DNA of 64,000 nucleotides, from positions 1 through 64,000 of the forward strand of contig NZ_JADGEW010000015.1 in assembly GCF_016744155.1 (NCBI RefSeq), given 5' to 3'. The stretch comes from Amphritea sp. Its GTDB lineage: Bacteria > Pseudomonadota > Gammaproteobacteria > Pseudomonadales > Balneatricaceae. The notes under the pieces are model-generated. The model ran no database searches. It was not told the DNA's origin and worked only from the letters and a program-made list of their open reading frames with translations. Shown piece by piece: positions 1 to 64,000 of the stretch. The translations under genes were made by a program, and so were the position numbers. Position 1 is the stretch's first letter; every line of letters begins with the position of its first letter.

Positions 1-1
1 C

Positions 2-319
2 CCGCAAGTGGTTAGCAAAGAAGATATGCCTGCTGATGTTGTTGCTAAAGAGAAAGAGATTATTCTGGCTCAGCCTGATATGGCTAGTAAGCCTGCTGAA
101 ATCGCTGAAAAGATGGTTGTTGGTCGTATCAACAAGTACCTGGCTGAGAATAGTCTGGTTGAACAGCCATTCGTTAAGAACCCAGATGTTAAAGTGGGTC
201 AGCTGGTTAAAGACGCAGGCGCTTCTGTTGCATCTTTCACTCGCATCGAAGTAGGAGAAGGTGTTGAGGTCGAGCACAAAGACTTCGCCGCTGAGGTTGC
301 TGAGCAGCTGAAGGGTTAA
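2..319 (+). CDS. tsf: Elongation factor Ts, C-terminal part (partial)
   Basis: This is the 3' end of the gene for EF-Ts, the guanine nucleotide exchange factor that recycles EF-Tu during translation. The 5' part lies outside the window; the frame is open from base 2. The visible residues match the EF-Ts C-terminal region, with motifs such as [27 protein letters not shown] and [11 protein letters not shown], and the protein ends with a [11 protein letters not shown]-type tail. It is followed by a rho-independent terminator and then pyrH, the usual proteobacterial order. Identification is by family resemblance and synteny. Confidence 0.97.
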
Positions 320-334
320 ATACTGATCCTGCAC

Positions 335-374
335 AGATTGCGTGCCTATTCTGGGTGCGCAATCTCTTTTTTTC
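335..374 (+). terminator. Rho-independent terminator after tsf
   Basis: An AGATTGCG / CGCAATCT inverted repeat (335-342 with 358-365) closes a stem over a short internal loop and is followed by a run of T residues. It lies just downstream of the tsf stop codon and upstream of the pyrH ribosome-binding site. It probably ends the rpsB-tsf transcript, or attenuates read-through into pyrH. Confidence 0.8.
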
Positions 375-416
375 TTGATACACTGGTACGAACTCAGTCT
401 GGGTGGAGACGAACCA

Positions 417-1175
417 ATGCCGGCTTCAAATAAGCATTCCAAGTACAAGCGCATTCTTCTTAAATTAAGCGGCGAAGCCCTTATGGGAGAAGAAAATTTC
501 GGGATCGATCCTAAAGTAATGAACCGCATGGCCCTGGAAATCGGTCAGTTGGTAGGTATTGGTGTACAGATCGGTATGGTTATCGGTGGTGGTAACTTGT
601 TTCGTGGTGCGGCGCTGAGTGCGGCAGGCCTGGATCGAGTAACTGGCGACCATATGGGTATGTTGGCAACCGTCATGAATGCTTTGGCAATGCGTGATGC
701 GTTGGAACGTTCCAATATCCCAACCCGTGTTATGTCTGCGATTCCGATGACAGGTGTTGTCGAAGATTATGATCGTCGTAATGCAACCCGTTACCTTGAA
801 CAGGGTGATGTGGTTATTTTTTCTGCGGGAACGGGTAATCCCTTCTTTACTACCGACTCTGCCGCTTGTCTGCGGGGCATTGAGATTGATGCCGATGTTG
901 TGATTAAAGCGACCAAAGTCGATGGTGTGTATAACGCAGACCCAATGAAAGATCCTTCCGCTAAACGCTATAGTCATCTGACTTTTGATGCGGCTATTGA
1001 GAAGCAGCTAGGGGTTATGGATCTGACTGCTATTTGCTTAGCCCGGGACCATGCAATGCCGGTTCGGGTATTTAATATGAACAAACCGGGTGCGCTGGCC
1101 AACCTTATTGTTGGTGGCGACGAGGGAACCCTCATCGAAAATAATGAGGCCGTAGGAGATAAATATGCTGAATGA
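417..1175 (+). CDS. pyrH: UMP kinase
   Basis: Uridylate kinase converts UMP to UDP with ATP, in the cytoplasm, as part of pyrimidine nucleotide synthesis. It belongs to the amino-acid-kinase fold family. The N-terminal KLSGEAL motif, the glycine-rich [10 protein letters not shown] loop and [14 protein letters not shown] are typical of the hexameric bacterial enzyme. I chose the ATG at 417 (252 residues) rather than an upstream in-frame start, because a GGAG lies 8 bases before it and the [20 protein letters not shown] start fits family length. The 3' end overlaps frr by 11 bases, so the two are probably translationally coupled. Confidence 0.97.
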
Positions 1176-1722
1176 GATCGCTCAGGATGCCCAGGATCGA
1201 ATGGGTAAAAGTCTGGAAGCTTTGATTACTAACCTGAAGAAAATTCGTACAGGTCGTGCTCATCCAAGTATTCTGGAAACAGTGCAGGTGAACTATTACG
1301 GTTCTAATGTGCCGCTGAGTCAGGTTGCCAACATTAGTGTTGAAGATGGTCGTACCTTGTCTATCTCTCCATGGGAATCAAATTTGGTTCCGGACATTGA
1401 AAAAGCGATCATGAAGTCCGATTTGGGATTGAATCCATCTACGGCGGGTGCGGTTATTCGTGTACCAATGCCTGCGCTGACAGAAGAGACCCGAAAAGGT
1501 TATATTCGTCAGGCTCGTCAGGAGGCTGAGAATGGCCGGGTGTCGATCCGTAGTGTTCGTCGTGACGCTAACGGTGATGTTAAAGATCTGCTGAAAGAAA
1601 AAGAGATCACTGAAGATGATGCTCGTAGCAGTGAAGATAATATTCAAAAACTGACGGATAAGTTTATCGCCGAAGTGGATGTGTTGCTTCAGGCGAAAGA
1701 AGCTGATTTGATGGAAATTTGA
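1165..1722 (+). CDS. frr: Ribosome recycling factor
   Basis: RRF dissociates post-termination ribosomes together with EF-G. The 185-residue length is standard. Family hallmarks are [12 protein letters not shown] near residue 30, the VNYYGS and SISPWE segments of the beta domain, and the [18 protein letters not shown] region of the three-helix bundle. The start codon lies inside the end of pyrH. In E. coli the next gene would be dxr; here uppS follows after only about 38 bases. Confidence 0.97.
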
Positions 1723-1731
1723 TAGGGAATA

Positions 1732-1753
1732 GCCGGTAACTCAAGTTGCCGGC
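1732..1753 (+). promoter_or_regulatory. Perfect-type hairpin directly upstream of uppS
   Basis: GCCGGTAACT and AGTTGCCGGC form a 10-bp inverted repeat (one G-T pair) with a two-base spacer. It sits in the short frr-uppS gap, seven bases before the proposed uppS ATG. There is no T tract, so it does not look like a terminator. It could affect translation initiation or mRNA processing of uppS. Function is inferred only from position. Confidence 0.5.
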
Positions 1754-1760
1754 ATTTGAT

Positions 1761-2522
1761 ATGTCTGAAAAATTACAGCTCAGCTTACCTGCGGGTAAAT
1801 CTGTACCTCGTCATATTGCACTCATTATGGATGGCAATAATCGGTGGGCGAAAAAGCACGGAAAAGGAAGCCTGGCGGGTCATCGGGCTGGCGTTGATAG
1901 TGTTCGAAGCGTAGTGCAAGGTTGCGCTGAGTTAGGCGTGGAAGTACTGACGCTGTTTGCCTTCAGTAGTGAAAACTGGCAGCGACCTCCTCTTGAAGTT
2001 AAAGGGTTGATGGAGTTGTTTGCGTTTGCGCTTGATCGTGAGGTAAAAAAACTTCATAAGCATAATATCAAACTGCATGTCATTGGTGATAGAAGCCGTT
2101 TCAGTCAAACACTGCAAAAGAAGATCAGCAAAGCTGAGCAGATGACAGCTGAAAATACCGGTTTGATCGTCAATGTGGCGGCTAATTATGGCGGTAAGTG
2201 GGATATTGTTGAGGCAGCCAAGTGCTTTGCTCAGGGTTGTTTAGATGGCCAGTATACGCCCGATCAACTAGATGCAGATCTGCTGGGTTCAATGATCTCT
2301 TTAAGTGATCAACCGGCGCCGGATCTCTGTATCCGTACTGCAGGTGAGCAGAGAATAAGTAATTTTCTGATTTGGCAGATGGCCTACAGTGAGTACTTCT
2401 TTAGTGACTTGCTATGGCCTGACTTTGATAAATATGCGTTGGGCGCTGCTATTCAGAGTTATGCAACTCGTGAACGTCGTTTTGGTAAGACTAGCGAACA
2501 ATTAGAGGCAGATGATGCTTAA
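1761..2522 (+). CDS. uppS: Undecaprenyl diphosphate synthase
   Basis: UppS is a cis-prenyltransferase that condenses farnesyl diphosphate with isopentenyl diphosphate to the C55 carrier precursor used for peptidoglycan and other envelope polysaccharides. The sequence shows HIALIMDGNNRWA (catalytic Asp at residue 24), FAFSSENW, RTAGEQRISNFLIWQ and YSEYFF. I use the ATG at 1761 (253 residues); a TTG five codons upstream is embedded in a hairpin and has poorer support. The end overlaps cdsA. It needs IPP/FPP, although the usual neighbouring MEP gene dxr is absent. Confidence 0.96.
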   Translation: MSEKLQLSLPAGKSVPRHIALIMDGNNRWAKKHGKGSLAGHRAGVDSVRSVVQGCAELGVEVLTLFAFSSENWQRPPLEVKGLMELFAFALDREVKKLHKHNIKLHVIGDRSRFSQTLQKKISKAEQMTAENTGLIVNVAANYGGKWDIVEAAKCFAQGCLDGQYTPDQLDADLLGSMISLSDQPAPDLCIRTAGEQRISNFLIWQMAYSEYFFSDLLWPDFDKYALGAAIQSYATRERRFGKTSEQLEADDA

Positions 2523-3327
2523 AGAGAGGGTTTGGACTGCGGTCCTATTGGCTCCACTGGTTTTGGCGGGGCTTTTCCTCACCAGTTTTGACGTCTTTAA
2601 AGTGTTTGTCGCGGGTATCGTATTGCTGGGTGCCTGGGAATGGGCAAATCTAGCCGGCCTGACTTCATTATCCTCTCGTTTTGGATACACTTCTCTGATC
2701 GCTGCTTTAATGGCAGTTTTAAACTATGTTTCCCCTCAGGCCAACTTTGTTGGGTATCTCTCCGTTGCGGTGATTTTCTGGCTGGTTGCTCTGTTCTGGG
2801 TAATTCGTTACCCCGTAGCGGGCGCCTGGGGCTCAGAATGGCAACGCGCTCTGATTGGTGTTGTTGTTCTTTTGCCTTGTTGGATGGGTTTGGTAAGTCT
2901 GCAAAATCTTCCGTCCGGCGGAGCTCTAATGTTGATGTTGCTGTTGCTAGTCTGGGGCGCTGATATAGGTGCTTATTTTGCAGGTAAGGCCTGGGGGCGG
3001 GCTAAGCTTGCGCCTAATGTCAGTCCCGGCAAGACACGGGCTGGTTTATGGGGTGGTCTGACCTCCTGTGCGGTGATCGCACTCGGTTTTGTTATCTATC
3101 TGGAACTTGGGCTGCTGGATGGAGTCTATCTGTTGCTGCTAGCGATGATTGCCGGGGTTGCTTCTGTATTGGGTGACCTGTTTGAGAGTATGTTAAAGCG
3201 CCATCGCGGCATTAAAGATAGTAGTCAGTTGCTGCCTGGTCACGGTGGCATACTTGACCGAATTGATAGTATTACCTCAGCTGCACCCGTTTTTGTATTG
3301 GGTGTGCAGTTGCTGGCAATCTCCTGA
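2512..3327 (+). CDS. cdsA: Phosphatidate cytidylyltransferase
   Basis: CDP-diglyceride synthase makes CDP-diacylglycerol from phosphatidate and CTP in the inner membrane, the branch point to PE, PG and cardiolipin. The 271-residue protein is almost entirely hydrophobic helices. It ends with the family signature (SMLKRHRGIKDSSQLLPGHG followed by GILDRIDS). The start overlaps the uppS stop by about 11 bases; a second ATG follows immediately and either may be used. Only 12 bases separate it from rseP, the place where Pseudomonas carries dxr. Confidence 0.96.
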   Translation: MMLKERVWTAVLLAPLVLAGLFLTSFDVFKVFVAGIVLLGAWEWANLAGLTSLSSRFGYTSLIAALMAVLNYVSPQANFVGYLSVAVIFWLVALFWVIRYPVAGAWGSEWQRALIGVVVLLPCWMGLVSLQNLPSGGALMLMLLLLVWGADIGAYFAGKAWGRAKLAPNVSPGKTRAGLWGGLTSCAVIALGFVIYLELGLLDGVYLLLLAMIAGVASVLGDLFESMLKRHRGIKDSSQLLPGHGGILDRIDSITSAAPVFVLGVQLLAIS

Positions 3328-3339
3328 ATTTGAGGTTTG

Positions 3340-4692
3340 ATGGATATTCTTAATACTGTATTCGCATTAATTGTTACTTTGGGAATTCTGGTAACAATTC
3401 ATGAATATGGGCACTTCTGGGTAGCACGCCGCTGTGGTGTCAAAGTGCTGCGCTTTTCGGTTGGTTTTGGTACGCCTTTGATTCGCTGGCGTGACAAATT
3501 AGATACCGAATACGTTATCGCCATGATCCCTCTTGGGGGTTATGTTTCGATGCTTGATGAGCGGGAGTCTGAGGTCGAGCCAGCACTACAGGATCAGACG
3601 TTTAATCGAAAGCCGATATTGCAACGAATCGCGATTGTAGCTGCCGGCCCTGTCGTTAATCTTCTTTTTGCCGTAGTTGTTTATTGGGCTATGTTTGTTT
3701 CCGGTGTTGAAAAGGTTGTGCCGGTTATCGGAAGCGTTGTATCTGATAGTATTGCTGAGCAATCTGGATTACAGCCAGGGGTTGAGATTCTTTCTGTAGC
3801 GGGTCGGGCGACTCATTCCTGGGATGATGTCAACCTAGCGATGGCAAGCTATATTGGAGAATCGGCGGTTGTGCCGCTAACCGTACGCGAGTCGGCCCAA
3901 GGGCTTAGACAGGATTTCCAGTTAAACCTGAATGGCTGGCATTTTAATCCTGAGGCGCAAAGTCCTCTATCTGCTTTAGGTATAACGCCTTATCGCCCTA
4001 TATATCCTGCGGTGATCGGTCAGATTATAGAGGGCGGTGCAGCCAATCGTGCCGGTTTACTAGTTGCTGATCAGGTTGTCTCTGTTAATGGAGTATCGGT
4101 ACCTGAGTGGATTGATCTGGTAAAGCTTGTCCGAAAAAGTGCTGGTCAAGAACTTGCCGTTGAATTGATGCGCAACGGTCAGTTAATGTCGATAGCAATG
4201 ACTCCTGTTGAGGTTTTTGAAGGAGAGCTAAGTGTCGGTAAAATTGGTGCTGCGGTTGCTCCGGCCGAATGGCCACCAGAAATGTTGCGGCAGGTTCGCT
4301 ATGGCGTAATAGAGTCGATTCAGCAGGCTTTTTCTAAAACCTGGCAGATGATTAGTTTAACTCTTGATTCTATTTGGAAAATGTTTGAAGGGATCTTATC
4401 GGTAAAAAACTTGAGTGGGCCGATAACCATTGCTAAAGTGGCGGGGGCTTCTGCTGCTTCAGGTGTGGAAGCGTTCGCTGGTTTTTTGGCGTACTTGAGT
4501 ATTAGTCTCGGTATTCTTAACTTATTGCCAATTCCTATGCTAGATGGCGGTCATCTACTGTATTACGCAGTAGAGCTGCTGAGGGGAAGGCCTGTATCTG
4601 AAAAGGTACAGATGATCGGTTTAAGAATCGGGATGGCAGTTTTGTTTTCGATTATGGGCGTCGCTATTTTTAATGACTTGATGCGGCTTTAA
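3340..4692 (+). CDS. rseP: Site-2 intramembrane metalloprotease RseP
   Basis: RseP cleaves the membrane anti-sigma factor RseA after DegS, releasing sigma-E in the envelope stress response, and also clears signal peptides. The zinc motif HEYGH (residues 21-25) lies in the first membrane helix and the second metal-site motif LDGGH (about 401-405) in a late one. Two PDZ domains lie between them, with a GLQPG and a GLLVADQVVSVNG segment. The 450-residue length matches E. coli. I chose the ATG at 3340 with a GAGG just upstream. It precedes bamA, as in most gammaproteobacteria. Confidence 0.96.
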   Translation: MDILNTVFALIVTLGILVTIHEYGHFWVARRCGVKVLRFSVGFGTPLIRWRDKLDTEYVIAMIPLGGYVSMLDERESEVEPALQDQTFNRKPILQRIAIVAAGPVVNLLFAVVVYWAMFVSGVEKVVPVIGSVVSDSIAEQSGLQPGVEILSVAGRATHSWDDVNLAMASYIGESAVVPLTVRESAQGLRQDFQLNLNGWHFNPEAQSPLSALGITPYRPIYPAVIGQIIEGGAANRAGLLVADQVVSVNGVSVPEWIDLVKLVRKSAGQELAVELMRNGQLMSIAMTPVEVFEGELSVGKIGAAVAPAEWPPEMLRQVRYGVIESIQQAFSKTWQMISLTLDSIWKMFEGILSVKNLSGPITIAKVAGASAASGVEAFAGFLAYLSISLGILNLLPIPMLDGGHLLYYAVELLRGRPVSEKVQMIGLRIGMAVLFSIMGVAIFNDLMRL

Positions 4693-4722
4693 ATTTTTCT
4701 ATTTCAATATAAGAACTAGTTC

Positions 4723-7023
4723 ATGAAGATCAGAATCGGACTTATCTTTTCCCTGGCTCTACTGTCATCGATTGCGTGGGCGCAATCATTTACTGTTGAA
4801 GATGTGCGACTGGAGGGGCTGCAGCGTGTTGAGCCCGGCCTTGTCCTGCGTAACTTTGATGTTGATTCGGGTCAGAGTGTTGATCAGAAAGCGCTTGCGG
4901 AAGCGACCCGTAGGGTGTTCCGTACGGGTTATTTTGATGATATCCAAATTGCCCGGGATGGTAATGTGTTGATTGTCAAAGTTCAGGAGCGCCCCGCAGT
5001 CAGTATTATTCGCCTAGAGGGTAATAAGGTACTGGAAGACGAGATGCTGCTGGATGGTCTGAAGCAGAATGGTCTTCGTGAAGGCGATGTATTCAAACGG
5101 GCGACCCTAGATAAAATTCGTCAGGACCTGTTGCGACTTTATGCAGGTCAGGGACGGTATGGCGCCGCGATAGAGGCGGAAGTTGAGCCGTTATCTGAAA
5201 ACCGGGTAGCCTTGAATATAGACATTAAAGAGGGCAAAGTTGCCACCATTCAACATGTTAATATTGTTGGGAATTCAGTATTTACTAATGAAGAACTCCA
5301 AGAAGAATTCTCTCTGAAGCTTCCTGGCTTTTGGGATTTTTTCAGTGATTCCGATAAGTATGCCCGGGAAAAGCTGGCGGGAGACCTAGAGCGTCTACGA
5401 TCGTATTATCTTGATCGGGGATATATCAATTTCACAATTGATTCATCTCAGGTGTCATTGTCGCCGGATAAAAAACATGTTTACGTTACTATCAGTGTTA
5501 CTGAGGGTGAGAAATTTAGTGTTGGGGAAATCACCGTTGCAGGTGAGCTGGTTGTCGATAAGCAGGAGCTGCTTAACGAGATTACGGTTATAGAGGGTGC
5601 AACCTTCTCTCGTCGAGAGATGACTGCGTCACAGGATGCGTTAACCCGCAAGTTGGGTGATAACGGTTACCTCTTTGCGAATGTAAGCCCAGTACCGAAA
5701 GTAGGTGAAGATAACACTGTTAATTTGCAGTTTTTCGTTGCCCCAGGCAAACGCACCTATGTTCGGCGTATCTCTATCAAGGGAAATACCAAAACTGCTG
5801 ATGTGGTGACGCGTCGCTCCGTTTCTCAAATGGAAGGCGGAATTGCTTCAACCGCTTCGATTGAGCGGTCTAAGCAACGAATTGCTCAAACTGGATATTT
5901 TAAAGATGTAAATGTGAAAACCTCACCGGTACCTGGTACTGATGATCAGGTTGATTTGCAGTACAGTGTTATTGAGGATAATACCGGTAACTTTGCTGCC
6001 AGTGTCGGCTTCTCTCAAACCAGTGGTGCGATTTTTAACCTGAGTGTCGAGCAGGAAAACTTCCTTGGCTCAGGTAACAGCGTAGGTTTCGGTATTACCC
6101 AAAGTGATACCATTACTGAGTATAAATTCAGCTATGTAGAACCTTACTATACTGTCGATGGTGTTAGCCGGGGTTATAACGTTTATTCTCGTGAGACTAA
6201 CTACGATGAAGAAAATGTGAGTAATTACTCTACTGATGCCATAGGCGGCGGTGTTAATTTTGGTTACCCGATGGATGACTACCAGCGCCTTAACTTTAGC
6301 TTTAACTACGAAAGGCTGACAGTGAAAACCGTGGCGGATACGTCACAGGAAGTGTTTGACTTTATCGCCGCAGAAGGGGATGAGTACAATATCTTTAATG
6401 CGAGGTTTGGTTGGAGTGATAATCACCTTGATCGAAAGATCTTTCCTACCGATGGCTACTCTCAGAGCGCATCAATTGAGATCGGTATTCCCGGAAGTGA
6501 CCTGTCTTACCATAAAGAACAATATAAAGGGCGTATCTACTACCCTCTGAATGAAACCGGTCTTGTCGCGTCTGTGCGTGGTCGACTGGCCTATGCTGGT
6601 AAGTTAGGCGATAACGCTTTTCCTTTCTTTAAAAACTATTACAGCGGTGGCCTGAGTTCTGTACGGGGTTTTCAATCTAACTCTCTGGGGCCTCGTGATT
6701 CTAAGGACGACCCATTCGGCGGAAATGTGGCAGTAGACGTCAGTGGCGAGCTGATCTTCCCGATACCTTTTATGGAAAATACGGACTCAATGCGGACGTT
6801 GATATTTGCGGATGCAGGTAATGTTTTCCAGACAGAATGCCCCGCTGGTAGTACCAATTGTGGTAATGGTATTAAGTTTGATGAGTTACGTTATTCTGCT
6901 GGTTTTGGTTTTAGCTGGCTCACGCCTATTGGTCCGATCTCAATAGCGCTATCTCGAGCGCTTAATGCAGAAGATACGGATGATACGAGATTCTTTGAGT
7001 TTGCGCTTGGCCGATCTTTCTAA
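4723..7023 (+). CDS. bamA: Outer membrane protein assembly factor BamA
   Basis: BamA is the central Omp85-family component of the BAM complex that folds and inserts beta-barrel proteins into the outer membrane. A signal peptide ends at about residue 20 (AWA/QS). Five POTRA domains follow up to about residue 420 (the first starts [12 protein letters not shown]), then a C-terminal 16-strand barrel. The L6 loop motif VRGF is at 647-650, and the protein ends in the aromatic barrel signal with a terminal Phe. The 766 residues are close to the usual length. A short palindrome GAACTAGTTC abuts the ATG. Confidence 0.97.
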
Positions 7024-7035
7024 GGAGAAAAAAAT

Positions 7036-7527
7036 ATGTTTCGATCACTGATGATCATCGCCGGACTGATGTTCAGCCTTAATGCGATGGCGGAAAAAAT
7101 GGGTACCCTGAGTGTTCAGCAAGCATTGCTGACGAGTAAAGCTGCGGAAGCGTTCCGTGATCAATTGAAGTCCGAGTTTAGCGGTGATCAGAAGCAGCTA
7201 ATGGATTTAGAGGCTCAGGCTAAAAAGATTCAGGAAAATATTAAAAAAGGTCAGGGTACTCAGTCTAAAGAAGTGCAAGACCAGCAGCGGGTACAGTTTC
7301 AGAAGGCCTACGGTGAATATCAGCGCCTAGCTCAGGAGTTGCAGCAGAAACAGCGTCAACGTGAAGAAGTTTTTCTGAAAGAGATGCGTCCTAAGCTGGA
7401 TAAAGTAATCCGTGGTCTGATCGATAGTGAAGGTTATGATATTGTCGTCAACAAAGAAGCTACCATCTTTGCGAAGCCTGGGTTGGATATCACAGCTAAA
7501 GTTGTTGAACTGTTGAATAAGCAGTAA
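7036..7527 (+). CDS. skp: Periplasmic chaperone Skp/OmpH
   Basis: Skp holds unfolded outer-membrane proteins in the periplasm on their way to BamA. The 163-residue protein has a signal peptide (cleavage near AMA/EKM), then a long charged, helical, Gln/Lys-rich arm from about residue 40 to 115 that forms the trimeric tentacles. A GYDIVVNKEATIFA segment contributes to the core. It lies between bamA and lpxD as expected and has a strong AAGGAG ribosome-binding site. Confidence 0.93.
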   Translation: MFRSLMIIAGLMFSLNAMAEKMGTLSVQQALLTSKAAEAFRDQLKSEFSGDQKQLMDLEAQAKKIQENIKKGQGTQSKEVQDQQRVQFQKAYGEYQRLAQELQQKQRQREEVFLKEMRPKLDKVIRGLIDSEGYDIVVNKEATIFAKPGLDITAKVVELLNKQ

Positions 7528-7534
7528 TTTGCCG

Positions 7535-8581
7535 ATGTCTAACTCCCGTTATTCTGTAACTGAGCTGGCAGCGCTATTAGGTGCGGAGCCAGTTTTGTCG
7601 GATCTACTTATTAAAGGGATCGGGACGCTGGAATCTGCAACTGAAACGCAGCTGTCATTTTTACATAATAGTCGTTATCAGCTGCAACTGACGGACAGTG
7701 TAGCGGGTGCCATATTGGTGAGAGAAGAACATCGGCACAATGTGCGATCGGTTGCGCTTGTTGTTGATGATCCGTATCTGGCCTATGCCAAGGCTACGGC
7801 TCTTTTTGCGGTTAACCGCTGTTCTTCTAGTGAGCTGATTAGTCCTTCGGCTATTATTAGTCCGGATGCAAAGGTTGCGGATAGTGTAATTATTGGCCCC
7901 AATGTTGTGATAGGTGAAGAGGTCACTATCGCATCAGGGGTTTCTATCGGAGCGAACTGTGTCATCGGGGCTGCTTGCTCTATCGGTGAAGATACGCGTC
8001 TTTCTGCTAACGTAACCCTGTATAGTGACATCAGAGTGGGAACAGACTGCCTTATTCATAGTGGGGCAGTGATTGGTGCAGATGGCTTTGGCTTTGCTAA
8101 TGACGCCGGTGAGTGGGTTAAAATCCATCAGCTGGGTGGCGTTATAATTGGTGATGGTGTTGAGATAGGTGCCGGAACAACGATTGATCGAGGCGCTTTG
8201 GATGACACGGTCATTGGTAATGGTGTGATTCTTGATAATCAGATTCAGATTGGTCATAACACCGTGATTGGTGATTGTACTGCGATAGCGGCCTGTACCG
8301 CGATTGCCGGTAGCACCCGAATTGGTAAAAACTGTACTATCGCCGGAGCTTGTGCGATAGCAGGGCATTTAACCTTGGTAGAAGGCACTCATATTACTGG
8401 GATGTCGATGGTTAGCAGATCGATTTTACAACCAGGTGCTTATTCATCTGGGACAGCGGCAGAGCCGCATCAGCAATGGAAGCGTAATGCGGTGAGGTTT
8501 CGTCAGTTAGATGAGATGTCTCGTCGAATTAAAAATTTAGAAAAAACTGTAAAGCAGCAGAACACTGAAGGTCAGCCTTAA
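7535..8581 (+). CDS. lpxD: UDP-3-O-acylglucosamine N-acyltransferase LpxD
   Basis: LpxD adds the N-linked hydroxyacyl chain to UDP-3-O-acyl-glucosamine, the third step of lipid A synthesis, using acyl-ACP. The N-terminal uridine-binding domain is followed by hexapeptide repeats of a left-handed beta helix. The catalytic His in QIGHN is at residue 241 (E. coli H239). A C-terminal helix near residues 325-345 fits the ACP contact region. I use the ATG at 7535 (348 residues) instead of a TTG two codons upstream. The stop overlaps the fabZ ATG by one base. Confidence 0.96.
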
Positions 8582-9021
8582 TGATGATGGATGTAAACGA
8601 GATCCGCAAATATTTACCACACCGTTACCCTTTCCTATTGGTTGATCGGGTCGTTGAATTGATTCCGGGAGAATCAATCGTTGCGTATAAGAACGTAACC
8701 GTGAATGAGCCGTTCTTTAATGGTCATTTTCCAGATCATCCGGTCATGCCTGGCGTATTGATTCAGGAAGCGATGGCGCAAGCAGCGGGTATCCTGGGTT
8801 TTAAAACCATGGACAAAACGCCTCAGGACGGATCGATTTATTATTTTGTCGGTTCTGATAAACTGCGTTTTAAGCGTCCGGTTATTCCGGGTGATCGACT
8901 GCAATTAGAAGCGAAGATTGTTTCTGAAAAGCGTGGTATCTGGAAATTTGATGTTCGTGCTACAGTAGACGGTGAGCTAGCAAGCTCTGCTACTATTCTT
9001 TGTGCAGATAGAAAGGTTTAA
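8581..9021 (+). CDS. fabZ: 3-hydroxyacyl-ACP dehydratase FabZ
   Basis: FabZ dehydrates 3-hydroxyacyl-ACP in type II fatty acid synthesis and competes with LpxA for hydroxymyristoyl-ACP. The 146-residue hot-dog-fold protein has the signature [13 protein letters not shown], the catalytic His49 in [14 protein letters not shown] and Glu63 in [11 protein letters not shown]. Three consecutive ATG codons begin the frame and the precise start is ambiguous by one or two residues. It is coupled to lpxD by stop/start overlap. Confidence 0.97.
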
Positions 9022-9023
9022 TT

Positions 9024-9788
9024 TTGATCCACTCTAGCGCCATTATTGATCCTTCTGCCCGCCTGGCTGATGATGTCGAGGTGGGTCCATGGACTGTTAT
9101 AGGCCCTAATGTTGAGGTCGGGTCTGGGACAAGAATCAACTCCCATGTGGTTATCAAAGGGCCGACCAAAATAGGTTTGGGTAACCATATTTTTCAATTT
9201 GCCAGTATTGGTGAAGACTGTCAGGATAAAAAGTACAACGGTGAGCCTACCGAGCTTCTGATTGGCGATAACAATGTCTTTCGGGAAGGTTGTACTATTC
9301 ATCGTGGCACGATTCAGGATAACAGCGTTACCATTATTGGTAGCGATAATCTGTTTATGGCGAATGTTCACGTAGCCCATGATTGTGTCGTGGGTAGCAA
9401 TAATATCCTGGCTAATAACTGTGCGATTGCGGGTCATGTTCAGATGGGTGATAACATCATTCTGGGTGGCTTTACTGCTGTGCATCAGTTTTGCGTAATA
9501 GGGTCTCACAGTATGTGTGGTGCAGGTACCGTAGTGCTTAAGGATATACCTGCATTTGTTATGTCCAATGGAAATAGTGCACAGCCCCACGGCATTAATG
9601 CTGAAGGTCTGAAGCGTCGCGGTTTCTCTTCTGAAGCGATTCAGAATATTAAACGCGCTTATAAAATCATCTACCGTCAGGGATTGAAACTGGATCAGGC
9701 TATCGAACAGCTTGAGCTGATGACCAGTCCTGAAATACAGTTGCTGACGGACTCTCTTAAGGCCTCGACTCGAGGCATCATTCGATAG
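9024..9788 (+). CDS. lpxA: UDP-N-acetylglucosamine O-acyltransferase LpxA (TTG start)
   Basis: LpxA catalyses the first step of lipid A synthesis, transfer of a 3-hydroxyacyl chain from ACP to UDP-GlcNAc. The 254-residue protein is a left-handed beta helix followed by a helical C-terminus. The catalytic His in HVAHDC is residue 119 (E. coli H125). INAEGLKRRGFS and the closing STRGIIR are diagnostic. The start must be the TTG at 9024: MIHSSAIIDP aligns with the conserved N-terminus, AAGG lies 7 bases upstream, and no in-frame ATG would keep the first helix coils. A rare start codon could lower the rate of this committed step. Confidence 0.95.
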   Translation: MIHSSAIIDPSARLADDVEVGPWTVIGPNVEVGSGTRINSHVVIKGPTKIGLGNHIFQFASIGEDCQDKKYNGEPTELLIGDNNVFREGCTIHRGTIQDNSVTIIGSDNLFMANVHVAHDCVVGSNNILANNCAIAGHVQMGDNIILGGFTAVHQFCVIGSHSMCGAGTVVLKDIPAFVMSNGNSAQPHGINAEGLKRRGFSSEAIQNIKRAYKIIYRQGLKLDQAIEQLELMTSPEIQLLTDSLKASTRGIIR

Positions 9789-9795
9789 GGTGCCG

Positions 9796-10968
9796 ATGAG
9801 TCCCCTCCGCATAGGTATCGTTGCAGGTGAAGCATCGGGAGATATTCTCGGTGCCGGACTGCTGGCCGAACTAAATCGTCGCTTTCCAGGTATAGAGATT
9901 GAAGGTATTGGTGGTGAGCTGATGCAGGCAGAAGGCTGTAAAAGCCTTTACGCTATGGATCGCTTGTCCGTCATGGGTTTGGTTGAAGTTTTAAGTCGAT
10001 TGCGAGAGCTGTTGGGTATTCGTAAATCACTTGTGACCCATTTTAACGAGCATAGACCCGATCTGTTTATCGGGATCGATGCACCTGACTTTACCCTCAA
10101 TCTTGAAGGTAAATTGCGCAGTGTCGGTATCCCAACGGTACATTACGTAAGCCCCTCGGTTTGGGCTTGGCGCAGTAAGCGGGTTTTTAAGATTCTTAAA
10201 ACCACCGATTTGATGCTGACTCTGTTTCCCTTTGAGGCGAAGTTCTATGAGAAGCATGCAATGCCGGTTGAATTTGTCGGTCACCCTCTGGCGAATATGA
10301 TCCCGTTGGAAGCAGATCAGGCAGGTGCTCGGTCAGATCTTGGTTTGCCTCAGGGACAGCGAATAGTTGCATTAATGCCGGGGAGTCGGGGTGGAGAGCT
10401 CAAGTATCTGGCTCAGCCCTTTTTAGATACGGCTCGCTGGTTGTTAAAGCGACACTCCGATCTGGTTTTTGTTATGCCTGCGGCTAACCAGCAGCGGTTT
10501 GATCATCTACGAGAGTTGCTTGATAGGGATTACAGTGACCTACCGATAGAGCTTGTATTAAAACGGTCCCGTGAGGTTATGACAGCGGCAGATGCTGTGT
10601 TGCTGGCATCAGGTACAGCCACTCTTGAAGCGTTGTTGCTGAAGAAACCTATGGTAGTTGCTTATCGGATGGCGCCGCTTACCTATAGTATTCTTTCGCG
10701 TCTGGTGAAAAGTAACTATATCTCTCTGCCTAATCTTTTAGCCGATGCACCGCTGGTTCCGGAAATTCTTCAGGATGAGGTCAGACCTGGGATACTTGGG
10801 CCTGCTGTTGAACAGGCATTATTGGATAGTGATGACAGCAGTAACCTGAAACACCAGTTTATTGATATTCATCATCAGTTACGCCAGGATGCCAGTAAAA
10901 AAGCGGTCGACGCGATTGTTAAGTTGTTACAGGCACGAGGGAGGTTGGATGCGGACTCAGGATTCTGA
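9796..10968 (+). CDS. lpxB: Lipid-A-disaccharide synthase
   Basis: LpxB (family GT19) condenses UDP-2,3-diacylglucosamine with lipid X to the lipid A disaccharide at the inner-membrane face. Motifs include [12 protein letters not shown] at the N-terminus, [20 protein letters not shown] and [10 protein letters not shown] chose the ATG at 9796 (390 residues), with AGGG five bases before it, over a GTG two codons upstream. The 3' end overlaps the rnhB start by about 20 bases. Confidence 0.96.
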
Positions 10969-11539
10969 TTTCTCTGGGATAAAACTGATTGCAGGGGTTG
11001 ATGAGGTGGGCCGTGGTCCTCTTATCGGTAATGTCGTAACTGCTGCGGTTATTCTGGATCCGGCTAACCCCATTGATGGGCTGACAGATTCAAAGAAGCT
11101 TAGCGAAAAGAAGCGTGAGCTGTTGTTTCCCTTGATCCAAGAACGTGCTCTGGCCTGGGCAATCGCTTGGGCGACACCCGCAGAGATCGATGAACTGAAT
11201 ATTCTTCATGCGACCATGTTGGCGATGCAGCGGGCTGTTAATCAGCTGAGTGTGACACCTGAATTCGCTTTGATCGACGGTAATCGTTGTCCTCCTGGTC
11301 TACCATGCCCTGCTGAAGCAATTATAAAAGGTGACCTGAAAGAACCTTCCATTAGTGCTGCGTCCATCCTGGCGAAGGTTTATCGTGACCGGGAGATGCA
11401 AGCACTGGATCTTCTCCATCCTGACTATGGGTTTGCAAGACATAAGGGCTACCCGACAGCGCTACACATGGAAAAGCTGCGTCTGCTTGGGCCTCTCCCG
11501 GAACACCGGCGTAGCTTTAGACCGGTTGCTGAACTGTAA
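10949..11539 (+). CDS. rnhB: Ribonuclease HII
   Basis: RNase HII removes ribonucleotides from RNA/DNA hybrids and misincorporated ribonucleotides from DNA. The 196-residue protein has the catalytic [10 protein letters not shown] motif (Asp18, Glu19), [10 protein letters not shown] with the third acidic residue, and the [12 protein letters not shown] segment. A GGGAGG ribosome-binding site lies just before the ATG at 10949, inside the lpxB end; an in-frame upstream extension to 10862 lies fully inside lpxB and is not supported. Gene order lpxB-rnhB-dnaE is classical. Confidence 0.96.
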
Positions 11540-11570
11540 ACTTCAACTAAAACTTATTAAACGAGCTGAA

Positions 11571-14500
11571 ATGACTGATCCAGCCTTTGTACATCTGCGC
11601 ATGCATACCGAGTTCTCGCTGGTCGATGGACTGGTGCGCATAAAAGACCTTATTGGGGTGGCGAAGGATCAACAGATCCCGGCGATCGCTATTACCGATC
11701 AGGTTAATCTATTTGCTTTGATTAAGTTCTTTAAAGCGACAACCGGAGCCGGCATAAAGCCTATCTTTGGCGCTGATGTTTGGGTAGAAAACGAGGCTGA
11801 GCCAGAATCTACACCCCATAGAATGACCTTGTTGTCGATGAATGAGCAGGGCTATCGAAATCTGATGGAGTTGATCTCGCTGGCTTATGAGCAAGGCCAG
11901 AATGTGCAGCCAGATTTTGCACTACTGAAGAAAAGCTGGATTTTTGATCGCTCCCAAGGGCTGATAGCACTGTCCGGTGCAAAAGAGGGCGAGGTGGGTA
12001 GGGCCTTATCGGACAATGATTCTGCTCGCGCGGTTGTAGAGCAGTGGCAACAGGTATTTCAAGATCGTTTCTATCTGGAAGTTCAGCGTACAGGTCGTGC
12101 TGGCGATGAAAGCTGTGTTCATGCTTCGGTTCAGCTGGCGCATGAAACCGGATGCCCGTTGGTTGCTACCAACGAGGTGATGTTTATCCGGCCTGAGGAT
12201 TTTGAGGCCCATGAGGTGCGTGTCTGCATTAACCAAAGTCGGACATTGGAAGATCCTAACCGCCCGAAGAACTACACTGAACAGCAGTATCTGCGAAGCG
12301 CAGAGGAGATGACTGAGCTGTTTAGTGATATCCCTTCCGCGATAGAAAACAGTGTTGAGATTGCGAAGCGCTGTAATGTTGAGCTGGATCTGGGGACTTA
12401 CTACCTGCCGAAATATCCGATTCCCGCAGGAATGACGATGGACCAATTCTTTGCTGATGTGTCCTGGAAAGGGCTGGAAGATCGGCTTGAGATCTTGCTG
12501 GATAAAGATGATCCTGAGTACGCTGAAAAGCGTAAGCCTTATGAAGAGCGAATGCGTTTTGAGCTCGACATTATCACTCAGATGGGCTTTCCCGGTTATT
12601 TCCTGATCGTGATGGACTTCATTCAGTGGGGCAAGGATAACGGCGTGCCTGTGGGTCCTGGCCGGGGTTCAGGTGCAGGTTCATTAGTGGCTTATGCGCA
12701 GAAAATCACCGATCTTGATCCGTTAGAATATGATTTGCTGTTTGAGCGGTTCTTGAACCCAGAGCGGGTATCTATGCCCGACTTCGATATCGATTTCTGT
12801 ATGGATAACCGGGATAGGGTTATCGATTATGTGGCCGAAACTTATGGTCGCGATGCGGTATCGCAGATCGTTACCTTCGGTACTATGGCGGCAAAAGCGG
12901 TAGTGCGAGATGTGGCCCGGGTACAAGGTAAGCCTTTTGGCCTGGCCGACAAGCTTTCTAAGCTGATTCCCTTTGAAATCGGTATGACGCTGACCAAGGC
13001 AATGGATGAAGAGCCTTTGATGCGGGAGTTCGTTGAAGGTAACGAAGAGGCCCAGGAAATTATGGAGATGGCCTTTAAGTTAGAAGGCCTGACCCGAAAT
13101 GTGGGTAAACATGCCGGCGGTGTGGTAATAGCGCCGACTAAATTGACCGATTTTTCTGCAACCTATTGTGATGAGCTTGGCCAGGGGTTGGTAACTCAAT
13201 TCGATAAGAATGATGTTGAGGAGGCGGGGCTGGTTAAGTTCGACTTCCTCGGCCTGCGAACCCTGACAATCGTGGACTGGGCGGTCAAAACGATTGATCG
13301 CATTCGGGCTAAGAGCGATGAGGAGCCGCTAGATATAGCACTGATCGACCTTGAAGACAGGGCGACCTTTGATCTACTGCAATCAGCCGAAACCACTGCA
13401 GTATTTCAGCTTGAGTCCAGTGGTATGAAAGATCTGGTACGCCGTCTTCGACCTGACCGTTTTGAGGATATTATCGCACTGGTGGCGTTATTCCGTCCCG
13501 GCCCGCTTCAGTCGGGCATGGTAGATGACTTTATCCTGCGAAAGCATGGTCAGGCTGAGTTGGCTTATCCCCATGCGGATTATCAGCTGGATAGCTTGCA
13601 ACCGGTGTTGGAACCTACCTACGGTATTATTCTGTATCAGGAACAGGTAATGCAGATTGCCCAGGTGATGGCGGGGTATTCCCTCGGCGGTGCGGATATG
13701 TTGCGTCGTGCCATGGGTAAGAAAAAGCCTGAAGAGATGGCTAAGCAGCGCGCCTCTTTCCTAGAAGGCTCGGCAACCAATAATATCGATGCTGATCTGG
13801 CTGGAAATATCTTTGATCTGGTAGAGAAATTTGCTGGTTACGGCTTTAACAAATCACACTCGGCGGCTTACGCGCTTGTTTCCTACCAAACCGCCTGGCT
13901 GAAAACGCATTACCCCGCTCCGTTTATGGCGGCGGTGCTGTCATCTGATATGCAGAACACCGATAAAGTGGTGATCTTCATAGAAGAGTGCCGCAACATG
14001 AAGTTGCCGCTGGTGCTGCCGGATGTGAATTTTGGCGAATATATGTTCACCGTTAATGAAATGGGTGAAATTGTCTATGGTCTGGGGTCGATAAAAGGGG
14101 TCGGTGAAGGCCCGATTGAGTCGATAGTCGAAGCCCGCAATGAGGGAGGTGAATTTAGCGATATTTTCGATTTCTGTAAGCGGGTGGGAAGCAAAAAACT
14201 CAATAAGCGGGTGTTGGAAGCCTTGGTTCGTTCCGGGGCGCTGGACCATGTCGGGCCTGACCGGGCGCAGCTATGGGCCTGTATACCTGAAGCCTTGAAA
14301 GCGGCGGACCAGTCAGAGCGCAATCAAAGTGCGGGCATGTTTGATCTGTTTGGCGAAGTTGAGGCTGAGCAGCCGAGAGATCCCTACGCCGAGTATATGA
14401 AACTGCGCAGCTGGACCGATAAAGAGCGTTTGCAGGGTGAGAAAGACACCCTGGGCCTCTATGTAACCGGTCATCCGATAGATGAATATGAATCGGAACT

Positions 14501-15065
14501 GCCGCATTTTATCTCTAAACGAATTGGTGAATTGCAGCCGCAGAGAGGGCAGCAACAGAAAATGCTGGGTTTAGTGGTTGATATTCGGGTGATGAAAACA
14601 AAGAAAGGCGATCCACTCTGTTTTGTTACTCTTGATGATCGTACCTCCCGGATTGAGGTCTCTCTGTTTGGTGAAGCCTATGACGAATGCCGTGCGGCAC
14701 TAGTAAAAGATGCGATATTGTTAATCGAAGGAGAGATTACCGTCGATAGCTATTCCGGTACTGATAAGCTGAAAGTGCGGGGTAGTACGGTGGTAGATAT
14801 TACTCAGTGCCGGGCACGTTATGGGCAACATATAGAGATTGACTGCGATGAGCAGCAGCTACGGGAGCGTCCGTTGAAGGCTTTTGGTGAGTTGTTGGAA
14901 GCCAATAAAGGCAACGTCAAAATGCCAGTTGCACTGAGATATAGTCGTAAAGATGCCTCCGCAACGCTTTCGCTGGGTGATGCATGGCAAGTGCCGCCAA
15001 CCGACGAGCTGTTGCTTAAGCTTAAAGATCAGTTCGGTGGTGATGCGGTGCGGATTCGCTATTGA
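11571..15065 (+). CDS. dnaE: DNA polymerase III alpha subunit
   Basis: DnaE is the replicative polymerase catalytic subunit. At 1164 residues it has the usual proteobacterial length. It starts with the PHP domain (FVHLRMHTEFSLVDG), has the palm catalytic motif PDFDIDF (Asp404 and Asp406), the fingers and beta-binding region, a GYGFNKSHSAAYA block, a C-terminal OB fold (about residues 1000-1080) and a tail. The ATG at 11571 is the family start; an in-frame upstream extension overlaps rnhB and is rejected. It is one of the longest genes of the conserved block. Confidence 0.98.
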   Translation: MTDPAFVHLRMHTEFSLVDGLVRIKDLIGVAKDQQIPAIAITDQVNLFALIKFFKATTGAGIKPIFGADVWVENEAEPESTPHRMTLLSMNEQGYRNLMELISLAYEQGQNVQPDFALLKKSWIFDRSQGLIALSGAKEGEVGRALSDNDSARAVVEQWQQVFQDRFYLEVQRTGRAGDESCVHASVQLAHETGCPLVATNEVMFIRPEDFEAHEVRVCINQSRTLEDPNRPKNYTEQQYLRSAEEMTELFSDIPSAIENSVEIAKRCNVELDLGTYYLPKYPIPAGMTMDQFFADVSWKGLEDRLEILLDKDDPEYAEKRKPYEERMRFELDIITQMGFPGYFLIVMDFIQWGKDNGVPVGPGRGSGAGSLVAYAQKITDLDPLEYDLLFERFLNPERVSMPDFDIDFCMDNRDRVIDYVAETYGRDAVSQIVTFGTMAAKAVVRDVARVQGKPFGLADKLSKLIPFEIGMTLTKAMDEEPLMREFVEGNEEAQEIMEMAFKLEGLTRNVGKHAGGVVIAPTKLTDFSATYCDELGQGLVTQFDKNDVEEAGLVKFDFLGLRTLTIVDWAVKTIDRIRAKSDEEPLDIALIDLEDRATFDLLQSAETTAVFQLESSGMKDLVRRLRPDRFEDIIALVALFRPGPLQSGMVDDFILRKHGQAELAYPHADYQLDSLQPVLEPTYGIILYQEQVMQIAQVMAGYSLGGADMLRRAMGKKKPEEMAKQRASFLEGSATNNIDADLAGNIFDLVEKFAGYGFNKSHSAAYALVSYQTAWLKTHYPAPFMAAVLSSDMQNTDKVVIFIEECRNMKLPLVLPDVNFGEYMFTVNEMGEIVYGLGSIKGVGEGPIESIVEARNEGGEFSDIFDFCKRVGSKKLNKRVLEALVRSGALDHVGPDRAQLWACIPEALKAADQSERNQSAGMFDLFGEVEAEQPRDPYAEYMKLRSWTDKERLQGEKDTLGLYVTGHPIDEYESELPHFISKRIGELQPQRGQQQKMLGLVVDIRVMKTKKGDPLCFVTLDDRTSRIEVSLFGEAYDECRAALVKDAILLIEGEITVDSYSGTDKLKVRGSTVVDITQCRARYGQHIEIDCDEQQLRERPLKAFGELLEANKGNVKMPVALRYSRKDASATLSLGDAWQVPPTDELLLKLKDQFGGDAVRIRY

Positions 15066-15183
15066 TCGGGGTGGTTCTTAAACCCAACAAAGAGTAGAAT
15101 TAGGCCAATTTTTTATCGTTGGTCGAACATTGTTTTCACTGAATCATGGCCGAAACGAAGCAAAACTTACGGAAGATCAATAT

Positions 15184-16137
15184 ATGAATCCCAATTATCT
15201 GGATTTTGAGCAGCCTATCGCTGATCTGGAAGCAAAGATCGAAGAGCTACGCCTGGTTGGCGATGACAATGAGCTGAATATTGAGGAAGAAATTTCTAAA
15301 CTGCAGGGTAAAAGTCGAAGCCTGACTAAATCCCTGTTCAGTGATTTGAGTGAGTGGCAGATCTCGCAAATAGCGCGCCACCCTTTACGTCCGTATACGC
15401 TGGATTATGTGAAACTGATTTTTGATGACTTCGAAGAGCTGCACGGTGATCGCCATTTTGCGGATGATCAGGCGCTGATCGGAGGCATTGCTCGCCTGGA
15501 AGGTCGCCCGGTGATGATTATAGGTCATCAGAAAGGTCGTCAAGTGAAGGAAAAGGTTCGTCGTAATTTTGGTATGCCGCGCCCTGAAGGTTATCGTAAG
15601 GCCTTGCGCCTGATGGAGATGGCTGAGCGTTTTAAAATGCCTATCCTTACGTTTATCGATACGCCGGGAGCTTATCCGGGTATTGATGCTGAGGAACGTG
15701 GACAATCTGAAGCGATCGCTTTTAACCTGGCAGCGATGTCGCGCCTGAACACACCCATCATTGCTACGGTGGTAGGTGAAGGTGGTTCTGGTGGTGCGTT
15801 GGCGATCGGTGTCTGTGATGAGTTGATGATGCTGCAATACGCGACTTATTCGGTTATCTCTCCAGAGGGTTGTGCTTCAATCTTGTGGAAGAGTGCTGAT
15901 AAGGCACCAGATGCTGCCCGGGCGATGGGATTAACCTCAGATCGCCTTCACGCGCTCGGATTGGTTGATCAGATTGTTGATGAGCCATTAGGTGGTGCAC
16001 ATCGGGATCATGGGCTCATCGCTGCGAATTTGAAGAAGCATCTGTTGGAGGTTCTGGAGCGTTTGTCTGGTATCGAAGAAGAAGCGCTTCTTGAGCGGCG
16101 CTATGAGCGTCTGATGTCTTACGGCATCAGCCAGTAA
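15184..16137 (+). CDS. accA: Acetyl-CoA carboxylase carboxyltransferase subunit alpha
   Basis: AccA with AccD transfers the carboxyl group from biotin to acetyl-CoA, giving malonyl-CoA for fatty acid synthesis and, in this organism, presumably also for the polyketide synthase encoded downstream. The 317 residues start with [19 protein letters not shown], as in E. coli. [37 protein letters not shown] and [13 protein letters not shown] are hallmarks. I use the ATG at 15184 with a GGAAGA upstream. A strong terminator follows. Confidence 0.97.
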
Positions 16138-16143
16138 CATCGG

Positions 16144-16172
16144 AACCGTCGGCCAGTCCGACGGTTTTTTTT
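16144..16172 (+). terminator. Rho-independent terminator after accA
   Basis: AACCGTCGG and CCGACGGTT form a 9-bp stem with a five-base loop, followed directly by a run of T residues. It lies a few bases beyond the accA stop and just before tilS. It probably ends the long lpx-dnaE-accA transcript. Confidence 0.92.
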
Positions 16173-16187
16173 GCCTTCAGAACGCCT

Positions 16188-17507
16188 ATGAATAACCTAC
16201 GGTCTCAATTCAATCAACAACTCGATACCTGCCGTAACGGGACAGGGCGTTGGGTAGTAGGTCTTAGCGGTGGTTTGGATTCTATCGTTTTGCTTCACCT
16301 AGCGGCGAGATCACTACCGGCTGATCGAGTGCTGGTTGTTAATGTGGACCATCAACTGCAGCAACAATCTTCCCAATGGGCTGTTTTTTGTGAACAACAG
16401 GCTGCTTCGCTTAATCTGCCCTTCCAATGTAAAAAAGTCTCTGTTGATTCCTCTGCCAGTTTAGAGCGTGCTGCCCGGGAAGCGCGTTATCAGGCGTTTG
16501 GTGAAATTCTTCAGCCGGATGATTGTCTACTACTAGCCCACCATCTTAATGATCAGGCAGAAACGCTGTTGTTCCGCTTATTACGCGGTACAGGCTTACG
16601 TGGCCTGGCAGGTATACCTGTGACGCGCTTGTTGGGCCAGGCTAGGTTATTGCGACCATTACTGAATATACCGCGGCACGAGCTTCTGAGCTGGGCGGAG
16701 TCGGAGCAGTTGGAGTGGATAGAAGATCCCAGTAACACTGAGCTGACATTTGATCGTAACTACCTTCGGCATAAGGTCATGCCGCTGCTACAGGCCCGGT
16801 GGCCTGGGTTCGCTGAGCGCTGGGGTGAGACTGCAGGTTATCTTCGTGATGCTGAGCAGTTACAAAATGAGTTAGCTGAGATCGATCTGGCCTCAGTGGG
16901 AGATCGATTGTCGCTTAACTGCACGTCGTTGATTGCTCTAAATCGTCCGCGCAGGAACAATTTATTGCGCTACTGGTTTCAACAGGCTGGCTTCTCCATT
17001 GGTGAGCGGCAGATTCAGAGTGTTCAGCAACTGATCAGTGCCGCTGGAGATCGGCAGCCGGAACTAAAATTGCCTGGGTTAAGGGTACTGCGCTATCAGG
17101 GCGCTATATTGTTGCACCCAGATCTGCCTGATATGCAGTGGGTAAGTGAACCTCTGACTAAGAGCGGGTTTCGGGTTAAGCAAGGTCTGCTGAGTGTGGA
17201 TCAAAATACCGGCGAAATCGGTTTGAACTCTCTGTCGGGAGTAGTAGTGCGCAATCGACGCGATGGCGACCGGTGTCAACCGATTGGTCGTGGTGGTTCC
17301 TGTAGCCTGAAGAAAATATTTCAGGAGCATAAGGTTCCTGCCTGGCAGCGAAATTCATGGCCGATCTGTGTCGTGGGAGAGCAAATAGTGGCTTTGCCGG
17401 GACTTTGTGTCTGCGATGGCTGGCAGAGTGAAAAAAAAGGCACCGGTTTTACACTGAAATGGTTGCCAACTGCATTGTCTGTCAGGGGCGATTCTGATAC
17501 CCTGTAG
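16188..17507 (+). CDS. tilS: tRNA(Ile)-lysidine synthase
   Basis: TilS modifies C34 of the minor tRNA-Ile with lysine so that it reads AUA. The N-terminal PP-loop ATPase domain shows VGLSGGLDSIVLLH at about residues 25-38, followed by AHHLNDQAETLLFRLLRGTG. A central substrate-binding region and a C-terminal domain (RRDGDRCQPIGR, residues about 355-430) complete the 439-residue, E. coli-type architecture. It lies between accA and pyrG. Confidence 0.95.
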   Translation: MNNLRSQFNQQLDTCRNGTGRWVVGLSGGLDSIVLLHLAARSLPADRVLVVNVDHQLQQQSSQWAVFCEQQAASLNLPFQCKKVSVDSSASLERAAREARYQAFGEILQPDDCLLLAHHLNDQAETLLFRLLRGTGLRGLAGIPVTRLLGQARLLRPLLNIPRHELLSWAESEQLEWIEDPSNTELTFDRNYLRHKVMPLLQARWPGFAERWGETAGYLRDAEQLQNELAEIDLASVGDRLSLNCTSLIALNRPRRNNLLRYWFQQAGFSIGERQIQSVQQLISAAGDRQPELKLPGLRVLRYQGAILLHPDLPDMQWVSEPLTKSGFRVKQGLLSVDQNTGEIGLNSLSGVVVRNRRDGDRCQPIGRGGSCSLKKIFQEHKVPAWQRNSWPICVVGEQIVALPGLCVCDGWQSEKKGTGFTLKWLPTALSVRGDSDTL

Positions 17508-17522
17508 CCCCATCTTTACTAG

Positions 17523-19205
<1,683 letters not shown>

Positions 19206-19231
19206 AGAATAAATAAATTTTTGGAGTTTGA

Positions 19232-20530
<1,299 letters not shown>

Positions 20531-20554
20531 TTTTTAACTGATCTGTGGAATACT

Positions 20555-20580
20555 AAGGGGGCTTGAAGCTCCCTTTTTTG
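20555..20580 (+). terminator. Rho-independent terminator after eno
   Basis: AAGGGGGCTT and AAGCTCCCTT pair (one G-T) with the inner bases forming the loop, followed by six T residues. The element lies about 25 bases after the eno stop and before ftsB. Confidence 0.85.
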
Positions 20581-20613
20581 ATTTTAAATACCGAGTAAGA
20601 GTGCTGCCTGATT

Positions 20614-20937
20614 GTGTTTCGCTGGAACTTGTTTCATTGGATTATATTGTTACTGCTGATCTGTCTGATCGGGTTGCAGTATCGGCTATGGTTTGGTGAA
20701 GCCAATCTGGGCGAAGTGCAGGCGTTGCAGCAGGAGATCGAACGGCAACGGGCTGAAAATGACCTTCTGGTAAATAGAAACCATCAGTTAGATGCTGAGG
20801 TTAAAGACCTTAAGCAGGGACTGGAGGCGCTGGAAGAGCGGGCTCGAAATCAACTGGGAATGGTGAAAGAGGGTGAGTCCTTCTTTCAGTTGGTTCCCGC
20901 CTTGCCGGGACGATCGCCGACTGATACCGGCCAGTAA
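20614..20937 (+). CDS. ftsB: Cell division protein FtsB (GTG start)
   Basis: FtsB forms the FtsQLB complex that activates septal peptidoglycan synthesis. The 107-residue bitopic protein has one membrane segment at about residues 6-22, the QYRLWFG motif next to it, a periplasmic coiled coil (about 28-70), and the conserved ALEERARNQLGMVKEGESF block. The GTG at 20614 gives the expected N-terminus. Its stop overlaps the truD ATG by one base; ispD and ispF, which follow ftsB in E. coli and Pseudomonas, are absent. Confidence 0.94.
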   Translation: MFRWNLFHWIILLLLICLIGLQYRLWFGEANLGEVQALQQEIERQRAENDLLVNRNHQLDAEVKDLKQGLEALEERARNQLGMVKEGESFFQLVPALPGRSPTDTGQ

Positions 20938-22007
20938 TGGAACCCTTAGCGTTAATGAATTTTCCATCAGAATTAAATTACCTCTACGGTGAGCCGGCAT
21001 CTACTGCTGTTATCCGCACTCAGCCCGATGACTTCAGAGTCACGGAAGATCTGTCATTTGAGCCTGAAGGCAGCGGTGACCATGTATTTTTATATATCCG
21101 TAAAACCGGAGAAAATACAGATTGGGTTGCTCGCCAGCTAGCGCACTTTTGCCAGGTGAGCCCAAAAGAAGTCGGTTATGCCGGTAAGAAAGATCGCCAC
21201 GCTGTCACTGAACAATGGTTTAGTGTGCACCTGCCGGGGCGTTCACCGCTTACCTGGTCGCTGTTTGAAACCGATACTATTAAAGTTCTAAAATCCGTTA
21301 AGCACAATCGTAAGCTGCGTCTGGGAAGTCTCACCGGGAACCGGTTTCAGATTCGTCTACGTGAGGTAACCGAGGCTGAAGCGCTATTAAGTCGAGCGGA
21401 GCAGATTAAAGATGGTGTGCCTAACTATTTTGGCGAGCAACGCTTTGGTCATCATCAAGGTAACCTGACAAAAGGTGCAGCTTTGATTGCCGGTAAGCTG
21501 AAAGAGCGTCAACGGCATAAGAAAGGTCTTTATATATCCGCAGTACGCTCTTTTATGTTTAACCAGTTAGTCTCTAAGCGTATCGAGCAAGATTTCTATG
21601 CCGCTCCAATGGCTGGCGATGTGCTGATGATCAATGGTAGCCAGAGTTGCTTTGTCTATGATCCGGAAGATAGCACTATTCTGCCGCGCTTATTAAACGG
21701 TGAGTTGCATCTCACGTCAGCCATGTGGGGGCGGGGTCGTTCAATCTGTACCGATGTTGCAGTAGAGTGGGAAGCCGAACAGTTACAGCCCTGGCAAGAA
21801 CAACTAGAGGGCCTGGAGCGATTGGGGCTGAATCAGGAGCGTCGTTCAGCTCGATTGTTGCCAAGTAATCTGGTTGTTGAGCGAGAGGCGGATGATCAGT
21901 TTATGGTGTCATTTGACCTCCCTGTGGGCAGTTTTGCGACTAGTTTATTGCGTGAGCTGGTTCAAGTCAGCTCAGCAGCCGGTCCTAAGGAGACGGAGAC
22001 AGAGTAA
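20937..22007 (+). CDS. truD: tRNA pseudouridine(13) synthase TruD
   Basis: TruD makes pseudouridine 13 in tRNA-Glu. The 356-residue protein shows the catalytic motif GYAGKKDRHAVT (Asp86), FRVTEDL near the N-terminus and NYFGEQRFGHHQGN. The ATG at 20937 overlaps the ftsB stop; a second ATG six codons later (MNFPSEL) is an alternative start. The stop codon overlaps the surE ATG, so the three genes are coupled. Confidence 0.95.
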   Translation: MEPLALMNFPSELNYLYGEPASTAVIRTQPDDFRVTEDLSFEPEGSGDHVFLYIRKTGENTDWVARQLAHFCQVSPKEVGYAGKKDRHAVTEQWFSVHLPGRSPLTWSLFETDTIKVLKSVKHNRKLRLGSLTGNRFQIRLREVTEAEALLSRAEQIKDGVPNYFGEQRFGHHQGNLTKGAALIAGKLKERQRHKKGLYISAVRSFMFNQLVSKRIEQDFYAAPMAGDVLMINGSQSCFVYDPEDSTILPRLLNGELHLTSAMWGRGRSICTDVAVEWEAEQLQPWQEQLEGLERLGLNQERRSARLLPSNLVVEREADDQFMVSFDLPVGSFATSLLRELVQVSSAAGPKETETE

Positions 22008-22756
22008 TGAGACTTCTACTATCGAATGACGATGGGGTTCATGCGCCGGGATTAGAAATTCTGGCGAGGGTGCTGGGGCAGGATGCTGAACTGGATGTTG
22101 TCGCCCCTGACCGCAATCGGAGCGGTGCCAGTAACTCGCTGACTCTTGATCGTCCCCTGGAAACTCATCATCATAAAAATGGCTTTATCGGTATTAACGG
22201 TACACCGACCGATTGCGTTCATCTGGGAACCTCTGCTGTCTTTAATGCTGCGCCCGATATGGTGGTTTCCGGAATCAATTGTGGCGGAAATCTTGGCGAT
22301 GATGTTATCTATTCAGGAACTGTTGCGGCAGCGATGGAAGGGCGTCATCTTCAGTTGCCGCCGATTGCTGTTTCTCTTGTCAGTAGTAACCCTCAGCACT
22401 ATGAAGCTGCAGCGGAAGTGGTTCGACAGCTGGTAAAAGATATTCGCACTCTGGTGCTTGCGCCGCGTACGGTTCTGAATATCAACGTACCGGATCTGCC
22501 GCTTGATCAGATCAAAGGAATTCATGTGACTCGCTTAGGGCATCGCTCTCTGGCGGATGCGCCGGTTGAGTCAATTGATCCCAGAGGGACACGTCGATTC
22601 TGGATCTCAGGTGTGGGTGCGGCAGAAGATTGTGGGCCGGGCACCGACTTTTTTGCGGTCAAATCCGGTTATGTTTCAATTACTCCGATAAATATTGATA
22701 TGACCCAGTATTCCGGTATGGATAACCTGGGCAATTGGCTTGAGGAATTAACGTGA
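22007..22756 (+). CDS. surE: 5'/3'-nucleotidase SurE
   Basis: SurE is a metal-dependent survival phosphatase acting on nucleoside monophosphates, important in stationary phase. [15 protein letters not shown] carries the metal-binding Asp8-Asp9, and [14 protein letters not shown] plus [19 protein letters not shown] are typical. At 249 residues it has the normal length. It overlaps truD and pcm at its two ends, in the conserved surE-pcm-nlpD-rpoS stress operon. Confidence 0.97.
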
Positions 22757-23421
22757 ATAAGTTGCAGTTGCAGGGTATCGGGATGACCTCCCAGCGTACC
22801 CGCAGCAGGCTGGTGCAGCGGCTAAAGGATCAGGGAATTACTGATCAGCAGGTGCTGGATGTTGTAGCGGGCACTCCCCGCCATATCTTTATTGATGAGG
22901 CCTTATCTCACCGGGCATATGAAGATACAGCGCTGCCTATCGGCTTTAATCAGACGATCTCACAACCCTATATTGTCGCCAGGATGACTGAGATTCTATT
23001 GGCTGCGGGCCCTCTAGGGCGCGTGCTTGAAGTGGGTACCGGGTCTGGGTATCAAACCACTATACTCGCCCAGCTGGTAGATAAGATTTTCAGTGTTGAG
23101 CGTATAAAGCCATTGCAGGATAAAGCCCGGCAGCGATTCGCTCTACTCAAAATCAGGAATGTGTCTTTAAAGCACAGTGACGGAGGTATGGGTTGGCCTG
23201 ATCGTGGTCCGTTTGACGGCATTATGGTGACTGCAGCACCTGAAGAAGTCCCGCCGGAACTGCTGGTTCAGTTGGCAGTGGGAGGGCGTCTAGTGATTCC
23301 TGTTGGCGGCAGTAAGAACCAGCAACTTAAACTGGTTGTTCGGGTCACAGAAACTGAGTATGAAACCTCGGTGCTTGAAGGGGTTAAGTTTGTACCGCTG
23401 TTAAGTGGTACGGTACGCTGA
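22753..23421 (+). CDS. pcm: Protein-L-isoaspartate O-methyltransferase (GTG start)
   Basis: Pcm methylates isoaspartyl residues with S-adenosylmethionine to repair aged proteins. The 222-residue sequence has [16 protein letters not shown], the SAM-binding [11 protein letters not shown] motif and [14 protein letters not shown]. The GTG at 22753 overlaps the surE stop codon in a GTGA arrangement, which supports the start. An extra N-terminal stretch relative to E. coli (residues 1-15) is common in Pseudomonas-type enzymes. Confidence 0.95.
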
Positions 23422-23446
23422 ACTGATAGATGTAATGGAATATCGA

Positions 23447-24385
23447 ATGAATACTAAGCGTACAATGCAGCAATACCTAGCCCTGTTTTTTAAAGGGATG
23501 ATGATGGGTGCTGCGGATGTTGTTCCTGGTGTTTCTGGGGGCACGGTTGCTTTCATAACCGGGATCTATGAAGAACTGATTAATACGATTAAGAGTTTTA
23601 ATCTAGGTTCTTTGAAAGTGTTATTCGCTGAGGGCCCTAAAGCTTTCTGGCAACAAGTGAATGGCACTTTTCTCCTAGTGCTGTTGGCGGGCATTATTAC
23701 CAGTATCGCGACCATAGCAAGTGCTGTGATTTTTCTGTTGGCAAATTACCCGATTCATCTCTGGTCTTTTTTCTTTGGTTTAATTCTCGCGTCTGTCTGG
23801 TTGGTCATGAGTCATATAGAGAAGTGGGATCTGAATTTGATATCCAGCTTTGTATTGGGATCTCTGGTGGCGTATCTGGTGACTAGCTTAGCCCCCGTGA
23901 GCGTTGAACCTACGGCTCTAATGGTATTTGTCTCGGGTGCAATAGCAATTTGTGCCATGATACTGCCAGGTATTTCTGGCAGCTTTATCCTTTTATTGTT
24001 GGGTATGTATGCGCATATCCTTGCCGCGGTCAAAGGGGTAGATTTGCAACTGATTGGCTTGTTTTTACTGGGTTGTGTTGTAGGTATTATGAGTTTCTCG
24101 CGTATGTTGAGCTGGATGTTTAGTCATCACCGCCAGATGACGCTGGCTCTGCTTGCTGGTTTCATGTTGGGCTCTCTTAATAAAGTCTGGCCTTGGAAAT
24201 ATACATTGGCCTATACCCTCAATAGGCATGGGGAACAGGTGCCACTGCAACAGGAAAATATATTGCCCTGGCACTTCGAGAGTATGACCGGCAGTCCCTC
24301 TTATCTGATTCTGGCTGGCGCCTTGATGCTGCTGGGCATAGCGATTATTGTTGTTATGGAGCGCTTTCAGGCAGCTAAAGGATAA
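23447..24385 (+). CDS. DUF368 membrane protein, probable undecaprenyl-phosphate translocase (PopT-like)
   Basis: This polytopic membrane protein (312 residues from the ATG at 23447; 23435 is an alternative) belongs to the DUF368 family. Members have been reported to recycle undecaprenyl phosphate across the inner membrane (PopT in Vibrio cholerae). Two related motifs, PGVSGGT near residue 27 and PGISGSF in the second half, fit an inverted-repeat carrier with re-entrant loops. About eight to nine hydrophobic segments are visible. It is inserted between pcm and nlpD, a less common position. The family assignment is firm; the transport role is inferred from family knowledge. Confidence 0.85.
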   Translation: MNTKRTMQQYLALFFKGMMMGAADVVPGVSGGTVAFITGIYEELINTIKSFNLGSLKVLFAEGPKAFWQQVNGTFLLVLLAGIITSIATIASAVIFLLANYPIHLWSFFFGLILASVWLVMSHIEKWDLNLISSFVLGSLVAYLVTSLAPVSVEPTALMVFVSGAIAICAMILPGISGSFILLLLGMYAHILAAVKGVDLQLIGLFLLGCVVGIMSFSRMLSWMFSHHRQMTLALLAGFMLGSLNKVWPWKYTLAYTLNRHGEQVPLQQENILPWHFESMTGSPSYLILAGALMLLGIAIIVVMERFQAAKG

Positions 24386-24388
24386 ACC

Positions 24389-25267
24389 ATGGTGGGAGCA
24401 GGTGCAGATTGCGTCAAAGTAGCGGTAGTGGTTGCCGTTACCCTGATGTTGTCTGCTTGTAGCTCAAGCAGTATCTACACGCCAGTGGACGAGCGCTCCA
24501 TTGGTGGTCGTCAACCGGTGAAGGTTGTCACTAGCCAGCCTCGTCCCGACCTGTATCGGGTGCGTAAGGGTGACACTCTCTACTCAATTGCATTTCGTTA
24601 TGGTCTCGATTTCCGCCAATTGGCCCGCAGTAATGGGATCAGCGATCGCTATGCGATCTATCCGGGACAGACATTAAAGCTAAAAGTGCTCCCTCCTAGT
24701 CGGGCGGTAACTTCTCAATCCTCCACTAAGAAAGCCGTATCTGCGCAGCAAGCGGTCTCTTCGAAAAAAATCGTAGCACCCCAAAAGAGCACAAAACCAA
24801 AGGCTAGCGTAAAACCAGCGGCGCCAGCCAGGAAGAAGTCCGTATCCCCTCCTGTAGCCCGCAAATCTGTTACTTCTTCTGTTGCAAACCGCACATTGAG
24901 CTGGCGCTGGCCGGTATCTGGCAAGATAATTCAGGGTTACAGCAGTCGCGGGAAAGTTAACAAAGGGATTAATTTTTCGGGAAATAAAGGTGATCCGGTG
25001 CGAGCGGCGGAAGCTGGTAAGATTGTTTATGCCGGAAGCGGTTTGCTTGGATATGGGAATCTCGTGATTATTAACCATAATCAGAAATACCTGAGTGCTT
25101 ATGCCCATAACAGTCGCATTCATGTAAAAGAAAATGATATGGTGAAAGTAGGTGACAAAATTGCTGAGATTGGTAGCAGTGGAGCCACTCGTACAATGCT
25201 GCATTTTGAGATCCGCAAAGATGGCCGGCCTGTGGATCCAATGAAGTATCTGCCGCGTAAAAGATAA
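24389..25267 (+). CDS. nlpD: Murein hydrolase activator lipoprotein NlpD
   Basis: NlpD is an outer-membrane lipoprotein that activates the amidase AmiC during daughter-cell separation. A lipoprotein signal ends in the LSAC lipobox with Cys24. A LysM domain follows (about 56-100, YRVRKGDTLYSIA), then a Lys/Ala/Ser/Pro linker (105-165) and a LytM/M23 domain (170-292). The LytM metal ligands are partly lost: the expected His in the first motif reads NKGINFSG and the later HxH reads LHFEIR. It is therefore a non-catalytic activator, as in E. coli. rpoS follows, and in relatives the main rpoS promoter lies inside nlpD. Confidence 0.94.
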   Translation: MVGAGADCVKVAVVVAVTLMLSACSSSSIYTPVDERSIGGRQPVKVVTSQPRPDLYRVRKGDTLYSIAFRYGLDFRQLARSNGISDRYAIYPGQTLKLKVLPPSRAVTSQSSTKKAVSAQQAVSSKKIVAPQKSTKPKASVKPAAPARKKSVSPPVARKSVTSSVANRTLSWRWPVSGKIIQGYSSRGKVNKGINFSGNKGDPVRAAEAGKIVYAGSGLLGYGNLVIINHNQKYLSAYAHNSRIHVKENDMVKVGDKIAEIGSSGATRTMLHFEIRKDGRPVDPMKYLPRKR

Positions 25268-25292
25268 GCACATGATTAATTGTCAAAATCTG

Positions 25293-25320
25293 TAACTAAT
25301 AATAATATAAAAATTGGTTA
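25293..25320 (+). promoter_or_regulatory. A/T-rich hairpin in the rpoS leader
   Basis: TAACTAAT and ATTGGTTA form an 8-bp stem (one G-T pair) with a 12-base A/T loop, ending 15 bases before the rpoS ATG. It is weak in energy because it is A/T-rich. A role in rpoS translation control is conceivable from position only. Confidence 0.3.
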
Positions 25321-25335
25321 CTCGGGGTTATCGCA

Positions 25336-26340
25336 ATGGAAAATGTAGAAAATAGCGAGCAGGATCTGGATCAGGTGGCGCTTGATACAGATGCAAAAGA
25401 GACAAAGCCTGATCTGAAAGGTAGTAAGCCAGCTGCTGATCCAGCGTTTTTGAACAGCGGGCGCGGCAAGGGGAGTATGGCGCATAATGACCTGCTTAAT
25501 GCCAAATCTCTGGATGCAACACAGCTTTACCTGAATGAGATCGGCTTCTCTCCTCTGCTTACAGCGGAAGAGGAAGTTTATTTCTCCCGTCGTGCATTAA
25601 AAGGGGATGAAGCGTCCCGTAAGCGAATGATTGAAAGTAACTTACGGCTAGTGGTTAAAATTGCCCGACGTTATATCAATCGTGGATTGACGCTACTTGA
25701 TGTGATTGAAGAAGGTAATTTGGGCCTAATACGCGCGGTCGAAAAATTTGACCCTGAGCGTGGTTTTCGTTTCTCTACCTATGCAACATGGTGGATCCGT
25801 CAAACTATCGAACGGGCGATCATGAATCAGACCCGAACCATACGTTTGCCCATCCATGTTGTAAAAGAGCTGAATGTTTATCTCCGTGCTGCCCGTGAAC
25901 TGGCGCAGAAGCTTGATCATGAGCCGACTGTAGAAGAGATCGCAGATGCCGTAGATAAGCCGGTAGCAAATGTTGAAAAGATGTTCGGTTTGAACGAGCG
26001 GGTGACTTCGGTAGATGTGCCTGTGGGTAAAGATTCTGACAAAATGTTGTTAGAGACGATCGCCGATGAAGAGTCTTCTGACCCGGAGACATTACTGCAG
26101 AAATCCAATATCAGCGGTAATCTTGAAAACTGGCTAAGCTTATTGCCTGAGAAGCATTCAGAAGTGCTGTCCCGCCGTTTTGGTTTGCGAGGGTATGAGA
26201 TGAGCACCTTGGAAGAGGTTGGCAAAGAGATAGGCCTGACGCGAGAGCGGGTAAGGCAGATTCAGGTAGAAGCACTACGTAAACTGCGAGAAATTGTTGA
26301 GCGTAATGGTTTGAGTGGTGAAGACCTGCTAAAAGAATAG
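25336..26340 (+). CDS. rpoS: RNA polymerase sigma factor RpoS
   Basis: RpoS is the stationary-phase and general stress sigma factor. The 334-residue protein has a variable acidic N-terminus, then [21 protein letters not shown] (region 1.2) and the highly conserved region 2 ([33 protein letters not shown]). Regions 3 and 4 follow, with [20 protein letters not shown] as the helix-turn-helix. The start at 25336 is preceded by a CGGGG-like Shine-Dalgarno. It ends the surE-pcm-DUF368-nlpD run. Confidence 0.98.
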
Positions 26341-26353
26341 CGTTTCGTTTTAC

Positions 26354-26398
26354 AAAAAAAAGGGCCTTGATTCACTGAAATCAAGGCCCTTTTTTTAT
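26354..26398. terminator. Bidirectional terminator between rpoS and mutS
   Basis: AAAGGGCCTTGATT and AATCAAGGCCCTTT form a near-perfect 14-bp stem with a short CACTGA-type loop. An A tract precedes it and a T tract follows it, so it works in both directions. It separates convergent rpoS (+) and mutS (-); the whole gap is 63 bases. Confidence 0.95.
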
Positions 26399-26403
26399 TT
26401 GAA

Positions 26404-28986
26404 TCAGCGTCTGTTGGCTTCTTTTTTAAGACTGTAAATCAATTCCAGTGCTTGTCTGGGGGTTAGATTGTCAGGCTCAAGTGCTTTTAGTTGTTCCAGA
26501 GCCGGATGGGGTTTGGGCGCGACAAACAGGTCATCTTGCACCGGAGGGGGTTGCCGGCGCTGCTCGGTCTGACCGGTGTCTTCTTCCAATTGTACCAGTT
26601 TCTGTCTGGCGCGGAGAATGACGTGCTCCGGAACACCTGCAAGTTGAGCTACCTGAAGGCCGTAGCTCTGGCTGGCTGGCCCTTCCTGTACTTCATGCAT
26701 GAAGACGATGTGATCCTGATGCTCCATCGCTGTCAGATGAACATTAAAGACGCCCTGGCAGAGTTCTGGGAGTACGGTCAGTTCAAAATAGTGGGTGGCA
26801 AACAGTGTCATCGCTTTAACTTCATTGGCAAGGTATTCAGCCGCAGACCAGGCCAGCGACAGGCCGTCGAAGGTGCTGGTGCCACGGCCAACCTCATCCA
26901 TCAGTACTAGGCTTTGTTCGGTGGCATTATGCAGAATATTAGCTGTTTCAGTCATCTCTACCATAAAGGTAGAGCGGCCGCCTGCCAGATCATCGGATGA
27001 GCCCATGCGAGTGAATATTCGGTCTACCAAGCCGATGGTCGCCGCTTGTGCAGGGACGTAACTACCTATGTGGGCCAGTAGGGTAATCAGAGCAGCCTGG
27101 CGCATGTAGGTCGACTTACCGCCCATGTTTGGCCCGGTGATGATCAGCATCTGTCGTTCAGGAGATAGGCTAAGACTGTTCGCGACAAAGGGATCGTCAA
27201 GAACATCTTCTACCACCGGGTGGCGACCGGCAGTAATCAAAATTTGAGGCGCTTCAGTCAAATTCGGTGCGACATAATCAAGACTATCGGCACGTTCGGC
27301 TAAGTTGGCGAGTACATCAAGTTCTGCCAGTGCCGCTGCGCTATCCTGCAAATCAGCCAGCTGTGCGGCAAGGGTCTCTACCAGCGCTTCGTAAAGCACT
27401 TTCTCCCGTCCTAGAGCGCGGCTTTTGGCGCTCAATGCCTTATCTTCAAACTCTTTGAGTTCAGGCGTAATATAGCGTTCAGCATTTTTCAGGGTTTGGC
27501 GGCGGATGTAATCGGCTGGCACTTCTGCTTTTTGGGCTTTGCCTATTTCAATGAAATAGCCGTGCACTCGGTTATAACCCACTTTAAGCGTGGAGATGCC
27601 GGTACGTTCCCGTTCCCGGGTTTCAAGTTGAACCAGGTAGGCGCCAGCATTCTCACTAAGGCCTCGCAGTTCATCCAGTTCTGCATCATAGCCGTTGGCA
27701 ATCACCCCGCCGTCACGAATGACCACAGGAGGATTTTCAATAATAGACTTTTCCAGCAGTTCGCTAAGTTCAGGAAAGGTGCTGGCGGTTTCTGCAAGTC
27801 GGAGTAAAAGCACAGGTTGTGCTGTTGCTAGTTGTTCTTGTAGCTCAGGTAGTACTAGAAAAGCGTTTTTTAGACGCTCCAGATCACGGGGCCGGGCAGA
27901 GCGTAATGCTACCCGAGCAAGTACGCGTTCAATATCGCCGATCTGTTTAAGCGAAGGTGAGAGCTGCTCAAAGCGGTAATCACTGATGAGCCACTGCAAA
28001 GCAGCCTGTCTGGATTGTAGTGTACTCAAGCACCGCAGAGGCCGATTTAACCAACGACGTAACATTCGACTGCCCATCGGGGTGGCGGTTTTATCGATCA
28101 CAGAGGCCAGGGTGTTATCACGTCCACCTGCGAGGTTGATATCTATTTCAAGGTTTTTACGGGTTGCGGCATCAAGGATGACGCTTTCATCCCGCTGTTC
28201 CAGTGTTAAGCGGCGAATATGGGGTAGAGATGTACGCTGTGTATCTTTAGCGTATTGCAGTAGGCAGCCGGCAGCGCCAAGAGCAACGGGCAGGTGATCG
28301 CAACCAAAACCGCTCAGGTCTTTAGTGTGAAACTGCTGACATAGTAAGCGTTCAGCTGTTTCAATCTCAAAGTTCCAGGGAGCTTGTGGACGTAAGCCCT
28401 TATAGTGTTTTAGCTGCTCTGCCAGATTGTGACCGTCATTGAATAGCACTTCGGCGGGCTTGAGTCGTTCCAGTTCGCCATGGAGAGCTTCTTCATCATT
28501 GATTTCAAGAAGGCTGAAACGCCCGGTGCTGATGTCGACAATGGCGATGCCATAGCCTTGTAAGTTGGTGTTGACAGCGATAAGCAGGTTGTCACTACGT
28601 TCATCAAGAAGAGCTTCGTCACTAAGAGTACCTGGCGTGACAATACGCATAACCTTGCGATCGACAGGCCCTTTGCTAGTGGCAGGGTCACCCACCTGCT
28701 CGCAGATAGCGACCGACTCACCAGCCCGTACAATTTTTGCAATATAACCATCAGCAGAGTGGTAAGGAATACCCGCCATAGGTATCGGTTCGCCACCGGC
28801 TTTCCCCCGAGCTGTCAGTGATATATCAAGCAGTTGGGATGCCTTTTTTGCATCATCAAAGAACAGCTCATAGAAGTCACCCATCCGGTAGAAAACCAGC
28901 TGATCAGGGTGCTCAGCTTTGATCTTCAGATACTGCTGCATCATTGGGGTGTGTTCGGGTTTCTTTGCTGCTGTGGTTTTACTCAT
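26404..28986 (-). CDS. mutS: DNA mismatch repair ATPase MutS
   Basis: MutS recognises mismatches and starts methyl-directed repair. The 860-residue protein has the mismatch-binding FYELFFDDA motif near residue 38, connector, lever and clamp domains, and the C-terminal ABC-type ATPase with Walker A GPNMGGKS (618-625, Lys624), [12 protein letters not shown] and FATHYFEL. The ATG at 28986 reads [16 protein letters not shown]. It is convergent with rpoS, an arrangement known from Pseudomonas, although no fdxA lies between. Confidence 0.97.
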
Positions 28987-29292
28987 CGGAACTCAATATT
29001 GTCATTAGGAACAGGTTGTACATGCTTTAGTATTTTGATTCTATAGGAACTATGGTCTTTTGCTTATTTCTATTTAATGTAATTATTACGTTGAATACTT
29101 TGAAGCTTGGTAGATACCTTATGAAGACAGAGTAGGGCTTGATGTCGCGGCAAAAAAGTAGTTTATCAAAATAACTTTTATGTGCAGATAAACTTTTGTT
29201 TTTTGCTTTGTTTTCTGGTGCTTTGATGGCTATTTTCTCTATCAGCTGGGCTAGGTTATGAGCGTGTCAGATATAGATGTAAGCTCAGTCCG

Positions 29293-29321
29293 GTTTATTT
29301 ATCTGTCAGCCTAGGTATAAT
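29293..29321 (+). promoter_or_regulatory. Candidate sigma-70 promoter of the capsule operon
   Basis: A perfect TATAAT is at 29316-29321, followed by a G/C-rich discriminator (CGCGCG). The matching -35 region at about 29293-29298 (GTTTAT) is poor, so an activator may be needed. It lies 134 bases upstream of the first gene of the capsule locus. Confidence 0.4.
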
Positions 29322-29356
29322 CGCGCGAAAACTTATGGAAGAGATGTCGATAGCAT

Positions 29357-29378
29357 CACCCGATAATAAAATCGGGTG
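29357..29378 (+). promoter_or_regulatory. Hairpin in the capsule operon leader
   Basis: CACCCGAT and ATCGGGTG form a perfect 8-bp stem with a six-base A/T loop (AATAAA). No U tract follows, so it is not a standard terminator. It lies between the candidate promoter and the lipoprotein gene and could be an RNA-binding-protein site or a stability element. Confidence 0.5.
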
Positions 29379-29455
29379 TTGATTAGCGACAAGTGAAGTT
29401 GGTCTGATTGTATTGTATGATCCGTCCTGCAAACTTTGTTATGGATAGCGAATAA

Positions 29456-29821
29456 ATGAAGCTTAATACCTCTCGTATAGTCAATTCAATAGTGCTGTTT
29501 TTCTTAGTAACTTTCTTAGCCGCATGTACTTCTCAACCCAAACATTCGTCTGGCACCGATTCTTTAGCGTTAACATTTGCAGCAGATAGCACTTTGTTAG
29601 AAGAAGTTAGTGAAATACTGACCAGTAATTCTGAAGAGTTGTCTTTTCTTATTCCTTCTGGGCCAAGGCAAGGTAAAGCCCTGACGGCCGAGGTGACTTA
29701 TTTTGCTGCGAGTGGCCGGTTTTGTCGTAAGGTTGAGATCAGAGATAGTCTTTCAAAAGAGCTATATATAGCATGTAAGGCTGACGCTGCTATGTGGGAA
29801 TTGACCCCGGTAGCAATCTGA
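29456..29821 (+). CDS. Small lipoprotein at the head of the capsule locus
   Basis: I do not recognise a named family. The 121-residue product has a lipoprotein signal with Cys24 after TFLAA. A mature domain of about 95 residues ends in a pattern with two cysteines (ASGRFCRKVEI and LYIACK, then MWELTPVAI). This resembles the C-terminal motif of 17-kDa-type surface antigen proteins, in which a CRxF/CR pair precedes a Trp near the end. It is the first gene after the candidate promoter and is immediately followed by the export gene kpsD, so an envelope role in capsule export or surface attachment is plausible but inferred. Confidence 0.75.
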   Translation: MKLNTSRIVNSIVLFFLVTFLAACTSQPKHSSGTDSLALTFAADSTLLEEVSEILTSNSEELSFLIPSGPRQGKALTAEVTYFAASGRFCRKVEIRDSLSKELYIACKADAAMWELTPVAI

Positions 29822-29884
29822 TTTCCATAAATAATGCCCAATATAGAAGTAACCGTTAGTGATAATGTTAAATGGAATTTATGC

Positions 29885-31603
29885 ATGAATTTGAACAGTA
29901 TCAGTTTTAACACAGTGGCTCATAAATTTTTCGTAGCAGTGTTCACTTTGTTGTTATGCAGCCTAGCAAACGCTGCGTTAGAAAATGCGGGTGATCTAGA
30001 CCCTGCAGTTCAGCAGTTCAAGAGTGGAAGTGCCGCTACACAGCAGGTGCCGCATAATATCGATTGGAATTCCGGGACTTATGGCCGGCTGGATTCTAAT
30101 CAATCAGTTAAGCTAAATGACATTCGCCCCTTCGGTAGTCAATTATTTGATGGTGGTTTTAGTGGCTTGCGGTCTGATGGTCTTAACGCCGACTATAAGG
30201 TCACTCCGGGCGATCAGGTTGTTCTTCGAATTTGGGGCGCGATCGAGATGGAGCGAGTTCTTCCAGTTGATGCGCGAGGTAATGTATTCATTCCAACAAT
30301 TGGCCCGGTAAGAGTACAGGGCTTGAGTCATAAAGGTCTGGATGCACGAATTCGTGGTTCAGTTCGTTCGATTTACCCAGAAAATGTAAATGTATACACA
30401 CAAGTTCAGGGTGTGCAGCCTGTTGGCGTTTTTGTTACAGGTTTTGTGCCGCGTCCTGGGCGCTACGCCGGGACTCCAAATGACTCTGTTATCTACTTCC
30501 TTAATCAGGCCGGGGGTGTTGATGACCAGATGGGCACATACCGGGCCATTAAAGTTATTCGTAACAGCAAAGTTATTGAAACTATTGACCTCTATGACTT
30601 TCTTATAAATGGTCAGATGGTACGACCACAGTTCCGCGATGGAGACACTTTGGTCGTAGGCGAGCGGAAAGCTTCCGTTATAGTCACCGGAGATATTGAA
30701 CGTTCGTATCGATATGAGCTAACAAAAAATGAGATGAATGGCAGTGCCCTGACTCAACTGACGCATATGAAGGCCGGTGTCTCTCATGTATTGCTGCGTG
30801 GAGATCGCTCTAGTGGCCCGTTAACCGGTTACTTCCCGTTGCAAGAGTTTACGCAACAAGCGCTACAGAATGGCGATGTGGTTGTTTTGAGTGTTGATAA
30901 GCGTCACGAAACAATAGTGGTTGAGATCGAAGGGAGTTTTTGGGGCCCTTCGCGCTACTCTCTGCCGCGAGATATTATGCTGCAGGACTTTCTTGACTCC
31001 ATCGCCGTACCAGAAAAGATAACCGATACCACTAGTATCTCTATGCGCCGGGAAAGTGTCGCGATTCGCCAGAAGGAGTCTCTCAACGAAAGTTTAAAAA
31101 GGTTAGAAACGACTTATCTTGGCGCTTCATCTGCGACTTCGCAAGAAGCGAGTATTCGGTTGCAGGAAGCGGAGCTTATTAGTCGATTTATTGCCAAAGC
31201 CTCACAAGCTGAACCGAACGGACGGCTCGTCGTTGCAGCAAATGATCATATAGCTAATATCCGTTTACAGGATGGAGATGTGATCACCATTCCTGAAAAA
31301 TCTGACTCGCTTCTGATCAGCGGTGAAGTGCTTGTTCCCCAGTCTGTTGTCTTCCAAACCGATAAAAGTGTAAAAGATTATATCGATGGCGCCGGTGGTT
31401 TTAGTCAACATGCAGATGAATCGAAGATCCTTATTGTTCGTCAGAATGGTGAAGTACGAAGTGCAGGGGATGTGACATTAAAAGCCGGTGACGAGATCCT
31501 CGTATTGCCAGAAGTACCGACCAAAAACCTACAGCTGGCCACCAGTATCACCCAGATCCTATACCAACTAGCAGTAGCAACCAAAGTGGTTCTCGATCTT
31601 TAA
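29885..31603 (+). CDS. kpsD: Capsule polysaccharide export protein, KpsD/Wza family (Poly_export-SLBB)
   Basis: The protein belongs to the outer-membrane polysaccharide export family and should form the periplasmic/outer-membrane conduit for capsule. I chose the ATG at 29885 (572 residues) because it begins a clear signal peptide ending near ANA/ALE; an upstream ATG at 29834 would add 17 polar residues. The Poly_export domain starts at YKVTPGDQVVLRIWG, followed by several SLBB repeats (VFVTGFVPRPGRYAG, VIVTGDIERSYRYEL, LLISGEVLVPQSVVF). There is no lipobox cysteine, which makes it KpsD-like in size and targeting rather than Wza-like. Confidence 0.85.
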   Translation: MNLNSISFNTVAHKFFVAVFTLLLCSLANAALENAGDLDPAVQQFKSGSAATQQVPHNIDWNSGTYGRLDSNQSVKLNDIRPFGSQLFDGGFSGLRSDGLNADYKVTPGDQVVLRIWGAIEMERVLPVDARGNVFIPTIGPVRVQGLSHKGLDARIRGSVRSIYPENVNVYTQVQGVQPVGVFVTGFVPRPGRYAGTPNDSVIYFLNQAGGVDDQMGTYRAIKVIRNSKVIETIDLYDFLINGQMVRPQFRDGDTLVVGERKASVIVTGDIERSYRYELTKNEMNGSALTQLTHMKAGVSHVLLRGDRSSGPLTGYFPLQEFTQQALQNGDVVVLSVDKRHETIVVEIEGSFWGPSRYSLPRDIMLQDFLDSIAVPEKITDTTSISMRRESVAIRQKESLNESLKRLETTYLGASSATSQEASIRLQEAELISRFIAKASQAEPNGRLVVAANDHIANIRLQDGDVITIPEKSDSLLISGEVLVPQSVVFQTDKSVKDYIDGAGGFSQHADESKILIVRQNGEVRSAGDVTLKAGDEILVLPEVPTKNLQLATSITQILYQLAVATKVVLDL

Positions 31604-31608
31604 TTGGT

Positions 31609-31640
31609 TCTTATCACAATAGAGTTTTATTGTGGTGAGA
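31609..31640 (+). promoter_or_regulatory. Intergenic hairpin between kpsD and kpsM
   Basis: TCTTATCACAATA and TATTGTGGTGAGA pair over 13 positions, including G-T wobbles, around a six-base loop. It starts six bases after the kpsD stop. No U run follows, so complete termination is unlikely; differential mRNA stability between kpsD and kpsMT is a reasonable guess. Confidence 0.5.
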
Positions 31641-31668
31641 GTTTGTGAATATCTAAAGGAGTAGATAG

Positions 31669-32457
31669 TTGCTATTACCTCGTACTCCCTGGCAAGTTAC
31701 CCGCGCTGTATGGCACGCGTTGTTTTTGCGTGAGGCCCTAGCGCGGACAACCATGGACCGCATGGCCTGGTTTTGGATGTTACTGGAACCTATTGCATTG
31801 ATTGCAATGATGGTCGGTATTCGGGCAGTTATTTCCAGTGGTCAACATATAGGTGGAGTCCACTTTATCCCTTGGCTTATCTGCGGCCTATTTAGTTTCT
31901 TTCTATTTCGAGAAAATATGATGCGCTCAATAGGCGCTATCAACGCGAATAAGGGGCTTTTTGCTTATCGTCAGGTTAAACCGATAGACCCAGTATTTAT
32001 TCGCTGTTATTTGGAAGGAATGCTAAAAAGCTTTATTTTTATTCTTTTTATTATAGTTGGAATGTTACTTGAAATTGACTTGGTGCCTGCAGATCCGTTG
32101 GGTGCATTGTTCATTTGGTTACTTCTTTGGATGTTGGGCATAGGAGCGGGATTGACCCTGTCTGTTTTGTCTGAGTTGGTGCCTGAGATTGGAAGAGTAG
32201 TTCAGCTTACTTCGATGCCGCTTATTTTGATTTCCAGTGTAATGATCCCGTTGAATTATTTGCCCCACGAGATACAGCAGTATCTGATGTTAAACCCAAT
32301 AGTTCATGGTGTTGAAAGTTTACGTGCCTGTTTCTTTGAGTCTTATCGTGCAATTCAGGGAATTAGTATTGTGTATTTAAGTGTATGGGCATTGGGCTCA
32401 GTCTCGCTTGGATTGTTATTACACTTGCGTTTTGCGATGAGGTTGAAAGCTCAATGA
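31669..32457 (+). CDS. kpsM: Capsule ABC transporter permease KpsM (TTG start)
   Basis: KpsM is the ABC-2 type membrane subunit that exports lipid-linked capsular polysaccharide. The 262 residues have an amphipathic N-terminus (ALFLREALARTTMDR) and about six hydrophobic segments. The start is taken as the TTG at 31669, because AAAGGAG lies 7-8 bases upstream and the conserved LFLREALAR segment lies before the first internal Met. The stop codon overlaps the kpsT ATG (ATGA), typical of kpsMT pairs. Confidence 0.92.
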   Translation: MLLPRTPWQVTRAVWHALFLREALARTTMDRMAWFWMLLEPIALIAMMVGIRAVISSGQHIGGVHFIPWLICGLFSFFLFRENMMRSIGAINANKGLFAYRQVKPIDPVFIRCYLEGMLKSFIFILFIIVGMLLEIDLVPADPLGALFIWLLLWMLGIGAGLTLSVLSELVPEIGRVVQLTSMPLILISSVMIPLNYLPHEIQQYLMLNPIVHGVESLRACFFESYRAIQGISIVYLSVWALGSVSLGLLLHLRFAMRLKAQ

Positions 32458-33140
32458 TAAGCATTCGTAACCTTTATAAGCGTTATCATAATCATCACGG
32501 CAGTGACTGGGTTTTAAAAGATATCAGTATTGATATACCCACAGGGGTAAGTGTTGGCTTACTTGGGCGAAATGGCGCGGGAAAATCAACCTTGTTACGC
32601 ATTATCGGGGGAATGGATACGCCGGATAGGGGCGAAGTCATACGAGATTGCAGAGTTTCATGGCCAATCGGAATCAGTGGTGGTTTTCAAGGTTCGATGA
32701 CAGGGCGACAGAATGTAAAGTTTGTTGCGCGGGTTCATGGTTCTGGAAAAGATATTGAACGTATTATTCACTTTGTCGAAGAGTTTGCAGAGATTGGTAA
32801 GGCGTTCGATGAGCCGGTTAAAACCTATTCAAGTGGTATGCGAAGTCGATTATCTTTTGGTTTGTCGTTAGCATTTGATTTCGATGTTTTTTTGTCTGAT
32901 GAAGCTACCTCTGTAGGTGATCGTGCTTTCAAGGAAAAGGCAACTAAAGCGTTTAAGGAACGAATAGGCCAGGCTGGCTTGATTATTGTTTCCCATGGCG
33001 AGGCTATTTTAAAAGATCTTTGCCAAGCGGGAATTTGGCTTGATCAGGGAAAGGCTCATTGGTTTGATGATATAAATGAAGCGATCGCGGCATATCATGA
33101 AAGTACTGATAAGCCTAAGCATAATATGAAAATTAAGTAA
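32454..33140 (+). CDS. kpsT: Capsule ABC transporter ATPase KpsT
   Basis: KpsT powers polysaccharide export through KpsM. The 228 residues contain Walker A GRNGAGKST (38-46), a signature-like YSSGMRSRLSFGLSLA and a Walker B VFLSDEATSVGD, the variant found in capsule and O-antigen exporters of this subclass. The ATG at 32454 overlaps the kpsM stop; a longer frame upstream lies inside kpsM and is rejected. Confidence 0.95.
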   Translation: MISIRNLYKRYHNHHGSDWVLKDISIDIPTGVSVGLLGRNGAGKSTLLRIIGGMDTPDRGEVIRDCRVSWPIGISGGFQGSMTGRQNVKFVARVHGSGKDIERIIHFVEEFAEIGKAFDEPVKTYSSGMRSRLSFGLSLAFDFDVFLSDEATSVGDRAFKEKATKAFKERIGQAGLIIVSHGEAILKDLCQAGIWLDQGKAHWFDDINEAIAAYHESTDKPKHNMKIK

Positions 33141-33154
33141 GATAGAAGATAGCA

Positions 33155-34243
33155 ATGAAATTATTTTTAAGGCAACACCCTTATTGGCTCCTGTATATAG
33201 TTTCAGTCGTTCTTGTTTCGGGTTATTGGGCTGTATGGGCAACAGATCGCTATGTTTCAGAAAGTAATATTGTTTTAGAAAGCCCTCAAATTTCAATGCC
33301 GGACCTAAACTTCTCTTCACTGTTAGGGGGGGGAAGCGGAGGGAATAACGACATGTTACTTCTGCGGGATTATCTGTTGTCTGTAGATATGCTGCGCAAG
33401 ATAGACCAGGAGCTTGGGTTTCGAAGTCACTACGCTAGTAATGACGTTGATTTCTTTTCCCGCCTGAGTTCAGTTAACGTTCCTCTTGAAGAACTGCATG
33501 AATATTATTTGAGCCGGATCTCTGTTGAACTTGATGAATATGCCCAGGTATTACGTATTAAAGTAGAAGCCTTCACTCCGGAAGTTGCGTTAGATATTTC
33601 GTCAATGTTACTGCGAGAAGGAGAGACTCATATGAATACCATGGGTCAGCGACTCGCTGCGGAGCAGGTTAGATTTCTTGAATTGCAGGTTTCTGAGTTA
33701 AGTGATAATTTTCAAAATACCAGAAAGGACCTTATTAATTACCAAAATTTAAATGGGTTGATTTCACCAACAGGCACCGTCGAAAGTTTAAGTGCGGTAG
33801 TAGCTGAACTTGAATCATCACTAGCGACCCTGCAAGCGAAGCAAACGATGATGGCGAGCTATCAGAGTAGCACCTCACCTGCAGTGATAAGAGTAGCGAG
33901 TGAAATTTCAGCCTTGCGTCAGCAGATTGCAAAGGAAAGGGCGCGTATGGCCCAGCAATCAGGTAATGCTCTGAATACATTGTCAGCCGAATATCAGACG
34001 CTTGAGCTAAAGGTGTTATTTGCACAAGAGAGTTACTCCGGAGCATTGGCGGCTTTGCAAAGTACGAGAATAGAATCTGCGCGAAAACTTAAGCAGATTT
34101 CTGTACTGCAAAGCCCAACGTTACCTGAGTATCCGGTGAAACCGAAACGACTGTATAACATTATAGTATTTGTAGTGATTGGTTTGTTTATAACCCTGAT
34201 CATGCATATGTTGGTATTGATTGTCAGAGATCATCGAGACTGA
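33155..34243 (+). CDS. kpsE: Capsule export inner-membrane protein KpsE/BexC-like
   Basis: KpsE-type polysaccharide co-polymerase-like proteins link the KpsMT transporter to the outer-membrane conduit. The 362-residue protein has an N-terminal membrane helix (about 10-28), a large periplasmic part with a coiled coil (about 160-300) and a C-terminal helix (about 330-355) ending in VRDHRD. The late segment YPVKPKRLYNI before the second helix is typical of the family. The order D-M-T-E resembles the compact bex/ctr export modules. Confidence 0.9.
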   Translation: MKLFLRQHPYWLLYIVSVVLVSGYWAVWATDRYVSESNIVLESPQISMPDLNFSSLLGGGSGGNNDMLLLRDYLLSVDMLRKIDQELGFRSHYASNDVDFFSRLSSVNVPLEELHEYYLSRISVELDEYAQVLRIKVEAFTPEVALDISSMLLREGETHMNTMGQRLAAEQVRFLELQVSELSDNFQNTRKDLINYQNLNGLISPTGTVESLSAVVAELESSLATLQAKQTMMASYQSSTSPAVIRVASEISALRQQIAKERARMAQQSGNALNTLSAEYQTLELKVLFAQESYSGALAALQSTRIESARKLKQISVLQSPTLPEYPVKPKRLYNIIVFVVIGLFITLIMHMLVLIVRDHRD

Positions 34244-34477
34244 TTTCAGTGCTAGTAGCTTTCTGGGCGTTATGTCAAAGGCCTTGGAAGAGCACACTAC
34301 GAATCAACAGGGTGAGAAGAAATTCTATCAGTCGTGAGCGTGAAGCGGTTTAGTTAAATAAAAAGTTAATAATGATGTAATTGTAGCTAATTGATTGGTT
34401 AAAAATAACAGATGTAGCGGACAAATTTTACGCCCGCGATGATTCGGTTAAGACTAATAAGCCTAGTAGGAATCCGC

Positions 34478-36088
34478 ATGGCGATTTTTGTTATAGATAA
34501 AAGTATCAATTTGAAACACCTAGAAATTGCGGCGAATTCAAATGCATTTTTTGGGATTGGCTTGGAATTGAATGTATTAGCGAATCTGAACCGGCATGCT
34601 GATGCAGATAACATGGTTATCTACAACGATTTCACCGCTCAATTAGCTAATGGCCTGCGACAAGGTGACTCGCTGGCAGATATTCAATTTTATTGTCAAT
34701 CCGCGTTTGGTGATTTAATTGAGTTCTTCAAAAGAAATCGTACAACATGCCAGTTAATTTCATTGCGTGGGCTGCTGGCGGCGGATAAAAATTCAATTAT
34801 CCAGCAATTTGGAGATGCCCCAGCTGAAGAAATCAGAGCTTTAGTGCAAACGTTTGAGAAAACTATTATTCAAGATGATTTTTACTCATTGGCGGCGTTA
34901 CAACTTCAAAACTCGGATAAGCGGCTTGTAAAACTTGCAGCAGAACTGGAAGCTTGCTCAGTGATTGCTTATGAAGGCTCAGATGTACATAATCTTGAAA
35001 AAATTATAAACGACTACCTTACGGAAAAGCAGGAAGTTGACAAAAAACTATATGTTGCTGAAGAATCGTTGAAAAAGTGTGAAGAGGAAGGGCGTTTAGC
35101 ATTTAATAAATTTGAGACTGAAAATAAAGAGTTACAGAGGCAAATAGATGAAAAAAATGGCCAGATAGAAAATGTTCTGCATCAGCTCTTTGTGCTACAA
35201 AGTGCATTCGATGAGGCCCAGAAATCACAGAAAATTACAGTGCAACAGCATTCAGACACAGTAAATACAATAGAGTCGCATGTAACGGGTTTACAACAGG
35301 AACTTAAGCAAACAAAGATTGAAAATAAAGAGCTTGTAGAGCAATTGCATTTTGTGCAGGAAACATTAGAAGAGGTTTCTTTATCTTTACAAACGAAGGA
35401 ATTAGCTAACCAATCGCTAATGATTGAAAAAACAAAAAGTGAAGCAGATTGTAAAAAATCTAATGAGAAGACCCAAGGGCTTAGCAAGGAAGTTACTAAA
35501 GTTCGTCAGACACTTGCCTTTCAGCAAGAGGAAAATGAGCTGTTAATTGAGCAGTTACATAATGTCCAAGAGTTATATGAATATAAACTGATACAAACAG
35601 AAAATTCGGCAGGTATTCAGAAGACCCTAAATCAAAGGGTGTCTGAAAAAGATCGTGAAATTCACGCACTAAATAAACTACTAGATGCAGGATTAATTTA
35701 TCAAAAATGGTTAATAGCTTTGTTACATGCTGCGCATAAACAACTGTTTAATCAAAGTAGGGGATTTAGAAAAAAACTCAAGCAACAAGCTAAATTGCTA
35801 AATACTGATAAAGTATTTGATGGACAGTGGTACCTGCAAGCTTATCCTGATCTTGAAGGTTCAAAGCTCGATCTGAAAATACATTATCTTCTGTTTGGAG
35901 CATTTGAAGCTCGGAATCCATCGGGGCAATTCCATACGTTGAATTATATTCAAACATATGCAGATGTAGCAGAAGCCGGAATGCAACCTATTATTCACTT
36001 TATCCAGTTCGGCCAATTTGAGGGGCGCATGGCAGACCCTCTGCAAAAACGTTTGCCAGCACCGGGCAACAGCGAAAGCAAGGCATGA
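34478..36088 (+). CDS. Large coiled-coil protein with C-terminal WYL-YPD-HYL repeats
   Basis: Not a recognised enzyme. From the ATG at 34478 (preceded by TAGGA) the product is 536 residues. It has an N-terminal uncharacterised globular domain (1-170, starting MAIFVIDKSINLKHLEIA), a long Glu/Lys/Gln-rich coiled coil (about 180-415), and two copies (about 445-525) of a repeat with the pattern FDxxWYLxxYPDL...HYLLFGAFEAR. That repeat is usually attached to capsule and rhamnan glycosyltransferases, and the 42 kb glycosyltransferase here carries it too. No glycosyltransferase motif is present. A scaffold role for the biosynthetic complex is my inference. The stretch 34244-34438 before it has no gene. 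Confidence 0.7.
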   Translation: MAIFVIDKSINLKHLEIAANSNAFFGIGLELNVLANLNRHADADNMVIYNDFTAQLANGLRQGDSLADIQFYCQSAFGDLIEFFKRNRTTCQLISLRGLLAADKNSIIQQFGDAPAEEIRALVQTFEKTIIQDDFYSLAALQLQNSDKRLVKLAAELEACSVIAYEGSDVHNLEKIINDYLTEKQEVDKKLYVAEESLKKCEEEGRLAFNKFETENKELQRQIDEKNGQIENVLHQLFVLQSAFDEAQKSQKITVQQHSDTVNTIESHVTGLQQELKQTKIENKELVEQLHFVQETLEEVSLSLQTKELANQSLMIEKTKSEADCKKSNEKTQGLSKEVTKVRQTLAFQQEENELLIEQLHNVQELYEYKLIQTENSAGIQKTLNQRVSEKDREIHALNKLLDAGLIYQKWLIALLHAAHKQLFNQSRGFRKKLKQQAKLLNTDKVFDGQWYLQAYPDLEGSKLDLKIHYLLFGAFEARNPSGQFHTLNYIQTYADVAEAGMQPIIHFIQFGQFEGRMADPLQKRLPAPGNSESKA

Positions 36089-36089
36089 T

Positions 36090-37358
36090 ATGAAACTGGA
36101 ATTGCTAGCTCATTTACAAGTTGATCATTTAGTCTATCTGGGGGCTGGTGATTTAAATGAAGAAACGGTTCGCTTTTTAGAAACAATACCTAAAGTTACA
36201 CTGGTAGAGGCTCAAAGTTCACTGTGCGAATCGCTGCAAGAGCGTTTTCAGGACATGGAACATATCACTGTTATCAATGAAGTAATTGCAGGTAACGAAG
36301 CTGACACTGAGTTTTATATATATAACTTAATAGAGCTGAGCGGTCTAGTTACTGTAGAGAACTTAAAGACGTTCTATCCCGGTTTAAGGGTTTTAGAGAA
36401 TACGTCAGTCAAAACAATTGGTGTTGTACCGTTACTTGAACAAATTGGCTTAGACGCAGAGAAAAATATTGTTTTAGTCGTAGATATTCCGTTTCAAGTA
36501 GAATCTTTACTGGATGAGGTTATTAAAGCCGAAGTGCTGAATGGATTTTCATTGATACTTTGTAGCACACCGACAATCAATCATGAAGTAAAAGCGGCCA
36601 ACTCTTCACTTACCCATAAATTACAGCAAGCGAGGTTCGACTACGATCTTGTTAGCTTACTCTCTGAGCGAAATGGTCTTGATTATCAAACGAGTGTTTA
36701 TAGACAAAGTTCATTATTACAAGAGCATAAACAGGTAACAGAAGATTTAATAGCTTACGAAAAACGAAACATACAACAAAGTAAAGAAATTAAGGCCTTG
36801 CAAACACAGGTGAGTAAGGTGCAGGAAGAAGCGAAAACAACGCAATCAGAACAGAAGTTGCTTAAAGCAGAAAATTCTACCTTACAGGGACAATATAAGA
36901 GTAAGCAGAGAGAGCTTGATAGAGCGCTGAAGGAACATGCAGGCCAGCAAGAAACGCAGCAAAGCTTATTTAATCAGTTGCAATGCCAAAATAAGAAAGT
37001 GCAAATTGATCTCCACAATGAGCGTGAGCTAACAGATAGTACTCAAGCGCATAACGAGACCCTAAAAGCAGAATTGAAGACACTCCAGCAAGAGCGAGAT
37101 AACGCTTCCAAGGAAAGAGAGTCTGTGGGATCGGAAAGAGATGAGATCAAAAGTCAGCTAGAGAAAACTTTGAGATTATTACAAGCCAAAAATAATTTAT
37201 TAAATGAGAAATTTGAGCAAATAAGTCGAGTTCAAAACAATAATTCAAAGTTGAATATGGAAAACGAGCAGCTTAAAAAGGAAAATACTATACATAAAGG
37301 TCAGTTAACAAAAGCTGAATATCAAATTGAGCTGATCAAAGAGCTACTGGTACCTTAA
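36090..37358 (+). CDS. FkbM-like Rossmann domain fused to a long coiled coil
   Basis: The 422-residue product starts with a Rossmann-like domain (1-215). VDHLVYLGAGD, VTLVEAQSS, VVPLLEQIGLDAEKNIVLVVDIPFQ and an acidic residue after it follow the layout of FkbM-type SAM methyltransferases, but the glycine-rich loop is poor, so catalysis is doubtful. Residues about 225-420 are a heptad-rich, Gln/Glu/Lys-rich coiled coil. AAGG lies before the ATG at 36090, two bases after the preceding stop; a longer frame starting inside the previous gene is rejected. It follows another coiled-coil protein, suggesting they work together. Confidence 0.65.
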   Translation: MKLELLAHLQVDHLVYLGAGDLNEETVRFLETIPKVTLVEAQSSLCESLQERFQDMEHITVINEVIAGNEADTEFYIYNLIELSGLVTVENLKTFYPGLRVLENTSVKTIGVVPLLEQIGLDAEKNIVLVVDIPFQVESLLDEVIKAEVLNGFSLILCSTPTINHEVKAANSSLTHKLQQARFDYDLVSLLSERNGLDYQTSVYRQSSLLQEHKQVTEDLIAYEKRNIQQSKEIKALQTQVSKVQEEAKTTQSEQKLLKAENSTLQGQYKSKQRELDRALKEHAGQQETQQSLFNQLQCQNKKVQIDLHNERELTDSTQAHNETLKAELKTLQQERDNASKERESVGSERDEIKSQLEKTLRLLQAKNNLLNEKFEQISRVQNNNSKLNMENEQLKKENTIHKGQLTKAEYQIELIKELLVP

Positions 37359-39079
37359 TGTTAGTAAATGACTATGCTTTAAAGTTAGCAATACACTGGC
37401 AAGCTGGAGATTGGGTAAGAATAAGCGAATTTCAGCAGGCTCAATTGTCGGATATTGATAATAAGGCCGAAGCGGCTTTAATGGTGTCAGTTGCTTGCCT
37501 TCAAGTGGCTGAAAATAAAAAAGCATTACAAGCTTTGCAATGGGCTAAGCAATGGGGTGCAAGTAAAGAACTACAAGCCCGCTATTTAATTAAGGGGGTG
37601 TATAATACACTAGCACTAGCTAGATTAATCGATGATACCTCCACTGCTGAGCTTCTTTTTTGTAAAGCGAATGAAGTTAGCGATAACATAAACGTATTAG
37701 ATGAATTGTCACAGCAAAACTACCTGCAACAGCAAACTCATTTTTTTCAATTGATTCAACACCTAGCGAGCAGAAACAATAAAGCTAAAGAAGTTACACG
37801 GCTTAAAACACTAAACCTTGGTTATGCCTGGGCGGGTAATACCATCAACACTGTTATCTTCCGACACCATGCAATATTTACTGCACATAATTACCAATAC
37901 ACAGCTTTCTATGTTGATACACGGACATTAAGAGTGGTGAAGCGTAATTTAGATAATAGCTCTAAAAGCAATGAGATTGAAACGTTTGATATTAAAGGCG
38001 AATACAATCTTAAAGATGCACATAATAGCATAAGCCTTGCTATGGATAGACAAGGGTATCTGCATCTTTCTTATGACCATCATGGCAGTACTCTACATTA
38101 CCGGCGTAGTATAAAATCTTATCAAATTGACGGCTGGAGTGAGGAGCTGTCGATGACGGGGGAGAATGAGAAAAAAGTCACCTATCCGACATTTATTATG
38201 CCTCAAAACAATACGCCTTTACTCATTCTTTACCGTGATGGAAACTGGAAGCGAGGGAGTGCATATCTCAAGTATTACGATGAGTCGTTGCAAGGTTGGT
38301 TTGACTATTTTACCCCGATACTAAGTGGCGCTGACCAGCAACCCTGGACAAGTAATGCTTATTGGAATAATCCGGTAATGGATCAATATGGCTGTTTACA
38401 TCTCTCTTACACCTGGCGAACCGACTACTTTTCTGATGAGCAGTTAATCAATAATATTAATATTGATTACGCTAAAAGTTTTAATCAAGGATTTAACTGG
38501 CTAACGTCGAAAAATCAGCCCTACAATTTGCCTATTACTCAAGTCAATAGCGAAACTGTTTGGCCGATATCACCTGGTTCAAATCATATAAATCAAACCA
38601 GTATGGCATTAGATTCTAAAGGCTATCCTCACATTGTGTTTTATGCCAATGATATGAATGACGTTCCGCAGTACCAACATATTTGGTTTAACGGGACTAG
38701 TTGGCAGCATAGTTGGGTTTCTGAGCGTACAGAAGGTTTTAAACTCGTAGGCGGCGGTACTTTGCAGATACCGATTAGTCGTCCTGAAATTATTATTGAT
38801 AGAGATGATACGGTTTACATAATTTACAGAGCAGAAGACACGGAACAAAAGTTGGTGGCTAATTATATTACAGCGCCGAGTTATGAGTTCTATTCAGAGA
38901 ATACTCTAATACTCTGGGATGAACCAGTGGGTCAGGCGGAGCCGATTATTGACCGTATTCGTTGGCAAAAAGAGCAAGTATTAACCATGTTGGTGCAATA
39001 CAATGAGCAACCCAATGGTGATACTGATCATAAAGATATTGAAAAGGATATCTTGCTAATTGATTTGAAATTTAATTAA
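37358..39079 (+). CDS. BNR-4 repeat protein, polysaccharide-lyase-like, with N-terminal helical domain
   Basis: Residues 1-150 are helical and TPR-like; about 155-520 form a BNR-4 propeller. The region YAWAGNTINTVIFRHHAIF, then AFYVDTRTLRVVKR and YLHLSYDHHGSTLHYRR, is very typical of BNR-4 proteins, some of which are ulvan-type lyases (PL24/PL25 group). From memory those use two His, a Tyr and an Arg; His222, His242, Tyr276 and Arg293 are candidates in similar spacing. There is no signal peptide. The ATG overlaps the preceding stop codon by one base. In a biosynthetic locus it could be a cytoplasmic lyase or a glycan-binding length controller. The function is not established. Confidence 0.75.
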   Translation: MLVNDYALKLAIHWQAGDWVRISEFQQAQLSDIDNKAEAALMVSVACLQVAENKKALQALQWAKQWGASKELQARYLIKGVYNTLALARLIDDTSTAELLFCKANEVSDNINVLDELSQQNYLQQQTHFFQLIQHLASRNNKAKEVTRLKTLNLGYAWAGNTINTVIFRHHAIFTAHNYQYTAFYVDTRTLRVVKRNLDNSSKSNEIETFDIKGEYNLKDAHNSISLAMDRQGYLHLSYDHHGSTLHYRRSIKSYQIDGWSEELSMTGENEKKVTYPTFIMPQNNTPLLILYRDGNWKRGSAYLKYYDESLQGWFDYFTPILSGADQQPWTSNAYWNNPVMDQYGCLHLSYTWRTDYFSDEQLINNINIDYAKSFNQGFNWLTSKNQPYNLPITQVNSETVWPISPGSNHINQTSMALDSKGYPHIVFYANDMNDVPQYQHIWFNGTSWQHSWVSERTEGFKLVGGGTLQIPISRPEIIIDRDDTVYIIYRAEDTEQKLVANYITAPSYEFYSENTLILWDEPVGQAEPIIDRIRWQKEQVLTMLVQYNEQPNGDTDHKDIEKDILLIDLKFN

Positions 39080-39103
39080 ACATTTACACGTAATGGAATA
39101 GAT

Positions 39104-41317
39104 ATGAGCTACCTCAAAAAAGCGAATGAGGCTTTGCGGAAGAAGGACTATCACGTAGCAATTGATCTTTATGATGAGGTAATTAAAAACAGCCCTGCCT
39201 TGAAAACTGTTGTGGAGTTTAATCGGCAATATGCTAAGTCTAAACTAAAATTCAATGGGGCATCGGATTCATTTCTAAAAAGCCTGCCTGCAACAAGCAA
39301 GCAAGAGGTAAAAAATAAAGAGCTGATCTACTCCGCAAAAGGCCATCCTGCGGCACCATATTTAATGAACTATCAGGTCTATACGGTAGATCTGGTCATA
39401 CCTGTATATAACGCATTTGAAGATGTGAAACTCTGTCTGGAATCTGTTGAGAAAAATACGGACGGGTTTCGTGTCACAACTTATATTATCAATGATGCAT
39501 CAGAAGAAGAGACATCTTCTTACCTGAAAGAGTTTTGCAAAGGAAAGAATGATTTCATTTTGATTGAGCATGAAAGCAATCAAATGTATACAAGAACAGT
39601 CAATGATGGATTAAGAGCTTCGACTGCAGATTATGTTGTAACCCTGAATAGCGATACCATCGTTTCGAAAGGTTGGTTACAAGCTCTTGTCAGATGCATT
39701 CTTTCGGATAAAAAAATAGGAATTGTTGGCCCGCTATCTAATGCTGCAAGTTGGCAGAATGTTCCTGTATTGTTAGATAAAAATGATCAGTTTGCAGTAA
39801 ATGATGTCCCAAATGGAATGTCCGTTGATGAAATGGCCGAGTATGTCAATAGAATATCTCGCCATTTTTATCCTCGCGTTCCATTTGTTAATGGGTTCTG
39901 CTTTATGATTGCTAGAGAAGTAATTGATGCAGTTGGTTATTTGGATGAAGGTACTTTCCCTACAGGGTATGGTGAAGAAAATGATTACTGCTTACGCGCA
40001 GCAGATGCAGGTTTTGATTTAGCTATTGCTGATGATTCGTATGTATTTCATGCTAAATCAAAAAGTTTCGGCCATGAAAAAAGAAAAGAATATTCTAAGA
40101 GAGGCTCGCAAAGTTTAAAAGCAAAGCACGGCAAGGATAAAGTAAATAACCTTGCTGGAAAAATTCGTGATATGAAGGTGTTTGATGACATTCGCGAAGG
40201 TGTTCAAAAAGGGTTAACTAAATCTAAGGATCAAAAGCAATTTAAAGAGCCTTTATCTCAACGTATTCTATTCTTGCTTCCTGTTTCTGGCGGTGGCGGT
40301 GGCGTACATTCTATTGTCCAAGAAACAATGGGCATGAGACGGTTAGGTGTAAAGGTTAAAATCGCAGTGCCTCAAAAACATCTACACAAGTTTTTAAAAG
40401 TTTATGAAGATATTGCCGAAAGAGAAGACCTTTTTTTAGGTTTCGATGAAAAGGATCTGGTTAATATATCAAGAAAATTTGATGTGATTATAGGTACTAT
40501 CTATACATCTATGAAACAAGTTCAGAAGATTAAAAAAGAAAATAATAAAATTTCGACTGCCTACTATATTCAAGATTATGAGCCATTGTTTTCAGAACCA
40601 GGCACAGCGGCTTGGCAAGAAGCCTTTGATTCATACACCTTAGTGCCTGGCACAATACTATTTGCGAAGACGGACTGGATTTGCAATAAAGTCTTTGATC
40701 TTCATGGGGTAGTGGTGAATAAGGTAGCACCTAGTATAGATCATGATGTGTATAAACCAAAACCAGGTTGTTTTAATACAGATACAATTAAAATATCTGC
40801 AATGATTCGTCCAAAAACCCCTAGGCGGGGGGCTGATCGAACTATGCGTTTGCTTAAAAAACTGCATGATGAACTTGGTGGAAAAGTTGAAATCAATATT
40901 TTTGGTTGCGAAGACAGTGATCCATTATTTGGTAAATTGGAACGTAATTATAAGTATAAATCGAGTGGCATTTTAACGAGAAATGGTGTGGCTAATGTTC
41001 TGAAAAGTTCAGATATATTCATTGATTTATCAGACTATCAAGCGTTTGGTCGTACTGCTTTAGAGGCTATGAGTTGCGGTGCAACTTCGGTTGTTACAGC
41101 CTACGGAGGTGTATATGAATATATTCGGAATAAAGAAAATGGTGCCGTGGTTGATGTGTTTAATGAAGAGGCAACTTATCTTACTGTAAAAGAGTTGATA
41201 GAAGATAATGATTTATACTCTTTAAAGATTAAGTCACTTGAAACGGCATCAAATTTTTCAATTAATAAAGCTTCAATGACATTGTTGCTTTCTTTGTCTA
41301 GTAAGGAAAAAAGTTGA
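39104..41317 (+). CDS. Bifunctional glycosyltransferase (GT2 + GT4)
   Basis: The 737-residue protein has a short TPR-like N-terminus (1-40), a GT2 domain (about 94-330) and a GT4 domain (about 385-735). The GT2 part shows VDLVIPVYN, NDASEE, LNSDTIV as the DxD-type motif and FPTGYGEENDYCLRAADAG. The GT4 part has LLPVSGGGGGVHSI, YIQDYEPLF and FGRTALEAMSCGATSV. Such fusions, close to the rhamnan/WsaF style, probably add two sugars of the repeat unit in sequence. Base composition is more A/T-rich than the core genes. Confidence 0.88.
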   Translation: MSYLKKANEALRKKDYHVAIDLYDEVIKNSPALKTVVEFNRQYAKSKLKFNGASDSFLKSLPATSKQEVKNKELIYSAKGHPAAPYLMNYQVYTVDLVIPVYNAFEDVKLCLESVEKNTDGFRVTTYIINDASEEETSSYLKEFCKGKNDFILIEHESNQMYTRTVNDGLRASTADYVVTLNSDTIVSKGWLQALVRCILSDKKIGIVGPLSNAASWQNVPVLLDKNDQFAVNDVPNGMSVDEMAEYVNRISRHFYPRVPFVNGFCFMIAREVIDAVGYLDEGTFPTGYGEENDYCLRAADAGFDLAIADDSYVFHAKSKSFGHEKRKEYSKRGSQSLKAKHGKDKVNNLAGKIRDMKVFDDIREGVQKGLTKSKDQKQFKEPLSQRILFLLPVSGGGGGVHSIVQETMGMRRLGVKVKIAVPQKHLHKFLKVYEDIAEREDLFLGFDEKDLVNISRKFDVIIGTIYTSMKQVQKIKKENNKISTAYYIQDYEPLFSEPGTAAWQEAFDSYTLVPGTILFAKTDWICNKVFDLHGVVVNKVAPSIDHDVYKPKPGCFNTDTIKISAMIRPKTPRRGADRTMRLLKKLHDELGGKVEINIFGCEDSDPLFGKLERNYKYKSSGILTRNGVANVLKSSDIFIDLSDYQAFGRTALEAMSCGATSVVTAYGGVYEYIRNKENGAVVDVFNEEATYLTVKELIEDNDLYSLKIKSLETASNFSINKASMTLLLSLSSKEKS

Positions 41318-41961
41318 TGATGAGCTTTAATGGATTGGATTTGCGAGTTGATGAAGGTAACTTTATAGAAATTGATGCTGATTGCAATTTTCAGACTAGT
41401 AGAATCTACATTCAAGGGACTGGAAATAAAGTGAAAATCAGTAAAGCTCTTTTACATCAGACACTCTTTATAAATATTAGCGGGAATGATAAGGAAATTG
41501 TTGTTAGTGAGAGTAAAAAAAATATAAATAATTTAAAAATTGTTTCTATAAGAGGTGAGTGTCAGAAAGTTCTTATTGGTCGGGATTTTAGTTGTGGTGG
41601 TTGTGAGATTCAGATGAACGATGGATATGAGACTCTCACGATTGGCGATGATTGTCTTTTTTCTTGGGGAATAAAAATGAGGACATCTGATGGTCACTCT
41701 GTAATTGATCTTGAAACAGGAAATGCGATTAATTTGCCTAAGAATATAACGATTGGTAGTCATGTATGGGTAGGAGAGGATGTTAAGTTTTTAAAAGGTT
41801 CGATTATTCCATGTAACACAATAGTTGGTGGGTTTTCTGTCGTTACAAAAGCCTTCTTTAGTGAGAATAGTGTTATAGCTGGATTTCCAGCCAAAGTAGT
41901 AAAGAGTAATGTGGGTTGGGATCGGCAGATGCCTTATGAGTACAATAGAGTGAAGTCATAA
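41317..41961 (+). CDS. Hexapeptide-repeat acyltransferase (probable sugar O-acetyltransferase)
   Basis: The 214-residue protein is a left-handed beta-helix transferase of the NodL/CatB/WbbJ kind. The second half shows LTIGDDCLFSWGIKMRTSDG (with a candidate catalytic His in DGHS), then ITIGSHVWVGEDVKFLKG, NTIVGGFSVVTK and NSVIAGFPAKVVK, the standard C-terminal signature. The first half has imperfect repeats. The ATG at 41317 overlaps the previous stop, with AAGGA upstream. It probably O-acetylates a capsule sugar; the acceptor is unknown. Confidence 0.85.
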   Translation: MMSFNGLDLRVDEGNFIEIDADCNFQTSRIYIQGTGNKVKISKALLHQTLFINISGNDKEIVVSESKKNINNLKIVSIRGECQKVLIGRDFSCGGCEIQMNDGYETLTIGDDCLFSWGIKMRTSDGHSVIDLETGNAINLPKNITIGSHVWVGEDVKFLKGSIIPCNTIVGGFSVVTKAFFSENSVIAGFPAKVVKSNVGWDRQMPYEYNRVKS

Positions 41962-42046
41962 GGATGTCTGACCGAGTCAAATATATATGCCCGGTGGGAA
42001 AAGGTTGCTGGAAAGTACGGTAATCTCCGATTACTAGGTTGTTTAA

Positions 42047-44572
42047 ATGATGTCGTTTTCTAAAAGCTTCAAAGGATGGTTTTCCGCAAAAGAATCAATT
42101 AAGTTATTAATGAAAAATAGATTAAAAAAATACTTATATAAAGTTGGACTGCTGTCCAAAGTTGAACGCATACAAATGCGGGCTTATTTTCTTGTTGAAA
42201 CAAGCGTTTTTTTCGACCCTTGCTGGTATTTAAGTAAGAATCCCGATGTCGAAGTTTCTGGTATCGATCCCATTACACATTATTTGAATCATGGCGCTCA
42301 AGAAAGAAGAGATCCTGGTCCGAATTTCGACTCACAGTATTATCTTACTCAAGTCTCTAATCTACCCGAATTGCAACGGCAGGTGGGCAATCCGTTGTTA
42401 CATTTTTTAACTATTGGGCAGAAATCTGGCTTAAAGTGTTTTCCTCCAACAGGGTTGGATCTGGATTTAAATCAAACTGATGTTTCATCTATAGAGCAGC
42501 CGTCTTCAGTTGCGATAGTCATTCCAGTTTATAACGCTTTGGATGAGCTTCGCGCTTGTTTGCAATCGTTGATTGAGCACACTTATTTTCCTTGCAGGAT
42601 TATTCTGATTGACGATGCAAGTCCTGATTCAAGGATTAGTTCTCTTTTGGAAGAGTTTCTTTCTTTTGACCACTTTGAGGTTTATCGTAACAATTATAAT
42701 CTTGGCTTCAGCGGGACGATTAACCGTGGTCTGGGTCTGGCGGGAGACAGCGATGTCGTGTTATTAAATGCAGATACTGTTGTTGTGCCGGGGTGGTTAG
42801 GTCGCTTACGTGTTGCAGCTTATCAGCAATCTGACATTGGCACAGTTACACCTGTGTCGAACAATGCTGGGGTTTTTTCGGTTCCACACGCTGGCAGTAA
42901 TGATTTACCTGTAAGCCTTTCAATTACTCAGACAGGGCGTTTGGTTAGTCAGAATTCGTTAAGGTATTTTCCGCAAACCCCTACGGGAAATGGTTTCTGT
43001 TTATATATTCGACGTGACTGTATGCAAGACGTTGGGGGATTTGATGCTGAAGCTTTTCCTCGTGGTTATGGCGAAGAGAACGATTTTTGTATGCGTGCGC
43101 TTAAGCAAGGGTGGCGGCACATCATTGATGACTCTACTTGGATTTACCATGTGCGTTCCGCGAGTTTCGGTGAAGAGAAGACGGAGTTAATAAAAGCCGG
43201 GCGGCAGATTGTGGATGCTCGCTACCCTGACTACAGCTATTTGGTCAGAAAGGCCTTTTCTTCTGAAAAGATTTCTGCCATTCGTGAACGTGCCGCGCAG
43301 TTGTATCACACTGCTCATGACTCAATCGACCCTGTAAATCCAAGACCAAGAATACTGTATGTTATTTCAACGTTAACTGGAGGTACTCCTCAGACCAATG
43401 AGGACTTAATGAGCAGTCTGTCGGATGAGATTGATGCTTATGTACTTCGTTGTGACAGCAAAACCTTAAGTTTGCATCATTATTGTGGTGGGTATTATGA
43501 AGAGGTGGCTCGAGTCGTATTGTCCTTGACGATTCAAGCTTCAATACATCGTAGTGATGAGTATGACCAGGTTGTTAAAGTTTGGTTAGCTAAGTGGGCA
43601 ATTGAGTTAGTACATATTCGCCATATAGCCTGGCATAGTTTGGGTTTGGTAGAGGTGACTCAATCGCTAGGTATTCCTTGCATATTTTCAGTCCATGACT
43701 TTTATAGCATTTGTCCGAGTGTAAAGTTGTTGGATAACCATCTACAGTATTGCGGAGGGAATTGTACTGCAGGACAAGGGGCCTGTGATTATGAGTTGTG
43801 GCCGCAAGATAGTTTTTCTGCTTTGAAACATACGCAGATTAAACCCTGGAAAACAATGTTTGAGAGCTTTTTGTTCAAATGTGATGGTTTTATTACCACC
43901 AATGTACAGGCAAAGTCTTTACTGCTAGAGCATTACCCTTACTTAAATCATAAACCTTTCGAGGTTGTTGAACATGGCCGAGATTTTAATTGTTTCCAGC
44001 AAGTTGCTGTGCCAATTGAGCCTTGTAAACCTATCCGGCTGTTGATCTTGGGTAATATTACTCCTGCGAAAGGCGGTTACTTGCTGCAAACACTGGCGGA
44101 AAAAGTGCCGTTATCACAGTTGGAGATTCATATTTTGGGTGATGTATCTCCGTTATTAAATTTGCCTCCGAAGGTGGTATGCCATGGCGAATATCAACGA
44201 GAAGAACTATGTCATGTTATATCTCAGATTAAACCTCATATTGGTGCAGTTTTGTCTATTTGGCCGGAAACCTGGTGCCACGCCTTAACCGAATATTGGG
44301 CGTATGGTATTCCTGTTATGGGATTTAAGTTGGGTGCTGTAGGACAGCGTATTGCTAGGAGTGAAGCTGGTTGGTTATTGGACTCGATAGATGTGCAGAC
44401 CATACAGTCTACGCTTTTAAATATTGAGCAGTCCGACTGGCACAAAAAAAGGGAAGCAGTTATCTACTGGCAGCAAACGCAGGGTTCAGAGCAAACCTGT
44501 CAGGCAATGGCTAAACAGTACTGGGGATTTTACAAACGGGTGTGGTCCCCTTTGATCCAACGTAACGGGTGA
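42047..44572 (+). CDS. Bifunctional glycosyltransferase (repeat domain + GT2 + GT4)
   Basis: The 841-residue protein begins with a basic N-terminus, then two repeats (about 48-130) with the pattern FDPCWYLSKNPDV...HYLNHGAQERRDP shared with the coiled-coil protein at 34.5 kb. A GT2 domain follows (about 154-400; VAIVIPVYNALDEL, DDASPD, LNADTVVVPGW, FPRGYGEENDFCMRAL), then a GT4 domain (about 430-830; ILYVISTLTGGTPQ, HDFYSICPS, ILGNITPAKGG, WPETWCHALTEYWAYGIPV). It is a two-step capsule polymer or rhamnan-type transferase. The 85 bases before it hold nothing I can name. Confidence 0.88.
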   Translation: MMSFSKSFKGWFSAKESIKLLMKNRLKKYLYKVGLLSKVERIQMRAYFLVETSVFFDPCWYLSKNPDVEVSGIDPITHYLNHGAQERRDPGPNFDSQYYLTQVSNLPELQRQVGNPLLHFLTIGQKSGLKCFPPTGLDLDLNQTDVSSIEQPSSVAIVIPVYNALDELRACLQSLIEHTYFPCRIILIDDASPDSRISSLLEEFLSFDHFEVYRNNYNLGFSGTINRGLGLAGDSDVVLLNADTVVVPGWLGRLRVAAYQQSDIGTVTPVSNNAGVFSVPHAGSNDLPVSLSITQTGRLVSQNSLRYFPQTPTGNGFCLYIRRDCMQDVGGFDAEAFPRGYGEENDFCMRALKQGWRHIIDDSTWIYHVRSASFGEEKTELIKAGRQIVDARYPDYSYLVRKAFSSEKISAIRERAAQLYHTAHDSIDPVNPRPRILYVISTLTGGTPQTNEDLMSSLSDEIDAYVLRCDSKTLSLHHYCGGYYEEVARVVLSLTIQASIHRSDEYDQVVKVWLAKWAIELVHIRHIAWHSLGLVEVTQSLGIPCIFSVHDFYSICPSVKLLDNHLQYCGGNCTAGQGACDYELWPQDSFSALKHTQIKPWKTMFESFLFKCDGFITTNVQAKSLLLEHYPYLNHKPFEVVEHGRDFNCFQQVAVPIEPCKPIRLLILGNITPAKGGYLLQTLAEKVPLSQLEIHILGDVSPLLNLPPKVVCHGEYQREELCHVISQIKPHIGAVLSIWPETWCHALTEYWAYGIPVMGFKLGAVGQRIARSEAGWLLDSIDVQTIQSTLLNIEQSDWHKKREAVIYWQQTQGSEQTCQAMAKQYWGFYKRVWSPLIQRNG

Positions 44573-44925
44573 ACATGCTCGCTACTGAGGTAGTGAAAGC
44601 TGGCCCTGCCGCTGCTCAAGAAATATTAATGGTTGTTAAAGTTTACTTTCATGAAAATAATCGGCCGTAGAATCACTGTGGCTACACCTGTTAAAATAGG
44701 TGCAGTTTATTGCTTAGTTATATCCAAGGCTGATGTGATTTTTTTGCAAAATCGAGATTTCTATTCTGTTGACGCTAGTCTTATCTAAGTTGAAACCAGC
44801 AGGACGCTTAATTAATTTGAATATATTGGGATAACAAAGGCTTCTGCTCTCTAATGAGTGAAATTATTGCGGACTCGTGAGAATGCGTAGTGAATACTGA
44901 ATTTGTCTGCTAATAGGAACTGAGC
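44573..44925. other. 353-bp gap inside the glycosyltransferase block
   Basis: No coding frame, tRNA or terminator is evident. There is only a weak CACCT/AGGTG inverted repeat near 44685-44702. A TTGACG at 44769 has no fitting -10 at normal spacing. The gap may mark a past gene exchange point, since base composition and gene style change after it. Confidence 0.6.
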
Positions 44926-46188
44926 TTGGAAATTGCAATAGCCGCGATTGTTAAAAATGAAGCTGACTGTCTTTTGGAATGGATCGCCTATCATCGTGTT
45001 ATTGGTGTATCTCATTTTTTGATCGCTAATAATGACAGTACTGATGAGACGCGGGATCTGCTACGAAAACTCGCTGACATCGGTCTGGTGACGACAATAG
45101 ATGTACCAACTAAAGGGGATGCGAAGCCGCAGCTGCCGGCCTATCAAAAACTGGTGAACCGGTGCCCTGAATCGATCGAGCTGATAGCCTTTATTGATGC
45201 TGATGAGTATATAACGGTGACCGACGATGCTGTAACCATCAACCCTGTGCTAGATCGATTGTTTGCTGACCCAGAGGTTTCAGCTCTGGCGATGAATTGG
45301 GCGTGTTTTGGCTCAGCCGGTCAGTTGTTTCGGGAAGATGGGATGGTGATTGAGCGATTTACCCAGCAGTCATCTCCTAAGTTTACGGCTAACCGAAACT
45401 ACAAGTCGATAGCCCGCCGTCAATCGATCGTAAACTTTATGAACCCTCATCATATCAACCTCTATGGCGGGCGCTATATTAATACGCTGGGTGAGTCACT
45501 GGATATAATTGAGAGTAAACCTGGAGTTACGCAGCGACTGGTCTGGGATCATCTGCGGGTTAATCACTATGTAACTAAGTCTCTGGAAGAGTTCGTTCTC
45601 GGTAAATCAAGGAATGGTAGCGCCGCAACTAAAGGACGGAAGAAGCATAAACAGTATTTTGAAAGCCATGACCGAAATGAAGTGTCATGGCATTATTCGG
45701 AAAAATTGCTTAAAGCGGTAAATGAGTTTCATGGCATTTTAAAATCATTATTGTGTCCTGACCCACTAGACTCTTCTGCGAGTAGCTATCTGAGTATGGC
45801 GGGGGAGCTTCGATTGGTCGCTTCTACTAAAAGCAGGCAGGTAAAGGGCTTAGGTGTCTATAAATGGCATATAGACTCCCCATCGCATGAAGGCGTGATA
45901 GAGAATACTCAATTAGGCTGGAAGCTTACGGGCTGGTTGTTGACTGAAAACGCTGAAGATACTGCTTATATTATCATTCAAGTGGAAAAAGGTTGTGAGT
46001 GGCGGGTTCCTTTAACCATTAAGCGTCCTGATGTTCTCAGGGAAATGTGTGAAGGGTCAATGTCTAATCGTCATGACCTTTGCGGTTTTACATTTGAAAT
46101 TCCGGGATGTTTCAAGACCGTTAAACTCTACGCTGAAATTGCTGATAGCAGAGCGTTATTGACAAAGTTAGTCATTCCAAATGCTTGA
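44926..46188 (+). CDS. GT2/GT92-like glycosyltransferase (TTG start)
   Basis: The 420-residue protein starts with the typical N-terminus MEIAIAAIVKNEADCLLEWIAYH, contains NNDSTDETRDLL and the FIDADEYI motif (DxD), and a conserved Trp-Asp-His/Asn-His segment (VWDHLRVNHYVTKSLEEF) seen in the Glyco_tranf_2_4/GT92-like group. The start is the TTG at 44926: AGGA lies 8 bases upstream and the IxAIVKNE motif would be lost with any later Met. A C-terminal extension (about 300-420) has no clear assignment. It probably adds one residue of the capsule repeat. Confidence 0.8.
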   Translation: MEIAIAAIVKNEADCLLEWIAYHRVIGVSHFLIANNDSTDETRDLLRKLADIGLVTTIDVPTKGDAKPQLPAYQKLVNRCPESIELIAFIDADEYITVTDDAVTINPVLDRLFADPEVSALAMNWACFGSAGQLFREDGMVIERFTQQSSPKFTANRNYKSIARRQSIVNFMNPHHINLYGGRYINTLGESLDIIESKPGVTQRLVWDHLRVNHYVTKSLEEFVLGKSRNGSAATKGRKKHKQYFESHDRNEVSWHYSEKLLKAVNEFHGILKSLLCPDPLDSSASSYLSMAGELRLVASTKSRQVKGLGVYKWHIDSPSHEGVIENTQLGWKLTGWLLTENAEDTAYIIIQVEKGCEWRVPLTIKRPDVLREMCEGSMSNRHDLCGFTFEIPGCFKTVKLYAEIADSRALLTKLVIPNA

Positions 46189-46349
46189 TGCTGGTCGATT
46201 TACCTTGTTTCTTTAAAACCGTTTTTATTTTATTTTATTCTGCTGATGGTAATGATTTAGAACAAATACATAAGCTGATAAGCTTTCATGCAGTGGTAAA
46301 ATGATGGCTAATTATAAGTATTTAAAGCCAGTATTGGTGTTTATAGATA

Positions 46350-48473
46350 ATGATATTTGATTTGTCCGACAAGGAAGGGGCTAGCTTTGATAAGGAGTCC
46401 TCTACATGGATTGTGAATTCTGTCCCTGCAAGTGTGCTTGTAAAGCCCGTTGATAACACTGAGTTTCCAACAGGCTGGGTTTTAATCCGCTCGATTCTCA
46501 AGAGAGAAGGCGTTGATTTTGATGCTAAATTGATAGTTAGCACTTCAATTTCTGATTCACTATTTGTATTTGATCTTCCCGTCAGCTTAAAAGGGACTTT
46601 ACTCGAAGTCATTTGTTTACCGGATAACATTACCAGTATTGAGTTCCAACCGATGAGTTCTGTTGGAACTTTTAGGGTAGAGCCGTTTGAAATTATAAAA
46701 ATTAGTTTTCTGGAGCGGTTGTGCAGGCAGTACTTTCGAGTTATATCAACCTATGTTGATCAGCCTTCTGATAGGGTTTATAAATCAGGCTTACACTGGT
46801 ATACGCCTCTTTTAAACTTACAGAAGGCTTATACGCTGGCCAATGGATTTCGATCTTATAGCCCTACTGTCGCCTATCCCAACTGGATTGAACGATTTGA
46901 TAAAGTCGATGCGAGAGATAAGCAAAAGATTAGGAAGGCCATTAGAAAATGGCCTGAGCATACCTCGCTGGATATCGTAGTGTTGGACTCCTCCGGCAGT
47001 ATGGAGGCTTTGAAACTATCATTAAATCAGCAGCTATATGAGGGCTTTAAGGTTTGGACTCTGAGGGAGTGGCTTGCTGAACATCGATATTTGACTCGTT
47101 TGGATTGGGTTGTGTTCGTTGAAGACCACGTACAGCTTAGGTGTCATGCATTATTTTGGGTAAACTTTGAGATCAGGCGAAATGCAGACCTGGCAGTCAT
47201 ATATGCAGACCATGATCATCTTGATGAGTCTGGCACGCGGATAGACCCCGTGTTTAAGCCTGAATGGTCTCCTGAGTTGCTCTTTGCCACCAATTATTTA
47301 GGTGGTCTTATCGCTGTGAATTTGAAGTATTTATCTTCATTTGAATTCTGTGAGCATTTATCGCTTGATACACTTGCCGTACATTGTGCTCTGATAACGA
47401 AACCTTATATCGATTCGGGTCATGACGTTAAACGTATTCCAGCAGTGTTGTATCATCAGGCCGTTAAGCCGTGCAATCAGGCACATTCCCTGAGTGTCAT
47501 TAAAAATACATTTGATGAGCAGGGTATTTCTGCCGCTGTTTCTGACGAAGAGACGTTTAAAAAAGTTATCTACAGGCCTGTCGGTAATCCGCTGGTGAGT
47601 ATCATTATTCCTACCAGAGATATGCTTCACCATTTGGAACTCTGTGTATCCAGTGTGTTGGATAAAACGATGTATTCTAATTTTGAGATTTTGATTGTAG
47701 ATAATCAGAGTCTACAGGAAGAGACATCGGTCTATTTTGAAAAGATAGTTAAAGATGAGAGAGTCAGAGTCCTCTATTATGATTATCCTTTTAATTATTC
47801 GGCCATAAATAACTTTGCAGCGGCTCAAGCGGAAGGCGAAGTTTTATGTTTATTAAATAATGATACGGAAGTGATTACTCCCGAGTGGTTAGATATCATG
47901 CTGGGGCAGTTACAGCAGGGGAATGTGGGCGCTGTTGGCGCGAAACTGCTGTTTGCCAACGGAACAGTTCAGCATGCAGGTGATGCAGTCGGTCCAGGAG
48001 GCTGTGCAGATCACTTTCATTTAGGCATCGGTGGCAATGATCCGGGGTATCAATCCAGGGCTATTATTGCCCAGGACCTGTCCGCTGTTACAGCGGCATG
48101 TCTGCTTACTTCAAAATCACTTTTTGATCAATTGAACGGTCTGGATGAAGAAAACCTTGCTGTTGCATTCAACGACGTCGATTACTGCTTACGCGTAAGA
48201 GAGTACGGTAAGCGTATCGTATTTACACCTTATGCACAGTTGTTTCATTATGAATCTGCTTCCAGAGGAAAGGACGATAGCCCCGTTAAAATCGCACGTT
48301 CTAAAAGTGAAGCTGACTATATGAGAAAGCGGTGGAAGCATATTATTAAAAATGATCCTTTCTATAATCCTAATTTGAATTATTCACGGCCCGACTTTAC
48401 GTTAAGTAATTCACCGCTGGTAGATAAACCCTGGCATAAACAATCAGGTTTTTGGCGTTTTAGCGGTAGCTGA
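46350..48473 (+). CDS. Tandem GT2 glycosyltransferase with degenerate first domain
   Basis: The 707-residue protein has a beta-rich N-terminal region (1-130), a GT2-like domain (about 170-390) and a second GT2 domain (about 410-650). In the first domain the usual DADD is replaced by VEDH, although VIYADHDHLDESG, FKPEWSPELL and NYLGGLIAVN are kept; it may be structural. The second is intact: VSIIIPTRDMLHHLELCV, NNDTEVITPEWL, AACLLTSKSLFDQLNGLDEE. This layout is common in O-antigen and capsule transferases of marine bacteria. No strong ribosome-binding site is seen before the ATG. Confidence 0.82.
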   Translation: MIFDLSDKEGASFDKESSTWIVNSVPASVLVKPVDNTEFPTGWVLIRSILKREGVDFDAKLIVSTSISDSLFVFDLPVSLKGTLLEVICLPDNITSIEFQPMSSVGTFRVEPFEIIKISFLERLCRQYFRVISTYVDQPSDRVYKSGLHWYTPLLNLQKAYTLANGFRSYSPTVAYPNWIERFDKVDARDKQKIRKAIRKWPEHTSLDIVVLDSSGSMEALKLSLNQQLYEGFKVWTLREWLAEHRYLTRLDWVVFVEDHVQLRCHALFWVNFEIRRNADLAVIYADHDHLDESGTRIDPVFKPEWSPELLFATNYLGGLIAVNLKYLSSFEFCEHLSLDTLAVHCALITKPYIDSGHDVKRIPAVLYHQAVKPCNQAHSLSVIKNTFDEQGISAAVSDEETFKKVIYRPVGNPLVSIIIPTRDMLHHLELCVSSVLDKTMYSNFEILIVDNQSLQEETSVYFEKIVKDERVRVLYYDYPFNYSAINNFAAAQAEGEVLCLLNNDTEVITPEWLDIMLGQLQQGNVGAVGAKLLFANGTVQHAGDAVGPGGCADHFHLGIGGNDPGYQSRAIIAQDLSAVTAACLLTSKSLFDQLNGLDEENLAVAFNDVDYCLRVREYGKRIVFTPYAQLFHYESASRGKDDSPVKIARSKSEADYMRKRWKHIIKNDPFYNPNLNYSRPDFTLSNSPLVDKPWHKQSGFWRFSGS

Positions 48474-48560
48474 CGTTTTGCCAGAGCTACCTCTATATGT
48501 ACAAGGGTTCTATTGTATGGATCTGTTTCTTATCTAGGTTGATAACAAAAAGGTGTTTAT

Positions 48561-49472
48561 ATGGCACAGCAGTTTTGGATAGTTCAGGCAGGTGAAAACC
48601 CTTCTACTGATTTTTTTATCAAGCCTGAATTAAATAATGCTGAAGCATGTCATTTTCACTGCTTTGAGCGACCGCCTTCAACCCCGCCGGAGGCTGGCGT
48701 TTCATTAATCTTTGTTCGGTACCTGAGTCGAGCATGGGTGCGCTGGGTTGAACGTCACCGGCACCTTATTAATGAGCTGATTTACTTTATGGATGATGAT
48801 CTGTTTGATACCACGACTCATCGTGGTTTATCAATGATCTATCGCTGGAAGCTTTATTATAATGCACGCCGCTATAAGTCATGGTTACAATCTCAGAATG
48901 CCTGCTTGTGGTTATCGACCTCCTGGCTTGTGGATAAGTATCAAGACTGGCAGCCAACATTACTCAGTGCTAAGTCTCCCTATATCGCTTTAGATGAAGT
49001 GAAAACAGTATTTTATCATGGGTCTTCATCGCATATTGAGGAGATGCGTTGGTTATTACCGGTGATCCGAACAGTACTCGAAACGGATAGTTCTCTGGTT
49101 TTTGAAATTATTGGTGATCATAAAATAAGGCGCATGTTTTCTGCTTTGCCCAGAGTCAATGTTTTGCACCCCATGAGTTGGGAGTCATACAAAGCTTTGA
49201 TTAGTCGACCCGGGCGGACAATAGGGTTAGCTCCATTACTAGATAGTAGATTCAATCAGGCTCGATCTTTCACCAAGCTGTACGATATTACTCTGGCCGG
49301 TGCTGTCGGTATTTATGCAGATCATCCTGTTTACCAGCCAGTGATTAACCATCAAAAAAATGGTTTACTCGTTCCAATGCATGAACAATCTTGGGTCGAT
49401 GCGATACTTGAATTGAGTAGGCAGAGTGACACCCGGGAAGCGCTTTTGAAAGAAGCAAGGAAGAGTCTGTGA
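48561..49472 (+). CDS. GT4-like glycosyltransferase linked to KpsC
   Basis: The 303-residue product resembles a single-lobe or compact GT4/GT1-type transferase. ELIYFMDDDLFD, FYHGSSSHIEEMRWLLPVI, VFEIIGDH, and IGLAPLLDSRFNQARSFTKLYDITLAGAVGIYAD are the recognisable family segments. Its stop overlaps the GTG of kpsC, so it is coupled to the linker enzyme. It could add the first sugar on the poly-Kdo linker; that is inference from position. Confidence 0.75.
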   Translation: MAQQFWIVQAGENPSTDFFIKPELNNAEACHFHCFERPPSTPPEAGVSLIFVRYLSRAWVRWVERHRHLINELIYFMDDDLFDTTTHRGLSMIYRWKLYYNARRYKSWLQSQNACLWLSTSWLVDKYQDWQPTLLSAKSPYIALDEVKTVFYHGSSSHIEEMRWLLPVIRTVLETDSSLVFEIIGDHKIRRMFSALPRVNVLHPMSWESYKALISRPGRTIGLAPLLDSRFNQARSFTKLYDITLAGAVGIYADHPVYQPVINHQKNGLLVPMHEQSWVDAILELSRQSDTREALLKEARKSL

Positions 49473-51463
49473 TTGGTTTTTTCTCTCTGGGTATAGGTCG
49501 TTTACGGCATCTGAATCAATTGCTAGAGCAATGCAGCAAGCAACTTTGGCTGGGAAGAAACAGTAAGGGACTTACAGCAATTGCCGGCTGGGGTTTGAAA
49601 CCTACTACGGCTAAGGCCCGGCGCTTTGCTGCAAAATTTGAGCTGCCTTATATATCACTGGAAGATGGTTTTCTTCGCTCTTTAGGGTTAGGCGTTAACA
49701 ACTCACCTATTCATAGTTTAATCGTCGACAAGACGGGTATCTATTATGATGCGACACGTCCAAGTGATCTTGAATTACTTATCATGAAGGCGGATTTCTC
49801 TGAAGCAGATATTGTGAGAGCTGAAGAGGGTATAGAGTTGTTACGGCGTTATCGTTTGTCTAAATATAATCATGCGCCTGACCTTCCTCCAAGTGGTTTG
49901 TCGGCTGAAAAGCGAAAAGTCCTGGTTGTGGATCAGACCCGCGGCGATGCTTCTATTGAGTTTGGTTTGGCCGATGCTAATAGCTTTGCCGCGATGCTTG
50001 AGGCTGCTTGTGTTAATAATCCAGATGCTGAAATTCTTGTAAAGATACATCCGGATGTTATTGCCGGTAAGAAGAAAGGCCATCTACTGACGATGGCTAA
50101 AGCGCGTGGCTGTACCTTAATCAACGAAGATCTATCCCCTTGGGCTTTACTTGATGCGGTGGATAAAGTTTATGTTGTGACTAGCCAGATGGGCTTTGAA
50201 GGCTTGTTAGCGGGTAAAAAAGTTTACTGCTTTGGTGTGCCTTTTTATGCCGGTTGGGGGTTAACAACTGATCAGAAAACGGTGGCTCGCCGTAAGGTTG
50301 CCCGGTCGCTTGCCCAGCTGTTTGCTGCGGCATATTTGAGATACTGCCGTTACATCAATCCCTATACCGGTGTGCGGTGTGAATTCGAGCAAACAGTGGC
50401 TTTACTGGCAGATCAGAAACGGCAGCGAGACCAGTTTCAGGGAAAGTGGCTAGGCATCAATTTTGGCTATTGGAAGAAAGGATTTGTTGCTTCTTTTTTG
50501 GGGGGAAATGCACAGCTTAAGTTCTCTAAAACGTTTAAGAAACAGTTTAATGATTCCTCTAAGCAGGTTCTTATATGGTCTTCTGATGAAAAAGCGGTAG
50601 CGGAGCTCAATACAGAGGGTAGCAGACTGTCTGTAAGTTATATGGAGGACGGTTTTATCCGTTCAGTTGGCCTGGGGGCGGATGCGGTTGACCCTCTCTC
50701 CTTAGTGATCGATCGTCAGGGAATTTACTACGACGCGACTGGCCCTTCAGATTTAGAAGTGTTGTTACAAACCGGTAGCTTCTCTGAAGACCTGATACGG
50801 CGTGCGGAACAGTTACGCAAGCGGCTGGTATCCTTAAAAATGAGTAAGTATAACGTCGGTGCTAGCTGTTCATTGGCGCTACCTGAGGACCGCCGAATTA
50901 TTTTGGTACCGGGTCAGGTTGAAACGGACGCATCAATTCGCAGAGGTGCGTCTGATATTAAAACTAATTCAGAGCTGCTTTATGAGGTAAGACAGAAAAA
51001 CCCTGATGCCTTTATACTTTATAAGCCTCACCCTGATGTTTTAACTGGCGCAAGATTGGCTGAAACTAACAGCCAGAAGATGGCCCTGCACTACGACCTG
51101 TTGGTGACTGATATTGCTATGCCGACGTTGTTAGAGAGTGTGGATGAGGTGCATACGCTGACCTCATTAACGGGTTTTGAAGCGCTGTTACGTGGTATTA
51201 CTGTTTATGCTTATGGATTGCCGTTCTATGCGGGCTGGGGTCTGACAACAGATCGTCATCACTGTTCTCGCAGGTCACGTCGAGTGTCGTTGGACGAAAT
51301 GGTGGCAGCGACTCTGATATTGTATCCCGTATATGTTGATCCTGACTCGGGCGACCAGATCAACGTTGAGACTGCTGTTGATCTTATTGACCTGCAACGG
51401 AAGAAACCTATACGAACGACGCTCAATTCATGGGTATGGCAACGGGTTCGTAAACCTGAATGA
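49469..51463 (+). CDS. kpsC: Capsule beta-Kdo transferase KpsC (dual domain, GTG start)
   Basis: KpsC extends the poly-beta-Kdo linker that joins group 2 capsules to their lipid, alternating 2,4 and 2,7 linkages. The 664-residue protein has two related transferase halves, about 1-330 and 335-664. Each has an EDGF(L/I)RS(L/V)GLG motif (near residues 64 and 393), a GIYYDAT-PSDLE block, an HPD motif and an FYAGWGLTTD motif. Duplication is visible directly. The GTG at 49469 has GGAAGAG upstream. It marks this as an ABC-dependent, Kdo-linked capsule system. Confidence 0.94.
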   Translation: MIGFFSLGIGRLRHLNQLLEQCSKQLWLGRNSKGLTAIAGWGLKPTTAKARRFAAKFELPYISLEDGFLRSLGLGVNNSPIHSLIVDKTGIYYDATRPSDLELLIMKADFSEADIVRAEEGIELLRRYRLSKYNHAPDLPPSGLSAEKRKVLVVDQTRGDASIEFGLADANSFAAMLEAACVNNPDAEILVKIHPDVIAGKKKGHLLTMAKARGCTLINEDLSPWALLDAVDKVYVVTSQMGFEGLLAGKKVYCFGVPFYAGWGLTTDQKTVARRKVARSLAQLFAAAYLRYCRYINPYTGVRCEFEQTVALLADQKRQRDQFQGKWLGINFGYWKKGFVASFLGGNAQLKFSKTFKKQFNDSSKQVLIWSSDEKAVAELNTEGSRLSVSYMEDGFIRSVGLGADAVDPLSLVIDRQGIYYDATGPSDLEVLLQTGSFSEDLIRRAEQLRKRLVSLKMSKYNVGASCSLALPEDRRIILVPGQVETDASIRRGASDIKTNSELLYEVRQKNPDAFILYKPHPDVLTGARLAETNSQKMALHYDLLVTDIAMPTLLESVDEVHTLTSLTGFEALLRGITVYAYGLPFYAGWGLTTDRHHCSRRSRRVSLDEMVAATLILYPVYVDPDSGDQINVETAVDLIDLQRKKPIRTTLNSWVWQRVRKPE

Positions 51464-51550
51464 AAAGGTCGGTTCGAAATGATAATCCTGTTCTGCTAAG
51501 TAATGGGTTTCCTGAGAACTCTTCTTTCGCCTAATAGGATAGGTTTCTCG

Positions 51551-51556
51551 TATACT
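51551..51556 (+). promoter_or_regulatory. Candidate -10 element before the SDR gene
   Basis: TATACT lies in the 141-base gap between kpsC and the dehydrogenase gene, 49 bases before the GTG start. No good -35 is present at 16-18 bases. The gap suggests the dehydrogenase may have its own promoter, but the evidence is weak. Confidence 0.3.
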
Positions 51557-51604
51557 CTTATTTCTTGAGCTGCTTACTGTTGTAACATCAAAGGGATATT
51601 TATA

Positions 51605-52402
51605 GTGCTGTCACGCCTTGTTAATCACCGTCGCAGTTGCAGCGATACACCATCCGTCATATTAATTACCGGCGCTACTGGCGCGATAGGCAGTGCCTTG
51701 GCCAAGCTTTACGCGGCACCGGGCGTTACTTTGCATTTGCAGGGCCGGCAGGTAGAAGCGCTAAAGAATATCACACAAGAATGTCGCTCAATGGGAGCTG
51801 AAGTCCAGGCCCATAGCATTGATCTGTTGGATACTAAGTTGGTATCAGCCTGGTTGCAACAGATTGACGAAGAGCTTCCCATAGGTCTTTTTATTGCTAA
51901 TGCCGGGATGAACATAAATATAGGTCTTGATAGTGAAGGCGAGTCTGCAGAAGAGATGACTCAACTGTTGGATTTGAATATTAAGGCCACTTTGCTCATG
52001 AGCGGGTATTTAGCCAAGAAGATGCGGAAAAGAGGCCGGGGGCATATTGCATTAATTAGTTCGCTAGCTGGTTTCTATGGCTTGCCCATTATGCCCAGCT
52101 ATTGTGCAAGTAAAGCAGCAGTAAGAGCTTATGGTGAGGGCTTGCGAGGATGGCTTTCTGGATCGGGCGTAGGGGTTACGGTCGTTATGCCAGGGAATAT
52201 TGAATCAGCAATGTGCGATGCGATGCTAGGCCCTAAACCTTTTCTTATGAAGCCCGAGAAAGCTGCTGTGTTGATTAAAAGAGGGATTGAACGTAGCGCT
52301 GCCCGGGTTAGTTTTCCGTTCCCGCTAAATATGGGGAGTTGGTTTCTTATCGTTTTACCTGCTTCTGTATCTCAAAAAATCCTTAAGCTTTTGAAATATT
52401 GA
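51605..52402 (+). CDS. Short-chain dehydrogenase/reductase, RkpH-like (probable 3-ketoreductase of the lipid pathway)
   Basis: A classical 265-residue SDR with the NADP(H)-binding TGATGAIG (22-29), NAG, catalytic Ser153, Tyr166 and Lys170 (YCASK). A hydrophobic C-terminus (about 235-260) suggests membrane association, as in 3-ketodihydrosphingosine reductases. It starts at a GTG with AAAGGGA upstream. It follows kpsC and ends 18 bases from the convergent kpsS/synthase operon. By analogy with RkpH of Sinorhizobium and Fum13 of fumonisin synthesis I infer it reduces the ketone made by the neighbouring oxoamine synthase. Substrate is not shown by sequence. Confidence 0.85.
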   Translation: MLSRLVNHRRSCSDTPSVILITGATGAIGSALAKLYAAPGVTLHLQGRQVEALKNITQECRSMGAEVQAHSIDLLDTKLVSAWLQQIDEELPIGLFIANAGMNINIGLDSEGESAEEMTQLLDLNIKATLLMSGYLAKKMRKRGRGHIALISSLAGFYGLPIMPSYCASKAAVRAYGEGLRGWLSGSGVGVTVVMPGNIESAMCDAMLGPKPFLMKPEKAAVLIKRGIERSAARVSFPFPLNMGSWFLIVLPASVSQKILKLLKY

Positions 52403-52420
52403 TCTCTTATCTCTTTTTGC

Positions 52421-53692
52421 TTAGGGAATAAGAAAACTCACTTTCTGTAATCTGGGAGGTGATGATGACATTGCGCCGGGTTGATTTACTTGATTGTTAA
52501 TTAGTTTGTCACACATCTCTACAATGGCAAGCTTTCGCCCTTTTTCAGAAATAAAACTGCCATGAACTTGTATTGTGGCGGCCAAAAATTTTACAAAGCT
52601 ATCTACCAACTCTGCGGATGGGAGGTCGGGACTTTGGAAGAACGTATCTAGAGCTTGTTGACTGGTAAGCCCCGGAATATCGTACATAGCCTCTCCAAGG
52701 GTAATCACGGGCTTTATCTTTTGGATGGCATGGACGCCGACCGTACTGTTGATGGTAATAACGCCTTCACAGTTGTCCATGATCTTATCGAGATTTCCGC
52801 CGTCGATGAACCATACTCTATCCTCTAATCTAAAGCGGACCGCCAGTTGGTGAATGATCTCAGGCCAGGGCTCAATGCCATTATCCATAGGGTGAATTTT
52901 AAACAGCAGATGTGTGTTTTTTTCTGCATTCTCATAGAGGGCTTCTATGGCAAGCGTGATGGCTTCGGTTTGATGATTAAAAGGCGAGTTCTCTCTTAGC
53001 TGATAATCATTTTGCATCTGTAATGGGAACAGGAAATATCTTTTATTTTTCAGCTTTTCGGCAACAGTAAGCGCTAACTTGGCGTTCTTTTTACTCTTCA
53101 GTAAACGGGGAATATAGTTCAAGTATTCATATAATGGATTGTATACCTTGTCCCCTTGATAGTGACGGAAGAAGATGAAATCAAAATAATTTCCCAGGTT
53201 GTATATGACTTCGTTCCAGGCTTCCTGCCAGAAGGGATGTTCCAGGCCTTTTTGTATTATCGGGGCAGGGTGTTTTCTACCTTCATGGAGTATGTGTTCA
53301 GGATCTGTAGGAAAGTGTGACAGACGAGACATCCCCCCATGTTCAAGAGTTATCCAATAAGGTCTAAGGTAACCGTTTTCATAGGTGATGGCATTGATGC
53401 CGAGCTCTTTGGCTGTTTCTATTGCAAGGCGGTGATACGGCAAACAGTCGGCGTAATAGACCAAATCGGTGACTTTATGTTGCTTAATGAAGTCGGCTAG
53501 AAAATTTTTCCAGTCGGAAAGTGTGCCTCTATAGTTACATGAGTTTTGTCCTTGCCAAAATAACCAGTCCCCCAGACAAAGGTGTATTTTTAAACACTTA
53601 ACGCCACGACTTTGCAGGCCTTTACTGAGTTCGGAGCTGAATCTGGATGGTGGCCCCTGCAGTAAAAGAAAAACTTTTTTGCTGCTATGCAA
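52421..53692 (-). CDS. kpsS: Capsule Kdo transferase KpsS (TTG start)
   Basis: KpsS adds the first beta-Kdo to the lipid acceptor (lyso-phosphatidylglycerol in E. coli), and KpsC then extends. The 423-residue protein shows VFLLLQGPPSRFSSELSKGL, TYENGYLRPYWITLEHGG, LFPLQMQNDYQLRENSPF, FKIHPMDNG and TINSTVGVHAI, all characteristic of the capsule-synthesis family. The start is a TTG at 53692, with AAGGA seven bases upstream and no Met before the conserved motif. It is the third gene of the synthase-oxoamine synthase operon, 23 bases after the latter, which ties the lipid pathway to capsule linker synthesis. Confidence 0.9.
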   Translation of the reverse strand: MHSSKKVFLLLQGPPSRFSSELSKGLQSRGVKCLKIHLCLGDWLFWQGQNSCNYRGTLSDWKNFLADFIKQHKVTDLVYYADCLPYHRLAIETAKELGINAITYENGYLRPYWITLEHGGMSRLSHFPTDPEHILHEGRKHPAPIIQKGLEHPFWQEAWNEVIYNLGNYFDFIFFRHYQGDKVYNPLYEYLNYIPRLLKSKKNAKLALTVAEKLKNKRYFLFPLQMQNDYQLRENSPFNHQTEAITLAIEALYENAEKNTHLLFKIHPMDNGIEPWPEIIHQLAVRFRLEDRVWFIDGGNLDKIMDNCEGVITINSTVGVHAIQKIKPVITLGEAMYDIPGLTSQQALDTFFQSPDLPSAELVDSFVKFLAATIQVHGSFISEKGRKLAIVEMCDKLINNQVNQPGAMSSSPPRLQKVSFLIP

Positions 53693-53715
53693 TTTACTAT
53701 CCTTATAGATTGATC

Positions 53716-55038
53716 TCAGAGCAGTTGCTTTAATGCTTCGATGGTCTGATCGACTTGCTTTTGGGTATGCTCGCAGGAGATAAAAAAGCGGAGTCGAGCA
53801 CTGTTTTCCGGTACGCCAGGATAAACAATTGATTGCACGTTAATGCCCTGCTGGAATAGGCTTTCTGCGACACGTGTTGTTTTAACTGAGCTGCCGATAA
53901 TGACAGGGATGATGGCGACCCCTTTGCTCACTCCGGTATTAAATCCAGCTAGCTGAGCTTGCTCAAGAAAATATGTTGAGATGTTATGCAGTTGAGTGAT
54001 TCTTTCCGGCTCACTTTCCATTATTTTCAGAGATGCTATTGCTGCCGCTGCGGTAGGCGCGGGAAGGCCTGCACTATACAAAAAGCCGGGTGACAGATAA
54101 CGCAGATTATCGATGAGAGCGGCTTCACCCGCGATAAATCCTCCACAGCCAGACAGACTTTTACTTAGAGTCCCCATCCAGATATCAACGTCGGTACCAG
54201 GCGTACCATATACTTCTTTTAACCCTTTACCTGTTTGTCCAAGTACGCCAAATGAATGAGCTTCGTCGACCATAAGAAAGCAGTGGAATTTCTTTTTTAA
54301 TTCGATCAGGCGAGGTAGATCGGGATAGTCACCGTCCATACCATATAGCCCTTCAACGATGACCACTACCCTTTCGAATTGGTGTCGGTGTTGCGCTAAC
54401 AGTTGTTCGAGTGTGGTCATATCATTGTGGCTAAACGATAACCTTTTAGCCCCTGATAACTGCGCGCCGACTATGGAGCTATTGTGAGCGTATTCATCAT
54501 GTATGATGAGATCCTTGTCGTTAAACAGGTAGCCAATCGTGGAAACATTCGTTGCGTGCCCACTGACATAAACAAGGGCATCGTCAACGCCGTAGGTTTT
54601 AGCAATGGCGCTCTCCAGCTCGCCGTGGATTGGCCGCTCCCCTGCCATGATACGGCTGGCTGAGACCGAAGTTCCATAACGTTGTGTAGCCTCAATAGCG
54701 GCGTTATTAACTTCTTTATGTCCCGATAACCCCAGGTAGTTATAACTGGCGAAATTTATCATTTCCCGGCCACTTATCTTTGTAGTGGCACCGGCTAGCT
54801 CGTCATGAACTCTAAAATAAGGGCTTTCTAACTTCAGCATAGATGCGCCCTGTTCCATGATCTGTACCTGTTTGTAACCAGGATGTTGATCAAAGCGGTA
54901 AAACTTCTCAGGGATATTTGATGAAGTCAGGGCTTTCAGCGGTTTACCGGCTTCCTTGTCTACTTTTTCATATTTGCGTCGTAAAGACTGTTGAATCAGT
55001 TTTTGTTTAAGATCCGTGGTCAGCTTTTTGGTACTCAT
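53716..55038 (-). CDS. Alpha-oxoamine synthase (AONS/SPT-like), RkpG-like
   Basis: A PLP-dependent fold-type I enzyme of the KBL/BioF/serine palmitoyltransferase group, 440 residues. Such enzymes condense an acyl thioester with an amino acid and release CO2. Visible are INFASYNYLGLSGHKEV, the RYGTSVSASR segment, HDEYAHNSSIVGA, VDEAHSFGVLG and the PLP Lys293 in GTLSKSLSGCGG. An N-terminal extension of about 90 residues precedes the catalytic core, longer than in BioF. The ATG overlaps the synthase stop by one base (TAATG), so the two are coupled and probably work on the same ACP-bound chain. The amino acid used cannot be told. Confidence 0.9.
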   Translation of the reverse strand: MSTKKLTTDLKQKLIQQSLRRKYEKVDKEAGKPLKALTSSNIPEKFYRFDQHPGYKQVQIMEQGASMLKLESPYFRVHDELAGATTKISGREMINFASYNYLGLSGHKEVNNAAIEATQRYGTSVSASRIMAGERPIHGELESAIAKTYGVDDALVYVSGHATNVSTIGYLFNDKDLIIHDEYAHNSSIVGAQLSGAKRLSFSHNDMTTLEQLLAQHRHQFERVVVIVEGLYGMDGDYPDLPRLIELKKKFHCFLMVDEAHSFGVLGQTGKGLKEVYGTPGTDVDIWMGTLSKSLSGCGGFIAGEAALIDNLRYLSPGFLYSAGLPAPTAAAAIASLKIMESEPERITQLHNISTYFLEQAQLAGFNTGVSKGVAIIPVIIGSSVKTTRVAESLFQQGINVQSIVYPGVPENSARLRFFISCEHTQKQVDQTIEALKQLL

Positions 55039-58000
55039 TAGTTATCAATCCTTTGATGACTGCTTTTCAATTTAACGTTGTTAAGAATATCCTCTGACTG
55101 AACTGAATTGGTCTCTATTCCATGCTGACTTGCCAGATGTCGTATCGATTTATCGTCATGAGTAACTTCTATTTCCTTCTCATCTTGTTTGACCAAACTG
55201 ATAATTTTGGTGGTAAGTTGAGACAGCATAGGTGTTTCAGTTAAGGCCATGACCGGTACTTGAATCCCCATGCGAGCTTCAAGAGCGGTCATCAATTCCA
55301 CTCCCATGAGCGAGTCCATTCCCATATCGTAGATTGATTTATTAGGATCAATTTTGACGGCAGGAATCATGAGTATTTCACTTAATTCGATAGTAAGAAT
55401 TTCTAGAATAGCGTCGTTGAACTCAGGTTCTGACATTTCTAACATCATGGCTTTTAGATCAAGAGCATCTTCTTCGTTTTTTTCGCTTTCCCCCACAACA
55501 AGATTGATCTCACGGAATTTGTTATGAGATGAGGTTGGCAGGAAACGGCTAAGGGTGTGCCAGTCTAGCTCCATTACACCTAAGGAGGGGCTGTCATTTA
55601 CAATCATCTGCTCAAGTATGCTTAGCCCGGCTACTGAATTCAGAGCGCTACCGCCCAGGCGATTTTGTAAGGCATCTTTAATCTCTTCATTCCGAGCCAA
55701 AAAGCCTACATCGTCTATTGCCCCCCAGCGGACACAGGTTGCTGGTAGGTCTAACTTCTTTCGTGTCGAACTTAATGCTTCCAGCCAATGGTTCGCAGCC
55801 ACATAGGCGGCTTGTCCCGGGTTGCCCAATAGTGTTGTTACTGAAGAGAAGAGCACAAAGATATCCAGATCTAACGGACGGGTTAGCTCATCAAGATGCT
55901 GTGCTCCGCAAAGTTTGGCAGCAAGGCTTGCTTTAATCTGCTCCTGATCGAGGTTTCTGATTAAACTGTCATTGATGACCGTCGCTGCGTGAATTACGCC
56001 TTTAAGAGGGGGTAACTCATGATCACACAGCTTAATAATTTCGCTAAGTGCTTCCCGGTTGGAGACGTCACAGGCTTCCGCTCTGACAGAAATTTTCTTA
56101 ATCTCACACTGTTGCAAGAAATCTTGAGCCTCTTCGGATTGAGCACCACGGCGACTCACTAAGAGAAGGTGCTTGGCACCTTTTTCTACAAGCCATTGAG
56201 CTGTTTTTAATCCAAATCCGCCTAAGCCTCCGGTAATAAGATAGGTGCCATCAGGTGAGAGTTGTAAGTTGTTTTCCTGTGTCTTGTCTGCAGAAAGCTG
56301 ATCTGCATTGATTCCCTTATCATAGGTGACAATCACTTTACCTATCTGCTTGGCCTGTTGCATATAGCGAAAAGCATTTACGACCTGATCAGAGTTAAAC
56401 TCAGTGTAAGGTAATGGGAAAAGGGTTCCTGAGCGAAACAGTTCCATCAATTCGCTAAATAGTTTAGCTGCTAGTTCAGGAAGTTCCTGTTGCAACTGGT
56501 CAGCATCAATACCGAAATAGCTAATGTTATTTCGGAAAGGGCGCAGGCCGATGTGAGTATTTTCATAGAAATCGCGTTTACCGAGCTCAAGGAACCTGCC
56601 GAATGGCTTCAGGACTCTGAGATTTTGGTTAATAGCTTCGCCTGATAAAGAGTTAAGGACGACATCAACACCTTTGCCATCAGTAGAGTCTCGTAGTATT
56701 TCTTCCCCGAATGTCAGAGCGCGTGAGTTATAGATCTGTTCGGGATTGACGCCCAGTAATTCAATAAACGCTCGTTTTTCATCGGAGCCAACAGTTGCAT
56801 AAATATCCGCCCCTAGCCATTGAGCTATCTGTATAGCTGCAATCCCGACTCCTCCCGCTGCTCCATGAATAAGGACTTTCTCACCAGGTTGAATTCTTGC
56901 AAGGTGATGCAGGGCGTAATATACGGTTAAAAAGGTGGTGGGAATGGTTGCTGCACCCTCAAAACTAAGTCCTTCGGGCATAGGCGCAATGGCGGTTTCT
57001 GCCGCTATTAAGCGGTTACTAAAGCATGAAGAACCAAAACCTACTACCGAATCTCCTATAGAGAACTCGGTTACCTCCTTTCCTGTTTTGATTATGCGCC
57101 CGGAAAACTCCAGTCCAAGCGATGCGCCGGCAAAGCCATTTTCGATAGCCTCATCGGAAAGCATGCCTAAAGCGTACATGATATCGCGGAAATTCAGGCC
57201 GGTAGCGACTACTTCAATCTCTACTTCCTTGTCAGTTATCGCCTTTGATGGGCTTGCTTGCCACTCCAAATTTCGCAACTGTCCTGGGAATTCAAAGCCT
57301 AGAGAAATTGTTTCATCGTCTGTTGGAAGCTTGATTGCTCCCGGTTCATTCTCAAATCTCAACCTTGGCGCGAAGCAAGCGCCTTGTGGCGTGATGAATA
57401 ATTCATGCTCGTCCGATTCAGACGTCAGCGCATCAGTCAGCGCTTTGATTGCACTGTTGTCGAACCCAAGAGGAAGATCAACCAGATGAGTGTCATGAGT
57501 GATTGATTCGTTCATCAGCGTTCGACCAAACCCCCACAGAGCGGCATCAGCTGGCGATAATTGAGACACTTCCCAAGGTACTACCTGGTCGCTGGGAATT
57601 GTTGCACCGACCCCTTCAGTCAATAGCCATAAGGTAGCATCAGATCCAGACTGCTCGATTGCCATTGATGTATTAGTTGCACTGAGGCAGCGTGCGGTTT
57701 GATTGTGTAGTGGGTCAGCATTCAAACCGAAAAGATTCAAATCAATGATATCGGTTACAGCGGTGCCATTATCTTTCAGTGTTCTGAGCTGCTGTTCAAG
57801 TGTGGGGCGATCTGTTGGCGGAATAACCGTTATCGAAAAACCGGTATTAACCAGTTGATCAATTAGCAGCAGTTCTTTGTCGCTGTTGCTGCTTGTTATG
57901 AGCCAATGTTTTTGATCGCTGCTTTCCTTTTCTAGATGTATGTCTTCAGGTTTGCAGGCGCTTATCAAGAAGAACCCGCTGTCCGGTAGCTCTTCAGAAA

Positions 58001-61000
58001 GCGTTGTCAGCTGAGTGAACTTATATTGTGCTAGTGTGGCTTTCCACTGTTCAGCTGAAACTTGTGATTGTTGCTCTTCTGACCACCAAGCGGGATTGTC
58101 TCCTAAACAAAAATCTAACCAGAAAATTGGTTTCATGCCGTATATGAGTATGCTGGCTCCTGCCGATAATAAAGGAGAGACTTGCTGCAGCAACTTGAGG
58201 TTATCTTGAATTCGATGGCTGTCGAGACTGATCAATACCAGTTGAAACTTCTGTTCTGAGATATTTGTTGACGTTGAATCTAAGTTGTCTAGCTCAATGC
58301 AGCTCGAAAATGGGTAGCGTTCATTTAGATGCTTGTAGTCCTCAATTGCTGCAATGTTGTTGCTGGCAAAACTATAATCACAGATTCCAAAATCAATCTG
58401 ATTACAAATGCTATGGCCAAAGTGTACCTGGCTTGAGGCGACTTCGAGAATGCGTAAGCGGCCTCCTGTTGGTAATGAAGATTGCTGCAGATTCAGTAAT
58501 TTATTCAAACCCTCGGTTATATACGAGTAGCTTGTTTGGTTTGATAAATCATGGAACAGGCGAGAATATATTTCTTCTGGTTCAAGGGCTTTATTTTTAG
58601 CTTGCCCCAGCATCTTATCTGCCAGAGTCAGGCTGCAACGGCCAGCCAGGTTTGTCAGGCTAAAGTGATCCGGATATTCTCTTACTAATGTATTCCAGAT
58701 GAGAGAACTGTCGATTTCGGAGTCCTGCCATTCTGTATCGATTTGATAGATCGAGTCTTTCAGGGCGATGATCTGTAAATCAGAAGCATGCTTTATTACT
58801 TGTTGGCAGAGCGACGCCAGATCTGGATTTTTTAGTTGTAATACTTCGAGATCCTTAACATCTAAAGTGCCTAACTCGCCCTGAATCTGTTGCAGGGTTT
58901 CATGCAATGTATGGAAAACTAGGTTTTCCAATAACGGTTCAACTTCGTTGCTGAATCGATTAGCTGCTTCTGTTTGTTGCAGGCCCGCAGTTATTATTTG
59001 TTGTTGTAGCTGAGAATTTAGAGAAGTATCAGCAAGAGCAGTCGAGTTGACCGGCGTTAGATGATAGTTCAGAAAAGCTAGCTTATGATGTTCAGATTTA
59101 TGTAAACGAACAGACTTGAAACGGATGTCTTCCATTACCGCTATGCACACACCCTGATCGTCAAAAAGTTCCATTCGTGTCAGAAGGGAGTGGGGTGATT
59201 TTCGTAATAACTGTAAACAGGCCAGTGTAGGCTGATTTGTGGTATTCCGTCTTATTGCTATTCGACCAAAGCGCACCGGAATGAATGCTGTGCCACTGTT
59301 TTCTTCAAGTTCATTTCTGAGGAAGTGCACAACGAGTTGAATCGCACTGTCAAAGATACCTGGATGAAGAATGAACTTATCTGTTTGCTGGTGTAAGCAT
59401 GCAGGGCAAGTTAGTTTGGCTAATACTTGGTTCTCATTGTACCAGCCTAATTCTACTGCGCTGAATGCTGGGCCATATTGAAGGCCTGCGCTTTGAGTCA
59501 GTTTCAGGTGGGACTCGCCGTTAAAATCTGCTTCTCGCAATGGAATTATAGGGGCCGTTCGTTCCAGAGTTACGCCTGTACTCTGATGAGTGGCTCGGGC
59601 TTTACAGTTAGAGGACCACTCTTGTGACAGGGTGTGACTGCGGCTAGCAATGGATATATCGCCGGTTACGGGGTCTGTATCCGTTTGTATTACCTTACTT
59701 TGGTTTTGTTCAAGGATAAGAGGAGATAATATTTCAAGGCTTTCTACTTCAATCGTTTCATTTGGATGGAAATAAGCCGCTGCATTGAGGGCCAACTCAA
59801 CAAAGCCCGCTCCAGGGAAAACCACGCTATCGCCAACTTTATGGTCAGCCAGCCAAGGGAATAGGGCAGTATCTATTTGATTTTCCCAGAGTAGTGGTTG
59901 TAACGGTAATTTAGCCCCCAGTAGTGGGTGAACAGAGTCTCGTTGGAGAAGCTGATGTGATTCTATTGTGATAGGGAGCCAGTGTCGTTCACGCTGGAAT
60001 GCGTATAAGGGTAACTCAAGACGATTTCCGGGTTTGGGGAACCAATGTTGTAGATCAACCGCGCCAGCCATAATTGCGGCCGCGGCACATTTTTGTAGCT
60101 CTTCTATAGAATCCTGGTTACGCCTAAGGGTCGGTATGATCTGTGCGGTTACGTTGTGCTGACGTATCTGATCGTTCAGGTAGCTGCGCAGAACGGGGTG
60201 CGCCCCAACCTCAATAAAAAAGTTGTTTCCCTCTTTAAGCAACGTATTCAGAGCTTGGCAAAATAGCACTGGTTTGCGAATATTTTCCCACCAGTATTCG
60301 CTGGTTAATTCTTCGCCGGTAACCTGCTTTCCAGTGATTGTAGATATAAACGGAATAGTCGTAGAGGATGGGCTTAGGCCTTTGAGAGTGCGAATTAGCT
60401 CGGACTCGATTGGGTTCATAGCAAGGCTATGGAAGGCATAATCCAGAGGAAGGCGTAAATTGAAGACATTGTCTTGCTGTAATTTTGTTTCGAGTTGTTC
60501 GAGTTGCCCTGGATTACCTGCCAAAGTAACACCTTTGAAACTATTTATGCCTGCCAGTTCTACTTCGTTAAAACAGGGTTCTTGCAGAAGTAACTCTGCC
60601 TGATCTTGACTGAGACCTGCCGCAGTCATTGCGCCAGTGCCCTTGGTCGTACCTTGTAATAGGCTGCGGAAATAGATGACTTTGACTGCGTCTGCTAAGG
60701 TTAATGCACCAGAAGCCCAAGCGGCGGCAACTTCACCGACACTATGGCCCATAACCGCGACAGGTGTGATTCCCTGATGTTTGAGATAATCAGTAATACC
60801 CACTTGAATGGCAAACAGTGCCGGTTGGGCAATTTCTGTATATTCGAATCGGTTATCGCCATTGTGGCCCTTAATCTCTTTTAGGAGAGAGAAATCGGCA
60901 TGCTGGCTAAATAATCGGTCAACTTCTGTAACTGACTGGCGGAAGATCTCTGATGAGTCCAGTAGGGATTTGCCCATGGTTTCCCATTGACACCCGTTGC

Positions 61001-62606
61001 CGGAGAAAACAAAAATGGCTCCGGGGGATGACTCTAAGCCCTGTCCAGTAAATACTGATGATTCAGTTTGCTGTCCCGTTGTGTTTATAAAACCTTGTAG
61101 CTTCGAGTAAGCTTCATCACTGTTCTTTGCGTAAAGCAAAGCGGTGTCTGAATGGCGCTCTTTACTTGTATTGTAATTCCAGGCGAGATCATACACAGAG
61201 AGACCTTTCTCTGTTTTGATATACTGAGCCAAGCAAGTTGCATTCGCTTTCAGGGCCTCTTTACTTCGACCACTGATGACTATTGGAAGGCTCTGTTCGG
61301 GTGATAGTGATGGAAGCACCTTCAGAGGACTAGCTGGGCCACTTTGAAGGATTATATGGGCATTGGAACCGCCGAACCCAAAGGAATTAATGCCTATGTT
61401 GAGAGGGCCTTCTTGCTTTAATGGCAGTAATTTATCAACCACCTGGATATTCCAATCCTTAAATTTAATATCCGGGTTTGGCGTTTTCATGCTGATTGTA
61501 GCTGGTACAGCGCGGTGTTTAAGTATCAGTAGTGCCTTTACCAAACTGGCTACACCAGAAGCAGGCTCCAGGTGTCCTAGATTACTTTTAACTGAACCGA
61601 TAGGTAGTGGGAACTTTCGTTTTTTACCTAGAGCATTACCGATTGCCAGGGTTTCAATAGGGTCACCAACAGGTGTTCCTGTTCCATGAGCCTCAAGGTA
61701 ATCAATATCATCAGCGGTGATGCCTGCTTTTAGGCAAGTTTGTTCCATCAGCCGAGCCTGGCTATGGCATGACGGGATAGTAATACCTGATTTGTGGCCG
61801 TCGGTATTTACTGAAGATGCTGCCACCACTGCGTGGATGGTATCGCCGTCCTGAACAGCAAGATCATAGTCTTTAAGCAGAAATACACCGCCGCCCTCTG
61901 ATCGAACATAACCATTGGCCGATTTGTCGAATACCTTACAACGACCTTCTGGAGACAGCATTGTTGCTTTCGAAAAAATGATAAAGCCAAACGGGTGAAG
62001 GTGCAGGCTGATGCCACCAGTCAGAGCTGTGGTTACTTCACCGCTGAGGATTGACTGGCAAGCTTGATGGAAGGCTACCATAGAAGATGAGCAGGCTGTA
62101 TCCATAGAGATACTGGGGCCGGTTAAATCAAAGCTATAGGATATTCTGTTTGAAGCAATGCTGGTGGTGTTACCGGTTGCTGTAGATGCATTTATGCTGC
62201 AAAGATCATCAGACATCCGGTTGCCGTAATCGAGGCTAGAAATACCAAAAAAGACACCGCAATCAGACTGTTTCAAAGATGATGCTTTAATACCTGCGTG
62301 CTCTATAGCTTCCCAGGTCATTTCAAGTAAATAACGTTGCTGTGGATCGATTACAGCAGCTTCTCGTGGAGAAATACCAAAAAAGTCAGCGTCAAAACCA
62401 GATATATCACCTAGAGATCCTGCCTTGAAGGTGTAGCTACTACCAGGATGGTTTTGATCAGGATGAAGGTGGTTATCAAATGACCAGCGAGATGACTCTA
62501 CTTCAGTGATTAGGTCTTTTTCGTCAACCAGATCTTGCCAGAACGAGTTTGTAGTGGTTTGTGGCAGGCGAAAAGAGAAACCTACGAGAGCAACGCGTCT
62601 ATCCAT
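55038..62606 (-). CDS. Type I polyketide/fatty acid synthase KS-AT-DH-(psiMT)-ER-KR-ACP, RkpA-like
   Basis: A 2522-residue, highly reducing, single-module synthase. KS is about 3-425 (Cys172 in DTACSSS, HGTGT, NLGHLE). AT is about 535-850 (Ser622 in GHSVGE; YAFHS, suggesting malonyl). DH is about 895-1165 (His922 in ADHKVGDSVVFPG, Asp1086 in HPGIFDSA). A degenerate methyltransferase lies at about 1280-1600: LEVASSQVHFG lacks the SAM glycine loop. ER is about 1760-2090 (HGAAGGVGIAAIQIA), KR about 2115-2300 (GGLGGFG, Tyr2268) and ACP about 2395-2470 (Ser2432 in GMDSLMG). A 50-residue tail follows with no thioesterase. A complete reductive loop predicts a saturated chain, probably built iteratively. 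Release likely uses the coupled oxoamine synthase. Confidence 0.93.
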   Translation of the reverse strand: MDRRVALVGFSFRLPQTTTNSFWQDLVDEKDLITEVESSRWSFDNHLHPDQNHPGSSYTFKAGSLGDISGFDADFFGISPREAAVIDPQQRYLLEMTWEAIEHAGIKASSLKQSDCGVFFGISSLDYGNRMSDDLCSINASTATGNTTSIASNRISYSFDLTGPSISMDTACSSSMVAFHQACQSILSGEVTTALTGGISLHLHPFGFIIFSKATMLSPEGRCKVFDKSANGYVRSEGGGVFLLKDYDLAVQDGDTIHAVVAASSVNTDGHKSGITIPSCHSQARLMEQTCLKAGITADDIDYLEAHGTGTPVGDPIETLAIGNALGKKRKFPLPIGSVKSNLGHLEPASGVASLVKALLILKHRAVPATISMKTPNPDIKFKDWNIQVVDKLLPLKQEGPLNIGINSFGFGGSNAHIILQSGPASPLKVLPSLSPEQSLPIVISGRSKEALKANATCLAQYIKTEKGLSVYDLAWNYNTSKERHSDTALLYAKNSDEAYSKLQGFINTTGQQTESSVFTGQGLESSPGAIFVFSGNGCQWETMGKSLLDSSEIFRQSVTEVDRLFSQHADFSLLKEIKGHNGDNRFEYTEIAQPALFAIQVGITDYLKHQGITPVAVMGHSVGEVAAAWASGALTLADAVKVIYFRSLLQGTTKGTGAMTAAGLSQDQAELLLQEPCFNEVELAGINSFKGVTLAGNPGQLEQLETKLQQDNVFNLRLPLDYAFHSLAMNPIESELIRTLKGLSPSSTTIPFISTITGKQVTGEELTSEYWWENIRKPVLFCQALNTLLKEGNNFFIEVGAHPVLRSYLNDQIRQHNVTAQIIPTLRRNQDSIEELQKCAAAAIMAGAVDLQHWFPKPGNRLELPLYAFQRERHWLPITIESHQLLQRDSVHPLLGAKLPLQPLLWENQIDTALFPWLADHKVGDSVVFPGAGFVELALNAAAYFHPNETIEVESLEILSPLILEQNQSKVIQTDTDPVTGDISIASRSHTLSQEWSSNCKARATHQSTGVTLERTAPIIPLREADFNGESHLKLTQSAGLQYGPAFSAVELGWYNENQVLAKLTCPACLHQQTDKFILHPGIFDSAIQLVVHFLRNELEENSGTAFIPVRFGRIAIRRNTTNQPTLACLQLLRKSPHSLLTRMELFDDQGVCIAVMEDIRFKSVRLHKSEHHKLAFLNYHLTPVNSTALADTSLNSQLQQQIITAGLQQTEAANRFSNEVEPLLENLVFHTLHETLQQIQGELGTLDVKDLEVLQLKNPDLASLCQQVIKHASDLQIIALKDSIYQIDTEWQDSEIDSSLIWNTLVREYPDHFSLTNLAGRCSLTLADKMLGQAKNKALEPEEIYSRLFHDLSNQTSYSYITEGLNKLLNLQQSSLPTGGRLRILEVASSQVHFGHSICNQIDFGICDYSFASNNIAAIEDYKHLNERYPFSSCIELDNLDSTSTNISEQKFQLVLISLDSHRIQDNLKLLQQVSPLLSAGASILIYGMKPIFWLDFCLGDNPAWWSEEQQSQVSAEQWKATLAQYKFTQLTTLSEELPDSGFFLISACKPEDIHLEKESSDQKHWLITSSNSDKELLLIDQLVNTGFSITVIPPTDRPTLEQQLRTLKDNGTAVTDIIDLNLFGLNADPLHNQTARCLSATNTSMAIEQSGSDATLWLLTEGVGATIPSDQVVPWEVSQLSPADAALWGFGRTLMNESITHDTHLVDLPLGFDNSAIKALTDALTSESDEHELFITPQGACFAPRLRFENEPGAIKLPTDDETISLGFEFPGQLRNLEWQASPSKAITDKEVEIEVVATGLNFRDIMYALGMLSDEAIENGFAGASLGLEFSGRIIKTGKEVTEFSIGDSVVGFGSSCFSNRLIAAETAIAPMPEGLSFEGAATIPTTFLTVYYALHHLARIQPGEKVLIHGAAGGVGIAAIQIAQWLGADIYATVGSDEKRAFIELLGVNPEQIYNSRALTFGEEILRDSTDGKGVDVVLNSLSGEAINQNLRVLKPFGRFLELGKRDFYENTHIGLRPFRNNISYFGIDADQLQQELPELAAKLFSELMELFRSGTLFPLPYTEFNSDQVVNAFRYMQQAKQIGKVIVTYDKGINADQLSADKTQENNLQLSPDGTYLITGGLGGFGLKTAQWLVEKGAKHLLLVSRRGAQSEEAQDFLQQCEIKKISVRAEACDVSNREALSEIIKLCDHELPPLKGVIHAATVINDSLIRNLDQEQIKASLAAKLCGAQHLDELTRPLDLDIFVLFSSVTTLLGNPGQAAYVAANHWLEALSSTRKKLDLPATCVRWGAIDDVGFLARNEEIKDALQNRLGGSALNSVAGLSILEQMIVNDSPSLGVMELDWHTLSRFLPTSSHNKFREINLVVGESEKNEEDALDLKAMMLEMSEPEFNDAILEILTIELSEILMIPAVKIDPNKSIYDMGMDSLMGVELMTALEARMGIQVPVMALTETPMLSQLTTKIISLVKQDEKEIEVTHDDKSIRHLASQHGIETNSVQSEDILNNVKLKSSHQRIDN

Positions 62607-62795
62607 TTAAGCAGTGCATCCATTCAGTATATATAAATTGCCTATTCTAAATGAAATGTATGGGCGGTATAAGAGGTTTTATATAAATAGCGTATTAAAG
62701 AATACGTATTGGTTTACGCAGATGGTTATTATTCTGTTAGTGTGATTTTTGAAACGATAAGTGAAAATTTTGATTGATAGGTCAGATCATTAATA
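62607..62795. promoter_or_regulatory. Divergent promoter region between the synthase operon and the P450 gene
   Basis: The 189-base, A/T-rich gap separates the minus-strand synthase operon from the + strand P450 gene, so it must hold both starts unless one is transcribed from elsewhere. A TATACT-like -10 for the minus strand is visible around 62635-62645 but has no clear -35. I cannot place a + strand promoter with confidence. Confidence 0.45.
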
Positions 62796-64000
62796 ATGGA
62801 CATAATTAAACCACTGTTTGTCCCTGTAGCGACGCCTCGGCCTAAGTATTTTGGGCTTTCGCCAATAAATATACTAGGTGTTCGACGGAATATGTTGTCC
62901 GTGTGGGCTGATAAGGCATATAAAGCCCGATCGTTATCCTTTAGTTTGCTAAATCAGAAGTATTTTCTATGTAATTCACCCGATACAGTTCGAAGAGTGT
63001 TTCTGGATCGTCACGATATTTACGATAAAAAAAGCCCGCAGATGCGACATGCCCTGGAGCCATTGTTAGGTGACGGTTTGTTCGTAAGTGATGGTGAACT
63101 TTGGCGAGAACGGCGCAAAGCCTGTTCTCCGCCCTTCGAAAGTTCCTTTTTACCGGGGTTTTCGGCGATTATGTCAGGATCTGCCGAGGCGATGGCAAAT
63201 GATTGGATGAGCTTGCCGGATGGTAGCTCAGTCGATGTTTTAAATGAGATGGCCCGGCTGACGGCTCAAATAATTGGGCGGACTGTATTTGGTGATGATG
63301 TCTCCGATGCGGATGCCGCTAAAGTCGTTAATGGTTTTAGTGTGTATCAAAAGACCATAAATCAGCTCGATTATGCGGATACTTTTGGCTTGCCTTTTTT
63401 ACGTGGTTTGTACAATCCTTTGCGGCGTAAGAAAGCGGCTAAGGCCACTGCAGAAGTTCATGAAGTAATTGATCAGATAATCGAACGTTATAAGCAGGGA
63501 GAGAAACCAGACCGATTGACGCTGTTATCGGTACTGTTGGATGGAGATAGTTCATCTTCTGGACGTGGCGGTTGCCCGTTGAATGCTGAAGCAGCGCGAA
63601 ACGAAGCGATTGTTATGTTTATGGCGGGACATGAGACAACGGCTAATGCGCTGGCCTGGGCTTGGTATTTGATTGATGGGTGTGAGCGGTCTAGAAATAA
63701 AATGTATGCTGAAATCGACGAGGTTTTGCAAGGCCGAACACCGACACTTGAAGATGTCGCTAATCTACCGTTTACACGGGCTGTATTCGAAGAGACACTG
63801 CGTTTATATCCTCCTGTGCCTTTGCTCAGCAGGCAAGCCAGAGAAGAGGATGAGATTAGAGGAACAAAGATTGAGCCCGGTACCATTATGTTAGCGCTTC
63901 CCTGGTTGCTACATCGTCATGAAAAAGAGTGGGATAACCCCGATGCATTTCATCCTGAGCGATTTTTGCCTGGAGTGCCGCGGCCAGATAAATTCTTGTA
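62796..64000 (+). CDS. Cytochrome P450 (partial, runs off the window)
   Basis: An open frame from the ATG at 62796 continues to the end of the window (401 codons seen). The product is a P450 monooxygenase: WRERRKACSPPF (C-helix region), the I-helix oxygen-activation motif AGHETT near residue 276, the ExxR motif in EETLRLYPP near 332, and FHPERF close to the window end. The haem-binding Cys is expected just beyond base 64000. No signal peptide or membrane anchor is evident. It is divergent from the synthase operon; a role in hydroxylating the lipid product is inferred from position. Confidence 0.92.
   Translation, partial: MDIIKPLFVPVATPRPKYFGLSPINILGVRRNMLSVWADKAYKARSLSFSLLNQKYFLCNSPDTVRRVFLDRHDIYDKKSPQMRHALEPLLGDGLFVSDGELWRERRKACSPPFESSFLPGFSAIMSGSAEAMANDWMSLPDGSSVDVLNEMARLTAQIIGRTVFGDDVSDADAAKVVNGFSVYQKTINQLDYADTFGLPFLRGLYNPLRRKKAAKATAEVHEVIDQIIERYKQGEKPDRLTLLSVLLDGDSSSSGRGGCPLNAEAARNEAIVMFMAGHETTANALAWAWYLIDGCERSRNKMYAEIDEVLQGRTPTLEDVANLPFTRAVFEETLRLYPPVPLLSRQAREEDEIRGTKIEPGTIMLALPWLLHRHEKEWDNPDAFHPERFLPGVPRPDKFL

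Follow-up and report, generated by a model that had tools for sequence, protein, structure and literature searches.

The window analyzed here, a 64,000-nucleotide stretch of an Amphritea sp. contig, carries genes for a polyketide synthase (PKS), an alpha-oxoamine synthase (AOS) and an SDR within an ABC-transporter capsule locus. From the gene content and order, the clade of the AOS, the fold of KpsS and the association of KpsS with the pathway, all obtained from sequence and trees, we think it somewhat probable that these genes make a dedicated capsule lipid, a sphingoid that replaces (lyso)phosphatidylglycerol both as the acceptor of KpsS and as the capsule anchor. The anchor of Gram-negative ABC-transporter capsules has been described as highly conserved across species, consisting of phosphatidylglycerol with Kdo (PMC11666461), and the lipid formed by the rkp and wcb genes had stayed undefined according to a review and to PMC11766843. 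Our comparison of many genomes suggests that capsules of the present kind may be held in the membrane by a sphingolipid-like foot in place of the usual phospholipid. In the published literature (open-licence PMC articles), neither a Kdo-type capsule anchored by a sphingoid nor a division of KpsS by PKS-AOS was found. The relevant genes are as follows.

29834-31603, plus strand: KpsD-type polysaccharide export (SLBB) protein, by profile match
31669-32457, plus strand: KpsM-type ABC permease (ABC-2), by profile match
32385-33140, plus strand: KpsT-type ABC ATPase, by profile match
33155-34243, plus strand: KpsE-type protein, named by its place, with a GNVR match below the Pfam cut-off
49469-51463, plus strand: KpsC-type protein (Capsule_synth), Kdo linker extension, by Pfam
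51605-52402, plus strand: SDR of 265 aa, probable 3-keto-sphinganine reductase, by profile matches and motifs
52421-53692, minus strand: KpsS-type beta-Kdo transferase (Capsule_synth, 1.3e-70), type A, on the AOS-linked side of the KpsS tree
53716-55038, minus strand: AOS of 440 aa in the RkpG/WcbT/SgaB role, by NCBIfam, tree and motifs
55038-62606, minus strand: type I PKS of 2522 aa, chain builder in the RkpA/WcbR/SgaA role, by Pfam and motifs
62796-64000, plus strand, running on to contig base 64193: cytochrome P450 of 465 aa, probable chain hydroxylase
Contig bases 64177-65115, beyond the window and after the P450: LpxL-like acyltransferase (Lip_A_acyltrans)

The capsule setting given in the original prediction was borne out by the export (SLBB) protein, the ABC-2 permease, the ATPase, the GNVR protein, the KpsC-type protein and the glycosyltransferases also present in the locus; an ABC export set with KpsC is that of canonical (lyso)phosphatidylglycerol-anchored group 2/3 capsules. 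The KpsS, P450 and acyltransferase genes were missing from that prediction's list. KpsS, a beta-Kdo transferase, initiates the capsule on its lipid; its gene lies 23 bases past the AOS stop and forms one gene string with the PKS and AOS, from which the P450 and LpxL-like gene follow divergently. The protein has a Capsule_synth domain and folds like the retaining beta-Kdo transferases, its model matching KpsC and the WbbB Kdo transferase.

What is new here is that KpsS tracks the pathway, an association seen in sequences and trees. A single branch (bootstrap 99) has on one side 44 KpsS, all from loci or genomes that carry an AOS, and on the other 22 from those that carry none. When the sample was drawn by genome search (21 with AOS and 35 without), one change was still enough, with weaker support (88/71), and the association holds also where the KpsS and AOS genes are unlinked. 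For KpsC (47 rows, many partial), three changes are required; since KpsC is likewise clustered by AOS label, none of 500 shuffles being as low, the contrast between the two proteins is one of degree. The window KpsS sits on the side of the tree opposite the E. coli rows. ORFs of fewer than 300 or more than 600 aa, rows with fewer than 280 aligned residues, identical copies, and second copies from genomes already counted (L150, L151, L156, L158, L163, L165 and L168) were excluded; a PKS is absent within reach of one AOS-positive row (L065). Some observations count against a sphingoid anchor: an AOS-less KpsS (G343) is the basal row of the AOS-linked side, and a full KpsS is missing in 6 of 17 AOS-positive genomes of the phylum and 4 of 17 of the order. 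HMMs trained on the two sides failed as a predictor, placing 12 of 24 held-out rows correctly (9/9 with AOS, 3/15 without; three of the 27 held-out places, L208, L216 and L219, had no usable ORF), and no clan-diagnostic residues were found in KpsS at 85%/85%.

The frames of the PKS, AOS and SDR, which had been proposed as a set, are all intact at the positions listed. The PKS is a single module with the Pfam order KS-AT-DH-(no Pfam match)-ER-KR-ACP and no thioesterase among its 15 Pfam matches, as expected of the complete reducing synthase that had been described. Its motifs are TACSSS, HGTGT and NLGH in KS, GHSVGE with YAFH in AT, GAAGGVG in ER, GGLGGFG with S-Y-N in KR and GMDSL in ACP; we take YAFH to indicate a malonyl-type AT. 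In DH, the Asp of DSAIQ is present. The pattern HxxxGxxxxP was not matched by script, and DHKVGDSVVFP, read by eye, keeps the His and Pro with Asp in place of Gly. Residues from about 1170 to 1790 have no Pfam match; they contain one ILEV motif, found by eye, and are perhaps a decayed methyltransferase. The predicted stop/start coupling is present, the AOS ATG overlapping the PKS stop (TAATG), and the AOS carries the GTLSK lysine and DEAH, its nearest solved structures being SPTs (E 1.3e-65). The SDR has the intact Ser-Tyr-Lys set that had been claimed for it.

In a tree of 94 of 159 AOS rows, the window AOS groups with that of S. meliloti and with further AOS linked to capsules (clade of 49 rows, SH-aLRT 97; the capsule-linked label includes a few rows, L118 and L122 among them, where the neighbors within reach are of wcb type only), separate from the rows for BioF, KBL and canonical SPT. 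It scores below the curated cut-offs of all 11 NCBIfam models matched. Canonical SPT (311 of 640, 271 of 500 and 193 of 670 bits), BioF (344 of 426 bits) and KBL (302 of 460 and 254 of 493 bits for two models) were each rejected as its identity on these scores and on its separate clade. The original interpretation is supported: clustering with BioF or KBL, named there as part of the case against it, did not occur. The chemistry it proposed, decarboxylative release of the chain by the AOS with an amino acid, has been demonstrated in a Pseudomonas PKS-AOS pair (PMC12134224), by analogy with which it would apply here. In that work, published in 2025, PfSgaA/B were required for C24-C28 sphinganines in P. 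fluorescens MYb115, so that the product class is no longer undefined, as the prediction had it. PfSgaB, which has serine palmitoyltransferase activity, joins L-serine to acyl thioesters (PMC12134224), and from this relative we infer serine condensation and a sphinganine product in the Amphritea studied here.

The pathway belongs to a kind already described, the rkpA/G (wcbR/T) module: next to its one-module, fully reducing PKS, which has no thioesterase, the window has an AOS of the same clade, in a capsule locus with KpsS. Sinorhizobium meliloti rkp-1 (rkpA, G, H, I, J) likewise has a PKS, an AOS 46-47% identical, an SDR, a capsule context and a type A KpsS, 40% identical. It differs in gene order and in having a sulfatase-superfamily protein at the RkpI position, which the genome of the window lacks, and a P450/LpxL-like gene was not seen in its locus (L049). 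Of the proposed equivalence to RkpA, RkpG and RkpH, the AOS clade supports the part concerning RkpG; the SDR shares only 25% identity with the one that S. meliloti has in the RkpH position, so this match is one of role and place rather than clear orthology. The wcb operon of Burkholderia and relatives (wcbR, wcbT, wcbP, wcbQ, wcbS; L051, L055) also contains PKS, AOS and SDR genes within a capsule operon, but with LtaS-type, LpxC-like and GNAT genes and, in L051, a type B KpsS. A full version in a gammaproteobacterial kps locus, singled out in the original prediction, is indeed present; among the best 80 matches listed from the search of genome contigs, such loci are common in Halomonas, Pseudomonas and others, and 6,101 homologous clusters have been counted (PMC12134224). 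PfSgaAB(C) has its PKS beside the AOS and an SDR nearby, with a capsule role absent from its published discussion (PMC12134224). The spacing of its AOS and SDR locus tags (RS19800 to RS19775) equals that of a Pseudomonas plasmid locus (L050) in which KpsS and KpsC follow, a hint that sgaABC may itself be a capsule locus; L050 has LtaS-type and PhyH genes instead of P450 and LpxL-like genes. The E. coli group 2/3 capsule, with its (lyso)phosphatidylglycerol-Kdo anchor, shares KpsMTED, KpsC and KpsS with the window, but its KpsS lies on the other side of the tree and the PKS-AOS-SDR genes are a feature of the window. The fungal fumonisin pathway (Fum1, Fum8, Fum13) also frees a PKS chain by an AOS and then reduces the ketone; it is a toxin pathway using a different amino acid, and the likeness is one of described steps only. 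Fum13 has been named as a KDSR homolog (PMC12134224).

In the mechanism we propose, the PKS would assemble a long, saturated acyl chain on its own ACP, the AOS would free this chain through a decarboxylative condensation with L-serine that gives a 3-keto-sphinganine, and the SDR would reduce the ketone. The P450 would then probably hydroxylate and the LpxL-like enzyme acylate the product. KpsS would place the first beta-Kdo on the sphingoid lipid and KpsC would lengthen the Kdo linker, after which the capsule would be polymerized and exported by the ABC system; the acceptor of KpsS, the anchor role of the lipid and the P450 and acyltransferase steps are our inference. A more far-reaching version is tentative and, in our judgment, rather doubtful: that in the window's organism KpsS glycosylates the P450-hydroxylated, LpxL-acylated sphingoid or ceramide-like lipid itself, making the capsule a giant glycosphingolipid, and that Gram-negative ABC-transporter capsules comprise two anchor classes, phosphatidylglycerol and polyketide-sphingoid, told apart by KpsS lineage.

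Relatives often carry a phosphoglycerol-transferase-like (LtaS-type) enzyme, and in these the KpsS acceptor might be sphinganine-1-phosphoglycerol, a single-chain mimic of lyso-phosphatidylglycerol. No sulfatase-superfamily phosphoglycerol transferase was found in the window's genome by a PF00884 search (a further search, without positive control, was also empty); this rules out an LtaS-type step as universal, and the head group may therefore differ here. LtaS-type enzymes are expected outside the inner membrane and KpsS inside, which speaks against the model. It is quite conceivable, though we lean mildly against it, that in relatives the LtaS-type enzyme acts on the polysaccharide, adding glycerol phosphate to it, and is unconnected with the lipid; the sphingoid would then be the anchor but never bear phosphoglycerol. 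A Cobetia capsule with 6-phosphoglycerol on mannose accompanies a wcbPQRT operon, and WcbQ is cited by its authors as able to move glycerol phosphate onto the chain (PMC11766843); MYb115, on the other hand, makes probable phosphoglycerol-sphinganines (PMC12134224). In alignment A2, moreover, the LtaS type accompanied type B KpsS in 8 of 8 loci and was unseen in the five type A loci of the window's genus, as expected if the enzyme alters what KpsS sees, although within the genus the comparison is thin (2 and 5 loci, p 0.048) and S. meliloti and Shinella are exceptions, combining type A KpsS with an RkpI-type enzyme. Fraysse et al. reportedly described a phospholipid anchor on the poly-Kdo of S. 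meliloti 1021; in a species carrying the PKS-AOS module, this could be a phosphoglycerol-sphingoid or could contradict the model.

We regard it as unlikely that the PKS and AOS yield a free sphingolipid for the membrane or for signalling, as in MYb115, whose genes merely lie beside those for the capsule while KpsS keeps phosphatidylglycerol. Such a lipid would fit some related AOS, found where a full KpsS is missing from the genome (G324 and others) or belonging to PKS fusions that lack capsule genes (L052, L053), but KpsS shares a gene string with PKS-AOS and follows the AOS label more closely than KpsC does, even when unlinked. MYb115 does produce free sphinganines affecting its host, in a report whose main text is silent on capsules (PMC12134224), whereas the rkp-1 products are described in a review as making a specific lipid carrier for the capsule. 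Use of an amino acid other than serine, such as alanine, glycine or cysteate, giving a deoxy- or sulfono-type amino lipid and no sphinganine, appears more improbable still. PfSgaB strongly favors L-serine over alanine and glycine (PMC12134224), and Pseudomonas AOS share the window clade, PfSgaB itself lying outside the tree sample; the scores, which fall short of the cut-offs for all three SPT models matched, and the position outside canonical SPT point the other way. Fumonisin-type and cysteate-using AOS do exist, and a cysteate enzyme (28eh) is among the structure matches of the window AOS. If the KpsS split marks a second, sphingoid anchor class, it would explain why rhizobia, pseudomonads, halomonads and Burkholderia relatives have a PKS and an AOS in their capsule loci, assign a structural function to the recently discovered PKS sphingolipids and make anchor type predictable from one gene.

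The P450 and LpxL-like genes might have been chance neighbors beside cinA-recA, an explanation weakened by their distribution. The P450 occurs in 6 of 17 genomes of the genus, namely 5 of the 7 with AOS and one (G004) in which a 98% PKS fragment lies beside it at a contig end and an AOS match is absent; it is found in none of the nine other genomes (no AOS at E<=1e-60, classed by AOS alone; p 0.002 for P450 and AOS, ignoring kinship). Two genomes with PKS-AOS but no P450 (G003, G008) argue against a functional link. An LpxL-like protein was found in five of the six P450-bearing genomes, and in G014 the pair lies between cinA and mutS with the capsule locus on a separate contig (L141). Outside the genus, the P450 lies beside PKS-AOS in Halomonas urumqiensis, together with an LpxL-like gene, and in two Cocleimonas loci.

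The polyketide synthase (PKS), the alpha-oxoamine synthase (AOS) and the SDR, a probable 3-keto-sphinganine reductase, were all found intact where the original prediction had placed them. The window is the first 64,000 bases (1-64000) of a contig 97.7 kb long, from a genome of 4.15 Mb; the capsule locus, which lies between mutS and recA, is arranged as follows.

Plus strand: KpsD-, KpsM-, KpsT- and KpsE-type genes, glycosyltransferases, KpsC and the SDR
Minus strand: KpsS, AOS and PKS
Next after PKS/AOS/KpsS and divergent from them: P450 and an LpxL-like acyltransferase
After the LpxL-like acyltransferase: genes that look by eye like cinA, recA, recX and alaS

The PKS has a single complete reducing set and lacks a release domain. 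Its stop codon overlaps the AOS start, and 23 bases separate the AOS stop from the KpsS start. Four ORFs in the locus are blank in Pfam (34439-36088, 36018-37358, 41314-41961 and 48561-49472), and a BNR_4 repeat protein at 37358-39079 is unusual company for capsule genes. Past the housekeeping genes (L001, 12432-19999) are two ABC transporters together with a long repeat protein and one of membrane-fusion type; judged by eye, this is a type I secretion system and its giant adhesin.

The window AOS scored under the curated cut-off for all 11 NCBIfam models matched, including BioF, KBL, ALAS, CqsA and three serine palmitoyltransferase (SPT) models. In a tree of 94 rows, with BioF and KBL rows named by a separate comparison, it fell in a 49-row clade (SH-aLRT 97) containing the S. 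meliloti AOS. This clade comprises 47 rows labelled capsule-linked and two copies from genome G324, which has no full KpsS. BioF, KBL and SPT rows each formed separate clades outside it; thus the clustering with BioF or KBL that would have spoken against the predicted pathway was not seen. An SPT model search of the window's own genome (E<=1e-60) matched only this AOS and one BioF.

The pathway is of a known kind. In Pseudomonas fluorescens MYb115, a PKS-AOS pair was shown to yield C24-C28 sphinganines and probable phosphoglycerol-sphinganines; its SPT, PfSgaB, used L-serine near-exclusively over alanine and glycine, a ketoreductase role was proposed for a nearby SDR, and 6,101 homologous clusters were tallied, with Burkholderia dominant (Peters et al. 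2025, PMC12134224). The main text of that paper contains no word beginning "capsul" or "rkp"; other papers link the same genes to capsules (PMC4881576, PMC3908369, PMC11766843). According to these, rkp-1 products contribute to synthesis of a specific lipid carrier (PMC4881576), the wcb and rkp clusters are termed orthologous, with the PKS common to both (PMC3908369), and wcbPQRT of Cobetia are assigned to the biosynthesis of capsule lipid, with a function about which little is known (PMC11766843, 2025). Because of this published Pseudomonas and rkp/wcb work, the proposed chemistry, in which the AOS would offload the PKS chain and the SDR reduce it, is supported through relatives; the description of the product as undefined is outdated for Pseudomonas, given the MYb115 sphinganines.

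When a plasmid collection was searched by tblastn with the window AOS, 16 records were found, and the surrounding regions of seven were opened. Five of these, from S. meliloti, Pseudomonas, Paraburkholderia, Caballeronia and Shinella, contained a PKS, an SDR and capsule genes; the Planktothrix and Streptomyces plasmids had PKS-AOS fusions without the SDR/capsule set. These fusions (L052, 7602-15200; L053, 10305-15128), in opened stretches without capsule genes, possibly make free amino-lipids. Among the best 80 loci of a genome-contig scan, a PKS was seen in 77, at least one KpsS, KpsC, KpsMTED or LtaS-type gene was within reach in 60, and KpsS, KpsC or KpsMTED in 35, the capsule-gene counts being lower bounds because the PKS occupies most of one flank. 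For the 57 of these loci longer than 19 kb, the last two numbers were 50 and 28. By the references used, 19 of the 80 had no capsule-type gene, many of them on short contigs.

The genes accompanying this core vary. The window's genome has the P450/LpxL-like pair where relatives often have a PF00884-type enzyme, and within the genus the pair was seen only in genomes bearing an AOS or a fragment of a PKS. In genome G014 the pair lies between cinA and mutS (L141) and the capsule locus is on a different contig, as if that locus had been gained or lost beside these genes. Other lineages have a PhyH-type dioxygenase, found together with P450 in none of the fetched loci, and further lineages have a formyltransferase, or GNAT and LpxC-like genes. 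We infer that these, together with the LtaS-type genes, represent variable tailoring of one sphingoid anchor. The formyltransferase-family gene (PF00551), downstream of AOS in L041 (4412-5254) and L105 (11345-12190), is a possible N-capping step on the lipid amine. In one Thiotrichaceae locus the gene immediately upstream of the PKS (L114, 962-1954) encodes a protein with a phosphatidylglycerol lysyltransferase C-terminal domain (PF09924).

In the KpsS alignment (A2), type B sequences are 28-30% identical to the window KpsS, which is of type A. An LtaS-type gene accompanies type B KpsS in all eight loci, and none was within reach of type A KpsS in any of the five loci of the window's genus; when PF00884 was searched for, the window's genome gave no match, the control matching E. 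coli and others. Type A KpsS and an RkpI-type gene occur together in S. meliloti and Shinella. LTA primase and GacH, a phosphoglycerol transferase, are both matched by the LtaS-type protein from the Pseudomonas locus; GacH is also matched, at 4e-9, by the S. meliloti protein that occupies the RkpI position. Such an activity would explain the phosphoglycerol-sphinganines of MYb115, which are single-chain lyso-PG analogues. A lipid substrate for an LtaS-type enzyme runs into a difficulty over membrane sidedness, and an alternative in print (PMC11766843) has WcbQ decorating the polysaccharide.

The original observation is right, and the tie between a KpsS lineage and the PKS-AOS pathway, which was not found in print in open-licence PMC, converts the old special-lipid idea into a testable anchor model. 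Paired adjacent KpsS-type genes occur in L033, L133, L135 and genome G552 (L215, L232), one near the window type and the other from a different type A branch, as might be expected if one transfer had to follow another.
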